Assembly (NCBI GenBank): GCA_029884455.1
Contig: JAOUHU010000003.1
Location: forward strand, 1 to 64,000
Reading direction: 5' to 3'
From: Gammaproteobacteria bacterium
GTDB taxonomy: Bacteria; Pseudomonadota; Gammaproteobacteria; Steroidobacterales; Woeseiaceae
Length of the DNA stretch: 64,000 bases
A program made the position numbers and the translations under genes. This document shows positions 1 to 64,000 of the stretch, piece by piece. Below the pieces are notes generated by a model. That model did not search any database and was not told the DNA's origin. It saw only the letters and a program-made list of their open reading frames with translations. Positions within the stretch are counted from its first letter, which is position 1, and each line of letters begins with the position of its first letter.

Positions 1-602
1 GGGTCCACGGTCGGATCATCCTGGTCAGTCGCCCAGCTTCGGATTACACCGCGGGGGCCGTAGCTCTCCAGGAATGTCTTGCCATTCTTCAAGACGAGGT
101 CACGAGGATAATCTTCGTTCTCCGGCTCCTCCTCGGCATTGAGGTGGTAAAGATTGCCGAAGAACTCGTCGAAACCGTGGTTCGTTGGCAGGTGCTGATT
201 GAGATCGCCCTGATGGTTCTTGCCAAATTGTCCAGTAGCGTAACCCTGACCTTTAAGAACAGTCGCCATGGTCACATCAACTTCCTGCCAACCCTCTTTC
301 GCGCCTGGCAGGCCAACCTTGGTCATGCCAGATCGAACCGGTACTGAGCCACTGATGAAAGCCGCACGACCCGCCGTGCAGCTCTGCTGGCCGTAATAAT
401 CCGTGAACCCGACGCCTTCTTGTGCGATTCGGTCGATGTTCGGCGTTTCGTAACCCATCATGCCGCGGTTGTTGTGGCTGATGTTCCAGTAGCCGATATC
501 GTCGCCCCATATCACGAGAATATTGGGGTTGCTCTGAGCATTACTTGCGAACGACGCGAAGCAGAGCAACAGCGCAGTTGTCGCGAATCGAAATTGAGCC
601 AT
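1..602 (-). CDS. Secreted arylsulfatase, 3' part outside window
   Basis: The ATG lies at 602 on the minus strand and the frame stays open to the window edge, giving about 200 N-terminal residues. A signal peptide of roughly 22 residues ends near ASNAQ. It is followed by NILVIWGDDIGYWN, whose paired Asp are the usual N-terminal calcium ligands of the alkaline-phosphatase-fold sulfatases. Around residue 76 the motif S-C-T-A-G-R fits C-x-A-x-R, in which Cys is matured to formylglycine. These features indicate an active periplasmic hydrolase of sulfate esters; the substrate cannot be told. It is not a close paralogue of the two other sulfatases in the window, which carry a different CTSSR site. 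Confidence 0.9.
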   Translation of the reverse strand, partial: MAQFRFATTALLLCFASFASNAQSNPNILVIWGDDIGYWNISHNNRGMMGYETPNIDRIAQEGVGFTDYYGQQSCTAGRAAFISGSVPVRSGMTKVGLPGAKEGWQEVDVTMATVLKGQGYATGQFGKNHQGDLNQHLPTNHGFDEFFGNLYHLNAEEEPENEDYPRDLVLKNGKTFLESYGPRGVIRSWATDQDDPTVD

Positions 603-764
603 AAGATTTCACCGTGTAATTGTGAGTTCGTATTCTGCCGGCTGCAGATACAGCGGCGCCTGAGTTCTGCCCGGCATGTCGGCCATTAGCAGGATCGGCC
701 AATCCATTGAGGCGGTACTCTGATGCAACACGCCGAACCAGTTTGCCGGATCCCGTTGCCTCAG

Positions 765-850
765 TCTACAGACAAAGGAGTTACGTCGCACTCAGGCCTG
801 GCTGAGCATAACAATGAGTGCACTCGGATTCTAAGCGATTTTGAGACTCG
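765..850 (-). repeat. Partial copy (D) of tRNA-Gly-associated dispersed repeat
   Basis: This stretch matches the conserved flank of the repeat copies near 2.2, 4.2 and 8.4 kb. It shares GGAGTTACGTC, then a CAC/CTCA stretch, GGCTGAGCA and a final AAGCGATT. The tRNA-like half is absent or deleted here. It fills the gap between the partial sulfatase and the decayed sulfatase, and no coding sequence is supported in 603-899. Strand is given in the sense of the tRNA-like part of the full copies. Confidence 0.65.
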
Positions 851-899
851 GAGAGAATACAGGGTGTGGCTCGAGGCTCTCTCATCGAACACCAATCTA

Positions 900-1965
900 T
901 CAGTCGAACCGGTTCTGAGGAAGCGCCCAGTCGATCCCGTCGACGTCGGGCAACTCGTGTCGATCATCGACGCCAATCTCTGCTGCGATAATCGCTTCGA
1001 GCCTGGCGTTCATCGCAAGGACAAGATCACTATTCACAGCTCGATCAGCAGCCAGGTTCGTATTTTCGCCAGGATCCATGTCCCGATCATAAAGTTCAAG
1101 GTCGTTATACCTGTACAGCTCAAGCGCGCCGCAGGTCCGTCCGCCGCGCACATCGGGGTGCGCGACATACATCGGCACGTGGAAGGTCTCTTGATGTAAA
1201 AGTTATTGAACCGGCGCCAACGTTCCTCTTCCGGGGGAATGTGTCCGAGCACGTAGTCCCAGGCCTTGCTGAACTCACCGTGCGCAGTCGGCCGGGCTGG
1301 CTCGTCGAATGGCTGCGTCAGGCTCCGGGGAATCGGCATGTCCCATTCGGCGTCGTACGCTCTGTTTCCCGGCGCCGGCGCAGCGTGACTCAGCAGCCGC
1401 CGGTGTCCTGCACCTTTTGCCCTGGCGTATCGGTATTGAAGTACATGATGTCGTGCGGGTTCACCAGGCCGACAGTCAGTGCCCATGGCTTACCGTCGTC
1501 AGTCAAGGGTCGGCCGACACGTCGCAACCACGAGATGGCGCTGCCAGCAATGATATGGTCGAACGAATAGCCGCCCAGCGTGTGTCCGACGACGTCGCCC
1601 GGAGAGAGGTAGTCCGAGAATCCGTAGGCTTCCATTTCCCTGGTAAAAAGGCGCTCGGGTGGAAATTGCTGATCGAACGTGCGCGTCAGGTGCCACTTCC
1701 CTTTGTACGACGTGTAAAGACCTGCTTTGCGAAGCATGTGACCAATGGTCGGGATCTCTGGCGACAAATCCTTGACCCAAGGGACATCGAGGTTTTCGAA
1801 CATTCCGTTCGCTGCGGTCTGCAGGCCGGTCATCATGATCGAACGCGACGATGTGCACATCGTCGCGCCGATGTGGTGTTTCTCGAAATAGGTCCCGGTG
1901 CGGGAGAGACGCTCGTGTCCCGGCAGGTCCAGGCGTCGCGGTCGCAAGACCTGCCGACGCATGAC
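900..1965 (-). pseudogene. Decayed sulfatase, paralogue of the intact gene at 11455-13236
   Basis: Three frames on the minus strand together reconstruct most of the intact sulfatase at 11455-13236 at high identity. They share LDLPGHERL, the CTSSR active-site motif, the long stretch through YGFSDY, and the C-terminal WALPQ-RFD followed by a stop at 900-902. Damage: the Tat-signal N-terminus is missing upstream of about 1962. There is a frameshift near 1400. An internal deletion near 1190 removes about 50 residues, including the ADHGE metal-binding motif. A second deletion near 1125 removes about 130 residues. No intact protein can be made. The orientation is the same as the intact copy, so this is an old duplication with decay of one copy. 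Confidence 0.9.
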
Positions 1966-2137
1966 AGAAATCGTCCGTGCGGATCATGCCAAGAGTGTGG
2001 CCGACCCCGGGGAACCGAAACCACGTCGTTGCCGAGGAGAAGTCGCCACGATTCAGGATCAGGAGCTTCTTCTCACCTTCCCGTCGCGAAAAAGTGAGTG
2101 CAAAACCGAGCATACTCAGAAAGCTCGTCGGAATCAG

Positions 2138-2340
2138 TGGGTTACTTTCGGGTGATCTAACTCATTGAAACCGGTGGTCACGGGACCACGGAAATCAGGC
2201 GGTTATACGAGTGCCCAACTCAGCGACTCCGCTTGGGAAGCTGAGGTTCTACCATTGAACTACACCCGCAAATCAGGGGGTTACGTTTCAGCTGAGCCTG
2301 ACAGAGCATAACGGTGAACGTACGGTGACTCAAAACGATT
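2138..2340 (-). repeat. Dispersed repeat copy A with tRNA-Gly(CCC) 5' half
   Basis: On the minus strand 2269-2231 reads as the first 39 bases of a bacterial tRNA-Gly. It has the GCGGGTG acceptor strand, D-arm GTTCAATGGTAGAAC and an anticodon arm with loop TTCCCAA (anticodon CCC). After the anticodon stem the sequence diverges and shows no T-arm or acceptor 3' strand. The upstream flank (2270-2337) is shared with copies B, C and D. The downstream side holds further degenerate units containing TTCAATGAG and CTGATT, one of which resembles copy E. The rest of the gap between the decayed sulfatase and the gene at 2469 shows no coding sequence. Confidence 0.75.
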
Positions 2341-2468
2341 CTTAAGCCCAAGAGGACTGCAAGCATGAGCGAATCCGTTTCTGTCGGCAATCGCTGATCG
2401 CAGACCTACAATACAAGCCATGCGCTACTTGGAATTTCCTAGTATTTTGACGCGAAGGAGATTCTGAA

Positions 2469-3257
2469 TTGAATGCCCAACACCCGACAGCGGAAACGAG
2501 TAACGCGGCCCCACACGAACACCTGCGACACCCTTTTCGGCTTCTGCGCGCCTCGGCCGTAGCATTCGGCGTGGTTGTTTTTCTTTTTCTCTTCCGGCCT
2601 TTCGGGCTGATCCTAGATTCTGCTACTGACACGCTCGTGCTGCTCGGTCTCGCGCCGCTGAATATCCTGGCCATGTTGGGCATTCACTACCTGCCTATTT
2701 GGCGGGAGTCGTGGCGGACCGTGGTTGCCCTGTGCTGTTTGCTGATCGGCAATTCCGGATATCTGGCCATCTGGTCGCAGAGCGCGCAGGCTCTCGAAAT
2801 CGGCTTGTCGGTAGCGCTGGTCGTCGGGATGACCGCCGCCATCGTCGCTTTGTGGAATCGAGGGAGAATCCCCGAGCAGGAGTTAGCTGATCGCCGCAGC
2901 GATGCTGCAGTGCACAGGGAACTGTTGACACTGACAGGAACGGGGGCCGACGAGGTCGTGCAACTGGCGCCCGCAGAGATACTCTTCATGAAGGCCAATG
3001 GCAACTATGTCGATTTGTATTACCGAACGGGCAAGGGAGTAGAGAAGGCCATGTTGCGAAGCTCGCTTGCCCGGCTCGCGGCACAAGTGACGGACAATCG
3101 GTTGATCCAGTGCCACCGCTCGCTCTTCGTCAACCTGTCGGCCGCGAGGCGCATTGTACGGTCCAGAGGGCGAACCCTGATCGAATTTGATCATGGCGAA
3201 CGGATTCCGGTCTCCAGGAAATTCAGGCAACAGGTGCGGGAGGAGATATCGGCCTGA
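2469..3257 (+). CDS. Membrane-anchored LytTR-family transcriptional regulator
   Basis: This 262-residue protein has three to four hydrophobic helices between about residues 25 and 130, then a C-terminal LytTR DNA-binding domain from about residue 160. The LytTR signature is visible: an EILFMKANGNYVDLYY strand, then a CHRSLFVNL turn and a final basic IPVSRKFR. LytTR domains bind short direct repeats; here the domain is tethered to the membrane, so the signal is probably sensed there. The start is TTG at 2469, chosen because a strong AAGGAG ends 8 bases before it and no ATG fits. It precedes an unrelated membrane protein on the same strand, which may be its target. Confidence 0.88.
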   Translation: MNAQHPTAETSNAAPHEHLRHPFRLLRASAVAFGVVVFLFLFRPFGLILDSATDTLVLLGLAPLNILAMLGIHYLPIWRESWRTVVALCCLLIGNSGYLAIWSQSAQALEIGLSVALVVGMTAAIVALWNRGRIPEQELADRRSDAAVHRELLTLTGTGADEVVQLAPAEILFMKANGNYVDLYYRTGKGVEKAMLRSSLARLAAQVTDNRLIQCHRSLFVNLSAARRIVRSRGRTLIEFDHGERIPVSRKFRQQVREEISA

Positions 3258-3356
3258 CTGCGTCGGTCGTCACGCAGAGTTGCATTTCGTCACAAACCCG
3301 TGGCCCGGCAGACGATCTTGGCCGAGACTCCGCCTGTCCTTCCAGCGGAGCAGATT

Positions 3357-4064
3357 ATGGACCGACACACAAAATGGATCGGAGTCGCCCTGGTGGTCGG
3401 CGGCTTGCTGATGTTTACGCGCATGGCGCCTGTACTCGCGGTGCTGCCGGAAGACATGGCGTTTCCGCCTGCGACCACGCAGGACATGGTGCGGCTGGCG
3501 GTAATCACCGGCGCTCGCTGGCAGCTGTCGCACATGATGGGACTGCTCGCTGTTCTGCTGTTCGGAATTGCCTATGGCTGGCACGTGATGTTGCTGATTC
3601 GGGCCGGTTGGCGATCGCTGGGTCCTGGGCTCGCCGTTACTGCGCTGCTCGCGTTCCCATTGTTCGGCATTGCACTTGTGATTGACGGATTTGCCGTGCC
3701 GGCAACGATCGCCGATCACCTGGCTGCCGGCGGCACCGGAGCAGCAACATTGGAACAGGTCGCGGCAACGCACCGTCTCGCACTGCGCTTTTTTGCACCC
3801 GGCGTCTTCCTGATGTTCGTGACGATGGGGATTCTTTCCGCGCCTATGCTGCATCGAGAAATTCATGCGCGCTGGCTCGGTGTTGCCGGACAACTCATTG
3901 CTGTTGTCGCGGTAACGGCCTACCTGACCGGACTGACCGGGCCGCACTGGAACGAACTGCAGGTCGCAGGCACGTTGATGCTGGTGGCGTTTGCCTGGCA
4001 CCTGATCATCGGAGCTCGCGCGCTCATCGTCAAACGCATCGCCGCTGTTCCGCAGTCAGGATGA
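3357..4064 (+). CDS. Polytopic membrane protein of unknown function
   Basis: From the ATG at 3357 the product has about 235 residues and five to six hydrophobic segments. These include one starting WIGVALVVGG near the N-terminus and one ending WHLIIGARALI at the C-terminus. A GTG 57 bases upstream would add a polar N-terminal tail, but the ATG has a GGAG-like site at the right distance. I recognise no catalytic motif; the arrangement is reminiscent of small DUF4386-type membrane proteins, but that is only a guess. It follows the LytTR regulator by 99 bases on the same strand. Confidence 0.7.
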   Translation: MDRHTKWIGVALVVGGLLMFTRMAPVLAVLPEDMAFPPATTQDMVRLAVITGARWQLSHMMGLLAVLLFGIAYGWHVMLLIRAGWRSLGPGLAVTALLAFPLFGIALVIDGFAVPATIADHLAAGGTGAATLEQVAATHRLALRFFAPGVFLMFVTMGILSAPMLHREIHARWLGVAGQLIAVVAVTAYLTGLTGPHWNELQVAGTLMLVAFAWHLIIGARALIVKRIAAVPQSG

Positions 4065-4117
4065 AGCAGCTGCATCAGGAATACCGGAAGATTAGCCTTC
4101 CAACTAGCTGGCAAGCT

Positions 4118-4275
4118 TTCAGTGGACCACCAAAATCAGGTGGTTACATTCCTGTCCAACTCAGCGACTTAGCTCGCGAGGCTGCAGTGCTACCACTGAA
4201 CTGCACCTGCAAGGCAGGGAGTTGCGTCTCACTGGGGTCTCGCTGAGCTCAAGAGTCAGCGTACGCTGAAAGCTG
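4118..4275 (-). repeat. Dispersed repeat copy B, diverged tRNA-Gly-like core
   Basis: The minus strand around 4211-4173 reads GCAGGTGCAGTTCAGTGGTA and continues like a tRNA D-arm and anticodon arm, but with anticodon-loop changes relative to copy A. Both flanks match copy A: the GAGTTGCGTCTCACT and CGCTGAGC side upstream, and the GTCGCTGAGTTGG plus CCTGATTTTGG side downstream. This shows that the repeat unit extends beyond the tRNA-like part. It fills the gap between the membrane protein and the secreted protein ending at 4296. Confidence 0.65.
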
Positions 4276-4295
4276 CGCGGCATCCTGCGCCAGGA

Positions 4296-5138
4296 TCAAT
4301 TGGTCCGCAGGGGCCCCGCGAATACGGTCGATCCTTCGGGCCTTTCCGATCGCTCGGTTTCGAACGGTGTCGAGACGTCAATATTCAGGATGACGTGGTT
4401 GCCGACAATGCGTTCGTCCGGCCCTGGCATCGTTCGAAACGCCGCCGGAAAGAGCAGGTGATCCACTTCTTCGTAGCGCGTAATCAGGCGCCACAGGGGA
4501 CCGAAGACGTCTTTCCCCTCAGGCATGTTCATCAGGTTGACAAGTGGCTCGTAACCGCTGCCGTACTGGTAGCCGAACAGGCGATACGAATCCGGATCGA
4601 TGTACAGCACGTAGAAGTCCTTGCCCGATTTGCCAACTGTCGGTGCGTCCTCGAATGTCATGCGAATTTCGTAGAAATCGGTTTCGGTACCGGGCCAGCG
4701 AAATCGCTGCGGTGCCGACAGGATGACGCCGTCGTCCTGTGTCAGCCAAGGCAGATTGACGAAATAGTAGAAAAAGTGAACCATGAACGCGCTCGGGTTG
4801 CCCTTGTTCCAGTTCGTCGACCAGACCTCCTTGCCGTCGTAGCCGATGCGGGCGTCGTCCATTGGCCAGTCCTGCCAGACCCTGCGCGTTTTCTGATCGA
4901 TTACCTCATGGGCAACCCACCAGGCGAAGTTCTCCTTGCGGTGGTAGTTGTCGTGCATGATGTTGTCGAAGCGAATAGACGGAGCGGCGCGCCATCGCTC
5001 AATTCCGCCGTGTGCCGCGACCATCGCCTCGATAATGCGCTGGGATTCGGTATCCTCATAATGTGGCCCGGCGGCGCAAACCGCCAGTGGTACGAACGCA
5101 AATACGAGGGCCAACACGACTGATTTCGTCGTTTTCAT
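4296..5138 (-). CDS. Secreted protein of a tandem paralogous pair (second gene)
   Basis: This protein of about 280 residues begins at an ATG followed by a clear signal peptide (MKTTKSVVLALVFAFVPLA), so it is periplasmic. A start 17 codons upstream is less likely, because the ATG forms a 4-base ATGA overlap with the preceding gene's stop and has a GGGAGA site. It shares with its neighbour an N-terminal AAHGG helix motif, a WPMDDARIGYDG/ELWS-like strand and a C-terminal 'F-FPA-FRTM' then 'NIDVSTPFE' segment. The layout recalls DUF6503-like or LolA-like beta-sheet proteins, but I cannot assign a function. The tight coupling suggests the two paralogues are co-expressed and may act together. Confidence 0.8.
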   Translation of the reverse strand: MKTTKSVVLALVFAFVPLAVCAAGPHYEDTESQRIIEAMVAAHGGIERWRAAPSIRFDNIMHDNYHRKENFAWWVAHEVIDQKTRRVWQDWPMDDARIGYDGKEVWSTNWNKGNPSAFMVHFFYYFVNLPWLTQDDGVILSAPQRFRWPGTETDFYEIRMTFEDAPTVGKSGKDFYVLYIDPDSYRLFGYQYGSGYEPLVNLMNMPEGKDVFGPLWRLITRYEEVDHLLFPAAFRTMPGPDERIVGNHVILNIDVSTPFETERSERPEGSTVFAGPLRTN

Positions 5139-6007
5139 CGCCCGTCTCCCGCGTTTTTCACGCCCTGCGTGCCGGCCTGTTGCCACCACTGCATGGACAC
5201 GGAATCGGGCACCGCACCGGCGGGCGCCTGCAGTTTTTCGCGATCGAAAGGCTTGCTCGTGTCGATATTCCAGGCGAAGTGGTAGGCGTTGCTGCGCTGG
5301 TCGCTGTCGCTGGCTTTGCCTGTGCCATATGACTTGTAAAACGTAGGAATGACGAGGCCGTCGATGTTTCGATACTCATCGAACACGTGGAAGTTTGGCC
5401 CCAATGGTTGCTCTGGATTCGCCACCATTCCCGGATGACTGATATCGAACCGGAGGCCCTTCATCAGGTGGCTGTCGGTGTCGATATAGATGTCGTAGAA
5501 CGTGCCCGGAATACTCGGGTTGCGCCGGTCGAATGTGACGCGCAATACGTCATAAACCGCATCGTCGCCAGGGAGCTGACCCTTGCTTGCCGGCCCGATA
5601 TTCGCGGCGTCGGCCTGCACCTGCCAGGGCAAGGTGATGAAACTCGTCGTCAGTCGAATGAAGAAGCCGGCCGGCAACGGCATCGGCCACTTGTGCGACC
5701 AGAGCTCGTCACCGTACAGCGCAATCGTCGAGTTCCAGAACGGCCACTCGATATAGCCATCGCCGGTTGCGAGATCGACCGCTTCACGGGAATAGAACGG
5801 CATTGGCCCACCACTTGTCTTGGTAAAGAATTCGAATTGCAGGCTTCTGGCGGCGAGCATTGGCTGCATGCCGCCATGCGCCGCAAGTAATTTGTTGGCC
5901 AGGGATTCGCTTTCAGAATCGGCATAGTCGGGCTCGCCGTCGAACCACGGCTCGGCGGTTGCCGCCTGAATTCCGAGCAATGTGAGGATCAATATTGAAC
6001 GCAGCAT
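5135..6007 (-). CDS. Secreted protein of a tandem paralogous pair (first gene)
   Basis: A 290-residue protein with a short signal peptide (MLRSILILTLLGIQAATA). It is paralogous to the gene just downstream: shared LLAAHGG near residue 45, a periodic beta-strand pattern with W-S-K/N-W, 'DIYIDTDS' and a final 'NIDTSKPFDRE'. It is probably an unrecognised periplasmic binding or lipid-interacting fold (DUF6503-like at best). It is divergent from the large membrane regulator at 6101, with only 93 bases between the starts, so a shared control region is likely. The 4-base overlap with the downstream paralogue implies translational coupling. Confidence 0.8.
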   Translation of the reverse strand: MLRSILILTLLGIQAATAEPWFDGEPDYADSESESLANKLLAAHGGMQPMLAARSLQFEFFTKTSGGPMPFYSREAVDLATGDGYIEWPFWNSTIALYGDELWSHKWPMPLPAGFFIRLTTSFITLPWQVQADAANIGPASKGQLPGDDAVYDVLRVTFDRRNPSIPGTFYDIYIDTDSHLMKGLRFDISHPGMVANPEQPLGPNFHVFDEYRNIDGLVIPTFYKSYGTGKASDSDQRSNAYHFAWNIDTSKPFDREKLQAPAGAVPDSVSMQWWQQAGTQGVKNAGDGR

Positions 6008-6100
6008 GTCTGATTCCTTGAAGAGACTGATTACTGGCGTGGACAGTGGCTGTATCGGGGCGAGAATACCTTTGAAAAAGTTGCGGAAAAGTTTCCAACA

Positions 6101-8248
6101 ATGAGCGAATCGTCAACCAGGCCGGATGGCCGCGCTGCGCGCCGTCATGCCAAAGCAACGCAGATAGGCGAGCGGGTATTGTTGCCGGATATAGGCGTGC
6201 TGCGTGGGCCCGACGGTGAAGCCCGGCTAAACGACAAGACCCTGCACGTCCTGCTGGTGCTGCTTGAGGCCGGTGACAGCGGCGTGTCCCGCGATGCCAT
6301 CCTCGACCGGGTGTGGGGGTCGAGTTATCCGAGTGATGGCGTGGTCTCGCGCGCGATAGCGGACTTGCGGGCTGCATTTGGCGAAAAGGCTGGGGAGCAG
6401 AAATTCATACGCACCTTGCCCAAGTTCGGCTATCAGTTTGTGGCTGATCACAGGGCGATGATGCCAGGGGAAACAATCACCGGCGCGGCCCGGCGCAAGC
6501 CGGCGCCCTGGCGTCGAACTGCCTATTCCCTGCTGGTCGCCGCCATCGTCGGTGTTCTGTGGCTCATGCGCGATGGCGCCGAAACGACAGAGTTTGTTCT
6601 GCCACCGCCTGTGCTGACAGGCGCCAGGCCGCTTACGTCCGCGCCGGGGCTCGAACACCAGCCAAGACATGTTCCGGGAGGCGATTGGGTCGTATACGCT
6701 GCGATGCGCCAGGACCGCAATGACTGGGACCTGTTCCGAGTGTCGACAGCCGACGGCACCTCGCAGCCCGTGGCGGTGACACCGGGTGTGCACGAGCACG
6801 GGCCCGCCATATCACCAAGCGGCGAGGAACTGGCCTATGTGCGGCTGGATGGCGACGACTGCAGTATCGTCGTGCAGTCGGTGGTGCTCGGTGTTCCGGA
6901 GACCCTGGCATCCTGCTCGTCGAGATTTCCGACGCTGGTCGACTGGTCCCCGGCAGGCGACCAGCTCGCCTACACGGTCTCGCAGCCAGATGATGCGGAT
7001 CAGCTGCGTCGCATACACATGGTTGATCGACATTCTGGCGACGGCCGGCAAGTGACCCAGGGCGTCTCGTCCACAGGAACGGATTTCTATCCCCGATTCT
7101 CGCCCTCAGGACGCCAGCTCGCGTTTCTCCGTGGCGAGCCGCAGCCTGACCACAGGACGACGATCTGGCTGGTCGATATCGAGTCGGGTGAGGAATCTCA
7201 ATTAACCACGACGCCGACACAGACAGGCGGCATGACCTGGCTTGACGAACATCGCCTTCTGTACAGCGTGTCGGATGGCGGGGCGATGCACGGCCGCTGG
7301 CTGGATATACGCAACGGCGCGTCGTCGCCAATAGAGTTTGCTCAGTTCATGCATCCCGAATTCCTTCCCGAGAGCAACAGCTTGCTCGTCGTACAACCGC
7401 GCTCGGACAGCGACCTGGCATTGCTCGAAGCGGATGGCGATGTCCGCATGATCGCCGTTTCCACCGGGGCTGACCATCACGGCACCTTGTCGCCGGATGA
7501 GAGCTGGGTCGCGTTCATCTCAGCGCGCAGCGGATTCGACGAACTGTGGATAGCAGAAGCGCACGGCGACCTGGTGCGGCGACTGACCCGCTTTGACGGC
7601 GCTGCGGTACGGTACCCGGACTGGCATCCGGATGGTCAGAAGATCCTGTTCACAGTGCAGGCTGACGATGGCGAGCAGCTCTACGAAGTCGATCTCGTGA
7701 GCGGTACGCCACGCCGCATCAAAACGGGTTTCGCGGACGTGACGACGCCGCGCTGGCTGGCCGACGGCAGTGGCTGGATCGCTGGTTGCCACGACGGGAG
7801 AGCGTGGGGCATTTGCACGGGTAGCGATACAACGAGCGAACAATTGATCAGCGACTATTACCGACCGAGGCCGACCGCGGACGGACGGATCTACGTTATC
7901 GACAAAAATGGCGCATTGTTCGAGCTGAACTTGCACAGCCGCAGTGTTGCAAAAGTCTGGGATGGCCTGCCCGGCAACGGCCGCTACGGATGGGCCGTCG
8001 CAGCCAATGTTGTTTACCTGCTAGACAGCGGTGAGCAAGGCGGCGCGAGCCGCATGGTGCGATACGACCTGGGAAGCGGTAGGTCCGAAGTACTGTTTGA
8101 GGGGGCGATGCCACTTGCCGACATGAATCTCAGCATCGGCGGGCAATCGGGCGACATTTTGTTTACCCAGTTGCGGGTATCGAGCGACGACATCGTGATG
8201 TACGAGAACGTTGTGGCGGTACCTCGCGGGGCTTGGCAGCCTCAATGA
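6101..8248 (+). CDS. CadC-like winged-helix membrane regulator with TolB-type propeller
   Basis: This 715-residue protein has three parts. Residues about 25-120 form an OmpR/PhoB-type winged helix, ending in the typical 'IRTLPKFGYQF'. One transmembrane helix follows near residue 145 (SLLVAAIVGVLWLM). The rest is a long periplasmic region with repeated 'SPSG-ELAYVR', 'SPDESWVAFIS' and 'WHPDGQKILF' blades typical of TolB/WD40-like (PD40) propellers. This is the one-component design of CadC/ToxR: a cytoplasmic DNA-binding head and a periplasmic sensor. It is divergent from the pair of secreted paralogues, which are the obvious candidate targets and possibly candidate ligands. Confidence 0.9.
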   Translation: MSESSTRPDGRAARRHAKATQIGERVLLPDIGVLRGPDGEARLNDKTLHVLLVLLEAGDSGVSRDAILDRVWGSSYPSDGVVSRAIADLRAAFGEKAGEQKFIRTLPKFGYQFVADHRAMMPGETITGAARRKPAPWRRTAYSLLVAAIVGVLWLMRDGAETTEFVLPPPVLTGARPLTSAPGLEHQPRHVPGGDWVVYAAMRQDRNDWDLFRVSTADGTSQPVAVTPGVHEHGPAISPSGEELAYVRLDGDDCSIVVQSVVLGVPETLASCSSRFPTLVDWSPAGDQLAYTVSQPDDADQLRRIHMVDRHSGDGRQVTQGVSSTGTDFYPRFSPSGRQLAFLRGEPQPDHRTTIWLVDIESGEESQLTTTPTQTGGMTWLDEHRLLYSVSDGGAMHGRWLDIRNGASSPIEFAQFMHPEFLPESNSLLVVQPRSDSDLALLEADGDVRMIAVSTGADHHGTLSPDESWVAFISARSGFDELWIAEAHGDLVRRLTRFDGAAVRYPDWHPDGQKILFTVQADDGEQLYEVDLVSGTPRRIKTGFADVTTPRWLADGSGWIAGCHDGRAWGICTGSDTTSEQLISDYYRPRPTADGRIYVIDKNGALFELNLHSRSVAKVWDGLPGNGRYGWAVAANVVYLLDSGEQGGASRMVRYDLGSGRSEVLFEGAMPLADMNLSIGGQSGDILFTQLRVSSDDIVMYENVVAVPRGAWQPQ

Positions 8249-8299
8249 CATCGGAGAGAAGCGACCCGGCCGCATTCTAAAAGTCCAGGTTTAGCGCGA

Positions 8300-8440
8300 A
8301 AACTGGGGCAAATCGCTCAGGGACCCCGATTGGGAAGCAGAAGTTCTGACATTGAACTACACCCGCAAATCATGGAGTTACGTCTCACTTGAGCTCGGCT
8401 GAGCAAAATGGTGAGAGTCCGGGGACTCTGAGCGAATCGC
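8300..8440 (-). repeat. Dispersed repeat copy C with tRNA-Gly(CCC) 5' half
   Basis: On the minus strand the sequence contains GCGGGTGTAGTTCAATG, then a mutated D-arm (GTCAG instead of GGTAG), and then CTTCCCA as in the tRNA-Gly(CCC) anticodon loop. The flank towards 8440 (GGAGTTACGTCTCACTTGAG, GGCTGAGCA, then GACTCTGAGCGA) is shared with copies A, B and D. It lies between the TolB-type regulator and the LysR gene, where no coding sequence is visible. Confidence 0.7.
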
Positions 8441-8521
8441 CGCGTCCGAGAGAAGAATTTTCCGGATCGCCGTGACACGAACTCAACTTGTTCTATTTGT
8501 CTTTGGTTCGCAATGCTTGCC

Positions 8522-9442
8522 TCAGGCGGGCAGGACAGGGAACATCTGCCGCGCGCGCGTAGTTGCGAAGTCGATAAAGACCCTGAGTGCTTTGGGAACA
8601 TGCCGACTGCCAAGACGAACCATCGAAAGGGCTTCGATCGGCAGTTTCCAATCAGGCATCACCTCGACGAGTTTTCCTGACGACATCAGGTCCGTGCGAA
8701 CAATGGGTGGCAAGTCGCCAACGCCGGTCCCGTCTGCGAGAGATTGAGCAAGTCCTGCATAGTCGTTCATGGCAAGTACCGGCCTGACTGCGACGGTTTC
8801 GGTCGCATCGCCCCGCGAGAACGACCATCGGTGCCCTGCGACGGACGTGCCAAAAGCAAGTAGGCGGTGGCCAGGAAGGTCTTGCGGATGCTCCAGCCGA
8901 TCGTGTCGCGCGATGTACTCAGGGCTGGCCACAAGCTGGCGACGATATTTCAACAATGGCGTGGCGACGAGCGCCGAATCTTTCAGCTCGCCCACCCGCA
9001 GCGCCAGGTCTATGCCTTCCGTAAGGTGATCGACAAAGCGCTGCGTGACCATTACCTGTGCGGATACCTGGGGATAGGTTGACTGGAACGCGGAAAGGAT
9101 GGGTGCAAGCAGACTGTCCGATATACTGGGCGGCGCAGAAATACTGATACGCCCTCGTACCTGGGTAAGCCTGTTGGAGACCATTGCGTCTATTGCCTCG
9201 GCAGTTTCGGCGCTGCGCTGGGCCTCATAGAGCACGTCGACACCGATATCGGTGAGCCGTAACTTCCGCGTGGATCTCTCAATCAATTGAACGCCGAGGC
9301 TGTCCTCGAGGTCGGCCACCTTTCGCGAGACCGTGGATATCGGCATATCCAGGCGCCTTGCTGCTGCTGAGAAGCTGAGCGCTTCCGCGACCCGCGCAAA
9401 GATTGCCAGCGCATTGAGATCAAATTTTATTTTTCCATTCAT
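8522..9442 (-). CDS. LysR-family transcriptional regulator
   Basis: About 306 residues from the preferred ATG at 9442 (an upstream in-frame ATG at 9469 is possible). The N-terminal winged helix contains FARVAEALSFSAAARRLDM, then PISTVSRKVADLE and a wing with 'LIERSTRKLRLT'. The C-terminal part is the usual periplasmic-binding-protein-like effector domain. It is divergent from the SnoaL-like gene at 9543 across about 100 AT-rich bases, the typical arrangement for LysR autoregulation and control of the divergent gene. The effector is unknown; targets may include the downstream quinone-reductase-like gene. Confidence 0.92.
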   Translation of the reverse strand: MNGKIKFDLNALAIFARVAEALSFSAAARRLDMPISTVSRKVADLEDSLGVQLIERSTRKLRLTDIGVDVLYEAQRSAETAEAIDAMVSNRLTQVRGRISISAPPSISDSLLAPILSAFQSTYPQVSAQVMVTQRFVDHLTEGIDLALRVGELKDSALVATPLLKYRRQLVASPEYIARHDRLEHPQDLPGHRLLAFGTSVAGHRWSFSRGDATETVAVRPVLAMNDYAGLAQSLADGTGVGDLPPIVRTDLMSSGKLVEVMPDWKLPIEALSMVRLGSRHVPKALRVFIDFATTRARQMFPVLPA

Positions 9443-9542
9443 GAGAAAGTTATTCCATAAATAACCCACTTATACAATATGTGGAAACCATTTATCTTTA
9501 TTTCATGGCAATCGTGCCTCCGAACGAACAAGGAATCTCGCT

Positions 9543-10013
9543 ATGAAGAACATCGCTTTGGCAACTATGGCCGTTGGCGCCGCACTCGTGGCCTCTCACA
9601 CGGCGTCGGCAGAAAATGTCCACACAAGCGCTATCCAGAATCTGCTGTCGGCATACGAGACGGCACTGAATGCGCAGGACACCGATACGATCGTTGGGCT
9701 CTACGCGGACGATGGCGTGTTCATGCCGCAGCACAGTCTGCCGCAGGTTGGCATTCACGACATCCGTGCAGCCTATGACAACGTGTTCACGGCCATCACA
9801 CTCGACATTGAATTCGCAATCGATGAAATCGGGCTGCTTTCGGATGACTGGGCATTTGCTCGTACCCGCTCCGAGGGAACCGTGCGCATCAATGCCACGG
9901 GTGATTCCGGTCCCGAGGCGAACCAGGAACTGTTCCTGTTCCAGCGCACCGATGGCAACACCTGGCAAATTGCGCGATACATCTTTTCAACCACTAACCC
10001 GCCGCGCGGCTGA
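9543..10013 (+). CDS. Secreted SnoaL/DUF4440-like protein
   Basis: A 156-residue protein with a signal peptide (MKNIALATMAVGAALVASHT) and a single SnoaL-like cone-shaped domain. 'IQNLLSAYETALNAQDTDTI' and 'LYADDGVFMP' are typical of the SgcJ/EcaC family, and the C-terminus shows 'LFLFQRTDGNTWQIARYIFS'. Such proteins may be small isomerase-like or binding proteins; many have no proven activity. It is the first gene of a run of three on the plus strand, divergent from a LysR regulator. Confidence 0.82.
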   Translation: MKNIALATMAVGAALVASHTASAENVHTSAIQNLLSAYETALNAQDTDTIVGLYADDGVFMPQHSLPQVGIHDIRAAYDNVFTAITLDIEFAIDEIGLLSDDWAFARTRSEGTVRINATGDSGPEANQELFLFQRTDGNTWQIARYIFSTTNPPRG

Positions 10014-10038
10014 ATCTGTGAGAACGGGAGACAGAGAC

Positions 10039-10182
10039 ATGTTTGGTCGTATTCTTCTTCAACGGATCATGTTCCTGAAAAACGTGGCGATGGCCGGCGG
10101 TCTCCTCATACTCGCCAAAACCGGATCGCCCTCACTCTCGCTCGAACGCTTGTTCTCGGGCCGAACGAAGACAGCGCAATGA
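10039..10182 (+). CDS. Small DoxX-like C-terminal remnant (47 aa)
   Basis: An ATG at 10039 with a GGGAGA site 7-10 bases upstream opens a 47-codon frame. It encodes a basic start (MFGRILLQRIMFLKN), one hydrophobic helix (VAMAGGLLIL) and 'SLSLERLF'. The phrase 'FLKNVAMAGGLLIL' resembles the last transmembrane segment of DoxX-family membrane proteins, so this may be a truncated or reduced DoxX. It ends in a 4-base ATGA overlap with the following oxidoreductase, which argues that it is still translated. Its small size makes this call uncertain. Confidence 0.5.
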   Translation: MFGRILLQRIMFLKNVAMAGGLLILAKTGSPSLSLERLFSGRTKTAQ

Positions 10183-11159
10183 CCCGTGAAATGACAGCTG
10201 TGGTGATTTACGAAGCCGGTGGACCGGAGGTGCTCAAGCTCGAGCGCCGCCCGGTTCCCCGGCCGGCCGACGGCGAAGTGCTGATCCGCGTACGCGCATT
10301 CGGATTGAATCGATCCGAGCTTTTCACCCGCCAGGGTCTTTCGCCGAATGTTGCCTTTCCCCGGATCCTCGGTATTGAAGCGGTTGGGGAGGTTGCCGCG
10401 GCACCTGGTGGAGAATTTGCGGAAGGGGACGTTGTCGCCACGGCGATGGGCGGCATGGGACGACAGTTCGACGGCGGCTATGCGGAATTCACCATGGTGC
10501 CGGCCCACCACGTGCAGAAGCTTGCAACGACACTCGACTGGCAGGTGCTGGCAGCGATCCCGGAAATGCTGCAAACGGCCTGGGGCGCATTGTTCAAATC
10601 ACTGAAGCTGGAGCAAGGTGACACGCTCCTGATCCGCGGCGGCACGACGTCAGTCGGGCTGGCGGCAGCCGCCATCGCAAGGCGCCATGGAGCTACCGTC
10701 GCCGTAACGACGCGCAAGCTCGAAAGCGAAACCATGCTGCGTGAGAATGGCGCGGATCATGTGTTCATTGATGACGGCGAAATTGCGGAGGATGTACGAA
10801 AAGTCTTTCCGTGTGGCGCAAACAAGGTGTTGGAACTGGTTGGCACGACGACACTGAAGGACTCCCTGAGAGCCACCCGTACCGGGGGAATTGTTTCAAT
10901 GACGGGCATGGTCGGCAATTCATGGTCGTTTGAGGAATTTAGCCCAATGGATGCTATTCCGACCGCCGTAAACCTGACTACCTATTCGGGCGGAGTCGAG
11001 GATTTCATGCGAACGCCGCTGCAGGATTTAGTGCGAGATATTGAGTCAGGTGCCCTGAAACCGCGGATAGGAAAGGTCTTCAGTCTCAAAGAGATCGTGG
11101 AAGCTCATCGAACCATGGAGAACAACGTTGCTGGCGGCAAAATCGTCGTGTTGACCTAG
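10179..11159 (+). CDS. NADPH:quinone reductase-like zinc-free MDR oxidoreductase
   Basis: A 326-residue medium-chain dehydrogenase/reductase. The N-terminal GroES-like part has 'YEAGGPEVLKLERRPVPRPADGE' and 'GIEAVGEV'. The Rossmann part shows 'LLIRGGTTSVGLAAAAIARRHGA', the glycine-rich NADPH loop, followed by the usual 'TTRKLE' binding of the phosphate. The structural-zinc cysteine cluster of alcohol dehydrogenases is absent, which fits the QOR subfamily that reduces quinones or enones. It is translationally coupled to the small DoxX-like frame and is probably under the divergent LysR regulator. Confidence 0.9.
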   Translation: MTREMTAVVIYEAGGPEVLKLERRPVPRPADGEVLIRVRAFGLNRSELFTRQGLSPNVAFPRILGIEAVGEVAAAPGGEFAEGDVVATAMGGMGRQFDGGYAEFTMVPAHHVQKLATTLDWQVLAAIPEMLQTAWGALFKSLKLEQGDTLLIRGGTTSVGLAAAAIARRHGATVAVTTRKLESETMLRENGADHVFIDDGEIAEDVRKVFPCGANKVLELVGTTTLKDSLRATRTGGIVSMTGMVGNSWSFEEFSPMDAIPTAVNLTTYSGGVEDFMRTPLQDLVRDIESGALKPRIGKVFSLKEIVEAHRTMENNVAGGKIVVLT

Positions 11160-11275
11160 GCGCATGCCGAACGAATGTATATTCGATTTGAGATCTCGGT
11201 TTTGATGGAGCGAAGATCGCAAACACGACCCACAATGAGTGAGGCCAATACTGGGCATTTTCGGAAATCCCACGG

Positions 11276-11338
11276 GACCCAGTTGGTTACTATTGGGAGG
11301 TCTGGCTCGTTGAATTCGGTGCGCATGTCAGGGAGTTT
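11276..11338 (-). repeat. Degenerate partial copy (E) of the tRNA-Gly-associated repeat
   Basis: The minus strand contains TTCAACGAG, CCAGACCTCCC, AGTAACCAACTG in the same order and spacing as the second unit of copy A (TTCAATGAG, TTAGATCACCC, AGTAACCCACTG). The tRNA-like features are mostly eroded. The surrounding gap 11160-11454, between the oxidoreductase and the intact sulfatase, shows no other gene. Confidence 0.45.
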
Positions 11339-11454
11339 CTAGAGTATCGGCCACGGCTGCAGCAAATGCTGCGGCTATGGCGATTCCACGCGATCGTGCG
11401 GAACGGGCAAAACCGGCTGCGCTTATGCGGCCGTCTCAAATCCCTGCAGGTTAT

Positions 11455-13236
11455 TCAGTCAAAACGCGCCTGTGGCAATGCCCAGTCGACGCCCTCGACG
11501 TCCGGCAACTCACTTCCGTCATCGACACCGATCTCCGTCGCGATAATCGACTCAAGTTTGTTGCTCATAGCAAGCACGAGGTCGCCATTTGTAGCTCGAT
11601 CTGCGGCAAGGTTCGTCATTTCGTCCGGATCGTTCAGCCGATCGTACAGCTCGAGGTCGTTGTACCGGTACAGTTCGTCGAGGCTCGCCGGCTTGTGATG
11701 CTCGGTCGGTGAGAAGTATCGCGAGAACGTGTACCGACCATCGAATACCGAGCGCACCGTGCCGCGTTTCTTCAGGTTGGGCCGAAAGCCGGTGGCCGCC
11801 ATCTCGGTTTTCGGGTCCTTCCCGGCGGCCTTAACATTAGCGATGAACGGCATGAGATCGCCGTCATTCGATGCAATGCCGCTGTAGGTGAACAGCGCAG
11901 CCTCGCGAATTGCATTGACGTTCGCACTGCGCGGTTCGTTGAGGAGAGCGGAAAAGTCCTTTCCAGGCAGCTCACGGCCGGCGATCTCGGACGATCGGGT
12001 CTGGTCCGCGCCGGCCAGTGCCAGCAGCGAAGGGGCGATATCAATGTGTGCGGTCAGCGCGCCACAGTGCTGGCCGCCGCGCACATCCGGGTGCACAACG
12101 TACATGGGCACGTGGAATGTCTCGCGGTAGGCGAAGGGTCCCTTGCCGCGCAGGCCGTGCGCGCCACCGGCCTCGCCGTGGTCGGCCGTGTACACAACGA
12201 TCGTGTTATCGGACATGCCGAGCGCATCCAGTTCGCTGAGAATCGCCGTCAGTTGCGCATCCACAGAGCGAATGCTGTTGATATAGAAGTTGTTGAAGCG
12301 GCGCCAGCGCTCCTCTTCGGGCGGGATATGGCCAAGGACGTAATCCCAGGCTTTGCCGAACTCGCGGTGCGCGGCCGGGCGGCCGGGTTCGTCGAATGCT
12401 TGCGTCAGGCTCGCCGGAATCGGCATATCCCACTCCGCGGCGTAACTTTCATTGCGCGGTGCCGGCGCCGCGTGGCTCAACAGCTGCCCATTGTCCTGCA
12501 CCTTTTGCCCTGGCGCATCGGTGTTGAAATACATGATGTCGTGCGGGTTCACGAGACCCACCGTCAGCGCCCAGGGTTTTGCCTCGTCGCTCAATGGCCG
12601 GCCAACGCGACGTAACCACGAGATTGCGCTGCCGGCGATAATGTGATCGAACGAATAGCCGCCCAGCGTGTGCCCGACGACATCGCCTGGGGAAACGTAA
12701 TCGGCAAAACCGTACGCTTCCATTTCCCTGGTAAAAAGCCGTTCGGGCGGAAACTGCTGGTCGAACGCGCGCGTCAGGTGCCACTTCCCTTTGTACGCCG
12801 TGTAATAACCTGCTTGGCGCAGCATGTGGCCAATGGTCGGTATCTCTGGCGACAGGTCCCTGACCCAGGGGACGTCGAGATTTTCGTACATGCCATTAAC
12901 GGCGGTCTGGAGACCGGTCATCATGATCGATCGCGAGGATGTGCACATGGTTGCGCCGATATGATGCTGCCCGAAATAGGTACCGTTACGCGCAAGGCGC
13001 TCATGGCCCGGCAGGTCGAGGCGGCGCGGCCACCTGTCAAAGTGGCGTTGCTGGTCAGTGAACACGAAGAGAATATTGTGGCCAGCATTTGCAGCACGGC
13101 GTACGGGCGTTCTTTGCTGGGCGACACTCGTACCACCCGCACCGAGCAGATCAGTGCCGACCAACGAAGCAACGGCGAGTCCCGCCGAGGCATTAATGAT
13201 CAAATCTCTGCGCGAGATTCCATTTTTCTTAGACAT
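11455..13236 (-). CDS. Tat-exported sulfatase with CTSSR active site
   Basis: 593 residues. The N-terminus carries a twin-arginine signal (NGISRRDLIINASAGLAVA), so the enzyme is probably exported folded. The sulfatase core starts with 'NILFVFTDQQRHF' (Asp-Gln metal pair as in choline-sulfatase-like families). The formylglycine site is 'ATMCTSSRS' near residue 97: the Cys and Arg of C-x-P/A-x-R are kept but the third position is Ser. 'VVYTADHGEAGGAHG' supplies the later metal ligands. It likely cleaves sulfate esters of organic or polysaccharide substrates. It lies 45 bases downstream of the Kdo-hydroxylase-like gene on the same strand and may share its transcript. A decayed paralogue lies at 900-1965. 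Confidence 0.92.
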   Translation of the reverse strand: MSKKNGISRRDLIINASAGLAVASLVGTDLLGAGGTSVAQQRTPVRRAANAGHNILFVFTDQQRHFDRWPRRLDLPGHERLARNGTYFGQHHIGATMCTSSRSIMMTGLQTAVNGMYENLDVPWVRDLSPEIPTIGHMLRQAGYYTAYKGKWHLTRAFDQQFPPERLFTREMEAYGFADYVSPGDVVGHTLGGYSFDHIIAGSAISWLRRVGRPLSDEAKPWALTVGLVNPHDIMYFNTDAPGQKVQDNGQLLSHAAPAPRNESYAAEWDMPIPASLTQAFDEPGRPAAHREFGKAWDYVLGHIPPEEERWRRFNNFYINSIRSVDAQLTAILSELDALGMSDNTIVVYTADHGEAGGAHGLRGKGPFAYRETFHVPMYVVHPDVRGGQHCGALTAHIDIAPSLLALAGADQTRSSEIAGRELPGKDFSALLNEPRSANVNAIREAALFTYSGIASNDGDLMPFIANVKAAGKDPKTEMAATGFRPNLKKRGTVRSVFDGRYTFSRYFSPTEHHKPASLDELYRYNDLELYDRLNDPDEMTNLAADRATNGDLVLAMSNKLESIIATEIGVDDGSELPDVEGVDWALPQARFD

Positions 13237-13281
13237 GATGGCCCCAGACGTTCAAAGTTTTCCAACCGGCGCACTGCCTGG

Positions 13282-14187
13282 TTACGCGGCTGCTCGCAGG
13301 ATATTGAATGGTGCCAGCTCGGGCAGGCGGCAATCCTTGAGTTTTACGAGACCCGTATAAACCAGCGCATGCTGCCCGGATACCGAGGCATGGCTGACCA
13401 TGTCCGTCAGCACCATCCACGCGGAGAACGGCTCGAAACGAAAGGTCTGGTGCCCCTCGGTAATTTGCTGGAATTCAGGGGTGTCTTTCATGTAGTTATG
13501 AAACTTGCGCATAACCCGGTCATACGGGCTGCTGTCCAGCATCGGTGCCAGCGGTAATCCCACGCCGGCAAGACCGTTCAACAGCGATGTGCGCAACTTG
13601 CCAAGCACGCCGCGTTCGAGCGTGGGCGACAGGTCTTCATACAAGCCTGCCTCGCGTCCGAACTTCTCGAAAAGTTCCGGAAAATCTCCCTTGCTCGCCC
13701 AGACGCGGTCGACTTCGGGATTGACGTTGACGAAGAAACGCAGGATCCGGTCACCGTTGGTTGCACCGTATGCGCCGGCGTCGACATGCACGAGCTCATT
13801 GCTGGCGTGCGGTTTCAGGTTGCGGCCTTTTTCCTCGATGGGGCGAAAACTGCAGGTGCCCACCTTGATATTGCGGGCGAGCGTCGGCATGACTTTTTTC
13901 AGGAATTCTGTCACCCGATCGCGATGGGTGGAGAGCACCTCATAGGCGAGGTCAGCAATGGGCGAATGCGCATCAAGGCCGGTTACCTTGTCCGCTTCCG
14001 GGTGGTAACTGACGTTTTTGAGTTTCAGTTGCCTGGGCAATTCAGTCCGCAGCGTATGCAGTGCATCGGCGGACGCGAGTTCAATCGGGCAGGGGAAAAA
14101 CTTCACAATCCTGCCCCGTTCCAGGGCATCGCCAATCTCATCCGGTGCCGCCGTAGCCAGTCGCTCCGAGTCATATACTTCCAGCAT
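13282..14187 (-). CDS. kdoO: Kdo hydroxylase-like Fe(II)/2-oxoglutarate dioxygenase
   Basis: 301 residues. The core 'ASNELVHVDAGAYG' followed by 'GDRILRFFVNVNP' and 'RVWASKGDFPELFEKFG' matches the pattern I know from KdoO enzymes, which hydroxylate position 3 of Kdo in lipopolysaccharide using iron and 2-oxoglutarate. H-V-D supplies two iron ligands, and 'DMVSHASVSGQHAL' near the C-terminus probably gives the distal His. The start has a CAGGAG site 7 bases upstream. It follows a glycosyltransferase gene by 39 bases, which supports a role in LPS core modification. The symbol is given by family resemblance only. Confidence 0.75.
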   Translation of the reverse strand: MLEVYDSERLATAAPDEIGDALERGRIVKFFPCPIELASADALHTLRTELPRQLKLKNVSYHPEADKVTGLDAHSPIADLAYEVLSTHRDRVTEFLKKVMPTLARNIKVGTCSFRPIEEKGRNLKPHASNELVHVDAGAYGATNGDRILRFFVNVNPEVDRVWASKGDFPELFEKFGREAGLYEDLSPTLERGVLGKLRTSLLNGLAGVGLPLAPMLDSSPYDRVMRKFHNYMKDTPEFQQITEGHQTFRFEPFSAWMVLTDMVSHASVSGQHALVYTGLVKLKDCRLPELAPFNILRAAA

Positions 14188-14226
14188 GATCCGCTCCTGA
14201 TAAAGTCTGCCGAATTCCGTTATTCC

Positions 14227-15108
14227 CTACTCCTGGCTCTTGCGAATCATCATGCGCACCCGGGACATGAACGAGTCCTTCTTGTAACGGCCTTTCACGA
14301 CATGCCGGATCTGGCACGCGCCGGGCACGTCGAGTGCGACACCCTGTGTTCCGATGAGCCAGCGAAATGCGCGGTCCTCGTACGTCTTGCGCCATCGATC
14401 CGAGGGCTTTTGATAAATGCCGATATCCTCACAATAACCGCAGGCGCGCGCAACATCGCCGTGCATGATCTGGTAGGGGCCTTTGGCTTTTTTGCGCGGG
14501 CCGCCATACGGCACGAAATCCGCCAGCGGAATCTCGCGAATCGCCGGCCCTTCCCGGCCAGCATTGAGGATGTCGGCGTCTTCCCCTAACAGCGACGTGC
14601 CCAGGCCAATTCTCGGAAAGACCAGGATATCGTCGCGGCCTTGCAATTCATCCGCGAGTGTATCGAGGCAAGCCTCGTGGAAAATAATGTCGCAGTCGGT
14701 AAACCAGATCCAGTCGGCGCTGGTTGATTTTGCGGCGCGATTGCGGCCGATGCTGCGCCGGAAAAGCTGTTCTTTCGGTAACTGCACCCAGTTCCAGTGC
14801 ACACCCGGTACCTCGATGTTCGCAAAGAAATTTAAGACTCTTGCGACCGACTCATCACCGGGCGCATGGTAAACCGACATCGTGATGTCCAGCTTGTCGG
14901 TGCGATGATTCACCAGCGAGCTAAGCTGATAGCTTAGAAAATGGCCGTATTGCCAGCAGTGACAGACAATTTCGAGACTCAGCTTGCCGGTTCGTTTTGC
15001 TTTTTCGACTTTGGCCGGGTCACGTTTTCGAAACCAGGACGCCGGCAGGAAGCCGCTGGCGGCGAAGCGGTAGAAAAGGCCGGTTACGAGGTCGAAAAAC
15101 CCTGACAT
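14227..15108 (-). CDS. Glycosyltransferase, GT-A type
   Basis: 293 residues. The nucleotide-sugar site is visible as 'ADWIWFTDCDIIFHEACLD', whose D-C-D is the metal-binding DxD. It is preceded by 'SIGRNRAAKSTSADW', the region that usually contacts the nucleotide. The N-terminus has a short hydrophobic/aromatic segment rather than a cleavable signal, so it is probably a peripheral membrane enzyme at the inner leaflet. Directly upstream of the Kdo-hydroxylase-like gene, it probably adds a sugar to the LPS core or a related glycan; donor and acceptor are unknown. Confidence 0.8.
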   Translation of the reverse strand: MSGFFDLVTGLFYRFAASGFLPASWFRKRDPAKVEKAKRTGKLSLEIVCHCWQYGHFLSYQLSSLVNHRTDKLDITMSVYHAPGDESVARVLNFFANIEVPGVHWNWVQLPKEQLFRRSIGRNRAAKSTSADWIWFTDCDIIFHEACLDTLADELQGRDDILVFPRIGLGTSLLGEDADILNAGREGPAIREIPLADFVPYGGPRKKAKGPYQIMHGDVARACGYCEDIGIYQKPSDRWRKTYEDRAFRWLIGTQGVALDVPGACQIRHVVKGRYKKDSFMSRVRMMIRKSQE

Positions 15109-15200
15109 TCTGCTGCACGCAATTTATTGATAATCGGGCAAATAATTTGCGCGCAGTATACTGCCTGCGGGTAACGGCTGCCAGAAAGCGTGAGGTCGCC

Positions 15201-15560
15201 CTAATTCGACTGTTCCGGGCCTGCGTCGAGGCGAAAATCCACCACCGCACCGAGGGTGTCGGTTACGCAGGAGACGGCATACACCCTTGACACGGATCTG
15301 TCCGGTTGCAGGTAGACATTCGTTTCTATGCGAATTTTCAGTTCCACAAGGCTTACCTGGTCAAGATCGTAGATCGTGTGCACGACCCACATCGCGTCGC
15401 TGTAGTCCGCATGTCGTCCAATCTCCGCTACGCAGGCTGCAATCGGTTTGCTGGTGTGACGCTGCCCGCGCTGCGTGGCAGCATCGGCCGTACATGCCAA
15501 AGTCAGCCCAAACAAGGCCAGGGCCGTCAGTGCCATGGTGGATTTATTGATATAGATCAT
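15201..15560 (-). CDS. Small secreted protein of unknown function
   Basis: 119 residues with a signal peptide (MIYINKSTMALTALALFG..) and two cysteines in the mature part, near residues 43 and 98, that could form a disulfide. An AAGGAG site lies 8 bases before the ATG at 15560. This start overlaps the stop of the sterol-desaturase-type gene by 4 bases (ATGA), so the two are probably co-translated. No known domain is recognised; the mature part looks like a compact beta-rich fold. Confidence 0.75.
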   Translation of the reverse strand: MIYINKSTMALTALALFGLTLACTADAATQRGQRHTSKPIAACVAEIGRHADYSDAMWVVHTIYDLDQVSLVELKIRIETNVYLQPDRSVSRVYAVSCVTDTLGAVVDFRLDAGPEQSN

Positions 15561-16366
15561 GCTTTGTTCTCCTTATCGTTGCGCTTGAAAGAGCCACGCG
15601 ATTGCGTGGCAGTTATGAATCGACTCCGATACTCCGGGTGTTCGGTATTCATGCAGCGGTCCCACCAGGTGAAATAGAGTCCGAAGTTGTAGCCGCCGTT
15701 TGAGTGGTGCAGGTCGTGATGCGTCGTCGTCGTAACGCATCGCAGCAACGGCACGCGAAGCCACCAGCCGGGAAAGATTTCGAATCCCGCATGGCCGATG
15801 ACATTGCGCAGGATCATGTGGGACACGAATAGCAGCACGGTGATTTCGTGCGTCGAAATCAGTAATCCGGCCACCGGCAGGAATGCGGCTTCGATGATTG
15901 CCTCGGGCGGCGCAAATGAGTAAGCGGCCCAGGGGGTCGGTGTGCGGGACTTGTGGTGCAGGCGATGTACGCGCCGGAACAGCCAGCGCGTGTGCATGCC
16001 GCGGTGCGCCCAGTAAAACCAGGTATCGTGCAGCAGCACCAGGAGGGCGAATTCAAACAACAATTGCCCGCTGCCCGGCAAAGCGCTGCCATAGATGCTG
16101 AACATGCCGTGCTGGCTACCCGCGTAGACGCAGAAGCCAACCAGCGAGAACAGGACGACGGTGCTGAGGGAGAAGCCGATCTCGCGGCGAATGTCAGCAC
16201 TGGTTGCGCGCCTGTGCTGGATACGGCGGGCGGCGATCGGTCTGGCGACCAGCGCGAGCACCGACGCCAATCCGCCAGCCGCGATCAGGTAGCGGGACAG
16301 ATCGAGTACCAGTATCGTCGGCCATGCGGCCTGGAACAGCTCAGAAAGGGTGCCTGTTTGGCTCAT
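15557..16366 (-). CDS. Fatty acid hydroxylase / sterol desaturase-family membrane enzyme
   Basis: 269 residues with four or more hydrophobic helices. The di-iron histidine boxes are all present: 'HDTWFYWAHRGMH', 'HRLHHKS' and 'TTHHDLHHSNGGYNFG'. The family uses these histidines to bind two irons and hydroxylate or desaturate lipids at the inner membrane. The spacing and C-terminal 'WWDRCMNTEHPEYRSRF' fit the superfamily of integral membrane hydroxylases; the lipid substrate is not predictable. It is coupled to the small secreted protein downstream. Confidence 0.9.
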   Translation of the reverse strand: MSQTGTLSELFQAAWPTILVLDLSRYLIAAGGLASVLALVARPIAARRIQHRRATSADIRREIGFSLSTVVLFSLVGFCVYAGSQHGMFSIYGSALPGSGQLLFEFALLVLLHDTWFYWAHRGMHTRWLFRRVHRLHHKSRTPTPWAAYSFAPPEAIIEAAFLPVAGLLISTHEITVLLFVSHMILRNVIGHAGFEIFPGWWLRVPLLRCVTTTTHHDLHHSNGGYNFGLYFTWWDRCMNTEHPEYRSRFITATQSRGSFKRNDKENKA

Positions 16367-16471
16367 GCTTGCACTCCGGATGCGGGATTTCGGAGTGCAA
16401 AGTAAGGCTGCGGGCCGGTCGGAATCTCGCCGATAATGGCGAACTAGCGCCGATTTCGAAACGGGCGAGGT

Positions 16472-17539
16472 TTATTCAGAATCGGCGCGTGCCTGTCCGA
16501 GGTGCTGGCGCCGGTGGTCTGTCGGTGTTCTCCCGGTGGCTTGCTTGAACGCGCGGTTGAACGGGCCGAGCGATGCATAGCCGAGATCCAGCGCGATGCT
16601 CAGGACCGGCAGCCTGGCCAGCGCGGGATCTGCCAGCCGGCGCTTGGCCTCCTCGATCCGGTAGCTGTTGAGAAACGCCGAGAAGTTACGGAAACCCATG
16701 CGGCCGTTAATCAGCCGGCGCAACTGGTGTTCGGGATAGGAGAGCCTGGCAGCCAGCGCTTTGATGGTCAGGCCGGTTTCGCGGTATACGCCGTCCTGCA
16801 TCAGCTTTAGCAGCGCCACGTGCAAGACGCGTTCCGCAGCACCGAGAGATTCTTCCCCGAGCGGCACCTTTACCGTGCGGGTACCCGTGGCAATGGCGAA
16901 GAACTCGGGATTGAGGCGCAACATCGGCGTCGCAAAGCCGAGCGTCAGGAGTGCGATGATGATGACATTGCTTAGCTCCAGCCAGCCGGGCAGTGGTCTG
17001 CCGCTGAAGGCAAGTTCCACCACGAGCACCGCGGCCACCTGGACCGAGACCAGCACCAAAAACAACAGGCGAAACGAGCGGCGGTTTTCCAACAGGTCGT
17101 CGGGCCTGCCATTGACGGTCAACCACAGCGCGTGCGCCACGACCAGCAGTGCCGCGACGTGCATGGTGCCGTTCGCCGCTGTTGACCAGGCTGTACTCAA
17201 TGTCTCGCCAGCGAGGTAAATGATCCAGCTGGCGATGGCAATGGCAGCAGCGATGACGATCAACGATGATGGCGGCCAGTCGGATTCGAAAATTGCGCGC
17301 GCAAACAGCCACAGGCAGTAGGGGACAATCAGCGCCAGCAAGACGGCCAGTGGCAACAGCTGCGGCAGCAGGTTGCGCAGCGTGTCATCAGAAACGAACA
17401 GATAGCCGACGAGACTCAGCATGAGCAGTGAACCGCCGCAGCGAGTCGCGCGGTCGCCGCGGCTGAACAGGAAAACCGCTGCAATCAGGACTTCCTGGCC
17501 GATAACGATCAGTCGAATGGCAGTTTCTGGTGACGGCAT
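16472..17539 (-). CDS. Membrane-bound AraC-family regulator
   Basis: 355 residues: six to seven predicted transmembrane helices occupy residues 1 to about 215, followed by a C-terminal AraC double helix-turn-helix. The DNA-binding part is recognisable from 'GLTIKALAARLSYPEHQLRRLIN' and the second HTH 'VLSIALDLGYASLGPFNRAFKQATGRTP'. Regulators of this design sense a membrane or periplasmic cue. It lies upstream of the lipid hydroxylase gene on the same strand with about 105 bases between, so that gene is a candidate target. Confidence 0.9.
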   Translation of the reverse strand: MPSPETAIRLIVIGQEVLIAAVFLFSRGDRATRCGGSLLMLSLVGYLFVSDDTLRNLLPQLLPLAVLLALIVPYCLWLFARAIFESDWPPSSLIVIAAAIAIASWIIYLAGETLSTAWSTAANGTMHVAALLVVAHALWLTVNGRPDDLLENRRSFRLLFLVLVSVQVAAVLVVELAFSGRPLPGWLELSNVIIIALLTLGFATPMLRLNPEFFAIATGTRTVKVPLGEESLGAAERVLHVALLKLMQDGVYRETGLTIKALAARLSYPEHQLRRLINGRMGFRNFSAFLNSYRIEEAKRRLADPALARLPVLSIALDLGYASLGPFNRAFKQATGRTPTDHRRQHLGQARADSE

Positions 17540-17568
17540 ACTGCCAGCAGTGTACCCAGGCCGCAGGG

Positions 17569-18054
17569 TCAGGCAAGGTCCCGGGCGTAAATCACTTTGG
17601 CATCGCCGGGCGCGTAAAAGTCGCTGATACTGGCTTCGACGTGATAGCCCATGCGCTCATAAAATGCCCGCGTTGGCGCGTAGCCACCACGGCCGGCAGT
17701 GTCGACGAACATGCGTGTTGCTCCGAGTTGCCTGGCAAGTTTCTCGGACTCTCGTAACAGCTTGCCACCCAGCCCCTGGCGCTGCTGGCCCGGCGCGACC
17801 GCGATCCAGTACAAGTCAAAACTTGATCGCGTGGCCGGAATCGGCCCGAAGCAGGTGTAGCCGAGCAGCTGATCCGCTTGCTCCGGGTCATCGGCGAACA
17901 GGAACTCATAACCACTCGCCTTGCCGCGTGCCAGTGCCTCGTCAACAAGTTCGATCGCGATGAGCTGTTCCTCGGGCGAGAAAAAACCGGTGGCGCCGAC
18001 GAGCCTGCCGACAGCGCCGGCATCCGATGCCTGCAGTGTGCTGCGCCAGTGCAT
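17569..18054 (-). CDS. GNAT acetyltransferase, last gene of the KamA/ATP-grasp operon
   Basis: 161 residues from the ATG at 18054, which overlaps the stop of the upstream GNAT-HDAC gene (TGATG), so it is translationally coupled. The acetyl-CoA site is 'LYWIAVAPGQQRQGLGGKLLRESEKLARQ' (R-x-x-G-x-G/A), and 'APTRAFYERMGYHVEA' is the C-terminal GNAT motif. In this operon it is a candidate for acetylating an amine of the product made by the aminomutase and the ligases. Its acceptor is not known. Confidence 0.88.
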   Translation of the reverse strand: MHWRSTLQASDAGAVGRLVGATGFFSPEEQLIAIELVDEALARGKASGYEFLFADDPEQADQLLGYTCFGPIPATRSSFDLYWIAVAPGQQRQGLGGKLLRESEKLARQLGATRMFVDTAGRGGYAPTRAFYERMGYHVEASISDFYAPGDAKVIYARDLA

Positions 18055-19814
18055 CAGCGCTTCTTTCCGGTCGCGGCTTTGAGGGCGAGTCCGTCCCATA
18101 GGCCGTTGAAAAAGTGGCGCGCATTGATGCCCAGTGTTTGCGTCTTGTAGCCGCCTTCCTGCACCACCAGCGTCGGCATTTGGAGGCCTCCGATCATGCG
18201 GCCATTTTCACGAAAGTCCCTGGCCATCAGGGAGAAGGACCCGGTTGGGTCGCCCTTGGCGGTGTCGAGTCCCAGCGACACTACCAGGAACTGGGGGCCG
18301 AATTTGCGGATTTTCCCGAGCGCGCCGGCCAGCACTTTGCGATAGCGCTCGCCATCAAGGTTCTCCGGCAACGGAAAATTGAGGTTGTACCCCTTGCCTT
18401 CGTCCGCACCTTTCTCGTCTTCGAAGCCGGAAAAGTAGGGATAGCTGTAGCGCGGGTGACCGTGCAGCGAAATTGTGAATACGTCTTTGCGTTTGTAAAA
18501 AATGTCCTGCGCGCCATTACCGTGGTGATAGTCAATGTCCAGCAGGACGACCTTGCCATGCTTGCTCAAATGATGCGCGGCGATCGCTGCTGAATTGAAA
18601 TAACAGAAGCCTCCAAAGGCTTCGTACTCGGCGTGATGGCCAGGTGGACGAACCAGTGCGTAGGCCGCTGGGCTGCCGTCGAGCAAGCAGTCGGCACCCG
18701 TCATTGCGCAGTCCACGGACCGGCGCGCCGCCTTGTATGCGTTGGCGTTCAGGGGTGTGAAGGTGTCGATGCAGTAATAACCTGCGCGCAACGGAAGTTC
18801 GCGAGGCGGCCGGGTACGGTTGCGTACCGGAAAAACATACGGGTAGACAGACTGGCCCGGTGGCACGTTTTCGCAGGCCCTGCGTAGGAACTGGACAAAT
18901 TCCGGCTTGTGCACCTGTTCTATGACGCCAATGCCGTAACTGCGCGGAGCGATGGACTCGAACACTTTGCTCTTGGCGAGTTCCTTCGTAATGACCGGGA
19001 TTCGAACCGGCGCCTCAACGTAGCCGCGGTCGTTGACATGGTGAATCGAGTGCTGGTCGTTGATCACCAGCGCGATCCGTAGCTGCTTCGGCTGGACGGA
19101 CTGCGGTTTTTCTTCGGCTTTCAGGTAGCGGGGCGCACGCAATCGCACCGGGTCATCCTTGATGGACCTGACGACCATGTCGACATACTCGGGTGAGCAA
19201 GTGCCGCTGTACTTGCGTTCAAGAATCGCGCGAACAATATGTCGCACCTCATCACGCCGTAACCGCCGGCCAGGCCGCCCGAGATCGTCGTATACGAGGT
19301 AGGGCGGGTCGGTGGCGTCGTCGGTCAGCGGTGTTTCATAGGCGGTGTTGGCCAGTGGGCGCGCACCGAAGCGCTCATAAAACCGGAGGCGCGCAACATT
19401 TTGTTTGCGAATCGCCGGGTTGGGTGACAGCTCCGCCGTGTCTGGCAGACACTCCAGGAAAAGGCCGATAACGCCGAGCTGGAAGGCCTCCTCGCGGGCA
19501 CGCGCATATAATGCGCCGCCGATACCGCCACCGGTATCGCCCCGGCCGGCACAGATGTAATCGAGATAGCAGAAATTCAAGTCGGGCGCATGCTGCAACA
19601 TGGCAAAGCCACGCACGATACCGTTGCCGTTCTCGGCCACCAGCAGGATCGAGCGAAAACGAAACTTCATCGGGTTGGCTAGCTGTGACGGCAGCTTGGC
19701 GATGTCTTTCTCGCTCAAGCCGTCAAACTGCACGCGCAGCATCGCCTGAACCTGGCTTAGCAGCTGGCGATTGGTCGAAGTTGTGACGTCAAAAATCTTG
19801 TGGATACGAAACAT
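18054..19814 (-). CDS. GNAT acetyltransferase-HDAC deacetylase fusion protein
   Basis: 586 residues. The N-terminal 165 residues form a GNAT-like domain: 'DYICAGRGDTGGGIGGALYARAREEA' is the acetyl-CoA loop and 'RLRFYERFGARPL' the last motif. From about residue 245 it is a class II/acetylpolyamine amidohydrolase-type HDAC. 'RPPGHHAEY' carries the catalytic His pair, 'LLDIDYHHGNG' two zinc ligands, 'GLDTAKGDPTG' the third ligand, and 'EGGY' the transition-state Tyr. All catalytic residues are thus in place. One chain that can both add and remove acetyl groups is unusual; deacetylation of a protected beta-lysine-type intermediate would fit the context. Only 3 bases separate it from the upstream ATP-grasp gene. 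Confidence 0.9.
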   Translation of the reverse strand: MFRIHKIFDVTTSTNRQLLSQVQAMLRVQFDGLSEKDIAKLPSQLANPMKFRFRSILLVAENGNGIVRGFAMLQHAPDLNFCYLDYICAGRGDTGGGIGGALYARAREEAFQLGVIGLFLECLPDTAELSPNPAIRKQNVARLRFYERFGARPLANTAYETPLTDDATDPPYLVYDDLGRPGRRLRRDEVRHIVRAILERKYSGTCSPEYVDMVVRSIKDDPVRLRAPRYLKAEEKPQSVQPKQLRIALVINDQHSIHHVNDRGYVEAPVRIPVITKELAKSKVFESIAPRSYGIGVIEQVHKPEFVQFLRRACENVPPGQSVYPYVFPVRNRTRPPRELPLRAGYYCIDTFTPLNANAYKAARRSVDCAMTGADCLLDGSPAAYALVRPPGHHAEYEAFGGFCYFNSAAIAAHHLSKHGKVVLLDIDYHHGNGAQDIFYKRKDVFTISLHGHPRYSYPYFSGFEDEKGADEGKGYNLNFPLPENLDGERYRKVLAGALGKIRKFGPQFLVVSLGLDTAKGDPTGSFSLMARDFRENGRMIGGLQMPTLVVQEGGYKTQTLGINARHFFNGLWDGLALKAATGKKR

Positions 19815-19817
19815 GTC

Positions 19818-20798
19818 TCAGTGCATAGCGGCGCTGACGATGTGCTCAATGGCCCGCGTCGGCGTCATGCCGGCCTCCATGACGGCAGCGGCGAAGCCGG
19901 CGTCCGGGGACAGGCATGGGTTGGCATTGATTTCGAGCACCCAGGGTACCCCGGCTGCGTCGAGGCGCAGATCGATTCTTGCATAGCCCTTGAGCTTGAA
20001 GGCCCGCCAGCATTTTTGCACAACGTCGACAATTGCGTCGTGCTCGGCACTCGGCAGCTCTGCAAACGAGCGCTGCGTCGCGTGAAACTCAGGTGTGGCG
20101 TCATCCCATTTCGCCGCGTAGCCAACGATTCTTGGTTTACCCGGCGGATAGTCAACGAAAGTCATCTCTGCGATTGGCAGAATTCGCGGTTTGCGGTCCA
20201 CTTCGAGCACCGAGACATTAAATTCCCGGCCGTCGATAAACTGCTCGGCGAACCAGGCGCCACCGTGTTGCGCATGGCAATGATCGATGCGCGCGCGTGC
20301 CGCTGTTAACCCAGTGACGACGCAACCGTCGTCGAGACCCAGCGACGCGTGCTCCCAGAGTGACTTCACGATCCAGGCAGTCTTGTCCACCGGTTTATCG
20401 TCACCCGGCAAAAAGCTCGCCGGAGTCGGAATGTCGTGCAGCTTCATCCAGCGCTTCGCGAGCAGCTTTTGCGAGCTCAGGTACATCGCGTCGCTGTCGC
20501 AGCCGGTGAAGCGTATTCCGGCGGAGCCGAGCAGCGCCGGCAGCATGTGCACCAGGCGCCCGTCGCCGCGCAGTGACTCGACCAGGTTAAACACACACTC
20601 CACGTTGCTGGCCGAAATCGCTGCCAGGGTCTTGGACAGGTCAAGGTCCGTCGCCAGGGTAGTAACGCTCCAGCCCAGTTGCTGCATAACGTCGCCGACG
20701 TATCGGGCCTGGACGAGAGTGTCTACTTCGTCGGCACGCGCATCGGTGCTGATAGTCTCATGCAATACGAGGACCGATCTGGGGAAATCAGGCGGCAA
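19818..20798 (-). CDS. ATP-grasp ligase, D-Ala-D-Ala ligase-like (second of two)
   Basis: 326 residues. It has an N-terminal pre-ATP-grasp half with 'VFNLVESLRGDGRLVHMLPALL', then the ATP-grasp core with 'EQFIDGREFNVSVLE' and the metal-binding 'ARIDLRLDAAGVPWVLEINANPCLSP'. The family joins a carboxylate to an amine via an acyl phosphate. It is only distantly like the neighbouring ligase, so it probably uses another substrate. Its start lies 11 bases inside the upstream ligase gene, so the two are tightly coupled. A cell-wall ddl is unlikely given the operon partners. Confidence 0.88.
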   Translation of the reverse strand: MPPDFPRSVLVLHETISTDARADEVDTLVQARYVGDVMQQLGWSVTTLATDLDLSKTLAAISASNVECVFNLVESLRGDGRLVHMLPALLGSAGIRFTGCDSDAMYLSSQKLLAKRWMKLHDIPTPASFLPGDDKPVDKTAWIVKSLWEHASLGLDDGCVVTGLTAARARIDHCHAQHGGAWFAEQFIDGREFNVSVLEVDRKPRILPIAEMTFVDYPPGKPRIVGYAAKWDDATPEFHATQRSFAELPSAEHDAIVDVVQKCWRAFKLKGYARIDLRLDAAGVPWVLEINANPCLSPDAGFAAAVMEAGMTPTRAIEHIVSAAMH

Positions 20799-21813
20799 CC
20801 GACTCTGCCCGTGCCGTGCGCCTGAGTCGCTGCGTTGCGGATGCCATGATCCGGCCGATCAGGACGTCGTACTTGATACCGGACATGGTCGCCATGATCG
20901 GTAAATCCGAATGCTGCGGATGAATGCCGGCCAGCGGATTGACCTCGAGGAAGTGTACCTGCCCGTTATCGTCCAGGCGCAGGTCGATGCGACCCGCGTC
21001 GCGACAGCCCAACGCACGCCAGCTGCGCAGCGCCACCGCCTCGACGTCCTGGCGAAGCTGCCCGGTGGGCAGCAGGCTGTACTGTACAAGCTGTTCGCAT
21101 TCCTCTTTGTTGCGATAGGAATAGACTTCGGCGTCGGCGCCCTCCAGCAAAACGATTTCCATAGTGGCGAGCGCCTTAGCTTTGCGACCGGTGCCGACAA
21201 TACCGACCGTAAATTCGCGGCCGGGCAGGAATCGCTCAACCAGGACGGGTTGGCCTTTATGCTCGTTTAGCAGCCTGCGGCACACATTGCGGAGTTCCGC
21301 CATGCTGTTGATCTTCGAAGTCGCACTGATGCCCTTGCCGGTTCCTTCCGCAATGGGTTTGGCGAACAGTGGCAGCGGCAATGAAATACCCTTCAAATCC
21401 TGCATCTCGTTCACGATCGCGTAGTCAGGTGTTGCGACACCGGCGGCTCGCACAACATCTTTGGTCATGCCCTTGTGCAATGTCAGGGCGCAGACCAGCG
21501 CATCCGAGAACACATACGGGATCTCGTAGGCGTCGAGCAGGGCGGGCACCTGCGCCTCGCGAGCGATGCCATGCATGCCCTCGCAGATATTGAACACCAT
21601 GTCCCAGCTATCGCCGCTGGTCAGGCGTGCGGCGAGCTGTTTTACGTTGCCGATGCGGTCAACCACATAGCCTTGCCGCTTCAGTGTGGATTCGATGCTG
21701 TCGATGGTATCAGCGCGATCAAACTCGGCCGTATCAATCTCGCTGTATCCCGCGGCAAGGTAAGCGTCACGCAGGTCATAGGTCAGTCCGATCCGAATTC
21801 CGTTATTTTTCAT
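20788..21813 (-). CDS. ATP-grasp ligase, D-Ala-D-Ala ligase-like (first of two)
   Basis: 341 residues. 'MVFNICEGMHGIAREAQVPALLDAYEIPYVFSD' is the characteristic N-terminal segment of D-Ala-D-Ala ligase relatives. It is followed by 'LPLPLFAKPIAEGTGKGIS' (ATP loop), 'VLVERFLPGREFTVGIVG' and 'GRIDLRLDDNGQVHFLEVNPLAG' with the metal ligands. It begins 2 bases after the aminomutase gene's stop. The obvious hypothesis is that it activates or receives the beta-amino acid made by that enzyme; the actual substrates are unknown. Confidence 0.88.
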   Translation of the reverse strand: MKNNGIRIGLTYDLRDAYLAAGYSEIDTAEFDRADTIDSIESTLKRQGYVVDRIGNVKQLAARLTSGDSWDMVFNICEGMHGIAREAQVPALLDAYEIPYVFSDALVCALTLHKGMTKDVVRAAGVATPDYAIVNEMQDLKGISLPLPLFAKPIAEGTGKGISATSKINSMAELRNVCRRLLNEHKGQPVLVERFLPGREFTVGIVGTGRKAKALATMEIVLLEGADAEVYSYRNKEECEQLVQYSLLPTGQLRQDVEAVALRSWRALGCRDAGRIDLRLDDNGQVHFLEVNPLAGIHPQHSDLPIMATMSGIKYDVLIGRIMASATQRLRRTARAESVAA

Positions 21814-21815
21814 GC

Positions 21816-23063
21816 TCAGGCTCCCGGCCCGCGTGTCAGGCGCTGTCCGGAGTCCGGATAGCGATAGGTGTCACCGTCATAGCTCTGCAACAGAAGGTCA
21901 TCGCCCTCGTAGCCAACCACGTAATCGGGCGCAATCGGAATCTTGCCGCCGCCCTTTGGCGCATCGACGACGAAAGTCGGTACCGCGTAGCCGGTCGTGT
22001 GGCCGCGCAGGCCACGTATCAGCTCGATGCCTTTGGCCACCGGAGTACGAAAATGCGCGGATCCCGAAATCGGGTCGCACTGGTACAGGTAGTAAGGCTT
22101 GACACGGTTCTTCAGCAGTCCGTGCATCAGCGTGCGCATCGTGTCGATGTCGTCGTTGACGTCTTTCAGCAATACCGTCTGGCTGCCGAGCGGAATGCCG
22201 GCGTCAGCGAGTCGACCACAGGCTTCCGCGACTTCGGGGGTGAGCTCATCCGGGTGCGTGAAATGCAGGCTCATCCATAGCGGATGGCAGCGTTTCAGTA
22301 CGCGCGTCAACTGCGGTGTGATACGCATCGGTTGCACGACCGGCTGCTTGCTGCCAATACGCACAAACTCAACATGCCTGATCTTTTGCAGCCTTTTCAG
22401 GATGTACTCGAGCCGATCGTCGTCGAGGCTCAGCGGGTCGCCGCCGGAAATCAGCACGTCCCGCACGGCTTTGGTGCGCTCGATATAGTCGAGCGCCAGC
22501 TCTATATCACCCTTCTTGACGCTGCGTTCACCGGCGGCACCGACCATGCGCGCGCGCGTGCAATAGCGGCAATACACCGAGCAATAATTGGTGACCAGCA
22601 GCAAGACCCGGTCCGGGTAGCGGTGCACCAGGCCCGGTACCGGACTGTGCGTATCCTCGCCCAGCGGATCTTCGCTTTCGGCACGCGAGATTTCGTACTC
22701 GCCGAGCACCGGCACAACCGTGCGTCGCAGGCCCTGGGCGGCATTTTGCGGATCGAGCAGGCTCGCGTAGTAAGGCGTTATACCAACAGGCAGCGCGCCG
22801 GTATGGCGCTTGATGGCATCGGACTCTTCGTCCGAGAGTTCGATCATGCGCGCCAGATCCGCAAGCGTGCGAACACGATTGCGATTCTGCCAGCGCCAGT
22901 CGTTCCAGTTTTCCAGCGTCGCATCCGGGTAGAAGCGGTGCAGAAAATCTACGGATCGCTTTGAAACGCGAAACCGTGACGGGCCAATTGATCGTGAGGG
23001 TTTTGAGGCAGGTTGGACCAGAGGTCCCGGAGGTTCTTCCGCGGCGACTTGGGCGGTTTTCAT
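21816..23063 (-). CDS. kamA: Lysine 2,3-aminomutase (radical SAM, PLP)
   Basis: 415 residues from the ATG at 23063 (a start 28 codons further up is possible). 'WNDWRWQNRNRVRTLADL' is the KamA N-terminal signature. 'TNYCSVYCRYCTRARMVG' gives the CxxxCxxC cluster of radical SAM enzymes. 'VLLKDVNDD' and 'YQCDPISGSAHFRTP' carry the two Asp that hold the lysine side-chain amine in characterised KamA, and 'DAPKGGGK' the PLP lysine. It converts L-lysine to beta-lysine. The length and the WNDWRWQ region separate it from EpmB, which acts on EF-P. First gene of the five-gene operon. Confidence 0.9.
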   Translation of the reverse strand: MKTAQVAAEEPPGPLVQPASKPSRSIGPSRFRVSKRSVDFLHRFYPDATLENWNDWRWQNRNRVRTLADLARMIELSDEESDAIKRHTGALPVGITPYYASLLDPQNAAQGLRRTVVPVLGEYEISRAESEDPLGEDTHSPVPGLVHRYPDRVLLLVTNYCSVYCRYCTRARMVGAAGERSVKKGDIELALDYIERTKAVRDVLISGGDPLSLDDDRLEYILKRLQKIRHVEFVRIGSKQPVVQPMRITPQLTRVLKRCHPLWMSLHFTHPDELTPEVAEACGRLADAGIPLGSQTVLLKDVNDDIDTMRTLMHGLLKNRVKPYYLYQCDPISGSAHFRTPVAKGIELIRGLRGHTTGYAVPTFVVDAPKGGGKIPIAPDYVVGYEGDDLLLQSYDGDTYRYPDSGQRLTRGPGA

Positions 23064-23233
23064 CGAGCATCCTACAGTGCAGTTGGGCGACCTGCGAGTG
23101 AAAACCGGCCCGGCCCTTCGGGTCGTGGCGGGGTATGCCCGCCTCATAATCGCGGTACTATAATCTTGAGCTATCGATTGTCAATGATTCTTTTCACAGT
23201 CCTTAATGGCGGAAAAAAACAGCGACTTCGTCC

Positions 23234-24430
23234 TCAAGGGAGCATCCGAACGAGGAGTCCGCAGAGGTAATCTGCTTCAGGAAACTGCAACGCGACCGGG
23301 TGGTCCGGAGCCTGCGACAGGCGTTCGATAATCTGTGCGTCGCAGCGCACGTCCGCGGCCGCACCAGCGACGATCTTCTGGAACAGATCGGCACTGACGT
23401 GCCCGGAACAGGAGAATGTCGCGAGTACTCCGCCCGGTTTCAGCAGCTGCAGTCCCAGCATGTTGATGTCCTTGTAGCCGCGGCAGCCGGATTGCAACTG
23501 TTGCGCCGAGCTGACGAACTTTGGCGGGTCGAGTACGACGAGGTCGTAACGTTGCCCGGAGTCTCGCAGTCGGCGCAGCTCTTGCGGCACGTTGGCGTTG
23601 GTAAACTGACAGCGAGCGGCGACGCCATTCAGCGTGGCCTGGTGTGCGGCAAGTTGCAGCGCCTCAGCGGAGCTGTCTATCAAGCTTGCGTCAGCAGCGC
23701 CATGGTGCAGCGCAGCCAGGGCAAAGCCGCCGGAATAGGAGTAGGCATCCAGCACGCTGGCTCCTTTCGCATAGGCGGCGACGCGCAGGCGATTCACGCT
23801 TTGATCAAGATAGCTGCCGGTTTTCTGCCCCTGCTCGATGCTGACCAGCTGGCGTACTCCGTGCAACGTATATTCGACCGGCTCCCCTGGTAACTCACCG
23901 CGAAGCAGGCCGCTGCGCAGTTCCAGGCCTTCCTTGTGTCGGACGCTGGCGTCGGAACGCTCGTAGATCGCGCGTGGCACCAGCAGCTCTTCAAGGGCGG
24001 CCACGATCGCTTCGCGCCAGAACTCCGCGCCCACCGACAGCAACTGGCAAACCAGGTAATCACGATAGCGGTCGACAATCAGGCCGGGCAGTCCGTCGGC
24101 TTCGCTGAACACCAGGCGACAGGCGCCGGCATCGTCCATCAGGTGCAGCTGCCGACGCAATTCGATCGCCCGGGCGATTCGTTGTCGAATGAAAGCGGCA
24201 TTGATTGTGCTTGCCGCATCGAAGGACCAGGCCCTGGCGCGAATCTGTGATCTGGGAGACCAGGCGGCGTAGGCGAGGAACTCACCCGAATCGGACACCA
24301 CGCGCACCGTGGATCCGGCTTCGGGATTGCCGTTCACGCGTGCGATCGCACCGGAGAATACCCAGGGGTGGCGACGCCGGATCGACTTCTCGCGCCCGGC
24401 TTTCAGGCTAATTTGCGGAATGTTTTGCAC
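23234..24430 (-). CDS. rlmI: 23S rRNA (cytosine-C5)-methyltransferase RlmI-like
   Basis: About 398 residues. The N-terminal PUA-like domain begins 'LKAGREKSIRRRHPWVFSGAI'. It is followed by an EEHEA-like middle part ('FWREAIVAALEELL') and a Rossmann methyltransferase with 'VLDAYSYSGGFALAAL' for SAM, 'DLVVLDPPKF' as motif IV, and 'LATFSCSGHV' with the catalytic Cys. RlmI methylates C1962 of 23S rRNA. The GTG at 24430 places the start exactly where the family begins; a TTG at 24478 is an alternative, and neither has a good ribosome site. The gene overlaps the end of the HxlR gene upstream. Confidence 0.88.
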   Translation of the reverse strand: MQNIPQISLKAGREKSIRRRHPWVFSGAIARVNGNPEAGSTVRVVSDSGEFLAYAAWSPRSQIRARAWSFDAASTINAAFIRQRIARAIELRRQLHLMDDAGACRLVFSEADGLPGLIVDRYRDYLVCQLLSVGAEFWREAIVAALEELLVPRAIYERSDASVRHKEGLELRSGLLRGELPGEPVEYTLHGVRQLVSIEQGQKTGSYLDQSVNRLRVAAYAKGASVLDAYSYSGGFALAALHHGAADASLIDSSAEALQLAAHQATLNGVAARCQFTNANVPQELRRLRDSGQRYDLVVLDPPKFVSSAQQLQSGCRGYKDINMLGLQLLKPGGVLATFSCSGHVSADLFQKIVAGAAADVRCDAQIIERLSQAPDHPVALQFPEADYLCGLLVRMLP

Positions 24431-25118
24431 TGTGAGGCACGATTCGCGGGTTTTCCGTTGTGAAGGAACTGATGCCAAGCCAGCGACTGATGTGTCGGCT
24501 TAAGGCAGGTGTGGCGTCAACTTTTACCTGCCCCGACGCAATCGCCGCATTAATATCGAGCTCGCCGTACCAGACCCGCGTCATGGTCCTGATCGTCGAC
24601 TGAATCAGCACGTCTGTATCAAAGCCAAGTCCGGTATCGCAGGTACTGGCAGATCCACCCTGGACATGTATGAATCCGCTGGCGCGTTCCTTGCCATCTG
24701 CAAAGCGCATCTCGATTACTGTATTTCCGGATGGCAACTCGTCAACGTTTATGCGGCCTGCAAAATCACGTACCAGGCCGGCGGCGGTATTTTGTTTTTC
24801 GCTCATGTGGTTGCTGGCCCAGCGAAAACCCCACTTGCCCATCTCGGTCAACACAGGTGCCAGAGACTTTCCCGCCGCTGTCAGTTGATATTCGTAGCGA
24901 TTTCCGCTCGCCGTGCGCTTTCTCATGATGACCCCCTGTTGCTGGAGAAAACGCAGCCGGTCCCGTAACAACGATGGAGAAATATTGGGTATGTACTTTT
25001 GTATCTCAGAATACCGAGTCGACCCAAAAAACATTTCGCGAATGATTTGCAGTGTCCATTTCTCACAAATGACCGAGGCTGCCATGGAGATAGGGCAGGC
25101 TTCGTTGTAGTCGTACAT
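24408..25118 (-). CDS. HxlR-family transcriptional regulator with SCP2-like C-terminus
   Basis: 236 residues. The winged helix covers residues 1 to about 110: 'CPISMAASVICEKWTLQIIREM' with the conserved N-terminal Cys, 'RYSEIQKYIPNISPSLLRDRL' and 'RYEYQLTAAGKSLAPVL'. HxlR proteins often sense thiol-reactive or redox signals through the N-terminal Cys (residue 8). The last 100 residues resemble SCP2/sterol-carrier-like domains seen in some HxlR proteins. It is divergent from the TusA-like/DsrE sulfur-relay genes, which are likely targets. Confidence 0.87.
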   Translation of the reverse strand: MYDYNEACPISMAASVICEKWTLQIIREMFFGSTRYSEIQKYIPNISPSLLRDRLRFLQQQGVIMRKRTASGNRYEYQLTAAGKSLAPVLTEMGKWGFRWASNHMSEKQNTAAGLVRDFAGRINVDELPSGNTVIEMRFADGKERASGFIHVQGGSASTCDTGLGFDTDVLIQSTIRTMTRVWYGELDINAAIASGQVKVDATPALSRHISRWLGISSFTTENPRIVPHSAKHSAN

Positions 25119-25153
25119 TGCTTGCTCCTCGCAGCACCTTCACCGCATTTTTA

Positions 25154-25181
25154 CTACATTTTCTGTAGCGAGTTACTACAG
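25154..25181. promoter_or_regulatory. Possible HxlR operator between divergent genes
   Basis: A 15-base dyad CTACATTTTCTGTAG is followed 7 bases later by a further TACTACAG half-site. It sits in the 150-base gap between the HxlR gene and the TusA-like gene, where an autoregulating HxlR protein would be expected to bind. This is inferred from position and symmetry only. Confidence 0.4.
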
Positions 25182-25270
25182 ATTCTAGCCTTCATTCAGC
25201 ACCGACATCTCTTTAGCCTTTGCTGCGTCGCACCAACAGGGCGACGCAGCGAATCGACAGGATACAAGGG

Positions 25271-25510
25271 ATGGACACAGATCATTACCGAACAATTTCC
25301 GCATTCTGGGACGCAGGCGAAATGGGCTGTGGAGGGTTCATCGTCGAGCTACGCCGCGTGCTGGACAAGCTCCAGCCAGGAAAGCTCGCGCATGTCTGCG
25401 CACGCGGCAGCGGGGCTGTGGCGGACATTCCAGCCTGGTGCGGCATGACCGGCCATCTCCTGGTCCTGGCGAATCACCCTAACTACATCATTCAAAAGAA
25501 AGGAGATTGA
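25271..25510 (+). CDS. TusA-like sulfurtransferase with altered motif
   Basis: 79 residues. The fold pattern is that of TusA: a short strand, then a helix 'CGGFIVELRRVLDKLQPGKL', a strand with 'AHVCARGSGAVADIPAWC', and 'GHLLVLANHPNYIIQKK'. Normal TusA has Cys-Pro-x-Pro at the helix start; here it is M-G-C-G-G, so the sulfur-carrying Cys is kept but both prolines are lost. A second Cys lies in PAWC. The next gene, a DsrE-like protein, starts 1 base after its stop, so the pair probably works together in sulfur transfer. The ATG at 25271 is preferred over an upstream start at 25220. Confidence 0.75.
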   Translation: MDTDHYRTISAFWDAGEMGCGGFIVELRRVLDKLQPGKLAHVCARGSGAVADIPAWCGMTGHLLVLANHPNYIIQKKGD

Positions 25511-25511
25511 A

Positions 25512-25880
25512 ATGTCTGACGCAAAGAAACTGGTAATCGTAAATTCGCGTGGCTTTGATGATGAGCGCTCATCCGTAGCATGGAGCATCGCCAACACCGC
25601 CGTAGCATCGGGACTGGATGTGACGGTATTCCTCGTCGCTGCGGGCGTGGACTGGGTCCGAAAAGGGGCAGCAGACGTTGCGCAGCTGAATCCGCTCGAC
25701 CCGACCATGAAGGCCATGATTGGCAACTTTCTGCAGGGCGGTGGCCGGATTCTGGTCTGCCCGCCGTGTGCGAAAGTACGGGGGTACACGGCGGAATCGT
25801 TGCTCGAGGGAGTAACTCTGGCGGGCGCACCGGTAATGCTCGCGGAAGTCGTCGCCGGCGCCGCTTCGCTTTCATTCTGA
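25512..25880 (+). CDS. DsrE/DsrF-like family protein
   Basis: 122 residues with the DsrE fold: 'KKLVIVNSRGFDDERSSVAWSIANTAVASG' then 'VTVFLVAAGVDWVRKG' and 'GGRILVCPPCAKVRGY'. Cys in 'VCPPCAK' matches the position of the active Cys in DsrE/TusD-type sulfur-relay proteins. An AAAGGAGA ribosome site precedes the ATG. It is coupled to the TusA-like gene and divergent from the HxlR regulator. Its end overlaps the convergent yihY gene by 9 bases. Confidence 0.85.
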   Translation: MSDAKKLVIVNSRGFDDERSSVAWSIANTAVASGLDVTVFLVAAGVDWVRKGAADVAQLNPLDPTMKAMIGNFLQGGGRILVCPPCAKVRGYTAESLLEGVTLAGAPVMLAEVVAGAASLSF

Positions 25881-27218
25881 GCGAGGCGGTTCGGCCTGGT
25901 CTCCGACCACTGTGGCCCGGTCCAGCAGATCCGCCAGGGTCTGATCACCGATTGCTTCGGCGACCGATCTGTCCAGCGCCTGGCCCAGGCCCAACACAGC
26001 CGATTCCCACTCAGGGTCGCGGTATGAACCGGTTTCACCGTGTTCGCGCACCACGGCGAGAATGTCGCGCAGCCTGATGCGTGACAATTCTCGTCCGGGG
26101 ATCAGGTCTTCTGACTCGGTCGTCATCAACAGGTGTTCGGCTTCCAGTCCCTCAATGATCGGCGTAAGCGTTACCGACGGCATTTTCATGTGCTGGGCCA
26201 GCGAACGCACGGTTTCACTGGACACGCCATCGCGAAATGCACTGCCGATCAGGTACATGACGTTCAGCGCGAGCCGCTCGCGCATCGCGTTCGACAACCG
26301 CGGTTCACGCCGCCCGATGCGCAAATAGGCGGGGTTTTGGTGATAAAACGCAAGCTGTGCCCCCATCAGCAGAATCAGCCAGTTCACGTACAGCCAGATC
26401 AGTGTCGTGATGGCGACCGCGAAGCCGGAATAAATAAGCTGCGTGCGTGTCGAGAACACAATGAAGGTCGCGAAGATCACGCCAATGCTGGCCCAGGCAG
26501 ACCCTGCTGCGACACCGCCGATCAGGGCAGAGCGAAACCGCACCTTGGTGTTAGGCATGTAGATGTACAAGAATGTGAATACGCCAGTGATGAGCAGGTA
26601 GGGTGTCAGCTTGCTGGTCGCGACGATGACCGGGCCCAGCAACCGGAATTCCAGTAGCCACTGCACGATGGCATTGCTCTTCAGGGACGCAATCATTCCC
26701 ATCGCAATGACGATAACCACCGGACCAATGAGCAGCACGACCAGATATTCGACCAGTCGCCGGGCAAAATTCTGGCGCTTCGCGACATACCACACGTAGT
26801 TAAAGCTTTCCTCGACCTTTTGCACCATCGACACGGCGGTGTAGATAAAAAACGCCAGGCTGATGCCGCCGAGGACGCCACCCTTGACGTTGTCGACGAG
26901 GTCAATAATTTGCTGCGTTATCGTCGCGCCCTGTGCGCCGAGCGGCTCCAGCATCGTAAATAACAAAGGTTCCAGCTCTTTGTGTACGCCGAATCCCTTC
27001 AGTACCGAGAAACTGAACGCCAGCAACGGCACCACTGACAACAGGGTCGTGTAGACCAGGCTCATCGAGCGCATCATCAGGCCGCCGGCGAACATGTCGC
27101 GTATCAGTGCGACCAGGTAACGCAGCACGTATGCCGCGATACGACCCGGCATGCCATGCTTATACAGCATGCTGCTCCAGATAAGCTGATCAAATCTCGC
27201 GCGAATCTTGCCGGTCAT
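25872..27218 (-). CDS. YihY/BrkB-family inner membrane protein
   Basis: 448 residues. The N-terminal 300 residues hold six transmembrane helices with the family signature 'SLVYTTLLSVVPLLAFSFSVLKGFG' and 'FFIYTAVSMVQKVEESFNYVW'. The C-terminal 140 residues form a cytoplasmic winged-helix-like region ('SETVRSLAQHMKMPSVTLTPIIEGLEAEHLL'). The family was once called RNase BN by mistake; its role remains unclear. Longer than E. coli YihY because of the C-terminal domain. Confidence 0.9.
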   Translation of the reverse strand: MTGKIRARFDQLIWSSMLYKHGMPGRIAAYVLRYLVALIRDMFAGGLMMRSMSLVYTTLLSVVPLLAFSFSVLKGFGVHKELEPLLFTMLEPLGAQGATITQQIIDLVDNVKGGVLGGISLAFFIYTAVSMVQKVEESFNYVWYVAKRQNFARRLVEYLVVLLIGPVVIVIAMGMIASLKSNAIVQWLLEFRLLGPVIVATSKLTPYLLITGVFTFLYIYMPNTKVRFRSALIGGVAAGSAWASIGVIFATFIVFSTRTQLIYSGFAVAITTLIWLYVNWLILLMGAQLAFYHQNPAYLRIGRREPRLSNAMRERLALNVMYLIGSAFRDGVSSETVRSLAQHMKMPSVTLTPIIEGLEAEHLLMTTESEDLIPGRELSRIRLRDILAVVREHGETGSYRDPEWESAVLGLGQALDRSVAEAIGDQTLADLLDRATVVGDQAEPPRSE

Positions 27219-27259
27219 GGGCGCCTAGTATATGCGATGTGCCGGCCGTGCCACGGTAC

Positions 27260-28150
27260 TCATGCAAACAACCGGGCAAACGCTTCCTGGTACTTCTCGC
27301 TGGTTTTCTGTAATACATCGGCCGGTAGTGTCGGGCCCGGCGGCTTTCTGTCCCAGTCCAGCGTGTCCAGGTAGTCGCGCACAAACTGTTTGTCGAAGCT
27401 GGGTGGGCTGATGCCGGGCCGGTATTGGTCGACCGGCCAGAAACGGGACGAATCGGGTGTAATGACTTCGTCGATCAGGTGCAATGTGCCGTGCTCGTCC
27501 AGGCCGAATTCGAACTTAGTGTCGGCGATGATGATGCCGCGTTGCAGCGCATAACCGGCGGCGCGCTCGTAGATCGCAATTGCCAGGTCACGTACACGGC
27601 TGGCCAGTGGCTTGCCGATGAGTGCGACCACATCAGCAAAGCTGATGTTCTCGTCGTGCTCTCCGGCTGGGGCCTTGCTGGCCGGTGTGAATATCGTGTC
27701 CGGCAATTTGTCGGCCTGTTGCATTCCGGCCGGCAGGCGAATACCCGAGGTTTTGCCGGTGGTCTGGTAATCGCGCCAGCCTGAACCAATCAGGTAACCG
27801 CGAACGACGGCTTCAATCGGCAGCGGTTGCAGACGTTTGACGACCAGCGATCGATCACGCAATGCGCGTTGCAAGACCGGATCGTCAATAAGGTCGTCGA
27901 TCGTTCGCTCGGTCAGCTGGTTTTCTACCAGGTCGCGCATCATGTGAAACCAGCGTAGCGAAATGCCGGTGAGAACCTTGCCCTTCATCGCGATCGGCTG
28001 CGGCAGCACGACGTCGTAGGCGGACAAGCGGTCCGTGGTAACGATCAGCAGGTGCTTGTCATCAACGCTGTAAATATCGCGAACCTTGCCGCGGCTGATT
28101 AGCGGCAGGCCCGGAATCGCGGACTCAAACATTGCATCATTCGAAATCAT
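27260..28150 (-). CDS. purC: Phosphoribosylaminoimidazole-succinocarboxamide synthase
   Basis: About 296 residues. '[33 protein letters not shown]' is the ATP-binding N-terminus of SAICAR synthase, '[22 protein letters not shown]' the signature of the longer yeast-type enzyme, and '[14 protein letters not shown]' the C-terminal motif. It catalyses the aspartate-adding step of purine synthesis. The exact start is unsure: ATG at 28150 or 28132, or a TTG at 28186; none has a clear ribosome site. Divergent from djlA. Confidence 0.92.
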
Positions 28151-28207
28151 GGTGTCGATGATTACCGTTGCGTTAGGATTACGCAACGTTTCTGCCGGGG
28201 TTCTCGA

Positions 28208-29002
28208 TTGTACTGGGGCAAAATTATTGGCACCCTCGCCGGCCTCGCGACCATGCGGCCCTGGTTCGTTTTACTCGGTTTGCTTCTCGGCCATCAATTT
28301 GATCGCGGCTTCGCCGGCCGTTTTCGTGATGCAGAGTTTCCGGGCAGCTCGGCCGGACGCTTGCCCGAAGACTACATTCGGCCTTTGTTTCAGGCGATAG
28401 GCCACCTCGCCAAAAGCGATGGGCGCGTCAGCGAGGAAGAAATCCGGGCGACGCGTTCCATCATGCATCGCCTTGGTCTCGGTCCTGCCAGCGTGCGCAA
28501 CGCGATGAACTGGTTCGAGGAAGGCAAGCGTAGCGACTTCCCGCTACTGCAGACGATGCGGCAGACGCGGCGAGTCGCCGCAAGGAATCCCGAATTACGA
28601 CTCATGTTCGTGCGCCTGTTGCTCGAAGTCGTGCTCGCCAAAGATCGCATGGGCAAGGAGGAGCGTGCCGCGATCTGGCTGGTATGCACGGAGTTCGATA
28701 TCGGCCGGGTCGAGCTGGCACAACTCGAAGCGATGCTCCGTGCGCAAAAGGGATTTCGTCGCTCACCCGCCGGTGATGCGGACGCCAACCGTGTCCGCAA
28801 TGCCTATCGGACCCTGGGCATCGAGGAATCGGCCAGCAACGCCGACATCAAGAAGGCCTACCGCCGCCTGATGAGCCGCAATCACCCGGACAAGATCGCC
28901 GGTGACAATCCGGCACAGGACGTTGTCAATGAGGCTGAACGTCGCACACGTGAGGTGCGCAGTGCGTACGAAATGCTCAAGGCGCGGCGTTCGATTCGCT
29001 AG
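28208..29002 (+). CDS. djlA: DjlA-like membrane J-domain co-chaperone
   Basis: 264 residues. The N-terminus '[18 protein letters not shown]' plus '[14 protein letters not shown]' is the single-membrane segment typical of DjlA. It is followed by a TerB-like helical domain (residues 55-180) and a C-terminal J domain with '[21 protein letters not shown]' and 'NHPDK', the HPD motif that stimulates DnaK. The start is a TTG at 28208, matching the family's usual N-terminus. It presumably recruits DnaK to the inner membrane. Confidence 0.9.
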
Positions 29003-29047
29003 GGGCGTCACGCTAATGTACATTTGGCAAAAAGCAGGAAACCGACC

Positions 29048-29713
29048 GTGACGCCACTCATCGCAGCTTCAATTCTTTCAGCCGATTTTGCGCGCCTTGG
29101 CGAGGATGTTGCCGCGGTACTCAAGGCCGGTGCCGACATCGTACATTTCGACGTCATGGACAATCATTTCGTGCCGAACCTGACCATTGGCCCATTGCTC
29201 TGCGCGGCGCTGCGCAACTACGGCATCGCAGCACCGATCGACGTGCACCTGATGATCGAGCCGGTCGACAGAATCGTTCCCGATTTTGCCAGGGCGGGTG
29301 CCGACTACATCACATTTCATCCGGAGGCGAGCCGGCACGTCGATCGCTCACTGGCCCTGATTCGCGATGAAGGCTGCAAGGCAGGCCTGGTCTTCAATCC
29401 CGCAACACCGCTGACCTGTCTTGAGCACGTGATCGACAAGATCGACATGGTGTTGATCATGTCGGTAAATCCCGGTTTCGGTGGCCAGAAATTTATCCCG
29501 GCGGCGTTGGACAAGCTGCGTGAAGCACGGGCAATTATCGATCGCAGCGGTCGTGAGATTCGACTGGAAATCGACGGCGGGGTGAAAACGGACAATATTG
29601 GTGCCATTGCCGCGGCCGGTGCCGACACCTTTGTGGCGGGCTCAGCAATCTTTGGTAGTGACGATTATGCGGCCACGATTGCGGCGATGAGGTCTGAGAT
29701 TAATAAAGCGTAA
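29048..29713 (+). CDS. rpe: Ribulose-phosphate 3-epimerase
   Basis: About 221 residues. '[17 protein letters not shown]', '[20 protein letters not shown]', 'VDVHLMIEP', '[13 protein letters not shown]' and '[11 protein letters not shown]' are all family signatures of this TIM-barrel enzyme. It interconverts ribulose-5-phosphate and xylulose-5-phosphate. The GTG at 29048 has an AGGA site 7 bases ahead and starts where other Rpe proteins start, so it is preferred over the TTG at 29024. It is followed by a strong palindrome. Confidence 0.94.
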
Positions 29714-29715
29714 AG

Positions 29716-29760
29716 AAAGGGGTCGGAGCCCTTTTGCAAAAAAGGCTCCGACCCCTTTGC
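29716..29760. terminator. Long perfect palindrome between rpe and crp
   Basis: A 14-15 base stem (AAGGGGTCGGAGCC pairing with GGCTCCGACCCCTT) encloses a loop containing TTTTGCAAAA and is flanked by short A/T runs on both sides. It lies between convergent rpe and crp and could stop transcription from both. Its sequence also resembles REP-like palindromes, so it may be a mobile-repeat remnant used as terminator. Confidence 0.7.
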
Positions 29761-29765
29761 AATTT

Positions 29766-30419
29766 TTAGTGTTTGCGTTGCGGTCGTGCGCCAAACACGA
29801 CAATAGTCTTGCCGCTGGCAGAGACCAGGCCCTGATCTTCCAGAACCTTGAGCACGCGGCCGGCCATTTCTCTGGAACACCCGACCAGGCGACTGAGTTC
29901 CTGGCGGCTGACTTTTATTTGCATGCCATCGGGATGGGTCATCGCATCGGGTTCACCGCACAAATCCATGATGGCGTGCGCGACCCGGCCCGTGACATCG
30001 ACGAAAGCCAGGTCACCGAGTTTCCGGTTGGTGCGGTCGAGCCTGGTGGCAAGCTGCGTAGCAAGCTCGAATACCAGCCCCGGGCTTTCGCTGGCGATCT
30101 GGCGAAAACGCGGATAGGTCATCTCGGCAATCTCGCACTCCGAGCGCGTGCGCACCCAGGCGCTTCGTGTCGGTTGTTCGTAGAACAGGCCCATCTCGCC
30201 GAAAAATTGCCCCTTGTTCAGGTAGGCGAGCACCATTTCGTTGCCATCTTCATCCTCGATCATCACCTCAACGGAACCATCGACGATGTAATACAGGACA
30301 TCAGGCAGGTCGCCGGCGTGAATCATGACGGTCTTGGACGGCACGGTTCGTACGCGGCAGTAGCTCAAAAATCGGTTAATTGCCGGGACGTCGCTTAAGG
30401 TCTTTGCTGTGGTTTGCAT
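29766..30419 (-). CDS. crp: cAMP receptor protein-like regulator (Crp/Vfr)
   Basis: 217 residues. The cyclic-nucleotide pocket 'FFGEMGLFYEQPTRSAWVRTRSECEIAEM' has the Glu, Arg and Ser that bind cAMP in E. coli Crp. The C-terminal HTH reads 'VSRQELSRLVGCSREMAGRVLKVLE', including R-E-x-x-x-R for TGTGA half-sites. It is therefore a true Crp rather than an Fnr: no N-terminal cysteine cluster is seen. Confidence 0.92.
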   Translation of the reverse strand: MQTTAKTLSDVPAINRFLSYCRVRTVPSKTVMIHAGDLPDVLYYIVDGSVEVMIEDEDGNEMVLAYLNKGQFFGEMGLFYEQPTRSAWVRTRSECEIAEMTYPRFRQIASESPGLVFELATQLATRLDRTNRKLGDLAFVDVTGRVAHAIMDLCGEPDAMTHPDGMQIKVSRQELSRLVGCSREMAGRVLKVLEDQGLVSASGKTIVVFGARPQRKH

Positions 30420-30526
30420 TCAGAATATTCCTCTACGCGGCTGCCTATCTCTTTTAATACAGATGGCGTCGAAGGGCAAGCTAAGTCCGTGATTTACCAA
30501 CGATCGTTGCATCGACGCAGCGTATG

Positions 30527-31171
30527 CTAAAAGCGATACGCAGTGGTAGTCATGATTTTGGATGTGAGTCGCATAAGCTGCCGTACCGGTTCCGGCAGCG
30601 TCGCCGCGCCAGCCGCAATCGCATTCTCACCATGCTGTTGTTCTTCAACTCGCATTTGCTCGACGATCGCACGGCTGCGGGCATCGACTTGCGGAAGTTT
30701 TTCGAGATGCCGGCCGAGGTGGTCGCAAACCTGGCGCTCGGTTTCGGCAATGAATGCGAGACTCCATTTGTCACCCAGAATGCCACTCGCCGCACCCATG
30801 ACAAAGGACCCGGCGTACCAAAGCGGGCTAAGACGACTTGGCGCCGCATCCAGTTCGGTGAGCCGTTGCTCACACCAGGCGAGATGGTCGAGTTCCTCGT
30901 TGGCCGCCTGCTGCATTTGCCGCGCGTTGCCCGCATGCCGAGCCACGGTGGCGTGGCCTTGATACAGCCCCTGGGCTGCAATTTCGCCGGCGTGATTGAC
31001 CCGCATCAGCCCGGCGGCGTGTGCTTTCTCGCGCTCGTCAAGCTCGGCTTCTGCGATGGTGCTGGCAGGATTCGGGCGCGCCGGCCGACCCACCGGCAGG
31101 ACCACGATTCGCAGCGCGTCGCCGATGCCGGCGAGCAGTCGATCGAGTGGCGTAAGTGAGCGATCCTGCAT
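30527..31171 (-). CDS. coq7: Demethoxyubiquinone hydroxylase Coq7
   Basis: About 214 residues from ATG 31171. The di-iron carboxylate ligands are visible in two repeats: '[19 protein letters not shown]' and '[14 protein letters not shown]' in the first half, '[16 protein letters not shown]' and '[11 protein letters not shown]' in the second. It hydroxylates demethoxyubiquinone at C6 in ubiquinone synthesis, as in Pseudomonas, which uses Coq7 instead of UbiF. UbiH and UbiI at 43.8-46.2 kb act in the same pathway. Confidence 0.93.
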
Positions 31172-31261
31172 GGCCGGAGTATATCCCAGACCAGGTGGCA
31201 AAAACTCGCGCGGAGAAATGCAGCGACGTATACTCCGCGGCCGTTTTCCCGGAGACCCGTA

Positions 31262-31978
31262 ATGAAATTAATGACTACCTTGCTGATTGTTGTGTGGCTC
31301 GCTGCGCCGGCAATGGCCGCAGACGAAGAGGCGACATCGGGCCCGTGGGCCGGAAAAGCGAGTCTCGGCTACCTTGCGACCTCCGGCAACACCGACAATT
31401 CGAATCTGAACACCGCTTTTGAGATTGGCTATACCGCGGGCAACTGGGCGCACATATTTGATGCGTCGGCGATTTTTGCGACCGAGGACAGCGCTACCAC
31501 GGCAGAAGCCTACGCGGCTGGCTGGAAGAGCGAACGCAAGTTGTCCGAGGTCAATTTCCTGTACGGCCGCCTGAACTGGCGCAAAGATCGATTCAGCGGA
31601 TATGACCAGCAGTTCGCACAGACGGTCGGCTACGGCCGCCGCCTGATTGATAAAGAACGGCACACGCTGAACGGCGAAGTCGGTCTCGGCGCAAGGCAAT
31701 CGGAACTCGCAGACGGCACGGACGAAAACGAGGCCATCCTGACCGGCGGCTTGTATTACAAGTGGGCGCTTAGCGAAACGACAACATTTACCCAGGACCT
31801 GTTGGTCGAGTCTGGCTCAGAAAATACCTACCTGGAGTCAAAAACGGCGCTGTCCGCGAGTCTGGTTGGCGACCTGGCACTGGTGGTTTCATACACTATA
31901 AAGAGCAACTCGGACGTACCGGCTGGCACGGAAAAGACCGATACCTTCACTGCGCTGGCACTGGAGTATGCTTTCTAG
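31262..31978 (+). CDS. DUF481 outer membrane protein (YdiY-like)
   Basis: 238 residues with a signal peptide ([19 protein letters not shown]). The mature part begins '[22 protein letters not shown]', the DUF481 signature. Alternating hydrophobic strands run to a terminal 'LALEYAF', with the C-terminal Phe that marks outer membrane beta-barrels. Function in the family is unknown. The start is 2 bases after the window's only plausible ribosome site, and it stands alone between coq7 (divergent) and rplM. Confidence 0.88.
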
Positions 31979-32164
31979 GATTCCGGGCTTAACTGTAACA
32001 TATTGAACTATAAAGAGAATTATCGCTAAAGTGGCGGCACCGTTTTTTTTGGAAAATTGCCCCGATTGTTTGCATCCGGGCGGTTGCTACAGTAGAATTT
32101 CGCGCCTTTCGGCCCTCCGGCAGCTTGTGGCCTGAAAAGCACTAATTTCCCTACGGAAGAGATA

Positions 32165-32599
32165 ATGAATACGTTTTCTGCAAAGCCAGCGGAAGTTCGG
32201 CGCGACTGGTTCGTGGTCGATGCAACCGGCAAGACACTGGGCCGCCTGGCGACCGAAATCGCTCGCCGCCTGCGTGGCAAGCACAAGCCCGAGTACACGC
32301 CACACATCGATACCGGCGACTATATCGTCGTGGTTAATGCCGAGAAAGTTCGGGTGACCGGCAAGAAGCTGCAGGACAAGGTCTACTACCACCACACGGG
32401 TTACGTCGGTAATCTGAAGTCGATCTCCCTGGAAAAGCAGCTCGAGAAAGCGCCTGAGCGCGTCATCGAGAGCGCCGTAAACGGCATGTTGCCGAAGGGC
32501 CCGCTGGGTCGCCAGATGTTCAAGAAGCTGCGCGTCTACAAAGGTCCGCAACACGATCATGCTGCGCAGCAGCCGATCACACTGGAAATCAATGTCTAG
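32165..32599 (+). CDS. rplM: 50S ribosomal protein L13
   Basis: 144 residues, normal length for L13. '[35 protein letters not shown]' and '[18 protein letters not shown]' are classical. It is followed 30 bases later by rpsI, the conserved pair. The 185 bases upstream carry no gene and presumably hold the promoter and leader. Confidence 0.98.
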
Positions 32600-32629
32600 G
32601 ACTGACGGTTCTGGAACAGAGGCGAAGAG

Positions 32630-33022
32630 ATGAGTGACACACAATTTTACGGTACCGGCCGGCGCAAGACTGCAACGGCACGGGTGTTTCTGACCGCAGG
32701 CAAAGGAGCGATAACGGTAAATCATCGCCCGCTGGATACGTTCTTTGGGCGCAAGACAGCGCGCATGATCGTACGTCAGCCGCTGGAATTGATGAATGTT
32801 GTGGATCGCTTTGATGTAAATGTTACGGTCCAGGGCGGCGGTACCACCGGGCAGGCCGGTGCGATTCGCCATGGCCTGACTCGTGCGCTCATGCATTACG
32901 ATGCCGCGATGCGACCACAGTTGCGCAAGGCCGGCTTTGTGACTCGCGATGCGCGTGAGGTGGAACGCAAGAAGGTTGGTTTGCGCAAAGCTCGCCGCGC
33001 GACGCAGTACTCGAAGCGTTAA
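32630..33022 (+). CDS. rpsI: 30S ribosomal protein S9
   Basis: 130 residues, normal length for S9. '[15 protein letters not shown]' at the N-terminus and the basic tail '[14 protein letters not shown]' that reaches the ribosomal P site are both present. It is co-transcribed with rplM and followed closely by a tRNA-Gln gene. Confidence 0.98.
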
Positions 33023-33048
33023 GATCGGGCTCCGCCACTACCGGGATT

Positions 33049-33122
33049 TGGGGGATCGTCTAGTGGTAGGACTGCGGACTCTGACTCCGCCAACCAAGGT
33101 TCGAATCCTTGTCCCCCAGCCA
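33049..33122 (+). tRNA. tRNA-Gln (anticodon CTG)
   Basis: A full cloverleaf is visible: acceptor TGGGGGA/TCCCCCA with encoded GCCA end, D-arm GTCTAGTGGTAGGAC, anticodon arm GCGGA-CTCTGAC-TCCGC (anticodon CTG, reading CAG codons) and T-arm AAGGTTCGAATCCTT. Seventy-four bases including CCA. It is followed by a Rho-independent terminator. Confidence 0.97.
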
Positions 33123-33130
33123 TAAAAACC

Positions 33131-33157
33131 AAGCCCCCTGAAAAGGGGGCTTTTTTT
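33131..33157 (+). terminator. Rho-independent terminator after tRNA-Gln
   Basis: Stem AAGCCCCCT / AGGGGGCTT with a small A-rich loop, followed by seven T. It closes the rplM-rpsI-tRNA-Gln unit. Confidence 0.95.
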
Positions 33158-33218
33158 GTGCCGATCGCAACAGGCGAAACCGCGTCGATTAATCAGTGCC
33201 GCCAAAGGTCAGGCGCGA

Positions 33219-33614
33219 CTAATGCCGGAATGTCTTGTGCAGCTTCGCATCGTGCGTCCGGAAGTGTTCGCTGAACCAGCGGTCCAGGTCCGTTGCCAAC
33301 TGGGGTTCGTTGAATTCACCGTCGTCCTCGACTTCGTCCATGATGTCGCGCAGATCATCGAGCAGCGTTTCGTGATCTATTTTGTGATCGCTAAAAGAGG
33401 GGTAATGCGATTCCTGCATCACTTTCTCTTCGAGGGCGAAATGCGCCGCGATATGCGCGTAAATTTCGCCGAGTCCGGCGACCACCTGTTCGCGCGTAAC
33501 CCCCTCCATGACGGCTGCGTGCAAGTTGTTGATCAGCTCAATAAGTGCCTGGTGTTCGTAGTCGACTTCCAGTACACCGACACTGAATTCCTCTTTCCAT
33601 TTGATCAGGCTCAT
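33219..33614 (-). CDS. Bacteriohemerythrin
   Basis: 131 residues. The diiron ligands of hemerythrins are in place: 'VDYEHQALIELIN' (His), 'HFALEEKVMQESHYP' (His, Glu, His), 'HKIDHE' and 'FRTHD' near the end. These proteins bind or deliver O2, and some bind NO. It sits at the 3' end of the respiratory locus. Its start overlaps the stop of the upstream gene by 4 bases (ATGA), which supports a link to that operon. Confidence 0.93.
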   Translation of the reverse strand: MSLIKWKEEFSVGVLEVDYEHQALIELINNLHAAVMEGVTREQVVAGLGEIYAHIAAHFALEEKVMQESHYPSFSDHKIDHETLLDDLRDIMDEVEDDGEFNEPQLATDLDRWFSEHFRTHDAKLHKTFRH

Positions 33615-34114
33615 CGCACCTCAAACCCCCCGTTTTCCGCCCTGAAAGTAATGCTCAGGTAGCGCCCGGCAGCAAGGCTTACGTCCCCAGTATAGGCATA
33701 GTCCCAGCCATCTGTGCGATCGGAATCCCGGAGTCGTGCGGACAGCCGGTAGTCGCCGGGCGGCAACTCGAACTTGTGATAGATCGATGCAGGCCCGTCG
33801 TTCCACGTGCCGGATGGCATTGCCTGCGTCGCCAGTACCAGCTCGCCATCGAGCTCGATCTCAATCTGCAATGGCAGCCGGGCGCGCTCACATTGTTCGT
33901 CGCGGCGCATATTTGGCGCCAGCGCCGCCACTTCCTCCGGAGTCAGTCGCACGCAGGGTTCGACCCGGTTGGTTGCATGGCTCAGCGACAGCTTCACGAC
34001 GGCAGCCCCGGGTGCCGCGTACTGGTAGCGAGGCGCGACCGAGAAGTAGCCGATGCCGATGGCAAATACCAGGTAAGCGAGCAGGCTCACAAAGTGCTGG
34101 GTGAGCTTATGCAC
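33611..34114 (-). CDS. Membrane-anchored periplasmic protein in the respiratory operon
   Basis: About 167 residues from the GTG at 34114, which overlaps the end of the cytochrome b fusion gene by 8 bases. One N-terminal transmembrane helix (FVSLLAYLVFAIGIGYFSVAP) is followed by a beta-rich periplasmic domain with 'CVRLTPEEVAALAPNMRRDEQCERARLPL' (two cysteines). The size and anchor resemble FixH-like assembly factors only superficially; I do not recognise the family. The coupling on both sides suggests a role in assembling the oxidase or cytochrome b complex. Confidence 0.7.
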   Translation of the reverse strand: MHKLTQHFVSLLAYLVFAIGIGYFSVAPRYQYAAPGAAVVKLSLSHATNRVEPCVRLTPEEVAALAPNMRRDEQCERARLPLQIEIELDGELVLATQAMPSGTWNDGPASIYHKFELPPGDYRLSARLRDSDRTDGWDYAYTGDVSLAAGRYLSITFRAENGGFEVR

Positions 34115-35642
34115 GGTCGGACTGCCGCGTCTTTGACCGCGGTGGCAAGCTACGCAGACGGCTACGGAACTCGTCGAGTACCTGTTGACGCCGTTTTGGT
34201 TTGCCGGCCAGCCAGCTGATGGCAAGGCGCTCGCGCGCAACACGCTGCCGCAGGTAGGGATCGCGCGCGCCGTCGATGCGTTGTTGGGTCCACACATCAC
34301 CGAGACGATAGTGGCAATCGCCCTGTGCGCAGCCGGCCAGCATTACGCCGTCAGCGTGCCCCCGCGACAGCGCGAAGTCGATGAAAGCGGGCGGCAGCAT
34401 GGCTACGCAGGGCATGGTTATGACGCTGGTACCAGGTGCCCGCAACGACTCGGCCTCCGAGTGCTCGCAGGCATACACGAGAACGCGTGGTGTGCCCGGC
34501 TCGCCGGCATTTGCGGCCATGGTTTGTGCACGCAGGCCGGCTATCGAAAATTCCGGCAATTCAATGCCGGCCACAATGGCCGTTGCGCGGCGAAACGGCG
34601 TTGCCGTCGGGCATGCTCCGACGCAGATTCCACAGCTCACACAGTTGTCGGTATTGACGACGGCCTCGACGGCGTACGCCATGCCGTCACTGCGTGGCAG
34701 CATCGTTATCGCACTGAAGGGGCAGTCCTGGAAACACCGCCCACAGCCATTACAGTTCTCCAGATTTACCACGGCAGCCGGTGCGATTTTGGCCGGCGGT
34801 ACCCAGGGCAGCACGGCGAGCACCGCGGTGACGCCAAACAGCAGTAACCAGAGTTGGCCTCCCGGGATGACTTCGAGCAATGGATAAACACCGAGGTAAT
34901 ACCAGTCGAGCGCCACATTCGCTGGCACAACATCGAGATCGGCAGGTGCCTGGCTGACCGCCGGATACGCGAGTGACAACAGCAACAACATCACGGCTGT
35001 GCCGATCGCGAGCTCGCGTGGCGGATTCACCCGGGCCTGTGCGTGCCGCTGAATGTGCAGCCACATCAGGAACAGCATGAACAATGGTGCGAAGATGTGC
35101 ATGAACACCATCAAGGTAAAAAAGCGGTCGCTCAGGGTACTGCTGTTGAGAAAATTGTTGGCGATCGGTTCGCCAAAGAACGGCAATGTATCCAGCCACT
35201 CGGTGGTCGCGACCGCGATCATCTGCGCGAGCTTGTCCCAGACCAGCCAGTACCCGGTAATGCCACAAACATAGATGAACCAGAGCAGCGGCACGCCGGT
35301 CAGCCAGGCGAAAAAGCGTTTGCCGCGCAGGCGGTCCAGCGAGTACTCACGCAGCAGGTGCAGCAGCGCCACCACGACCAGTGCATCGGACGCATAGCGG
35401 TGCAGGCTGCGCATGATGCCGGCCGCATACCACTGCTCGTGGGTCATAGCCTCGATCGAGGCATGCGCATTGGTGATGCCAGTGTCAAAAAATATGTACA
35501 GGTAAATTCCGGAGCCCGCCACGATCCAGAAAAAATACCAGCCCAGCGCGCCGAGGCAGCTCAGCGGGTTCAGCCGTTGACCGAAACCCCATTCGAGCAG
35601 GGCCTCGGCACGCGCAAATATCGTGCGGAGCGCGCGCTTCAA
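34107..35642 (-). CDS. Cytochrome b-diferredoxin-MvhD fusion protein
   Basis: About 511 residues. The first 220 residues are a cytochrome b N-domain with two His pairs: 'SLHRYASDALVVVALLHLLREY' and 'FMHIFAPLFMLFLMWLHIQRH'. A further membrane segment follows. Around residues 300-360 there are two [4Fe-4S] motifs, 'NCNGCGRCFQDCP' and 'NCVSCGICVGACP'. The last 140 residues match the MvhD/hydrogenase iron-sulfur subunit family ('VLVYACEHSEA', 'MPCVAML', 'MLAGCAQGDCHYRLG'). It is thus a membrane electron-transfer module between the quinone pool and another partner. The TTG at 35642 makes a TTGA overlap with the SCO stop; an ATG at 35693 is the alternative. Confidence 0.88.
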   Translation of the reverse strand: MKRALRTIFARAEALLEWGFGQRLNPLSCLGALGWYFFWIVAGSGIYLYIFFDTGITNAHASIEAMTHEQWYAAGIMRSLHRYASDALVVVALLHLLREYSLDRLRGKRFFAWLTGVPLLWFIYVCGITGYWLVWDKLAQMIAVATTEWLDTLPFFGEPIANNFLNSSTLSDRFFTLMVFMHIFAPLFMLFLMWLHIQRHAQARVNPPRELAIGTAVMLLLLSLAYPAVSQAPADLDVVPANVALDWYYLGVYPLLEVIPGGQLWLLLFGVTAVLAVLPWVPPAKIAPAAVVNLENCNGCGRCFQDCPFSAITMLPRSDGMAYAVEAVVNTDNCVSCGICVGACPTATPFRRATAIVAGIELPEFSIAGLRAQTMAANAGEPGTPRVLVYACEHSEAESLRAPGTSVITMPCVAMLPPAFIDFALSRGHADGVMLAGCAQGDCHYRLGDVWTQQRIDGARDPYLRQRVARERLAISWLAGKPKRRQQVLDEFRSRLRSLPPRSKTRQSDRA

Positions 35643-36451
35643 ACGGCTCGCCGCCACTCGATCACGATGAAGGCAAGGATTGCGCCGAGGCACAGCATAC
35701 CGACAATGATCGTCATGAAAATCGAATAGTCGAACAGGTAGCGGCCACTGTTCGGATCGTAGACCGTGCAGAAGAATCGCAGTGTATCGACCCAGTGCTC
35801 GATGAGTCCGGCCTCGACCGGTGTGTCAAAGACCAGTTCTTTCAGCGGCTCCACCAGCGCAGGGGCATCAAAGTCCTGGCCATACACCTGCCGGTACACA
35901 CGGCCGTTGTGATCCACGATGCTGGTCTGTGAAAGGTGGTCATAGCCCTTGGCGCTGGCGGCATAATGAAATCCGAGATCACGGGTAATTGCTTCGATCG
36001 ATGCAGCATCGCCACTCAGGAAATACCAGTTGCGCTGATCGATGCCGCGACTGGTCGCATATACGCGCATCTGCTCCGGCGTATCGATCGGCCAGTCGAA
36101 GCCGATGGTCACGACCGAAAAGGCATCGTCACCAAGCGCGTCGCGAGCGACGGCGACGGTTTTCTCGAGATTGCGCGTAATCAGCGGGCAGACATGGTGG
36201 CAACTGGTGTAAATCAGGCTCACGACCAGCGGTTTGCCGGCGAGCTGCTGCAGGTGAAACGGCTGCCCCAGGGTGTCCCGGAACGCAGTGTCCGCAAGCG
36301 TCCGCCCGATCGCATCCTGGCTGGTTCGCAGTGCCGCTTCGTGACTGAAAGGCTGATCCGCCAACGGCGCATCAGCGGCGCTGGCATGTACCGCCGCCGC
36401 CAGGCTCAGGGCGGCGGCGCCAAGCATGGCGACAGTGCGCAAGCTCACCAC
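35639..36451 (-). CDS. SCO1/SenC-family copper chaperone
   Basis: 270 residues with a signal peptide, a thioredoxin-like domain and a C-terminal transmembrane helix (IFMTIIVGMLCLGAILAFIVI). The copper-binding site is 'YTSCHHVCPLI' (CxxxC) plus His in 'GYDHLSQTS'. Such proteins deliver copper to the CuA centre of subunit II. It lies directly downstream of subunit I by 8 bases. The C-terminal anchor in addition to the signal is less common in SCO proteins. Confidence 0.92.
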   Translation of the reverse strand: MVSLRTVAMLGAAALSLAAAVHASAADAPLADQPFSHEAALRTSQDAIGRTLADTAFRDTLGQPFHLQQLAGKPLVVSLIYTSCHHVCPLITRNLEKTVAVARDALGDDAFSVVTIGFDWPIDTPEQMRVYATSRGIDQRNWYFLSGDAASIEAITRDLGFHYAASAKGYDHLSQTSIVDHNGRVYRQVYGQDFDAPALVEPLKELVFDTPVEAGLIEHWVDTLRFFCTVYDPNSGRYLFDYSIFMTIIVGMLCLGAILAFIVIEWRRAV

Positions 36452-36459
36452 GCGCCGAC

Positions 36460-38154
36460 CTAGCTGAGTGGCCAGACTTCGGACAGGTACTTCCAGTTGA
36501 CGAAGTAGTACAGCACGAAGGCGACGAAAAATATGCCGACCAGGAAAACGGTGCCGGGAATATGCGGTGACTCGGCGCTGCCATAGTGCGCAACGGCGGC
36601 TGCTTGTGGCGGTACCTCCGGGTAGGACGGTTTTTCATTCTCTGCCAGCCTGCGGCCGAAAAACACCGACCTGACAACCACCAGCACGAACATGAGTCCG
36701 CCAGTCGCGGCCATGACTGCAAAAATGCCATTCAGCGCCATCATCAGGTAGGCCACCGACGGGTAATCGAACGGCAGCAGCGCGTCGGCGAAAGTCATAT
36801 CCCAGTGGCGGCGCGCGACACCCAGCGTGCCGGCACCCATCATGAAGATCGAGATGCCTGCGACGCCGATACCGAAGATGTAGGGTTGCCAGGTCGCGAG
36901 CTTGCGCATCGCCAGCTCGCGACGAAAGATCAGCGGGATCAGCAGGTAGGTGATCGCCATGAACGCCAGGGTAGTGCCGGCGACCACGGTACCGTGGAAA
37001 TGGCCCGGCACGTAAAGCGTGTTGTGCATGATCATATTGATCTGTTCTGTGCCCATGACGACGCCCGATATGCCGCCGATAAAGCCGAAGAACACCAGCG
37101 ACATGAACATGCCGGCGAACGCCGGATTGCCCCAGGGTGCCTTGCGCAGCCACTCGAACAAGCCCTTCGTCAGCCCGCGTGCACGTTGCGCGGCCTCGAT
37201 CGAGCCCGGCACGGTCATGCCGTGAATCATGCTGCCAAGTACCGCCAGGTACATCGCATAGCTGGTATTGAAAATCTTCCACTCGGGGCTGAAGCCCGGC
37301 TCGACCAGCATGTGGTGGGCGCTGGCCAGCTGCAGGAACAGGATGTACATCAGGAACGCGGTGCGACTGACTTTTTCGGACAGCGGCTTGGCACCGAGCA
37401 CCATGGCAGCAATCGCGTACCAGACGGCGACGTGCGCGGACACATTGATCTGCTGTGACGAGTGGCCCATGGCCCACCAGATGGTCTTGTAGACCAGCGG
37501 GTCGATATGCGCGACCAGTCCCAGTGACCACAACAGGGTGGGTATCAGGATGATCGCACCGGAGGCAATCGTAAATACCGCGATGATTGCCGCCGTCAGC
37601 GCACCGAAAGTGACCAGCGGTATCGACCCTGCATAGGTCTTCTCGCGCCTCGCAACAACCAGGGTACCGAAGAACACGAAACAGCCAATCAGGGCGCCGA
37701 CGGCGAACAAGATGATGCCAAGATAAAATGCCGGCTCGGCCTGCATCGGCACATAGGACGTGAACATGACGCTCGATTGTCCGCGCAGCACGGCAACGTT
37801 TGTGACCAGGGCACCTGTGAGCATCAGGCCGAACCCGGTCCAGGCCCAGCGCGCTCCGGCAAGTCTGCAATTCAGCAGAATTGCCGAGGCGAAATACAGC
37901 ACGGCCATCTCGAAGAAAATAATCCAGACCAGCAAGACGTCGAGGCCATGCGCGGTCAGTGCGAGGTAGAACCAGTCGGCCGGGAGAAAGTGCACTGCCG
38001 GCCAGCGCGTGAGCGCCACCAGCAGGCCGAACAGGCCGCCGATGGCGAGGAAAATGACCGCCGCGACGGCATTTGCCTTGATCAGTTTTTCTGCAGTACG
38101 GTCGACGCGGAGGCCAGTCGTAGGGCAGGTACGAAAATCGAATATTTTGCTCAT
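36460..38154 (-). CDS. B-family heme-copper oxidase subunit I lacking the cross-linked Tyr
   Basis: 564 residues, about 13 to 14 helices, ba3-like: 'FTSYVPMQAEPAFYLG' and 'HNTLYVPGHFHGTVVAG' align well with Thermus ba3. The low-spin heme His ('LTAHGLDVLL'), the copper-B ligands ('WWAMGHSSQQI' and 'ASAHHMLVEPGF') and the two His in HFH are all kept. But the Tyr four residues after the first copper-B His (GHPxVY in oxidases) is Gln here (GHSSQ). I see no Tyr in the alternative cbb3 position ('SLVFFGFIGG'). O2 reduction normally needs that Tyr, whereas NO reductases of this superfamily lack it. It is co-transcribed with a CuA subunit and a SCO protein. Confidence 0.92.
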   Translation of the reverse strand: MSKIFDFRTCPTTGLRVDRTAEKLIKANAVAAVIFLAIGGLFGLLVALTRWPAVHFLPADWFYLALTAHGLDVLLVWIIFFEMAVLYFASAILLNCRLAGARWAWTGFGLMLTGALVTNVAVLRGQSSVMFTSYVPMQAEPAFYLGIILFAVGALIGCFVFFGTLVVARREKTYAGSIPLVTFGALTAAIIAVFTIASGAIILIPTLLWSLGLVAHIDPLVYKTIWWAMGHSSQQINVSAHVAVWYAIAAMVLGAKPLSEKVSRTAFLMYILFLQLASAHHMLVEPGFSPEWKIFNTSYAMYLAVLGSMIHGMTVPGSIEAAQRARGLTKGLFEWLRKAPWGNPAFAGMFMSLVFFGFIGGISGVVMGTEQINMIMHNTLYVPGHFHGTVVAGTTLAFMAITYLLIPLIFRRELAMRKLATWQPYIFGIGVAGISIFMMGAGTLGVARRHWDMTFADALLPFDYPSVAYLMMALNGIFAVMAATGGLMFVLVVVRSVFFGRRLAENEKPSYPEVPPQAAAVAHYGSAESPHIPGTVFLVGIFFVAFVLYYFVNWKYLSEVWPLS

Positions 38155-38166
38155 GTTGGCAACTCC

Positions 38167-38700
38167 CTACTCGGCGACGTAGATCTTGCCTACCATCATG
38201 TGGTGGCCGATCCCGCAAAATTCATTGCACACAATGCCGAACTCACCGGCCTGGTCGGGCCTGATGGTCAGGACCATCTCGTAACCGGGGTGGACCTGCA
38301 AATTGATATTCACCGGCTGCAGGGAGAAGCCGTGTTGCCAGTCCATCGATGAAAGGTGCAGTCGATAGCTCTGGTCTTTCTCCAATTCGAGAATCGGCCA
38401 CCATTGCCACAGGCGGGCAATGAGATAGACGTCACTCCCGGGTGGCGGGTGCACCACCGGAAAACCGCCTTCAATGCGCACCTGGTGATCGTCGATCATT
38501 TTTTGCGCGTGCGCGGCGAAGCGCTCGGGCTTGATCTGGTAAGCCTCGCTGGACAGGTTCTGCTCGCCTGCGCCGTGCCAGAAGATCATCATGAAGAACA
38601 TGATCAGGCCCCAGGTGAACGCGATGATGATCCAGACGAGTTCGACTTTTGCGATCGGTTGTCGCCACCAGATTCGCTCAGTCGGCGGTGTAATAGCCAT
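38167..38700 (-). CDS. Heme-copper oxidase subunit II with CuA site
   Basis: 177 residues: one N-terminal membrane helix (VWIIIAFTWGLIMFFMMIF) and a cupredoxin domain. The CuA ligands are complete: His in 'DWQHGFSLQP', and 'CNEFCGIGHHMM' with two Cys, the backbone Glu position, His and Met. This subunit takes electrons from cytochrome c or another donor. An AGGGAGG site precedes its ATG. Upstream of subunit I by 12 bases. Confidence 0.93.
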   Translation of the reverse strand: MAITPPTERIWWRQPIAKVELVWIIIAFTWGLIMFFMMIFWHGAGEQNLSSEAYQIKPERFAAHAQKMIDDHQVRIEGGFPVVHPPPGSDVYLIARLWQWWPILELEKDQSYRLHLSSMDWQHGFSLQPVNINLQVHPGYEMVLTIRPDQAGEFGIVCNEFCGIGHHMMVGKIYVAE

Positions 38701-38715
38701 GGCGGGCCCCTCCCT

Positions 38716-38904
38716 TTAATCGGCTATCGGAATCTGGGTGATTTCGATGATTCCCCAGATGATGTAGAAAACCGCAGGTGTGGCAACGCCAAGCACGAGC
38801 AACAGAAAAGGATTGTCCAGAATCCGCTGCATCAAAGGCAGCATTTCCTGGTCGTCATTGGCTGCCGGTGATGCGTCGCCACGATCGTTGTTGTTGTCAG
38901 TCAT
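38716..38904 (-). CDS. Small single-helix membrane subunit of the oxidase
   Basis: 62 residues: an acidic, Asn/Asp-rich N-terminal tail and one transmembrane helix (NPFLLLVLGVATPAVFYIIWG) ending near the C-terminus. It is the first gene of the tight run that continues with subunit II and subunit I. B-family oxidases commonly have such a one-helix extra subunit (subunit IIa in ba3), which is the likely role here. Confidence 0.75.
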   Translation of the reverse strand: MTDNNNDRGDASPAANDDQEMLPLMQRILDNPFLLLVLGVATPAVFYIIWGIIEITQIPIAD

Positions 38905-38966
38905 TGCCTGCCCCTACCGTGGTAGTCAGATCGGGCCACGCTAGCCAACAACTTTTCGGGGGTAAA

Positions 38967-39152
38967 TCAGGGCTTACCCGTATACAGGCGAATCAGGTAA
39001 AAGCTGACCATGGCCAGCGTCAGCAGGATGCCAAAGAACAACAGGGACCGGTACTCGAAGCGGCGGCCCGCCGCAATTTCCAGGCGTTCAACCACCCAGT
39101 TTGAGACCAGGTAGAGGATCGCAGCGACAACAGTGAAATAGACGGCTTGCAT
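38967..39152 (-). CDS. Small two-helix membrane protein next to the oxidase
   Basis: 61 residues with two hydrophobic stretches (VYFTVVAAILYLVSNWVV and LLFFGILLTLAMVSFYLI) joined by a short polar loop with E-R-L-E. It lies between rpiA and the small oxidase subunit on the same strand as both. It may be a further oxidase subunit or an unrelated protein; no family is recognised. Confidence 0.6.
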   Translation of the reverse strand: MQAVYFTVVAAILYLVSNWVVERLEIAAGRRFEYRSLLFFGILLTLAMVSFYLIRLYTGKP

Positions 39153-39167
39153 TGCGCCGGCGAAGAT

Positions 39168-39827
39168 TCAGGCGCGCATTTCCCGGACGCCGGTCTCGCC
39201 ACCGACCAGCAGGACGTCAGCGGCACGGTGGGCAAAAATGCCGACAGTCAGGACGCCGGGAATCTGGTTGATACGGGTTTCCATTTCAAGCGGGTTGCTG
39301 ATGGCCAAATCGTGCACGTCGAGAATATGATTACCGTTATCGGTCACGAAACCTTCACGCCAGACAGGCTGCGCGCGCAATTTCAAGAGCCTGCGGGCGA
39401 CGAACGCCTGTGCCATGGGAATGACTTCAACTGGTAGTGGAAAGCTGCCGAGCATGCCGACCAGCTTCGAATCATCGACGACGCAAACGAAACGGCGCGC
39501 TGCGGCGGCCAGTACTTTCTCGCGCGTCAGGGCGCCACCACCACCCTTGATCAGTTGCAAGTGCTTGTTCGCCTCGTCGGCGCCATCAATGTAGAGATCA
39601 ATGTCACCGACTTCGTTCAGTGTCGTTACTTCGAAGCCCCGTGCCTCAAGCAGTGTCGTTGAAGCCTGCGAACTCGAGACTACGGCATCAATGCGATCGC
39701 GGACACCGGGCAATAGTTCAATAAGGAAATTGACGGTTGAGCCGGTTCCGACACCGAGTACGGTACCTGGCTGGATGAAATCAAGCGATGCTTTTGCCGC
39801 GTTGCGTTTTTTATCTGTTGCATCCAT
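39168..39827 (-). CDS. rpiA: Ribose-5-phosphate isomerase A
   Basis: 219 residues. '[15 protein letters not shown]', '[14 protein letters not shown]', '[28 protein letters not shown]' and '[11 protein letters not shown]' are the RpiA signatures, with catalytic Asp, Glu and Lys in the second and third. It interconverts ribose-5-phosphate and ribulose-5-phosphate. Confidence 0.96.
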
Positions 39828-39850
39828 AGGCGGCCCCTATTCTACATACA

Positions 39851-39880
39851 AAAGTGCCCGCATTTGCGGGCACTTTCGTT
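39851..39880. terminator. Terminator hairpin between the lysine-rich gene and rpiA
   Basis: A 12-base perfect stem, AAAGTGCCCGCA / TGCGGGCACTTT, with a TT loop. It lies downstream of the minus-strand lysine-rich gene and upstream of rpiA. The T run on the minus side (TTTTGT) fits termination of that gene. Confidence 0.75.
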
Positions 39881-39941
39881 GCGCTGGAAGAAGACAAAAC
39901 TTCTTCGAAGCCCAAAGCCTAACGCTTCATAAGCGGGGAGC

Positions 39942-40127
39942 CTATTTCTTGGCTTTCCGTTTCGTCTTGCGTTTGGCGGTCTTCTTTTTAGCTTTCTTTT
40001 TCGCCTTTTTCTTGGCGGTCTTCTTCTTCGCTACTTTCTTCTTCGCGACTTTCTTCTTAGCTGCGCGTTTTTTCGGCGCTGCTTTTTTTGCACTTGCTTT
40101 CTTACTGGACTTCTTTTTGGTAGCCAT
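39942..40127 (-). CDS. Lysine-rich histone H1-like protein (61 aa)
   Basis: 61 residues, more than half of them Lys, with Ala, Thr and Arg making up nearly all the rest. It is built from repeats of KKK-A/V and AKKK, like the C-terminal tails of AlgP and of bacterial H1-like proteins. The start MATKKKSSKK has a GGAG site 8 bases ahead; the longer frame starting at 40205 is less likely. It probably binds DNA or RNA non-specifically, acting as a small nucleoid or RNA-condensing protein. Confidence 0.8.
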   Translation of the reverse strand: MATKKKSSKKASAKKAAPKKRAAKKKVAKKKVAKKKTAKKKAKKKAKKKTAKRKTKRKAKK

Positions 40128-40453
40128 CTTTGTTTCTCCGTGTCGGGTACCCGGCGTTGAGTATATACAACAAAAGCAAAAAATCCAGCAAGTTAGGTGA
40201 CGCAATTAACACTTTGAAACGGCCGCAGTCGAGCCGATATCGCCGCTGAAAATCCTCGGCCGAGAAAGTCTGCTCGAAGAGAAAGCTGTTCGCTGCGAAA
40301 AGTTGCGGCGCGAAATTCTCGCCTGCGCGATGCCGATCAAACAGTCACGCACGAAAATCCGAGCCGCGTGTTGTGCTCACCACAAATATTTTTTCAGCCA
40401 CTCAGCGACGGTGAAAAGCGACCAGCGGCAAAAAAACTGCGCCGGAAATTTGG

Positions 40454-41011
40454 CTAGCCGCTGGCGCTGATAACGGCGCAAAGCCGTATATCCCAAGGGT
40501 TTGCGACGATTTTCTCGACTTTCTGGCAATCGAAAGCCAGGCCGATGAGTTTCGGACGCAACCACCGTGTCGAGCGCTTTTGAAATGCGAAGTAGCGATC
40601 GAAGTAGCCGCCGCCCATACCGATACGGTTGTTCTCATCGTCGAATGCGACCAGCGGTGTGATCACGAGATCGAGCTGTCTGGCCGCGATGATCTCGCCG
40701 TCGATCGGTTCCCAAAGGCCGAAACGGTTCTGCCTGAGGGTCGTGTCAGGCTCCAGTCGCCGGAAAAACATTTTTCCGGATTTTGCGATCACCGGGCAGA
40801 AAATGCGCTTTTTTGCGCACCACGCGCGCTCGATGATGCGGGTAGGGTCAACTTCGTCGGCCATCGGCAAATAGCACGCGATGGATTTCGCAGCGAAAAA
40901 TTGGTGTGATCGAATCAGCGTGGAGCAGATTTTTGCGCTGGCAATGTCGCGACTTTCCGCGCTCATCGCGCGTCGTGCACTAAGCGCTCGCTGGCGCATT
41001 TGTGATTTCAA
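40454..41011 (-). CDS. 5-formyltetrahydrofolate cyclo-ligase
   Basis: 185 residues. 'SIACYLPMADEVDPTRII', 'RRLEPDTTLRQNRFGLWEP' and 'DLVITPLVAFDDENNRIGMGGGYFDRYF' are family signatures; the last holds the ATP- and folate-binding loop. It converts 5-formyl-THF to methenyl-THF. In many gammaproteobacteria it follows zapA and the 6S RNA gene, as it does here. The 248 bases between its stop and the lysine-rich gene show no further gene. Confidence 0.92.
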   Translation of the reverse strand: MKSQMRQRALSARRAMSAESRDIASAKICSTLIRSHQFFAAKSIACYLPMADEVDPTRIIERAWCAKKRIFCPVIAKSGKMFFRRLEPDTTLRQNRFGLWEPIDGEIIAARQLDLVITPLVAFDDENNRIGMGGGYFDRYFAFQKRSTRWLRPKLIGLAFDCQKVEKIVANPWDIRLCAVISASG

Positions 41012-41016
41012 GAAAA

Positions 41017-41203
41017 GCGCCTCCCGCCTGTGCCGTTACTGACCGTCGCTCTCGAACCGGAGCAACAGGTGGGGCTAGCCGTGACAACAAAAGGCTTACC
41101 GCTTACGCAGCCTTGCTCATATGTTGCCGACAGTGCATGACCCCGAAATGAAAAGTTAGGGTCGAAAGGTTTCCAGATCAGCATCGAACACTGCAGGAGG
41201 CGC
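41017..41203 (-). ncRNA. ssrS: 6S RNA
   Basis: The position between zapA and the cyclo-ligase gene is the conserved place of ssrS in gammaproteobacteria. The two ends, GCGCCTCC at 41203-41196 and GGAGGCGC at 41024-41017 (minus strand), pair perfectly and continue into a longer imperfect stem. The enclosed length of about 187 bases matches 6S RNA (about 184 in E. coli). 6S RNA binds sigma70 RNA polymerase in stationary phase. The sequence between shows no open frame of note. Confidence 0.85.
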
Positions 41204-41228
41204 CAGTGCCTTTGTACATTCTGGCGCG

Positions 41229-41543
41229 TCAAAAATCCAGTTGCTGAGAGCCACCCAGTACAGATTCGACGCGATCCGAGATATTCCTGAGGCGTGCGCT
41301 GACATCGCCTTCGATGATGCGGTCGCGGGCCTGCGCATGTAACAGATCATTGGCCATGTTGAGTGCCGCCATGACGGCGATCCGGTCGAGACCGACGATC
41401 CGGCCGCTGTCACGAATCTCGCGCATTTTGGCATTCAGAACTTCTGCTGAATCGAGCAGGTCGGTGCGTTCGCTGGCGGGGCACGCCACCTGGTATTCCT
41501 TGTCCAGAATCCGCACGCTCACCTGGGCAGTTGGGTTACTCAT
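41229..41543 (-). CDS. zapA: Cell division protein ZapA
   Basis: 104 residues. 'VSVRILDKEYQVACPASERTDLLDSAEVLNAKMREIRDSG' is the globular ZapA head, and 'AALNMANDLLHAQ' starts the C-terminal coiled coil. It cross-links FtsZ filaments. Upstream by 4 bases lies a ZapB-like gene, and downstream the 6S RNA. Confidence 0.93.
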   Translation of the reverse strand: MSNPTAQVSVRILDKEYQVACPASERTDLLDSAEVLNAKMREIRDSGRIVGLDRIAVMAALNMANDLLHAQARDRIIEGDVSARLRNISDRVESVLGGSQQLDF

Positions 41544-41547
41544 GATG

Positions 41548-41778
41548 TCACGATCCTTGCTCCATTGCTTTCAGTCTGCCGATCATTGCCTCAACGCGTG
41601 CACGCACCTGTTCGTTTTTCTGCAACAGGTTGGCACGTTCGGAAGTCAACACGTCTTGCCGTTGCTTCAGGGACTTGTTTTCATCCTGCAGCTGGTCACA
41701 CACTCGTACCAGTGCATCCACTCGCTTTTCAAGTCGTTTCAGTTCGTGCTCGAATGTTGTATTCATGTCTTTGGCCAT
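41548..41778 (-). CDS. ZapB-like coiled-coil protein
   Basis: 76 residues, almost entirely one coiled coil with heptad spacing ('LKRLEKRVDALVRVCDQLQDENKSLKQ'). This matches the small proteins that accompany ZapA in Pseudomonas-type genomes and act like ZapB in Z-ring assembly. It precedes zapA by 4 bases. The gap to the divergent UPF0149 gene (41779-41902) presumably holds both promoters. Confidence 0.82.
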   Translation of the reverse strand: MAKDMNTTFEHELKRLEKRVDALVRVCDQLQDENKSLKQRQDVLTSERANLLQKNEQVRARVEAMIGRLKAMEQGS

Positions 41779-41902
41779 GGCAGCAATATAGTCACGCGTC
41801 CCGGCAGAAGCAATCGCGATTTAGGGTGTTATGACCGGCGTGACCAGCGTGGGCTATCCATGGGATCATGCTAGCAGTACGAATGTTCAGGAAATCAAAG
41901 TG

Positions 41903-42487
41903 ATGGATCCGGTAATCGACCACAGCACGCTGGAGCAGGCGCTGCGCCGTTGCGGCTCGAGCTGGGATGCGTCACAGACGCATGGCCTGTTGTCAGGCCG
42001 ACTTGCGATTGCCGGCGCCGACAGCGGCTTCGCCTGGCTGGACCAGGTACTGCAAGGCACGAACCAGGCCGACGCACTGCGTGCGGAGTGCGAGCGGCTG
42101 CTCGCTGCATTATTTGCGACCACCTACCAGCAGCTCGCCGAAAGATTGTCTGCCTTTACGCCGTTGCTGCCGGATGACGAGGACTCTGCGGCGCTGCGCG
42201 CAGCGGCGCTGGCACACTGGTGCGAAGGCTTTCTGCATGGCCTGGTCAGCGGCGAGCATGGCGCTGAGCTGCGCAACCGGCTGCAGGCCGAACCATTGGC
42301 CGATATCATCCGTGACATGCTGCAAATTACCCGTGCGACGATCGAGGAAGATAGCGATGACGGGTCAGATGACGAGGCTTACTTTGAACTGGTTGAATAT
42401 GTACGCGTCGCCGCCCAGCTTGCTTTTGAGGAACTGGCGGACCTGCGGCAGCCCGGCGATGATCCGGCCCTCGATGCGCTGCACTAG
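41903..42487 (+). CDS. ygfB: UPF0149 (YgfB/YecA) family protein
   Basis: 194 residues from the ATG at 41903. 'TLEQALRRCGSSWDASQTHGLLSGRLAIAG' and 'WCEGFLHGLVSGE' are the UPF0149 signatures, followed by 'EYVRVAAQLAFEEL'. YgfB acts as a regulator in Pseudomonas. It starts the conserved ygfB-pepP-ubiH-ubiI order. Confidence 0.93.
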   Translation: MDPVIDHSTLEQALRRCGSSWDASQTHGLLSGRLAIAGADSGFAWLDQVLQGTNQADALRAECERLLAALFATTYQQLAERLSAFTPLLPDDEDSAALRAAALAHWCEGFLHGLVSGEHGAELRNRLQAEPLADIIRDMLQITRATIEEDSDDGSDDEAYFELVEYVRVAAQLAFEELADLRQPGDDPALDALH

Positions 42488-42506
42488 GTCCGACGGATAG
42501 CATGCA

Positions 42507-43811
42507 ATGAACAGCAAGGAATTCTCGCGCCGTCGTGAGCAACTGATGCGCATGGTTGGCAGCGGTGGCATCGCCATCCTGCCGGCCGCGCCGGTGCGGA
42601 TTCGCAGCCGCGATGTCGAGCATCGCTATCGCCAGGACAGCGACTTCTATTACCTCACCGGGTTTGCCGAGCCGGATGCCGTCATCGTGCTGGCTCCTGG
42701 TCGGGACAACGGCGAGTACCTGATGTTTTGTCGCGACCGCGATCCTGAAAAGGAGCTTTGGGACGGCAAGCGCGCGGGTCCGGACGGGGTCATCCGTGAC
42801 TTTGCTGCGGATGATGCCTTTCCGATTGATGACATCGACGATATTCTGCCCGGCATCATGGAGTCCTGCAGCCGCGTGTATTACACCATGGGGCTGTATG
42901 CGGACTTCGATGCGCGCATTGCCGACTGGCTGAATTCCTTGCGTGGCCGGGAGTCGCGCGGCGTGCACACACCGCGTGAGTTCATCGCGCTCGATCACTT
43001 GTTGCACGACATGCGCCTATATAAGAGTCGGGACGAAATTTCAGCGATGCGCCGATCGGCCAGGATCGCGGTTCGGGCGCATACCCAGGCCATACAGTTT
43101 GTGCGACCGGGATTGTACGAATACGAGGTCGAGGCTGAGTACCTGGGTGAATTCCGGCGCAGCGCCGCCTGGCCCTCGTACAGCCCGATCGTGGGCGGTG
43201 GTATCAACGCCTGTACTCTGCACTATGTCGACAATAACAATGTGCTGCGGGATGGCGATCTGTTGCTGATCGACGCTGGCTGTGAACTCGACTACTACGC
43301 ATCCGACATAACGCGAACCATTCCGGTAAACGGCCGATTCAGCCCGGAACAACGCGCGATTTACGAAATAGTGCTGGAGGCGCAGCTCACCGCTATCGAA
43401 AAGACACGCAATGGCAATCACTGGAATGAACCGCATGATGCCGCCGTCAAAGTCATTACGCGCGGCCTGAAAAAAATCGGCCTGCTGAAGGGGTCGCTGC
43501 AGCGCCTGATCAAGGACGAAGCTTATAAAGAGTACTTCATGCATCGCACCGGCCATTGGATCGGTATGGATGTACATGACGTCGGCGACTACAAAGTTGG
43601 CGACGAATGGCGTTTGCTTGAATCCGGCATGGTGACGACCGTTGAACCGGGCCTGTACATTCCCGACTCCCGCCAGGTCCCGGCGCGCTGGCGTGGCATC
43701 GGCATACGCATCGAGGACGATGTGGTCGTGACCAGCAATGGTCCGGACGTGCTCAGCAAGGGATTGGTCAAGGACCCGGATGCGATCGAGTCCCTGATGC
43801 AAGGCGCATGA
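42507..43811 (+). CDS. pepP: Xaa-Pro aminopeptidase P
   Basis: 434 residues, normal length for PepP. The dinuclear metal site is complete: 'LIDAGCELDYYASDITRT' (two Asp), 'HRTGHWIGMDVHD' (His), 'TTVEPGLYIP' (Glu) and 'GIRIEDDVV' (Glu). It removes N-terminal residues ahead of proline. Its stop overlaps the ubiH start by 4 bases. Confidence 0.96.
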   Translation: MNSKEFSRRREQLMRMVGSGGIAILPAAPVRIRSRDVEHRYRQDSDFYYLTGFAEPDAVIVLAPGRDNGEYLMFCRDRDPEKELWDGKRAGPDGVIRDFAADDAFPIDDIDDILPGIMESCSRVYYTMGLYADFDARIADWLNSLRGRESRGVHTPREFIALDHLLHDMRLYKSRDEISAMRRSARIAVRAHTQAIQFVRPGLYEYEVEAEYLGEFRRSAAWPSYSPIVGGGINACTLHYVDNNNVLRDGDLLLIDAGCELDYYASDITRTIPVNGRFSPEQRAIYEIVLEAQLTAIEKTRNGNHWNEPHDAAVKVITRGLKKIGLLKGSLQRLIKDEAYKEYFMHRTGHWIGMDVHDVGDYKVGDEWRLLESGMVTTVEPGLYIPDSRQVPARWRGIGIRIEDDVVVTSNGPDVLSKGLVKDPDAIESLMQGA

Positions 43812-45013
43812 AATACGACATCATAATCGCCGGTGGCGGCATGATCGGTTCCAGCCTCGCGCTTGCCCTTGCGCCGTTGGCGCTGCGGGTCGCGGTGGTC
43901 GAGGCAGTACCGCGCGCAGCAGCGTTGCAGCCCAGTTTCGACGATCGTTCGACCGCTTTGTCGCGTAGCTCGCAACGCCTGTACGAGGCCCTGGACCTCT
44001 GGGGCGAGGTCGCGGCAGCGGCAACGCCGGTGCGGCGCATTCATGTCTCGGACCAGGGGCGCTTCGGTTTTGCGCACATCGATGCGGCTGAGCAAGGTGT
44101 CGAGGCGCTCGGTTATGTGGTCATCAACCGGGTGCTGGGCGCAACATTGCAGCGGGCGCTGGATCGCATAAGTGGATTGGAGATTATTTGTCCCGCCCAC
44201 ATAAGCAGTGTGCACACCGGACCGCAACAGGCATCGGTGACGGTGCAACAAGCTGACGGCGCGCAACGGGAGTTGGCGGCGCGCCTGCTGGTCGCGGCAG
44301 ATGGCGCACAATCGTCGCTGCGAAGCATGGCCGGCATTGGCGCCAGGGAGACTCGCTACCAACAGCAAGCCATCGTTGGCAACCTGTTGCCCGAAAAGTC
44401 GCTCGAAAATTGTGCCTATGAGCGCTTTACATCGCAGGGGCCGCTGGCGTTGTTACCGCTTGCGGACGGTCGGGCCGGATTTGTCTGGAACGTTGCGGAG
44501 CGCGATGCCGGGCGCATCCTGGCGCTCGACGATCAGGCTTTCCTGGCTGAGCTGCAGGCCGCGTTCGGCAATCGCCTCGGCATGTTTTCACGTGTCGGCG
44601 CGCGTACCGGCTATGCACTGGTATTAAGCAAGGCGACGCGCCTGACAGCGACACGGACTGTGCTGGTCGGTAATGCGGCGCACGGACTGCACCCGGTTGC
44701 GGCGCAGGGCTTTAATCTTGGACTGCGCGATGTCGCAGCGCTCTGCGACTGTATCGCCGACTTTGGCCTCGACCATCCGGAGTTGTTGCGTCATTACGCA
44801 GCCTGGCGCAAGAGCGATCAGTCGAAACTGGTTGGTCTCACCGACGGCCTGGTGCGGCTGTTCGCCAGCAGCAGCGGACCTGTGCGCGCCGCACGCGGCC
44901 TCGGCATGCTGGGATTCGACCTGGTGCCCGGTGTGCGATCGCTGTTTGCGCGGCATACGATGGGACTTGCCGGCCGGCTGCCGCGACTCTCACGAGGCGT
45001 GCCACTGCCATGA
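43808..45013 (+). CDS. ubiH: 2-octaprenyl-6-methoxyphenol hydroxylase UbiH
   Basis: 401 residues. 'IIAGGGMIGSSLALALAPL' binds the FAD ADP part. The second FAD motif is 'LVGNAAHGLHPVAAQGFNLGLRDVA', and Asn instead of Asp after Gly is typical of UbiH. It hydroxylates a ring carbon in ubiquinone synthesis. It has 4-base overlaps with pepP upstream and ubiI downstream. Confidence 0.92.
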   Translation: MKYDIIIAGGGMIGSSLALALAPLALRVAVVEAVPRAAALQPSFDDRSTALSRSSQRLYEALDLWGEVAAAATPVRRIHVSDQGRFGFAHIDAAEQGVEALGYVVINRVLGATLQRALDRISGLEIICPAHISSVHTGPQQASVTVQQADGAQRELAARLLVAADGAQSSLRSMAGIGARETRYQQQAIVGNLLPEKSLENCAYERFTSQGPLALLPLADGRAGFVWNVAERDAGRILALDDQAFLAELQAAFGNRLGMFSRVGARTGYALVLSKATRLTATRTVLVGNAAHGLHPVAAQGFNLGLRDVAALCDCIADFGLDHPELLRHYAAWRKSDQSKLVGLTDGLVRLFASSSGPVRAARGLGMLGFDLVPGVRSLFARHTMGLAGRLPRLSRGVPLP

Positions 45014-46215
45014 ACAAGGCGTTTCATGTGGTTATCGTCGGCGCGGGCGTGGCCGGACTGGTGACCGCGGCATTGCTGATGCAGGGCAAGCAGCGCGAGC
45101 AACTCAAGCTCACGCTGATCGATGCCAACGCGCGGCCACTTTATAGTGCTGCTGACGAGCTGGCGCTGCGCGTATCGGCAATCGCGACCGGGTCCGCCGA
45201 GCTCTTGCAGGCAATTGGTGCGTGGCCGGCTGTGATTGCGGCACGGGCTTGTGCCTACGACCGCATGCTGGTCTGGGACGAGTCCTCGACCGCTGACAGC
45301 AGCGATGCACTCCGCTTCGATGCGGCGGACTTCGCGGTGCCGCAACTCGGGTTTATCGTGGAAAATGCCCTGCTCGTCGACGCCCTGCTCGGCGTCGTCG
45401 GCAGGTATGCGCCAGAGCTGTTTTTTGCATCGCCAATCGCATCGCTCGAGGCCGCAAAAAATGGCCACCTTGTGGTGCTTCGCGATGGCCGCAAGTTAGA
45501 GGCGGACCTTGTGATTGGGGCGGACGGCGCACACTCGGTCGTGCGCGAATGCGCGGGAATCGAAAGCCGTGAATGGGACTATGAGCAATTCGCGTTCGTG
45601 ACGCATCTCCAAGCCGAGCAGCCGCATGCCAACGTCGCCCGACAGCGTTTTCTGTCGAGCGGGCCGCTGGGCATGTTGCCGCTCGCCGATGGACGGATTT
45701 CCGTGGTCTGGTCGACCAGCGAAGCGCAGGCGCAGTGGGCAACAAATGCCGCCGACGACGAACTCGGTGCTGCGCTAAGCATCGCCTCGGACTTCGTGCT
45801 GGGCCGGCTCCGTGTGGCCGGTCCGCGCGGCGTTTTTCCACTGCGCGCGAGGCATGCCGAAGATTACGTCAAGGCCGGTATTGCACTGGTCGGTGATGCC
45901 GCGCACGCTGTGCATCCGCTCGCGGGGCAGGGTGCCAACCTCGGTCTGCAGGACGCTTTCAGCCTTGCAAACGTGATCAGCGCTGCACTTGAGCAGGGCG
46001 AGCACCCGGGGGACCGGCCGGTATTGCGCCGCTATGAGCGCGACCGCGGAGGTGCAAACGCCGCGATGCTGCATTTTATGACTGGTCTGAACCGCCTGTT
46101 TGCGACAGACTCCACACTACTAAAAGAACTGCGCACGACCGGCATGTGGCTGTTCAATCACAGTGGGCCGCTTCGTCAGCGCGTAGTGCATGTCGCCCTG
46201 GGAACCAGGCGCTGA
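45010..46215 (+). CDS. ubiI: UbiI/VisC-type FAD-dependent hydroxylase
   Basis: 401 residues. 'VVIVGAGVAGLVTAALLMQG' is the FAD-binding start, 'LVIGADGAHSVVRE' the DG motif and 'LVGDAAHAVHPLAGQGANLGLQDA' the GD motif in its usual Asp form. This is the paralogous second ubiquinone hydroxylase (C5 in E. coli UbiI). It overlaps ubiH by 4 bases, completing the conserved pair. Confidence 0.92.
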   Translation: MNKAFHVVIVGAGVAGLVTAALLMQGKQREQLKLTLIDANARPLYSAADELALRVSAIATGSAELLQAIGAWPAVIAARACAYDRMLVWDESSTADSSDALRFDAADFAVPQLGFIVENALLVDALLGVVGRYAPELFFASPIASLEAAKNGHLVVLRDGRKLEADLVIGADGAHSVVRECAGIESREWDYEQFAFVTHLQAEQPHANVARQRFLSSGPLGMLPLADGRISVVWSTSEAQAQWATNAADDELGAALSIASDFVLGRLRVAGPRGVFPLRARHAEDYVKAGIALVGDAAHAVHPLAGQGANLGLQDAFSLANVISAALEQGEHPGDRPVLRRYERDRGGANAAMLHFMTGLNRLFATDSTLLKELRTTGMWLFNHSGPLRQRVVHVALGTRR

Positions 46216-46224
46216 CAGGGGGGA

Positions 46225-47748
46225 ATGATGAAGCGCCAATATACTTTTGTTCTGGCGGCCACGCTTGTCGTCGTCGGCCTGTCGGTGTTCGCTTTCCGGT
46301 GGCTGGTGCTCGGGTTCCCGGTTCAGCGCGACCAGGAAACGCCTGTCTGGACTGTCGAATCTGCCATCAGCTTCGACAGCGGACCCGGCTCGATCAAGGT
46401 CAACCTGCACATCCCGACGCTGACGCCGGGTTTTCGCACCCTGAATGAAAACCCGGTATCCCGCGGTTACGGGTTCAGCCTGAACTACGGCACCGGCGGG
46501 CGCGAAGCGCAGTGGGCAATTCGCCGCGCCGACGGACCCCAGACAATCTATTACCGCATCTCGGTGTTTGCCGACGCGACCAGCAAGCAGTCGGATACCA
46601 CGCCGCCGTTTCCGCCGTTGCCGACCATCAACGAACCATTCCGCACCGCCGTCGAGGTAATTGTTGCCGAAGTCAAGGAGCATTCCGCCGATACAGCCTC
46701 GTTTACCTCGGAATTATTGCGCCGCATGAACGACCCGTCACCGGATCCGAACGTCGAGCTACTGCGCTCAGAGGCCAAGACTAATGCCGATTTCGTACAG
46801 ACTGTTACGACCATACTGGCGTATGCACGCTTCCCCGCACGCGCCGTGCATGGCCTGCGACTGGAAGGACGCCAGAGCGATGCACAGATACTGACCTGGC
46901 TCGAGGTGCACGACGGCAACGACTGGCGCTATTTCAATCCTGCTACCGGCGCCGAAAATCTGCCGGCTAACTTCCTGGTCTGGTGGCGCGGCAATGAACC
47001 GCTTGTCTATGTTGAAGGCGGCAGCAATGTAAAGGTCAGTTTTGCCGTGCAGGATTACAATCTCGACACGGTGGCAATTGCGAGCTCCCAAGCCGAACAG
47101 CGCGGCGTCAGTTTGAGCGATTTCTCCCTCTACAGCCTGCCGATTCAAACCCAGGCAGTCTACAGCGTGTTGTTGATGATTCCGGTCGGCGCGCTCGTTA
47201 TGGTGTTTTTGCGCAACTTCATCGGCATCGAAACCTTCGGCACGTTCATGCCGGTGTTGATTGCACTGGCTTTTCGCGAGACCAAACTGTTCTGGGGTGT
47301 AGTGCTGTTTTGCCTGCTGATCGCGCTCGGCCTGAGCATCCGCTTCCTGCTTGAGCGACTGCGGCTGCTGCTCGTGCCACGACTCAGTGCGGTGCTCATC
47401 GTGGTAGTGATGCTGATGCTGCTGATCAGTCTCTTGTCGAATCGCCTCGGTACGGAAACCGGACTGTCGGTTGCGCTGTTTCCGATGGTTATCGTCGCTA
47501 TGACAATTGAGCGCATGTCGGTACTTTGGGAGGAGCGCGGCGCCATGGATGCGATTCGCGCCGGTCTCGGCAGCCTGCTGGTCGCAGTTGCCGCCTACAT
47601 ATGCATGGGCCTTTCGTGGCTCGAACACCTGATCTTCACCTTCCCTGAGCTGTTGCTGGTGGCTCTGGCGCTGGTCGTTATGGCCGGCAGGTATACCGGC
47701 TACCGCCTGCTCGAATTGCGACGTTTCCGGGCACTGGCGGATAGTTGA
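46225..47748 (+). CDS. 7TM protein with inactive transglutaminase domain
   Basis: 507 residues. An N-terminal helix anchors a periplasmic region (30-305) that contains a transglutaminase-like fold ('AYARFPARAVHGLRLEGRQSDAQ' and 'WLEVHDGNDWRYFNPATG'). The catalytic Cys expected before the first segment is not seen. From about residue 310 seven helices follow ('AVYSVLLMIPVGALVMVFLRNF' onward). The architecture is known as inactive transglutaminase fused to 7TM. The next gene, a RimK-like ligase, starts at its stop codon, the standard pairing for the family. Confidence 0.9.
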   Translation: MMKRQYTFVLAATLVVVGLSVFAFRWLVLGFPVQRDQETPVWTVESAISFDSGPGSIKVNLHIPTLTPGFRTLNENPVSRGYGFSLNYGTGGREAQWAIRRADGPQTIYYRISVFADATSKQSDTTPPFPPLPTINEPFRTAVEVIVAEVKEHSADTASFTSELLRRMNDPSPDPNVELLRSEAKTNADFVQTVTTILAYARFPARAVHGLRLEGRQSDAQILTWLEVHDGNDWRYFNPATGAENLPANFLVWWRGNEPLVYVEGGSNVKVSFAVQDYNLDTVAIASSQAEQRGVSLSDFSLYSLPIQTQAVYSVLLMIPVGALVMVFLRNFIGIETFGTFMPVLIALAFRETKLFWGVVLFCLLIALGLSIRFLLERLRLLLVPRLSAVLIVVVMLMLLISLLSNRLGTETGLSVALFPMVIVAMTIERMSVLWEERGAMDAIRAGLGSLLVAVAAYICMGLSWLEHLIFTFPELLLVALALVVMAGRYTGYRLLELRRFRALADS

Positions 47749-48722
47749 TGTTCGCGCTGGCGAGAAAATTGCACCAGGCGGGCGTGCTCGGCCTGAACGA
47801 GCGCAATGCCAATTTCATCTCGCGACTGAATCCGCGGCAGCTATATCCGCTTGTCGACGACAAGGTGCTCACCAAGGAAATCGCTATTGCAGCTGGCATG
47901 CCAGTGCCCGAGCTTTACGGCGTGATTGACAGTCAGCATGAGGCCGAGACTTTCGCTGAGCTGGTTGCGGAGCATGAAAAATTTGTAATCAAGCCAGCCC
48001 AGGGCAGTGGCGGCGACGGCATCCTTGTGATCACCGGGCGCAGCCAGCGACGACGTGACTCTTTCTGGCTGTCTAGCGGCCTGATGATCACGGAATCCGA
48101 GATTGCGCATCACATTTCCAATATTGTCAGCGGCCAATACAGCCTGAGCGGTAACCCGGACAAAGCGCTGATCGAGTACTGCGTGCAGTTCGACCCGGTG
48201 TTTGCTGCCGTAAGTTACCAGGGCGTGCCAGATGTCCGCGTCATTGTCTACCGCGGTTACCCGGCAATGGCCATGGTCCGGCTGCCGACGCGCGCATCCG
48301 ACGGCAAGGCCAACCTGCACCAGGGCGCCGTTGGTGCTGGCGTCGACATCAGCCTCGGCGAAACTCTCTCCGGGGTACTGTCCAACGGTCTTGTCGAGGA
48401 CCATCCGGAAACGGGAGCGCTGATCGCCGGCCTGCGCATCCCGCACTGGGATTTCATCCTGCAGTCATCAGCGCGTGGTTACGAGGTTACCGGCCTCGGC
48501 TATCTTGGCGTGGACATGGTGATTGACAGTCAGCTTGGCCCGTTGATGCTGGAGATGAATGCGCGACCGGGGCTCAATATCCAGATCGCCAATCGCGCCG
48601 GCCTGCGCCCGCGCCTTGCCCGCATCGACCAGATTTACGACGCCAGCGCCGGTCCGGAAGAGCGCGCCCGCATTGCCAGGCGTGAGTTCCCGGCCAACAA
48701 ACAAACCTCGATCGAATTTTGA
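47748..48722 (+). CDS. Alpha-L-glutamate ligase-like (RimK-related ATP-grasp) protein
   Basis: About 324 residues from the ATG at 47748, which shares its A with the upstream stop (TGATG). 'EKFVIKPAQGSGGDGILVI' is the ATP-grasp lysine loop, 'DVRVIVYRGYPAMAMVRLPT' the middle strand, and 'LGYLGVDMVIDSQLGPLMLEMNARPGLNIQIAN' the metal ligands. The family adds an amino acid to a carboxylate of a peptide or protein. Coupling with the 7TM gene suggests a membrane-linked modification system with unknown substrate. Confidence 0.9.
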   Translation: MFALARKLHQAGVLGLNERNANFISRLNPRQLYPLVDDKVLTKEIAIAAGMPVPELYGVIDSQHEAETFAELVAEHEKFVIKPAQGSGGDGILVITGRSQRRRDSFWLSSGLMITESEIAHHISNIVSGQYSLSGNPDKALIEYCVQFDPVFAAVSYQGVPDVRVIVYRGYPAMAMVRLPTRASDGKANLHQGAVGAGVDISLGETLSGVLSNGLVEDHPETGALIAGLRIPHWDFILQSSARGYEVTGLGYLGVDMVIDSQLGPLMLEMNARPGLNIQIANRAGLRPRLARIDQIYDASAGPEERARIARREFPANKQTSIEF

Positions 48723-48782
48723 TTTGCCTGCGGAGCGAGTAAACTTTGCGGCAGTTATCTCCTGCCTTGAGGATACCCTGTA

Positions 48783-50102
48783 ATGAGCGCGGTGCGACCG
48801 GACAAATCCAGCAAATCGACCATGAATAATGCGGATTGGGCTGCGCGCAAAGCGGCGGCATTTGCGCGCGGACAAGGCCAGGTGGCATCCATATTTGTCG
48901 ACCGGGCGCGCAATGCCGAACTCTGGGATATCGAAGGCAATCGCTATGTGGATTTGGCGATGGGCATTGCCGTCTGCAACACTGGTCACAGTCATCCCGC
49001 CGTGGTCGCAGCGGTCAAAGAGCAAATTGAGCGTTTCAGTCACACCTGCGTCATGGTCGCGCCGTACGACACTGCGGTGCGTCTTGCGGAAGCGTTGAAC
49101 GCGCTGGCGCCCGGCGACTCGGCAAAGAAAACAATTTTTGTCACGACCGGCGCCGAGGCCGTCGAGAACGCGGTAAAAATCGCGCGCGCACACACGGGTC
49201 GCCCCGGTGTTATCGCGTTCAATGGCGGTTTCCACGGACGCACGCTATTGGCGATGGGTCTGACCGGAAAAGTTGCACCTTACAAGTCCTTGTTCGGGCC
49301 GTTCCCGGGCAGCGTCTTCCATGCGCCGTTCCCGATCCCGTTTCATGGCGTGTCGGTAGAGGATTCGCTCAAGGCTCTGAATACCTTGCTCAAGGTCGAT
49401 ATCGCACCCGCGGATGTTGCTGCGATTATTGTCGAGCCGGTGCAGGGCGAGGGTGGTTTTTACCCGGCGCCGAACGAATTCATGCGCGCCTTGCGCGAGC
49501 TTTGCGATGCGCACGGCATCGTATTTATCGCTGACGAGATCCAGACCGGTTTCGGGCGCACCGGCAAATTCTTTGCCTCGGAACACGCCGGGGTCGAGCC
49601 GGACCTGATCACGACGGCGAAGGGGATTGCCGGCGGTTACCCGCTGGCCGCGGTGGTCGGCAAGGCCGCGATCATGGATGCACCCTTGCCTGGCGGACTC
49701 GGCGGCACCTACGCGGGATCGCCGGTCGGTTGTGCGGCAGCGCTTGCGGTCGTCGACGTGATCGAGCAGGAAGGGCTGGTTGAGCGTGCTGCCGCCATCG
49801 GCAAGCGTGCGAAGACGAAACTGCAGGCATTGCAAAAGCTATACCCGCAGGTAATCGGCGAGGTTCGGGCAGATCGCGGCGCAATGATCGCGATCGAGCT
49901 GGTGAAGAACGGTGATGCAGCACAACCGGATGCGGACCTGACCAAGGCACTCACCGGTCTCGCGCCACAGAAGGGCCTGATCCTCCTGTCCTGCGGTGTG
50001 AACAGCAATGTCATCCGCCTGCTGCCGCCGCTGACCATTACCGACGACACGCTCGATGAAGGCCTGGCTATCCTGGCCGACTGCCTCAAGGCACTGCTTT
50101 AA
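48783..50102 (+). CDS. gabT: 4-aminobutyrate aminotransferase
   Basis: 439 residues, fold type I PLP enzyme. '[36 protein letters not shown]' and '[26 protein letters not shown]' are class III aminotransferase signatures, and Lys in '[15 protein letters not shown]' holds PLP. The sequence fits GabT, moving the amino group of GABA (or another omega-amino acid) to 2-oxoglutarate. A GAGG site precedes the ATG. No neighbouring gabD is seen. Confidence 0.88.
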
Positions 50103-50136
50103 AAGCCGTGGCAGGCCGCCATGCGGGCGACCCGGG

Positions 50137-51435
50137 TCACTGGCAGCAGCAGTTACCACCCGGGGTCGGAAATACTGTCGCCAGCCCGCCGCCCTGTGTG
50201 CGGAGATTGGTGGTCTGCCCCTGGTAAAGCCTTGCCGATAGCTGCTGAATCCGGCCCTCGTAGGTGATGCAGCGAATGTCCAGCTTGAGCGACTCCTTCT
50301 TGCCGCCAATCAACAGTTGGCGTTCGCTCGGAGGGACCATGGCCTGGGCGATGTAGTCGGCGTGGATGATGTCGTGCCAAACCCTTTTGGTGAGCTTGGC
50401 ACCGCGGTAGGCTCCGCGGCTGCCGTAGCCGGTCGCGGGTTTGAAAAAATAACGTTTGCGATTCGACCAGAGTTGCGCCGCGTTGCCGGGTGTCACCGCA
50501 AGCGTTTCCGGCAGCGAGTGACCTAGCGTTGCGATCGTGTCCTCGTCGATGCCGAATGCCCTAAGCCGGTCGGCATCAGAAAGCAATGGCAGATTGCGCT
50601 TGTCGGCATACAACGCGTAATGCAAGGGCGAGGGCGTAAGCACCGCGAGGCCCCGCTGCCAGGCGGCCCGCAGCGTGGCGGATTCCTGCTCCAGCAGGTA
50701 GAAGTCGGTAAGCCGGTTGTAGACCAGATCGATGGCTCGCCCGTGCGCGCACAGCAAGTCGCCGTCGATGACCAGATCCCGGGCATCGACGATGACAGTG
50801 TCAATTCCGTGTCGTGCGAACAGCGACTGAAACAGCAGGAACTCCGGATACAGGAACTGTGCGGGCGGGTCCCTGTCGACGATGGCGATGCTCCGCAATT
50901 CCCGGTCCGGACGTTGTGACGACCATTCCTTTCGAAACATTGCGATCAGCTCGTTTTCGGCGGCCGCGAAGTCGGTTTTGCCGCCAAAAAACGTAACGAC
51001 TTCTTCGCAACAGGCCTGTTGGGCCGCGGCGAGGTACAGGTTGAGCAGTACCGCACCTGCATTGGTGTTGATCTCGATCAGCTGCGGACCGTCCGCGCCG
51101 AGGTGAAAATCGTAGGCAAAAAATACACCACTGGGCCCAAGGTCCTGCAACATTGGTACGGCGGCGGCTGCCAGCACAGCTTGTCGATAGGCGCTGTGTT
51201 TGACGACCGTTTCCACTGCCTGAATGAGTCGCTCCATTGCATGCAGGTGCTCGTGTCCGAGAAAGACCGGCGACATCGCGAACAGGTGGCTGTTCGCGTC
51301 CAGCAACTTTTCCGGCACGCCGGAATCCCGGAGATCGGCACTCAGCCTGTCGCGGAGCGCCTGGCGGTTGACGCCGATACAGTAGCAATCCCGGTTCAGG
51401 GCGTCTGCGATGCTGTTCCCCATTGTGGTACTCAT
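50137..51435 (-). CDS. ATP-grasp-like protein of unknown function with Cys-rich tail
   Basis: 432 residues from ATG 51435, which overlaps the upstream stop as TGATG. The middle contains 'GVFFAYDFHLGADGPQLIEINTNAGAVLLN', which resembles the metal-binding end of ATP-grasp folds. The C-terminal third contains 'NRKRYFFKPATGYGSRGAYRG' (lysine loop) and 'TNLRTQGGGLATVF'. The order, with the metal-ligand strand ahead of the lysine loop, suggests a permuted ATP-grasp. It ends in G-N-C-C-C-Q, three adjacent cysteines. Substrate unknown; co-translated with an ASCH-domain gene. Confidence 0.7.
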   Translation of the reverse strand: MSTTMGNSIADALNRDCYCIGVNRQALRDRLSADLRDSGVPEKLLDANSHLFAMSPVFLGHEHLHAMERLIQAVETVVKHSAYRQAVLAAAAVPMLQDLGPSGVFFAYDFHLGADGPQLIEINTNAGAVLLNLYLAAAQQACCEEVVTFFGGKTDFAAAENELIAMFRKEWSSQRPDRELRSIAIVDRDPPAQFLYPEFLLFQSLFARHGIDTVIVDARDLVIDGDLLCAHGRAIDLVYNRLTDFYLLEQESATLRAAWQRGLAVLTPSPLHYALYADKRNLPLLSDADRLRAFGIDEDTIATLGHSLPETLAVTPGNAAQLWSNRKRYFFKPATGYGSRGAYRGAKLTKRVWHDIIHADYIAQAMVPPSERQLLIGGKKESLKLDIRCITYEGRIQQLSARLYQGQTTNLRTQGGGLATVFPTPGGNCCCQ

Positions 51436-51851
51436 CAAAACTCGTGGACCAGCCTGAAGCGTTCGCAAACGAGCATCATTTCTGGGTCAAAACCGCCGGT
51501 TCGCTCGAAGTACTTTTGATGATCGCGCCGCCACCCATGCAGATCATCATGCTCTCCCTCGGCAAGTGCAAAGCTCTCGTCAACATCGCAAAAACGCTTT
51601 TCTGTGACCTCAGTCGTTTCAATGAGCAAGGCTGGCGTGCCGTCCCAGTTCAGTGCCACGTCCCGACGCCCAACGACCGGCATGTGCTCCTTGCCGGCAG
51701 CGAATTTTCGCAGTGCCTCACAGGTTGCGGTTTTTCGGCCTGACCTGACCAGATGCAGCAACTTAGTGCACAGGTCTACGTTGTCACCAAAGGTAAATGT
51801 GACCAGTCCGGTAAGGCCTGCGTTTGCGTCGCTTGTATTCATCGTCGGCAA
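51435..51851 (-). CDS. ASCH-domain protein
   Basis: 138 residues. 'VTFTFGDNVDLCTKLLHLVRSGRKTATCEALRKF' is the ASCH start, with the conserved GRKT-T loop, and 'VALNWDGTPALLIETTEVTEKRFCDVDESFALAEGEHDDLHGW' the characteristic second part. ASCH domains bind RNA or modified nucleosides and some hydrolyse N4-acetylcytidine. An alternative start lies at 51842. It is directly coupled to the ATP-grasp-like gene. Confidence 0.87.
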   Translation of the reverse strand: MPTMNTSDANAGLTGLVTFTFGDNVDLCTKLLHLVRSGRKTATCEALRKFAAGKEHMPVVGRRDVALNWDGTPALLIETTEVTEKRFCDVDESFALAEGEHDDLHGWRRDHQKYFERTGGFDPEMMLVCERFRLVHEF

Positions 51852-51990
51852 GAGTGGGTCGCTACTGCTATGGCCAGAGCACTCAATACTAGCACTGGGG
51901 AGCGACTGCTATCGGTCGCATTTCCGCCATATTTATCGCTATGATTGTGGAGTGTGTCGCATGACTGTCAGCCGATTTCCGGAGGAATAA

Positions 51991-52488
51991 ATGGACATAA
52001 GTAGACGCCGCGTTCCATATAGCCTGGTGTTAGTGCTGCTATGGGCCGTTACAACTTTTGCTTCGGAAATAGATGAGGTGGCAATTCGGGAAGTCCAGAC
52101 GCAACAAGCAGCGGCCTGGAACGCGCATGACGCAGTGGCATATGCGAACCTTTTTACCGACGACGGTGACGTAGTAAACGTTCTCGGCTGGTGGTGGCGG
52201 GGGCGTTCCGAGATTCAGGGCAAACTGTCGGCTGCATTCGCGTGGGTATTCCTGGACAGCAAACTTACGATAACCGAGGTGCACACGCGCTTTATCGATG
52301 CTTCGACTGCGATCGCGCACGTTCGCTGGATTTTGGACGGCGCCAAGGTGCCACCCGGAGCGCCGGCGCCGCCACGAGAAGGCATCCAGATCCAGGTCTT
52401 GCGGAAGATAGACGGGGCATGGCTAATTGCGAGCTTCCAGAATACGAATAGTGTTCCTGAGACCCCCTTTCCGCAGGCACCGCCATAG
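51991..52488 (+). CDS. Secreted SgcJ/EcaC (SnoaL/DUF4440)-like protein
   Basis: 165 residues with a signal peptide (SLVLVLLWAVTTFA) and one SnoaL-like domain: 'QAAAWNAHDAVAYANLFTDDGDVVNVLGWWWRGRSEI', 'IAHVRWILDG', then 'IQIQVLRKIDGAWLIASFQNT'. It is the same family type as the gene at 9543 but not closely similar. A GGAGGA site precedes the ATG. Activity unknown. Confidence 0.85.
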   Translation: MDISRRRVPYSLVLVLLWAVTTFASEIDEVAIREVQTQQAAAWNAHDAVAYANLFTDDGDVVNVLGWWWRGRSEIQGKLSAAFAWVFLDSKLTITEVHTRFIDASTAIAHVRWILDGAKVPPGAPAPPREGIQIQVLRKIDGAWLIASFQNTNSVPETPFPQAPP

Positions 52489-52541
52489 CGCCTCGGACAT
52501 GTGGCGGTTGCCGGGGGCGTCGCCGCCGACAGATCGGCCTG

Positions 52542-54287
52542 TTACCGGGCTTTTTCGATCCACGCGTCCATGCGCTGCTCGAGCAGGTCGAGTGGCAACG
52601 CGCCGGCACCGAGCAGTTCGTCATGAAAAGCGCGCACATCAAATTTTTCGCCCAAGGCGATCTCGGCGCGCTGGCGGATTGTCTGCATTTTTAATTGACC
52701 AATCTTGTAAGCCAGTGCCTGTCCGGGATTGCCAATGTAGCGATCGATCTCGTTCACGATATCGAGCTCGGTCTTGGCGGCATTGTCCTTGAAGAAATCG
52801 ATGGCCTGCTCGCGAGTCCAGCCCTTGTAATGCATGCCGGTATCGACCACGAGTCTGACTGCCCGCCACATGTCATAGGTCAGCTGCCCGAAGCGTGAGA
52901 AGGGATCCTTATACAGGCCGAGATCGTAGCCAAGGCTCTCGCTGTACAAGCCCCAACCCTCGACGAATGCAGTAAAGCCGCCATAACGCCGGAAATTCGG
53001 CAACTCGCCGAGTTCCTGCTGCAATGCAATCTGCAGGTGGTGGCCGGGCATCGCCTCGTGCACGGTCAGTACTTCGATTTCATACTTGGGTCTGACCTCC
53101 GGCTTGTAGAGATTTACCCAGTAAATTCCGGCGCGACCGCCGTCTCCGGCCGGCTGCGTGTAATACGCCGTCGTCGTGTCGGGCGCAATCGAATCAGGAA
53201 TGGGTTTCACGCCGTAGGGCATGCGCGGCAACTTGCCAAACAGCTTTACCAGTTCCGGGTCAATGCGCTTGCTGGTCGCGAGGTAAGATTCATACAGCGC
53301 CTCCGGATCATCAAAATAAAACTGTGGGTCGCTGCGCAAGAACACCAGGAAGTCCTGGAAGCTGCCGGAAAAATCGACCTCGTCCATAATCTCCTGCATC
53401 GCATCGCGGATACGGCGCACTTCCTCGAGCCCAAGTCGATGAATCTCATCAGGCGACATCGGCGTGGTCGTAAAACGGCGTGCACGCTGTTCGTACCAGG
53501 CGCTGCCATTAGGCAAGGCCGACAGTCCGATACTCTCGCGGCAGGCGGGCAGATAGGTGTCGTCAAAATAGCGCGCCAACTTCTGATAGGCCGGCAGGAT
53601 CGTGTCGCCAATCGTCTTGAGCGCTGCGGCACGCAAGCGCTGCTGCTCGTTTTCGGGGATGCTCGCCGGCAACTCCTCGAACAGCCGGTAGAAAGGACTT
53701 GCCGCCGCATCGTCGACGAGTTGCGCCGCAATCTGGTCCGGGATGCGCTGCATCAGGACCTTCGCTGGCATATAGCCCGATTTTCGCCCCTGCTCGGCCA
53801 GCCTGATCGTTTGTTCAATGAGGATACCTACTCTGCCCATGCGTGTTAGCCAGTCGGCGTAGTCCTGGACAGACTCGAACGACAGTCCGGTAGCATTGAC
53901 CTCGAGGTTTTGCACGCCGCCGCGGTGACTGAAGGGCATGAGGTGGCCGTTGAACTGGAATTCATCGACCGTGTATTGCAGCTCGCGACGAAATAATTCG
54001 TAGTTCAGCTGGTCGCCTGCATCCAGCGCGTTGCGGTCAATGCCATAAGCACGGCGCAGGAACTCGCGTTGTTGAGCCTGGGCGGCGTTAATCGCCTCGA
54101 TACTCTGATCTGCCCAGCGATCGTTGTAGCGCCGGTCGCCGAGTTCCGACGCAAACAGCGGGTCGTTTGCAAGTTGCGCCTCCCAGGCCTGGTACATCAG
54201 TACATTGAAGTCATCTGTCGCGGTCGCCCACGCGGCTGCTGAACCGCAAAATGCGGCCACGAGTATTGTCTTTTGCAGTATGCGCAT
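52542..54287 (-). CDS. DUF885 family secreted protein (putative metallopeptidase)
   Basis: 581 residues with a signal peptide ending near AWATA. The signature 'TVHEAMPGHHLQIALQQELG' (HExxxGHH) near residue 415 is the conserved site of DUF885 and resembles a zinc-peptidase motif. 'FVEGWGLYSESLGYDLGLY' supplies a further Glu. Long helices with many charged residues fill the rest. The family is thought to be peptidase-like but is little characterised. Divergent from the glycine riboswitch and gcv operon. Confidence 0.88.
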   Translation of the reverse strand: MRILQKTILVAAFCGSAAAWATATDDFNVLMYQAWEAQLANDPLFASELGDRRYNDRWADQSIEAINAAQAQQREFLRRAYGIDRNALDAGDQLNYELFRRELQYTVDEFQFNGHLMPFSHRGGVQNLEVNATGLSFESVQDYADWLTRMGRVGILIEQTIRLAEQGRKSGYMPAKVLMQRIPDQIAAQLVDDAAASPFYRLFEELPASIPENEQQRLRAAALKTIGDTILPAYQKLARYFDDTYLPACRESIGLSALPNGSAWYEQRARRFTTTPMSPDEIHRLGLEEVRRIRDAMQEIMDEVDFSGSFQDFLVFLRSDPQFYFDDPEALYESYLATSKRIDPELVKLFGKLPRMPYGVKPIPDSIAPDTTTAYYTQPAGDGGRAGIYWVNLYKPEVRPKYEIEVLTVHEAMPGHHLQIALQQELGELPNFRRYGGFTAFVEGWGLYSESLGYDLGLYKDPFSRFGQLTYDMWRAVRLVVDTGMHYKGWTREQAIDFFKDNAAKTELDIVNEIDRYIGNPGQALAYKIGQLKMQTIRQRAEIALGEKFDVRAFHDELLGAGALPLDLLEQRMDAWIEKAR

Positions 54288-54365
54288 GCGCGCATTGTTA
54301 CCGTTGCACGCATCGCTGGCAACCTGCCAAACCTTTGGCTATGATGCGCGCACCAATCGATAGCG

Positions 54366-54548
54366 TGCTCAGAAGAGACCCCGAATTGCCAATGGCCAGG
54401 CGGGGCGCCGAAGGCGCAACTCGCTCGGAAACGCTCAGGCAAAAGGACTGCGCGCGCTGATTGGCTCTGGAGAGCGGTCGAAAAAACGGCCCACCGAAGG
54501 GGAGTATGGCCGGCGGCCATTAATCTCTCAGGTTTCCAAGGACAGAGG
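54366..54548 (+). promoter_or_regulatory. Tandem glycine riboswitch
   Basis: Two aptamers lie in series. The first shows AGAGACC, then CGCCGAAGGCGCAA and CTCAGGCAAAAGGAC. The second shows TCTGGAGAG, then CCACCGAAGGGG and TCTCAGGTTTCCAAGGACAGA. These are the conserved glycine-riboswitch blocks. It lies just before a terminator and gcvT, so glycine should control read-through into the whole gcv operon. Confidence 0.95.
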
Positions 54549-54583
54549 GGCGACAGATCGAGGGGTCTGTCGCCTTTTTATTT
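54549..54583 (+). terminator. Riboswitch-controlled intrinsic terminator
   Basis: Stem GGCGACAGA / TCTGTCGCC followed by TTTTTATTT, immediately after the second glycine aptamer and before gcvT. This is the expression platform: glycine binding presumably prevents its formation. Confidence 0.9.
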
Positions 54584-54605
54584 GGCCCTGGGAAACACAT
54601 CAGAG

Positions 54606-55697
54606 ATGGGACTGAAAACACCGTTGTTTGCTAGCCATGTTGCTGCCGGCGCGAAGATTGTCGATTTTGGCGGATGGGACATGCCGCTGCACTATGGCTC
54701 GCAGAAGGAAGAGCACCACGCGGTGCGCAATACTGCGGGTGTTTTCGATGTCTCGCACATGACCATCGTCGATCTCAATGGTGATCGCGTTCGCGAATTC
54801 CTGCGCTACCTGCTGGCAAATGACGTTGCCAGGCTGCAGACCCCGGGCAAGGCCTTGTACTCGGCCATGCTGAATGACAACGGCGGGGTTATAGACGACC
54901 TGATCGTTTACTTCATGCATGAGTGCTGGTTCCGGCTCATCGTCAATGCCGCGACGCGCGACAAGGACCTGGCGTGGATGCAAAAACAGGCGCACGACTT
55001 TTCGGTAACGGTCACCGAAGTGGCCGGCACTGCGATGCTCGCTGTGCAGGGGCCGAAAGCGCGCGAGCTTGCCTCTGGCTGCGTCGATGCAAAGTGGCGT
55101 GAGGCTGCACTGGCATTGCCGCCGTTTACCGGCATGCAGGCAGGGCAGCTGTTCATCGCGCGCACCGGCTACACCGGCGAGGATGGCTGGGAAATCGTCA
55201 TGCCGGCTGCAGCAGCGGCGTCGACCTGGGACCAGTTGCTGGCGGCTGGCGTGGCGCCCTGCGGGCTGGGTGCACGCGATACGCTGCGGCTCGAGGCTGC
55301 GATGAACCTGTATGGCACGGACATGGATGAAACGGTCTCGCCACTCGAAGCCGGCATGGGCTGGACGATCGCCTGGGAGCCGCGTGAGCGCGAGTTTATT
55401 GGCCGCGCCAGTCTCGAACGCAAAAGGTCCGACCCGACGCTGCAACGCTTCGTTGGCTTGCTGCTTGAAGACAAAGGCGTGCTGCGTAACCATCAGCGCG
55501 TTGTGGTGGCAGGTCAAGGCGAGGGTGAAATTACCAGTGGTGGCTATTCGCCGACCATGGAACGCTCGATAGCGCTGGCGCGACTGCCGGCAGGTCAGTC
55601 CGAAAGCGCCGCAGTCGATGTGCGCGGCAAGCTGTTGCAGGTAAGGATTGTGCCGACACCGTTTGTGCGCAATGGAAAAATTCGAATCAAAACCTGA
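54606..55697 (+). CDS. gcvT: Glycine cleavage system T protein (aminomethyltransferase)
   Basis: 363 residues from the ATG at 54606; the frame opens earlier at a TTG, but that lies in the terminator tail. 'IVDFGGWDMPLHYGSQKEEHHAVR' is the GcvT start, 'GVFDVSHMTIVDLNG' the folate loop with Asp, and 'RTGYTGEDGWEIVMP' the next signature. It transfers the methylene group to THF. First gene of the operon under the glycine riboswitch. Confidence 0.96.
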   Translation: MGLKTPLFASHVAAGAKIVDFGGWDMPLHYGSQKEEHHAVRNTAGVFDVSHMTIVDLNGDRVREFLRYLLANDVARLQTPGKALYSAMLNDNGGVIDDLIVYFMHECWFRLIVNAATRDKDLAWMQKQAHDFSVTVTEVAGTAMLAVQGPKARELASGCVDAKWREAALALPPFTGMQAGQLFIARTGYTGEDGWEIVMPAAAAASTWDQLLAAGVAPCGLGARDTLRLEAAMNLYGTDMDETVSPLEAGMGWTIAWEPREREFIGRASLERKRSDPTLQRFVGLLLEDKGVLRNHQRVVVAGQGEGEITSGGYSPTMERSIALARLPAGQSESAAVDVRGKLLQVRIVPTPFVRNGKIRIKT

Positions 55698-55744
55698 ACA
55701 CTGAACATCCACACACCGAAAAACGAGATCACGGAGAAACAGCG

Positions 55745-56140
55745 ATGATTGAACTACCTGGGGACCTGTTGTACACCGAAGAACACGAATGGTTGCGCCG
55801 GGAGGATGACGGCAGCGTGACCATAGGTATCACAGACCATGCACAGGCGGCACTGGGTGACCTAGTGTACGTGGAATTACCCGAAGTCGGGCAGGAGCTG
55901 GATAGCGGCGGTGACATGGCGGTGGTCGAATCGGTGAAGGCGGCGTCCGATGTGTACTCACCGATTGCCGGGGTCGTCGAAGAGGTCAACGAAAGCCTTG
56001 CTGATGACCCGGAGATCATTAATGGCGATCCGTATGGAAGTGGCTGGATTGTCAGGTTGCGCCCGAGCGAAAAAATTAATGAGGACGAGTTGTTGTCGCC
56101 GATTGCCTACCAGGAATTGCTCGACGAAGAAGACGCGTAA
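55745..56140 (+). CDS. gcvH: Glycine cleavage system H protein
   Basis: 131 residues. '[37 protein letters not shown]' opens the family fold, and '[17 protein letters not shown]' carries the lipoylated Lys. A GGAG site precedes the ATG. H shuttles the aminomethyl group between P and T proteins. Confidence 0.97.
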
Positions 56141-56148
56141 AAAAGACG

Positions 56149-57486
56149 ATGCCATTCATACCGCACACGGAAGACGACACCCGCGAAATGCTCGCGGCCA
56201 TTGGCGCCAGCAGTATCGACGATCTGTTTGATGAGATCCCGCCGCAATTGCTGATCAAATCCCTTGATGGCGTGCCGACCGGGCTTAGCGAGATGGAGAT
56301 TTCGCGGCTCATGCACCAGCGCGCCGCACAGGATGGCGCTCCCTTGTGCTTTATCGGTGCGGGTGCCTACGAGCACCATATTCCGCAGGCGGTCTGGGAC
56401 ATTGCGACTCGCGGTGAATACTACAGCGCGTATACGCCTTACCAGGCCGAGGCGAGCCAGGGGACGCTGCAGACGATTTACGAGTATCAGACGATGATTA
56501 CTGAGTTGACCGGGCTCGACGTCAGTAACGCATCGTTATACGACGGTGCCTCCGGGCTCGCGGAAGCGTCACTTATGGCAGTGCGCAGCAATCGCAAGGC
56601 GAAATCGGGCCGCATCCTGCTGGCGCCGGGCGTGAATCCGAATTACGAAAAAGTCGCTGTGGCCATCGCCGGCCACCAGAACATCACTTTCGAACGTTTG
56701 CCGATGAACGGCTCGACCGGCAATGCGGCCGATAAACTCGATGCCGGCCGCGAGCCGGTTGCGCTGGTGATACAGCAGCCGTCATTTCCGGGAACGCTCG
56801 AAGACGTTGATCGCCTGACGGACTGGGCGCACGAGCGTGGCGCGCTCGTAATCGCAGTGGTCAATCCGCTCTCACTGGCCTTGCTCAAAGCGCCCGGCAG
56901 CTGGGGAACACGTGGCGCTGACATCGCTGTTGGCGAAGGCCAGCCGCTCGGTGTGCCGCTCTCTTCGGGCGGTCCTTACTTCGGCTTCATGACCTGCAGG
57001 CAGGAGCATGTGCGGCAAATGCCGGGCCGCATTGTCGGCCGGACCACGGATCTCGACGACAATCCGGGCTTCACGCTTACCTTGCAGGCACGCGAGCAGC
57101 ACATCCGGCGCTCGAAGGCAACCTCGAATATCTGTACCAATCAGGGCCTCATGGTTACCGCGGCGACTATCTACATGTCATTGCTCGGATTCGAGGGGCT
57201 GCGCAAGGTCGCCTTGCGCGCGCAGCAAAACACGGCATTGCTGGTCCGGCAACTGACCGCATTGCCCGGCGTGCAGCGCCTGTATGAAGGACCACATTTC
57301 CACGAAGTCGCGATTTCCCTTGACCGCCCGGTTGCGGCGGTGCTGCAGGAGCTGGCGCGGCGCAACATCCTCGGCGGTTACGATCTTGGTAACGCCTTGC
57401 TGGTTTGCGCGACCGAAACCAAAACGGCGGCTGACATCGACCACTATGTCGATGCCATGCGTGACATCCTCGCGAAGCAGGATTAG
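56149..57486 (+). CDS. gcvPA: Glycine dehydrogenase (decarboxylating) subunit 1
   Basis: 445 residues, the N-terminal half of P protein as a separate subunit. '[31 protein letters not shown]' is the standard start, with '[16 protein letters not shown]', '[16 protein letters not shown]'-like and '[15 protein letters not shown]' following. It pairs with gcvPB, which lies after tpx in the same operon. Confidence 0.96.
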
Positions 57487-57502
57487 CGGAGCGCCTGAGG
57501 TC

Positions 57503-58021
57503 ATGAGTATCTTCAGGTTTGAGAACTCGGTTCATCACACCTTCGACGAGTTGCCGGATATTGGCAGTCGTGCGCCGGACGTTTCGCTGGTCAATACGAA
57601 ATTGCAGAACGTTTCGCTGGCGAACTGGACCGGAAAACGCAAGATCATGAATATCATCGTCAGCGTCGACACTGATGTCTGTGCGCGCTCGGTAATCGAA
57701 TTCGACCGCTACGCAGCCGATTTGCACGATGTGGTCATACTGTGCGTGTCCTATGACCTGCCGTTCGCATTCCGCCGCTTCCAGGAACAACACGGCCTGA
57801 AAAACGTCATTGGTTTATCCGCGATCCGGCACGCCGGTTTCGGCGAAAATTACGGTGTACAGATTATCGATGGCCCGCTCGCTGGCATGTTCGCACGTGC
57901 CGTGGTCGTGCTCGACGAGAACAACACGGTCGTGCATCGGGAACACATTGATGAAATTTCGACTGAACCCAATTACACGGCAGCACTTCGCGCGCTCGGC
58001 GTGCGAGCCAACAAGGACTAG
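57503..58021 (+). CDS. tpx: Thiol peroxidase Tpx lacking the resolving Cys, inside gcv operon
   Basis: 172 residues. The peroxidatic site is '[18 protein letters not shown]'. The E. coli enzyme has its resolving Cys in 'PFAQSRFCGAEG'; the aligned part here is '[12 protein letters not shown]', so that Cys is Gln. Another Cys in '[11 protein letters not shown]' lies a few residues before it. It may therefore be a one-Cys peroxidase or use a different partner. GAGG 3 bases before the ATG. It sits between gcvPA and gcvPB, so glycine controls it too. Confidence 0.92.
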
Positions 58022-58032
58022 CAGGAAAACCC

Positions 58033-59496
58033 ATGGAAACTCTGATATTCGACAAGTCACGTTCCGGTCGACGGGCGTTTGCACAGGCTCCTGTCGCAGA
58101 CGATGCTGTTGCGATTCCCGAGTCGCTGCGGCGCAAGGACACGCCGCGCCTGCCTGAAGCGTCCGAGCTGCAGGTGGTACGGCACTTTACACGCCTGTCG
58201 CGGCAGAATTTTTCCATTGACACACAGTTTTATCCGCTCGGTTCCTGCACCATGAAGTACAACCCGCGGGCCTGCAATGCGCTGGCACTGTTGCCAGGTT
58301 TCGCGGGCCGTCATCCGCTCGGTCCGGTGAGTCATGGCCAGGGCTTCCTCGCCTGCATGTATGAACTGCAGGAGATGCTCAAGGAGGTAACCGGCATGCA
58401 GGGCGTGTCGCTGACACCGATGGCCGGAGCGCAGGGCGAGCTCGCCGGCGTGCTGATGATCCAGGCCTATCACAAGGCACGTGGCGATCTCGAGCGCAAT
58501 GAGATTATCGTGCCGGATGCGGCACACGGCACCAACCCGGCAACCGCGACCATGTGCGGCTGCGTGGTTCGCGAGTTACCCACCGGCAGCGATGGCGACA
58601 TCGATATCGCGGCACTCAAGGCGGCAGTGGGGCCGAAGACAGCCGGTATCATGTTGACCAACCCGTCGACGCTTGGCGTGTTCGATCGTGGCATCGTCGA
58701 GGTCGCAAAAATCGTGCACGACGCCGGCGGGTTGTTGTATTACGACGGCGCGAATCTGAATGCGATTTGCGGCAAGGTGCGCCCCGGCGACATGGAGTTC
58801 GATGTCATTCACATGAACCTGCACAAGACTTTCTCGACGCCACACGGTGGCGGCGGCCCGGGTTCGGGTGCTGTTGGTGTCGGCGCGCGGTTGTTGCCGT
58901 TCCTGCCGATTCCGGTTGTCGGCGCGACCGAGCGCGACGGAGTCACGAGCTATGACTGGCTTGCCGAAGAGGCACTGCCGCAAAGCATCGGCCGGCTGTC
59001 CGGGTTCATGGGCAATGCCGGTGTGTTGTTGCGCGCCTACGTTTACATGCGCATGGTGGGTCGCGACGGCATGCGTCGTCTTGCCGAATACGCGACCCTG
59101 AACGCGAATTACCTGCAGGCCCGATTACGCGACGCCGGCTTTAAACTCGCGTTTCCCGAGCGTCGTGCCAGCCACGAATTCATCATTACGCTGAAGAATG
59201 AGGCGCGCGAAATCAACCTGACCGCGATGGACGTCGCCAAGGCCTTGCTGGATCACAACTACCATGCACCGACAACTTACTTTCCGCTGCTGGTTCCGGA
59301 GTGCCTGTTGATTGAGCCAACCGAAACGGAGAGCAAGGAAACGCTGGATAATTTCGTCGCCGCAATGACCGCGATTGCGACGGATGCGAAGGCCGGCACG
59401 TCATTCAAGGAAGCGCCATATACGATGCCGGTACGCCGGCTCGACGACGTCAAGGCGGCGCGCCAGCTGGATCTCGCGTATCGCCCGCCGAAGTAA
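58033..59496 (+). CDS. gcvPB: Glycine dehydrogenase (decarboxylating) subunit 2
   Basis: 487 residues, the C-terminal half of P protein. '[14 protein letters not shown]' is the usual start and '[22 protein letters not shown]' holds the PLP lysine. '[15 protein letters not shown]' is a conserved substrate-site segment. It forms the active decarboxylase together with gcvPA. Confidence 0.97.
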
Positions 59497-59545
59497 TCTG
59501 TTGAAATAGGGAACCGAATTCGCGGCACCCAGTCTTTAGGAAGCT

Positions 59546-62341
59546 ATGAGAAACGGATTGTTAATTGCCGCATTGGCAGGGATCGTGCTGGCCGGCACCA
59601 ACGAGGCGGCCGAGGAACCGGCCTGGGCCACTACTCTCGAGCGTATTTCCTCCGGCGTCGTCTCAATTCGTGTTGACAGTACCCGCGCTTTCGATACCGA
59701 GTGGAATTCATCCAGCCAGGCTACCGGCTTTGTTGTTGATGCGGAACGCGGGCTGATCCTGACCAACCGGCATGTCGTGACACCGGGCCCGGTGGTGGCG
59801 GAAGCGATATTTCTGAACAACGAGGAAGTGCGACTCACGCCGGTGTACCGCGATCCGGTACACGACTTCGGTTTTTATCGCTTCAACCCGGCAGAGCTGC
59901 GATTCATCACACCGGCAGAACTGCCGCTGGTGCCGGCTGGCGCCAGTGTAGGCCGCGAAATTCGCGTCGTCGGCAACGATGCCGGCGAGCAGCTGTCGAT
60001 CCTGGCCGGGACAATTGCGCGACTGGACCGGCAGGCACCGGACTACGGCCGTGGTAATTACAACGACTTCAACACCTTTTATTACCAGGCCGCATCCGGA
60101 ACTTCAGGTGGCTCCTCCGGTTCGCCGGTCATCAACATTAAGGGAGAGGTTGTGGCGCTCAATGCCGGCGCGAACAACTCTGCCGCCAGCAGTTTTTTTC
60201 TACCGCTCGATCGCGTCAGCCGCGCATTGCAGCTGATTCAGCAGGATAAGCCAGTCACGCGCGGCACTTTGCAAACCAAGTTTGTGCGCAAGGCCTACGA
60301 CGAACTGCGTCGGCTTGGCCTGAGTGATGAATCGGAGCGCCTCGCACGCGAGGCGCACCCAAAGCAAACCGGCATGCTGGCCGTTGAGCAGGTGATCCCG
60401 GAGTCACCGGCAGCGGGAAAACTGCATCCCGGTGACATCCTGCTGCGCATTAACGGCGAGCTGAGCACGGAGTTCATTCCGCTGGCTGCGGCACTGGATG
60501 CGAATGTCGGTAGCGAGGTCGAGATCGAGCTGGAACGCGGCGGTGAGCGCATCACAGAGAAAATCGTCGTCAGTGATCTGCATGCGATTACGCCCGACGA
60601 GTACCTCGAGTTCGGTGATGGCACCGTGAACAATCTCTCTTACCAGCAGGCATGGCACTACAACCTTCCGGTGCAGGGCGTATACGTCGCCAATCCCGGC
60701 TACCTGCTTTCGAAATCAGCCATACCGCGGGGTGCCGTCATAACCGAATTTGGCGGTAAACCGATGCACAGCATCAGTGATTTCGCGAACGCTCTCGACA
60801 GCCTCGCCGATGGATCGCGTACCTTGCTGCGCTTCGTCTCGATGGACAACCCGCAAAGCTCGGCAGTGCGATCCTTCGAAATGAACCGGGTCTGGTTTCC
60901 GGTGCGCCGCTGCAAACGCGACGATGCCACCGGCATCTGGCCCTGCACAGAGCTCGGCGCCGGGCCGGAGCGCTTGCCACCGCGAGCGGGCAGCACTGCA
61001 CTTACCCGATTTGACGATCCGCGTGTCGCCGCTATTGCACCGTCGCTGGTAGTAGTGACTTTCGATCTGCCGTACACGCTGTCTGGCGTTGCTGACCGTC
61101 ATTACTATGGAACCGGTGTGGTGGTGGACAAGGAGCGCGGACTGGTGCTGGTCGATCGCAACACGGTACCGCTCGCGATTGGTGACGTTACCGTGACTTT
61201 CGCGGGTTCACTCGAGGTCGACGCGAAGATCGAGCAATTGCACCCGATTCATAACATGGCGATTGTGTCCTACGACCCGAAGTCGATCGGTGATACGCCG
61301 GTTCGCGAGGCCAGTTTCAACACCGAGCCGCTGCAGGCCGGTGACAAGGTGTGGTTGGTCGGCATCAAGGGTGATCACCAGCTGGTGCACCAGGAAAGTA
61401 CTGTGTCAGCAGTTGAACCGCTGCTGCTGCCGCTATCGAGGACACTGCGTTTTCGTGACTCCAATATCGAAGGTATCGACCTCGTCAACGCGATGGATGT
61501 TGATGGCGTATTGGTTGACAAGCGCGGACGCGTCAGCGCGCTGTGGTCGAGTTTTGCGCTGGACTCGGGCGGCGAATCCGCACAATTCAATCGTGGTGTT
61601 GGCGTCGACCTGGTCGCCGAGTTTGTCGACATCGTGCGCACCGGGCGTTCCTACTACTCGCTGGAAGCGGAGTTCGTTTACGCACCGTTGTTTGCCGCCC
61701 GAAATCGCGGTGTGGACGAGGAGTGGATCGCGAAACTCGAAGCCAACAATCCGATTTATCGTCGCGCCTTGAGCATTACGCGGCTGGTCGCGGGATCGGA
61801 TGCTTCCCGCCTGCTGAAAAACGGTGATTTCGTATTGGCGGTCGACGGCAATGTTGTCACGACTTTCCGCGACCTGGAAAAAGCCGTTCAAAAACCCGAG
61901 GTTACGGTGACTATCTGGCGCAATGGCGGCGCCCTCGAAATCCCCTTGAAAACGGCCGAACTGGATGGTCTCGGCATCGATCGGGCGGTGTCATGGGCTG
62001 GTGCGTTGCTGCAGGATCCGCATCGGGAGATGGCCGCGCAACGCGGCATTGATCCGGCGGGCGTCTACGTTGCATTTTTCAGCTATGGTTCGCCTTCCAG
62101 CCGCTACGGTCTTTGGGCCGGGCGTCGTATCGTTGCAGTGGATGAAAAACCGACACTGAATTTGCAGGCGTTCGTGGACGCGGTCGCTGGCCGGCTTGAC
62201 CGGACTTCGGTACGTCTGAAAACCGTGACCTGGAACGGTGCGGTCGAAGTCATCACTTTGAAACTGGACAATCAGTATTGGCCCGCTTATGAGATTCGAC
62301 GAACCGGGGATGGCTGGCAGCGCTTGCCAATTGAGTCTTAA
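59546..62341 (+). CDS. Tandem HtrA-like protease with inactive second half (Nma111-like)
   Basis: 931 residues with a signal peptide (GLLIAALAGIVLAG). The first protease domain is intact: 'LTNRHVVTPG' (His), 'VHDFGFYRF' (Asp) and 'TSGGSSGSPV' (Ser). PDZ-like parts follow ('ESPAAGKLHPGDILLRING'). The second protease-like unit (about residue 480 on) keeps the frame but has 'LVDRNTVPLA' (Asn for His), 'IHNMAIVSYDP' (Asn for Asp) and no GxSG. It closes with further PDZ-like units. This tandem design recalls the eukaryotic Nma111 proteins. A likely periplasmic quality-control protease. Confidence 0.88.
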   Translation: MRNGLLIAALAGIVLAGTNEAAEEPAWATTLERISSGVVSIRVDSTRAFDTEWNSSSQATGFVVDAERGLILTNRHVVTPGPVVAEAIFLNNEEVRLTPVYRDPVHDFGFYRFNPAELRFITPAELPLVPAGASVGREIRVVGNDAGEQLSILAGTIARLDRQAPDYGRGNYNDFNTFYYQAASGTSGGSSGSPVINIKGEVVALNAGANNSAASSFFLPLDRVSRALQLIQQDKPVTRGTLQTKFVRKAYDELRRLGLSDESERLAREAHPKQTGMLAVEQVIPESPAAGKLHPGDILLRINGELSTEFIPLAAALDANVGSEVEIELERGGERITEKIVVSDLHAITPDEYLEFGDGTVNNLSYQQAWHYNLPVQGVYVANPGYLLSKSAIPRGAVITEFGGKPMHSISDFANALDSLADGSRTLLRFVSMDNPQSSAVRSFEMNRVWFPVRRCKRDDATGIWPCTELGAGPERLPPRAGSTALTRFDDPRVAAIAPSLVVVTFDLPYTLSGVADRHYYGTGVVVDKERGLVLVDRNTVPLAIGDVTVTFAGSLEVDAKIEQLHPIHNMAIVSYDPKSIGDTPVREASFNTEPLQAGDKVWLVGIKGDHQLVHQESTVSAVEPLLLPLSRTLRFRDSNIEGIDLVNAMDVDGVLVDKRGRVSALWSSFALDSGGESAQFNRGVGVDLVAEFVDIVRTGRSYYSLEAEFVYAPLFAARNRGVDEEWIAKLEANNPIYRRALSITRLVAGSDASRLLKNGDFVLAVDGNVVTTFRDLEKAVQKPEVTVTIWRNGGALEIPLKTAELDGLGIDRAVSWAGALLQDPHREMAAQRGIDPAGVYVAFFSYGSPSSRYGLWAGRRIVAVDEKPTLNLQAFVDAVAGRLDRTSVRLKTVTWNGAVEVITLKLDNQYWPAYEIRRTGDGWQRLPIES

Positions 62342-63284
62342 GCGCGCATCGCTGTTTGCGGTGCTTGCCGCGCTCTGCTGGCACTGCTCGATGGCTAACT
62401 TCGCAAGCGCACAGCAACTCTACAAGTACCGGGGTGAGAACGGTGAGTGGATTTATTCCGACCGGCCGCCGGGCGATAACCGCACCGTAGAGGTGCGACG
62501 ACTGGCTCGCGCAGTCGCCGACGGCAATGTTGATGTCTCACACAGCTTTGTTGGTACCACGCTGGAGCTTACGGCGCGCAATGATTACCACGCGCCGGTC
62601 GAACTGCGTATCGAGATTGCTGCGTTGCGCGGGCTCAGTTACCCGGATCCCGATCAAGAGATGACGTGGGTGCTGCCACCGCGCAGCACGACGATGCTGC
62701 TGCAACTTGGCCTGCTGGAAAACGGACAGGCGCCGTTTCTCGAGTATGGGTTTCGCTACATGCCCGGCGACCCGGGGGCGCGCCACAGTCCGCCGTCACC
62801 TTATCGTGCACCGTTTGCAATCTCAACAGACTACCCGATAACGCAAGCTTATCCGGACGTCGTCACGCACGCGGCCCCGGACAGCTATCATGCGGTCGAT
62901 ATCGCGATGCCAATTGGCACCGACGTGTTTGCCGCACGCGGCGGTATCGTTTTTGATGTCGCGAGCACGAATTTCCAGGGGGGGCTGGACATGCAACGTG
63001 ACGGGCCGGCGGCCAATGTCGTGCGCATCCTGCATGACGATGGTAGCTACGCGGTGTACGCGCACCTCAATACCAATACGATCCGGGTGCGGCCAGGGGA
63101 CCGCGTGGAGCGCGGCGACTACATCGCCGACTCCGGCAATACCGGCTACTCCAGCGGGCCACACCTGCATTTCGTGGTGGTGCGAAATGTCGGCATGCGT
63201 GTTGAATCGGTGCCAGTCACCTTCCTCGGGCCTGATGCGCTTGGCGTTGCACCGGTAGCCGGCACCACATTGACCGCCTACTGA
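62289..63284 (+). CDS. M23-family zinc metallopeptidase with DUF4124-like N-terminus
   Basis: 331 residues (or 324 from an ATG at 62310), secreted. The start overlaps the protease gene. The N-terminal mature part 'LYKYRGENGEWIYSDRPPGDN' is DUF4124-like, followed by a beta-rich linker. The C-terminal lysostaphin-type domain has 'YHAVDIAMPIGTDVFAARGG' (His, Asp) and 'GYSSGPHLHFVVV' (HxH), the zinc ligands of M23 peptidases. It probably trims peptidoglycan or acts at the division site; all ligands are kept, so it may be active. Confidence 0.88.
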   Translation: MRFDEPGMAGSACQLSLKRASLFAVLAALCWHCSMANFASAQQLYKYRGENGEWIYSDRPPGDNRTVEVRRLARAVADGNVDVSHSFVGTTLELTARNDYHAPVELRIEIAALRGLSYPDPDQEMTWVLPPRSTTMLLQLGLLENGQAPFLEYGFRYMPGDPGARHSPPSPYRAPFAISTDYPITQAYPDVVTHAAPDSYHAVDIAMPIGTDVFAARGGIVFDVASTNFQGGLDMQRDGPAANVVRILHDDGSYAVYAHLNTNTIRVRPGDRVERGDYIADSGNTGYSSGPHLHFVVVRNVGMRVESVPVTFLGPDALGVAPVAGTTLTAY

Positions 63285-63304
63285 TCCGGCGCCTATATTC
63301 GCGC

Positions 63305-63691
63305 ATGGCTGTTCGTCTTCGATATTGGTTAAAACAGATCGCAATTGCGGTCTTTTGCCTGTCAGTTGTTGTCCGGCTGTCGATACCGGCCGGGTATATG
63401 CCCGCACCTTTCGGCGACGGCGGCCCGTTCGTCCTGTGTCCGCATGGTTTGCCGCACGAAGTGTTCGGCGGCCAACATCAGCACCACGGCAGCGGCGATG
63501 AAACACGCGATACAACCTGGGACTCCTGCTCATTCGGCGCATCGACAACCGTTTACGCGGTTGGCGGCGAGCAGCAAGTCGCACCTGTAATCAGTATTGG
63601 TGTTGCGGCGCCGACTATTGTCACCTCGGGTGTGGTCGCGATTACCATCCTGCCGTTTCAATCCCGCGCGCCGCCCGCCATCCAATCCTGA
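63305..63691 (+). CDS. DUF2946-like small secreted protein
   Basis: 128 residues. A signal-like N-terminus is followed by 'VRLSIPAGYMPAPFGDGGPFVLCPHG', the pattern of DUF2946, and then a His-rich stretch ('GGQHQHHGSGDE') and a single later Cys. DUF2946 proteins often lie in copper-related loci; the His-rich run could bind metal. The gene is followed by an incomplete secreted protein on the same strand. Confidence 0.72.
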   Translation: MAVRLRYWLKQIAIAVFCLSVVVRLSIPAGYMPAPFGDGGPFVLCPHGLPHEVFGGQHQHHGSGDETRDTTWDSCSFGASTTVYAVGGEQQVAPVISIGVAAPTIVTSGVVAITILPFQSRAPPAIQS

Positions 63692-63772
63692 GACTGACCC
63701 AGCCATGCACATCGGTCCGGTTTCCCGGAGCCGCTGGCATGCTCAAATTGATTGCGACCAAGGAGTTTCCCT

Positions 63773-64000
63773 GTGTTGAAACCGAATGCGATGGCAATAG
63801 CTATTGCCGCAGCTTTACTACCGGGCGCTGCCAGCGCCCACCACGGACTTGATTTCCTGACCGTACAAACGGCACATCTTCCGATGCAAGGCACCGCCTA
63901 CGCCATAGCGCGCGCCGACTACATTTCCGAACATGAGGACGAACTGGAGTTTGCACCAGCCATGTTATACGGCGCCACCGACTGGATGGCGTTTGAATTG
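63773..64000 (+). CDS. Secreted protein, incomplete at window edge
   Basis: A GTG at 63773 with AAGGAG 7 bases ahead opens a frame that runs to the window edge (76 codons). It starts with a signal peptide (MAIAIAAALLPGAASA) and continues 'HHGLDFLTVQTAHLP', 'GTAYAIARADYIS' and 'EFAPAMLYGATDWMAFEL'. The pattern of short strands suggests a periplasmic or outer-membrane protein that follows the DUF2946-like gene; no family is assigned. Confidence 0.7.
   Translation, partial: MLKPNAMAIAIAAALLPGAASAHHGLDFLTVQTAHLPMQGTAYAIARADYISEHEDELEFAPAMLYGATDWMAFEL

Follow-up and report, generated by a model that had tools for sequence, protein, structure and literature searches.

A five-gene operon in a 64,000-nucleotide stretch of a Woeseiaceae genome (contig JAOUHU010000003.1; the whole stretch is called the window here) combines a lysine 2,3-aminomutase-type enzyme (KamA) with two ATP-grasp ligases (LigA and LigB), a fusion of a GNAT acetyltransferase domain to a histone deacetylase (HDAC)-fold domain (GNAT-HDAC), and a small GNAT protein. 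We put at about even the chance that the operon directs ATP-grasp synthesis of an acetylated beta-lysine peptide that is kept in the cell, most likely as a compatible solute, together with an enzyme for acetyl turnover. In this self-contained cytoplasmic pathway, KamA would convert L-lysine to beta-lysine, and the two ligases would then couple beta-lysine to common amino acids through amide bonds at the expense of ATP. Acetylation of a leftover amine by the small GNAT would yield an acetylated beta-lysine peptide that is short and either neutral or zwitterionic. The accessory GNAT-HDAC would take off, and perhaps restore, an acetyl group, allowing reuse of the pool or adjustment of its charge. 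The peptide would most likely serve as a compatible solute, as N-acetylglutaminylglutamine amide (NAGGN) does. Each substrate, the order of the reactions, the compound made and its role as a solute are inferred from the gene content and comparisons below.

The genes kamA, ligA, ligB, GNAT-HDAC and GNAT are adjacent on the minus strand at positions 17569-23063, as read directly from the open reading frames (ORFs) and their junctions. The gaps are 2 bases between kamA and ligA and 3 bases between ligB and GNAT-HDAC, and the overlaps are 11 bases between ligA and ligB and 1 base (TGATG) between GNAT-HDAC and the small GNAT; this reading confirmed the single minus-strand operon, with overlaps or gaps of at most 3 bases, of the preliminary description. 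The Pfam families in order were Radical_SAM with LAM_C, two Dala_Dala_lig_C, Hist_deacetyl with a GNAT domain, and GNAT. An alternative longer kamA frame starts at 23147, and we preferred the start at 23063 (MKTAQ...) because two relatives (L013 and L014) also begin there. A promoter-like site (TTGACA - 16 - TATAGT, minus strand, 23157..23184), recognized by consensus match only, lies 5' of kamA; with 11 of 12 consensus matches it was the top one of five sites in 16300-23600, compared to a mean of 2.1 (sd 1.3) in shuffled controls.

A search of genomes for the same genes together, as proposed in the preliminary description, found them in many distant bacteria, including Pseudomonadota, sulfate reducers, Bacteroidota, Planctomycetota, Spirochaetota and others. 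We collected 80 loci by the N-terminal GNAT domain of GNAT-HDAC alone, keeping two duplicate records in the count (L023 repeats L014, and L080 repeats L015). In 50 of the 80 loci kamA and/or the ligases were nearby, with a ligase present in all 50, and all four core genes were found in 38 of the 80. For the other 30 genomes, ligA was searched in trans in 29 (L060, a 3.9 kb contig, was left out), giving 23 strong matches, three weak matches and three genomes with GNAT-HDAC where ligA was not found, which counts against the proposed pathway. kamA adjoined ligA in 22 of the 23 genomes with strong matches, mostly together with ligB.

Among 149 genomes sampled from one class, ligA was present in 31 and the N-terminal domain of GNAT-HDAC in 26, all within those 31 (Fisher test, 2e-24). 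GNAT-HDAC was less than 7 kb from ligA in nine of the 26 genomes, farther away on the same contig in four, and on another contig in 13. The association is not due to chance, since the genes are found together in distantly related bacteria and are co-inherited even where they are unlinked. From the nesting of the 26 genomes within the 31, kamA, ligA, ligB and GNAT look like the core and GNAT-HDAC looks like an accessory in this class. Four of the five ligA genomes without GNAT-HDAC showed kamA, ligA, ligB and GNAT, and the fifth kamA and ligA; two of the five had no HDAC-family match, and the other three had HDACs 29-36% identical to that of GNAT-HDAC on contigs other than that of ligA. The sister genome G001 had no GNAT-HDAC gene and an in-frame stop in ligB, which also counts against the proposed pathway. 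Pairwise identities of the six parts were modestly correlated (Spearman 0.17-0.61, 39 rows, 741 pairs), highest for ligB with the small GNAT, so that transfer as a unit was neither proved nor excluded; the modest size of the correlation is a further point against the proposed pathway. Outside the system no neighbour recurred steadily: the most frequent family occurred near 14 of the 82 loci, and no exporter, regulator or target protein could be tied to the system. A scan of ten neighbours, either recurrent or adjacent, from Spirochaetes and Desulfobacterota gave Pfam matches for seven (dihydrouridine synthase, tetrapyrrole methylase, alcohol dehydrogenase, AIR carboxylase, glycosyltransferase, cytidylyltransferase and a PALP enzyme) and none for the other three.

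The kamA gene (21816-23063, minus strand) encodes a 415-aa radical SAM/PLP protein of the lysine 2,3-aminomutase subfamily, scoring 353 bits against TIGR00238 (cut-off 199), and the sole PDB match at E 0.001 was L-lysine 2,3-aminomutase 2a5h (E 1.8e-131). The CxxxCxxC motif, the PLP lysine and the lysine-binding Asp pair are all present. Across the window protein and its relatives, the Cys triad and R170 were kept in 45 of 46 rows (one gap), and D330, D367 and K374 in 46 of 46, in agreement with the lysine-specific Asp residues (D330 and D367) noted earlier. Against the AblA model TIGR03820, the window KamA scored 473 bits, below the cut-off of 525, and three further system KamAs scored 465, 456 and 509, compared to 744 and 773 for two AblA controls. 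For the four system KamAs the match to the model stopped at position 361-363 of 417 (363 in the window), and it covered 417 of 417 in both controls. The system KamAs thus lack the C-terminal zinc tail of canonical lysine 2,3-aminomutase (LAM). In the phylogenetic tree (one row of 330 residues or fewer excluded; L015 and L080 both included), the system KamAs formed a separate branch, and the tree for the most part followed phyla.

Both ligases are Ddl-like ATP-grasp carboxylate-amine ligases with Dala_Dala_lig_C matches above the cut-off: LigA (20788-21813, minus strand, 341 aa) at 93 bits, and the second, diverged LigB (19818-20798, minus strand, 326 aa, TTG start) at 60 bits, with 22-23% identity between them. 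The closest solved relatives of both were Ddl enzymes, and the LigB family profile matched Ddl structures at E 3e-34. The metal ligands, described earlier as intact in both enzymes, were conserved among relatives: LigA R275, D277, E290 and N292 in 50 of 51 rows (one gap), and LigB R274, D276 and N291 in 52 of 52, with E289 in 47 of 52 and Asp in the other five. Although they share the fold family and the metal and ATP residues with D-alanine-D-alanine ligases, both were below the Ddl cut-offs, LigA with 123 of the 246 bits needed for TIGR01205 and 155 of 243 for NF002378, and LigB with 79 of 246 and 86 of 243, respectively. Two diverged copies adjoin kamA here. The preliminary description would have been refuted by ligases occurring only with cell-wall genes, and this is not the case, since they occur with kamA.

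The stand-alone small GNAT (17569-18054, minus strand, 161 aa, Acetyltransf_1) is fused behind the HDAC domain in some relatives. The RimI model, representing a ribosomal-protein acetyltransferase, was matched by all 21 small GNATs scanned and more often than any other family, with the window protein at 37 bits (cut-off 86); the fold family therefore gives no argument for a peptide substrate. The model for streptothricin acetyltransferase also matched the window protein, though far below its cut-off (E 9e-5), and the weak top PDB match of the N-terminal GNAT profile of GNAT-HDAC was the putative streptothricin acetyltransferase 3pp9 (E 0.011). Streptothricin acetyltransferases acetylate the beta-lysine of streptothricin, and the matches of both GNATs hint faintly at beta-lysine as the part that is acetylated.

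GNAT-HDAC (18054-19814, minus strand, 586 aa; Hist_deacetyl 247 bits, residues 266-571) consists of an N-terminal GNAT domain (19110..19814, minus strand, 235 residues modelled) and an HDAC-fold deacetylase domain (18054..19079, minus strand). A structure comparison of the N-terminal domain left many GNATs tied in Z, so that no substrate could be read from it. By PDB matches, the HDAC domain was closest to acetylpolyamine amidohydrolases (6phr, 9gkz, 3men and 3q9b, E 1.5e-71 to 3.1e-65), followed by HDAC6. This proximity to small-molecule deacetylases favours the proposed pathway. The zinc and catalytic residues H148, H149, D183, H185, D272 and Y311 of the domain (H393, H394, D428, H430, D517 and Y556 in protein numbering) showed no deviant in 79 rows with 1-4 gaps, confirming that they are intact, and include the Asp-His-Asp zinc ligands, the His-His pair and the Tyr of acetylpolyamine amidohydrolases. 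GNAT-HDAC differs from these enzymes in its N-terminal and sometimes C-terminal GNAT domain and in its tie to the kamA/ligase core. Across the loci, 79 ORFs, duplicate records included, carried both GNAT and HDAC domains, and four had the GNAT part only, three because the contig ends within the gene and one because the frame is broken. GNAT-HDAC and the small GNAT were fused into one protein in 10 of the 80 loci (11 ORFs, with L015 and L080 representing a single gene).

The fusion raises the tentative, rather doubtful possibility that GNAT-HDAC is a bifunctional acetylation switch, in which opposing sites in one chain would set the charge of the accumulated beta-lysine peptide. Such a switch would be the metabolite counterpart of bifunctional kinase/phosphatase enzymes, and the triple fusion would join to it the acetyltransferase of the pathway itself. 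If the proposed pathway is right, it would provide a natural case of a fused acetylase and deacetylase tied to a metabolite, not a protein.

In the preliminary description, KamA plus a GNAT was thought to make N-epsilon-acetyl-beta-lysine. The likeness to the AblA/AblB pathway lies in a lysine-type KamA, beta-lysine as the likely precursor, and a GNAT in the same operon; the differences are a KamA that scores below the AblA cut-off and lacks the C-terminal tail, a GNAT that is not AblB, and the addition of two ligases and GNAT-HDAC. The window GNAT had no match to the AblB model TIGR03827 at E 0.001, and only 2 of 21 family members matched it weakly (best E 5.5e-6). Canonical ablA-ablB coexisted separately with the system in the two genomes inspected (G103 and G076), and ablB was found in none of 73 genomes of the window's genus, so plain N-epsilon-acetyl-beta-lysine is unlikely as the product. 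That the operon makes only this compound, with the ligases serving an unrelated purpose, would fit the intact lysine site of KamA, the presence of a GNAT and the association with AblB genomes described below, but it leaves unaccounted for the pairing of LigA with kamA in 22 of 23 trans loci, mostly with ligB, and the presence of a ligase in all 50 cis loci, and we regard it as highly improbable. The gene-content claims of the preliminary description stood, this simple product was not supported, and its proposal of acetylation as protection became less likely. For the latter, a GNAT would block one beta-lysine amine, the ligases would use the other, and an obligatory final deacetylation by the HDAC would release a free-amine peptide. 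Two GNATs and one deacetylase alongside two ligases, and the fusion of GNAT, HDAC and GNAT in one chain, speak for such a scheme; however, the absence of GNAT-HDAC from 5 of the 31 ligA genomes, with the HDAC distribution given above, makes it unlikely.

A ligase might instead put beta-lysine on a protein or translation factor, as in EF-P beta-lysylation, with the GNAT and HDAC acetylating and deacetylating the modified site. HDAC-fold enzymes often act on proteins, the small GNATs most often resemble a protein acetyltransferase, and the KamA relative EpmB acts in EF-P beta-lysylation (window KamA 234 bits, cut-off 369). Against these stand the Ddl relatives of the ligases, which join free amino acids, the acetylpolyamine amidohydrolase-like HDAC, and a neighbourhood with no recurring target gene, and modification of a protein seems very unlikely. 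The product could also be a secreted or bioactive peptide, such as an antibiotic, siderophore or signal, since specialised metabolism typically pairs non-ribosomal amide ligases with modified amino acids. We consider this quite unlikely, as no transporter or resistance gene was tied to the system, the KamA tree suits a housekeeping or stress role, and LigA had no match at E 1e-40 among the plasmids searched.

For the proposed osmolyte role of the intracellular peptide, the salt evidence was indirect and mixed. AblB, the N-epsilon-acetyl-beta-lysine enzyme, was found in 24 of 31 ligA genomes and 25 of 118 genomes without ligA (p 1e-8, 149 genomes), which favours a solute; shared ancestry may underlie the association, and the window's own genus, with AblB in 0 of 73 genomes, does not fit it. 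BCCT osmolyte transporters showed no association (13 of 31 ligA genomes vs 47 of 118), and some hosts, judging by isolate names, apparently originate from digesters or from a coal bed; both count against a solute. So does the search of 60 kamA upstream regions, where no Rfam riboswitch was found at gathering scores; 30 regions from cis loci were placed by the kamA match, and for the other 30 (10 from trans genomes, 20 from the class sample) the place was estimated from where ligA lies. On the favourable side, a lysine-2,3-aminomutase gene (ablA) is reported to be controlled by Na+ and c-di-AMP riboswitches (PMC9337991).

The NAGGN enzyme is a GNAT/ATP-grasp fusion. Its model TIGR03103 (Ngg synthetase) had no match among the window proteins at E 0.001 (for LigA, among the best 25 of 36 matches) and one weak match among 21 small GNATs (E 2.4e-4), and the window operon does not have the combination of TIGR03103 and an AsnO amidotransferase. 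NAGGN itself is reported to be a short acetylated non-ribosomal peptide with an osmoprotective function, for which a GNAT-family enzyme also forms the peptide bond, and its operon (PA3459-PA3461, asnO-ngg) includes a peptidase gene (PMC8070244). The window product would likewise be a short acetylated non-ribosomal peptide with osmoprotection, whereas the operon has a beta-lysine enzyme and an HDAC, and has no asparagine synthase or aminopeptidase.

The gene set was undescribed in the open-licence full text searched, and PMC11532494 had no occurrence of aminomutase or ATP-grasp; a 2009 survey of ATP-grasp amidoligases may contain an earlier mention. If the proposed pathway is right, it would add a widespread beta-amino-acid peptide pathway in many phyla and explain what several proteins of the 'Ddl-like', 'HDAC-like' and GNAT kinds do. 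The small-GNAT family profile matched PDB 2r7h (DDE_3044, Desulfovibrio; E 2.7e-56), a close family member labelled 'putative D-alanine N-acetyltransferase'. We take its source, Desulfovibrio desulfuricans, to be strain G20, now Desulfovibrio alaskensis G20. If so, the available structure and the mutant pools described for Desulfovibrio G20, with conditions that include 150 mM NaCl or KCl (PMC4001038), make the question directly testable.

In the window, five minus-strand genes running from 23063 to 17569 were read directly from the sequence: kamA (lysine 2,3-aminomutase subfamily), ligA and ligB (Ddl-like ATP-grasp ligases), a GNAT-HDAC fusion, and a small stand-alone GNAT. In transcription order, kamA and ligA are 2 bases apart, ligA and ligB overlap by 11 bases, ligB and the fusion gene are 3 bases apart, and the fusion gene overlaps the small GNAT by 1 base (TGATG); these values bore out the operon layout and junction sizes of the preliminary description. 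That description had proposed an acetylated β-lysine peptide or osmolyte pathway; its observation was confirmed and the direction of its interpretation was good. A promoter-like match (11/12) was located in the intergenic region ahead of kamA (23184-23157, minus strand). Upstream of the operon was an RlmI-type rRNA methyltransferase gene scoring under the RlmI model cut-off, and 29 bases past the operon end was an AraC-type regulator gene (16472-17539, minus strand), which may be cotranscribed with the operon. Neither was prominent among the recurrent cluster neighbours listed. Elsewhere in the window, a 7TM inactive-transglutaminase protein gene was directly followed by a sugar-transfer-type ATP-grasp gene (46225-48722, plus strand).

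Using a profile of the fusion's N-terminal GNAT domain (3 rows), we searched 84,980 species with one genome each; 87 loci were confirmed, of which the 80 best were retained, mostly from metagenome assemblies. According to record titles, the hosts included Pseudomonadota, sulfate reducers, Bacteroidota, Planctomycetota, Spirochaetota, Calditrichota, KSB1, and Margulisbacteria, among others. All four core genes (kamA, ligA, ligB, and GNAT) were present at 38 of these best 80 loci, and at least one of kamA, ligA, and ligB at a further 12. These three genes were all absent from the other 30 loci (27 with nothing, 3 with a fused small GNAT only). A LigA profile search of 29 of these 30 genomes gave 23 strong matches (E 1e-110 or better), three weak ones, and none in three genomes of uncertain assembly completeness. 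kamA adjoined the strong ligA, located elsewhere in the genome, in 22 of 23 cases, usually with ligB and GNAT. Gene order varied, with GNAT-HDAC in penultimate, final, or second place, in divergent orientation, or remote from the other genes; it was fused to the small GNAT in 11 ORFs (10 within the 80 loci, one a duplicate record). No description of this gene set as a system was found in the searchable literature; the enzyme families are known, and the combination is apparently new to us.

A split into core and accessory genes, with GNAT-HDAC as the apparent accessory, emerged from 149 genomes spread evenly over the class containing a Desulfonatronum genome. ligA occurred in 31 (E 2.2e-138 or better, with no matches between 2.2e-138 and 1e-40). 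The GNAT-HDAC N-domain occurred in 26, always in open frames of at least 581 codons and always together with ligA (Fisher 2e-24, a value that overstates the independent evidence because the class genomes have common ancestry). Of the 26 genomes, 9 had the two genes within 7 kb of each other, 4 had them at a greater distance on a single contig, and 13 had them on different contigs; the link is therefore more than physical proximity. This one-way pattern stands despite common ancestry in the class, and is imperfect outside it, where three GNAT-HDAC genomes gave no ligA. Five of the 31 ligA genomes lacked GNAT-HDAC: four had kamA, ligA, ligB, and the small GNAT, and the fifth kamA and ligA only. 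Two of these five had no HDAC-family match, and three had a distant one on a different contig from ligA.

The KamA tree comprised 56 rows: 45 system KamAs (including the window's; two identical), seven encoded away from the GNAT-HDAC locus (trans), two AblAs, and two other KamAs. One branch (100/95) separated the 45 system and five of the seven trans KamAs from all others, so by sequence the system KamAs appear to form one lineage. The topology mostly tracked phyla, and the system label required five changes because trans rows were nested among system rows.

We consider it likely that the operon encodes a β-lysine peptide pathway, in which KamA would provide β-lysine, LigA and LigB would attach amino acids, the small GNAT would perform acetylation, and GNAT-HDAC would perform acetyl-group turnover. 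Plain Nε-acetyl-β-lysine, the product of the known ablA-ablB pathway, was disfavoured as the product. Two genomes, G103 and G076, carried canonical ablA with a nearby AblB gene, all above model cut-offs and separate from the system; they were not a random choice but had the strongest second KamA matches of 36 genomes. Of 73 genomes in the window's genus, none gave an AblB match and 8 gave strong ligA matches. On these grounds, β-lysine from this operon probably serves another use. In the sampled class, AblB was present in 49 of 149 genomes (24/31 with ligA versus 25/118 without; p 1e-8), and the system there accompanies organisms already making a β-lysine solute.

A solute role for the product is more tentative, at somewhat below even chances, and for the explanation as a whole we put the chances at about even. 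The nearest working analogy is N-acetylglutaminylglutamine amide, a short acetylated peptide osmoprotectant whose operon has a GNAT and a peptidase (PMC8070244). In favour of a salt role, a lysine-aminomutase gene elsewhere lies under Na+ and c-di-AMP riboswitches, according to PMC9337991, and ligA was associated with AblB in the class sample. Against it, no riboswitch was found in 60 kamA upstream regions (half positioned by estimate), and there was no association with BCCT transporters in the class sample. Also against it, some hosts, judging by record names, presumably came from digesters or a coal bed. No recurring exporter or target gene was found among neighbours of the cluster loci, which fits a product retained in the cell.

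A sister operon in the window's genus (genome G001, locus L013, 5990-9729) lacked GNAT-HDAC between ligB and GNAT, and its ligB was interrupted by an in-frame TAA. Its three other HDAC-family genes were similar in score and length to three of the other HDAC-family genes of the window genome; the missing fusion and broken ligB may reflect decay or an assembly fault. A diverged ligase-ligase-GNAT-kamA variant with a different gene order was found in three genomes (L126-L131; G041, G044, and G053), with ligases 28-35% identical to LigA and KamA identities of 45-51%. In a Margulisbacteria locus (L096, 4416-9371), kamA and ligA formed a single 776-aa ORF and GNAT-HDAC was broken into several short ORFs. 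According to PMC7542103, deep-sea Colwellia carry a region of three genes specific to them, which includes an additional D-Ala-D-Ala ligase. Locus L016 of genome C134 held a separate cassette (7522-10873) of a weak Peptidase_Mx-match protein, a Ddl-like ligase sharing ~31% identity with LigB, and an amino-acid permease; comparable ligases occurred in L017-L020.
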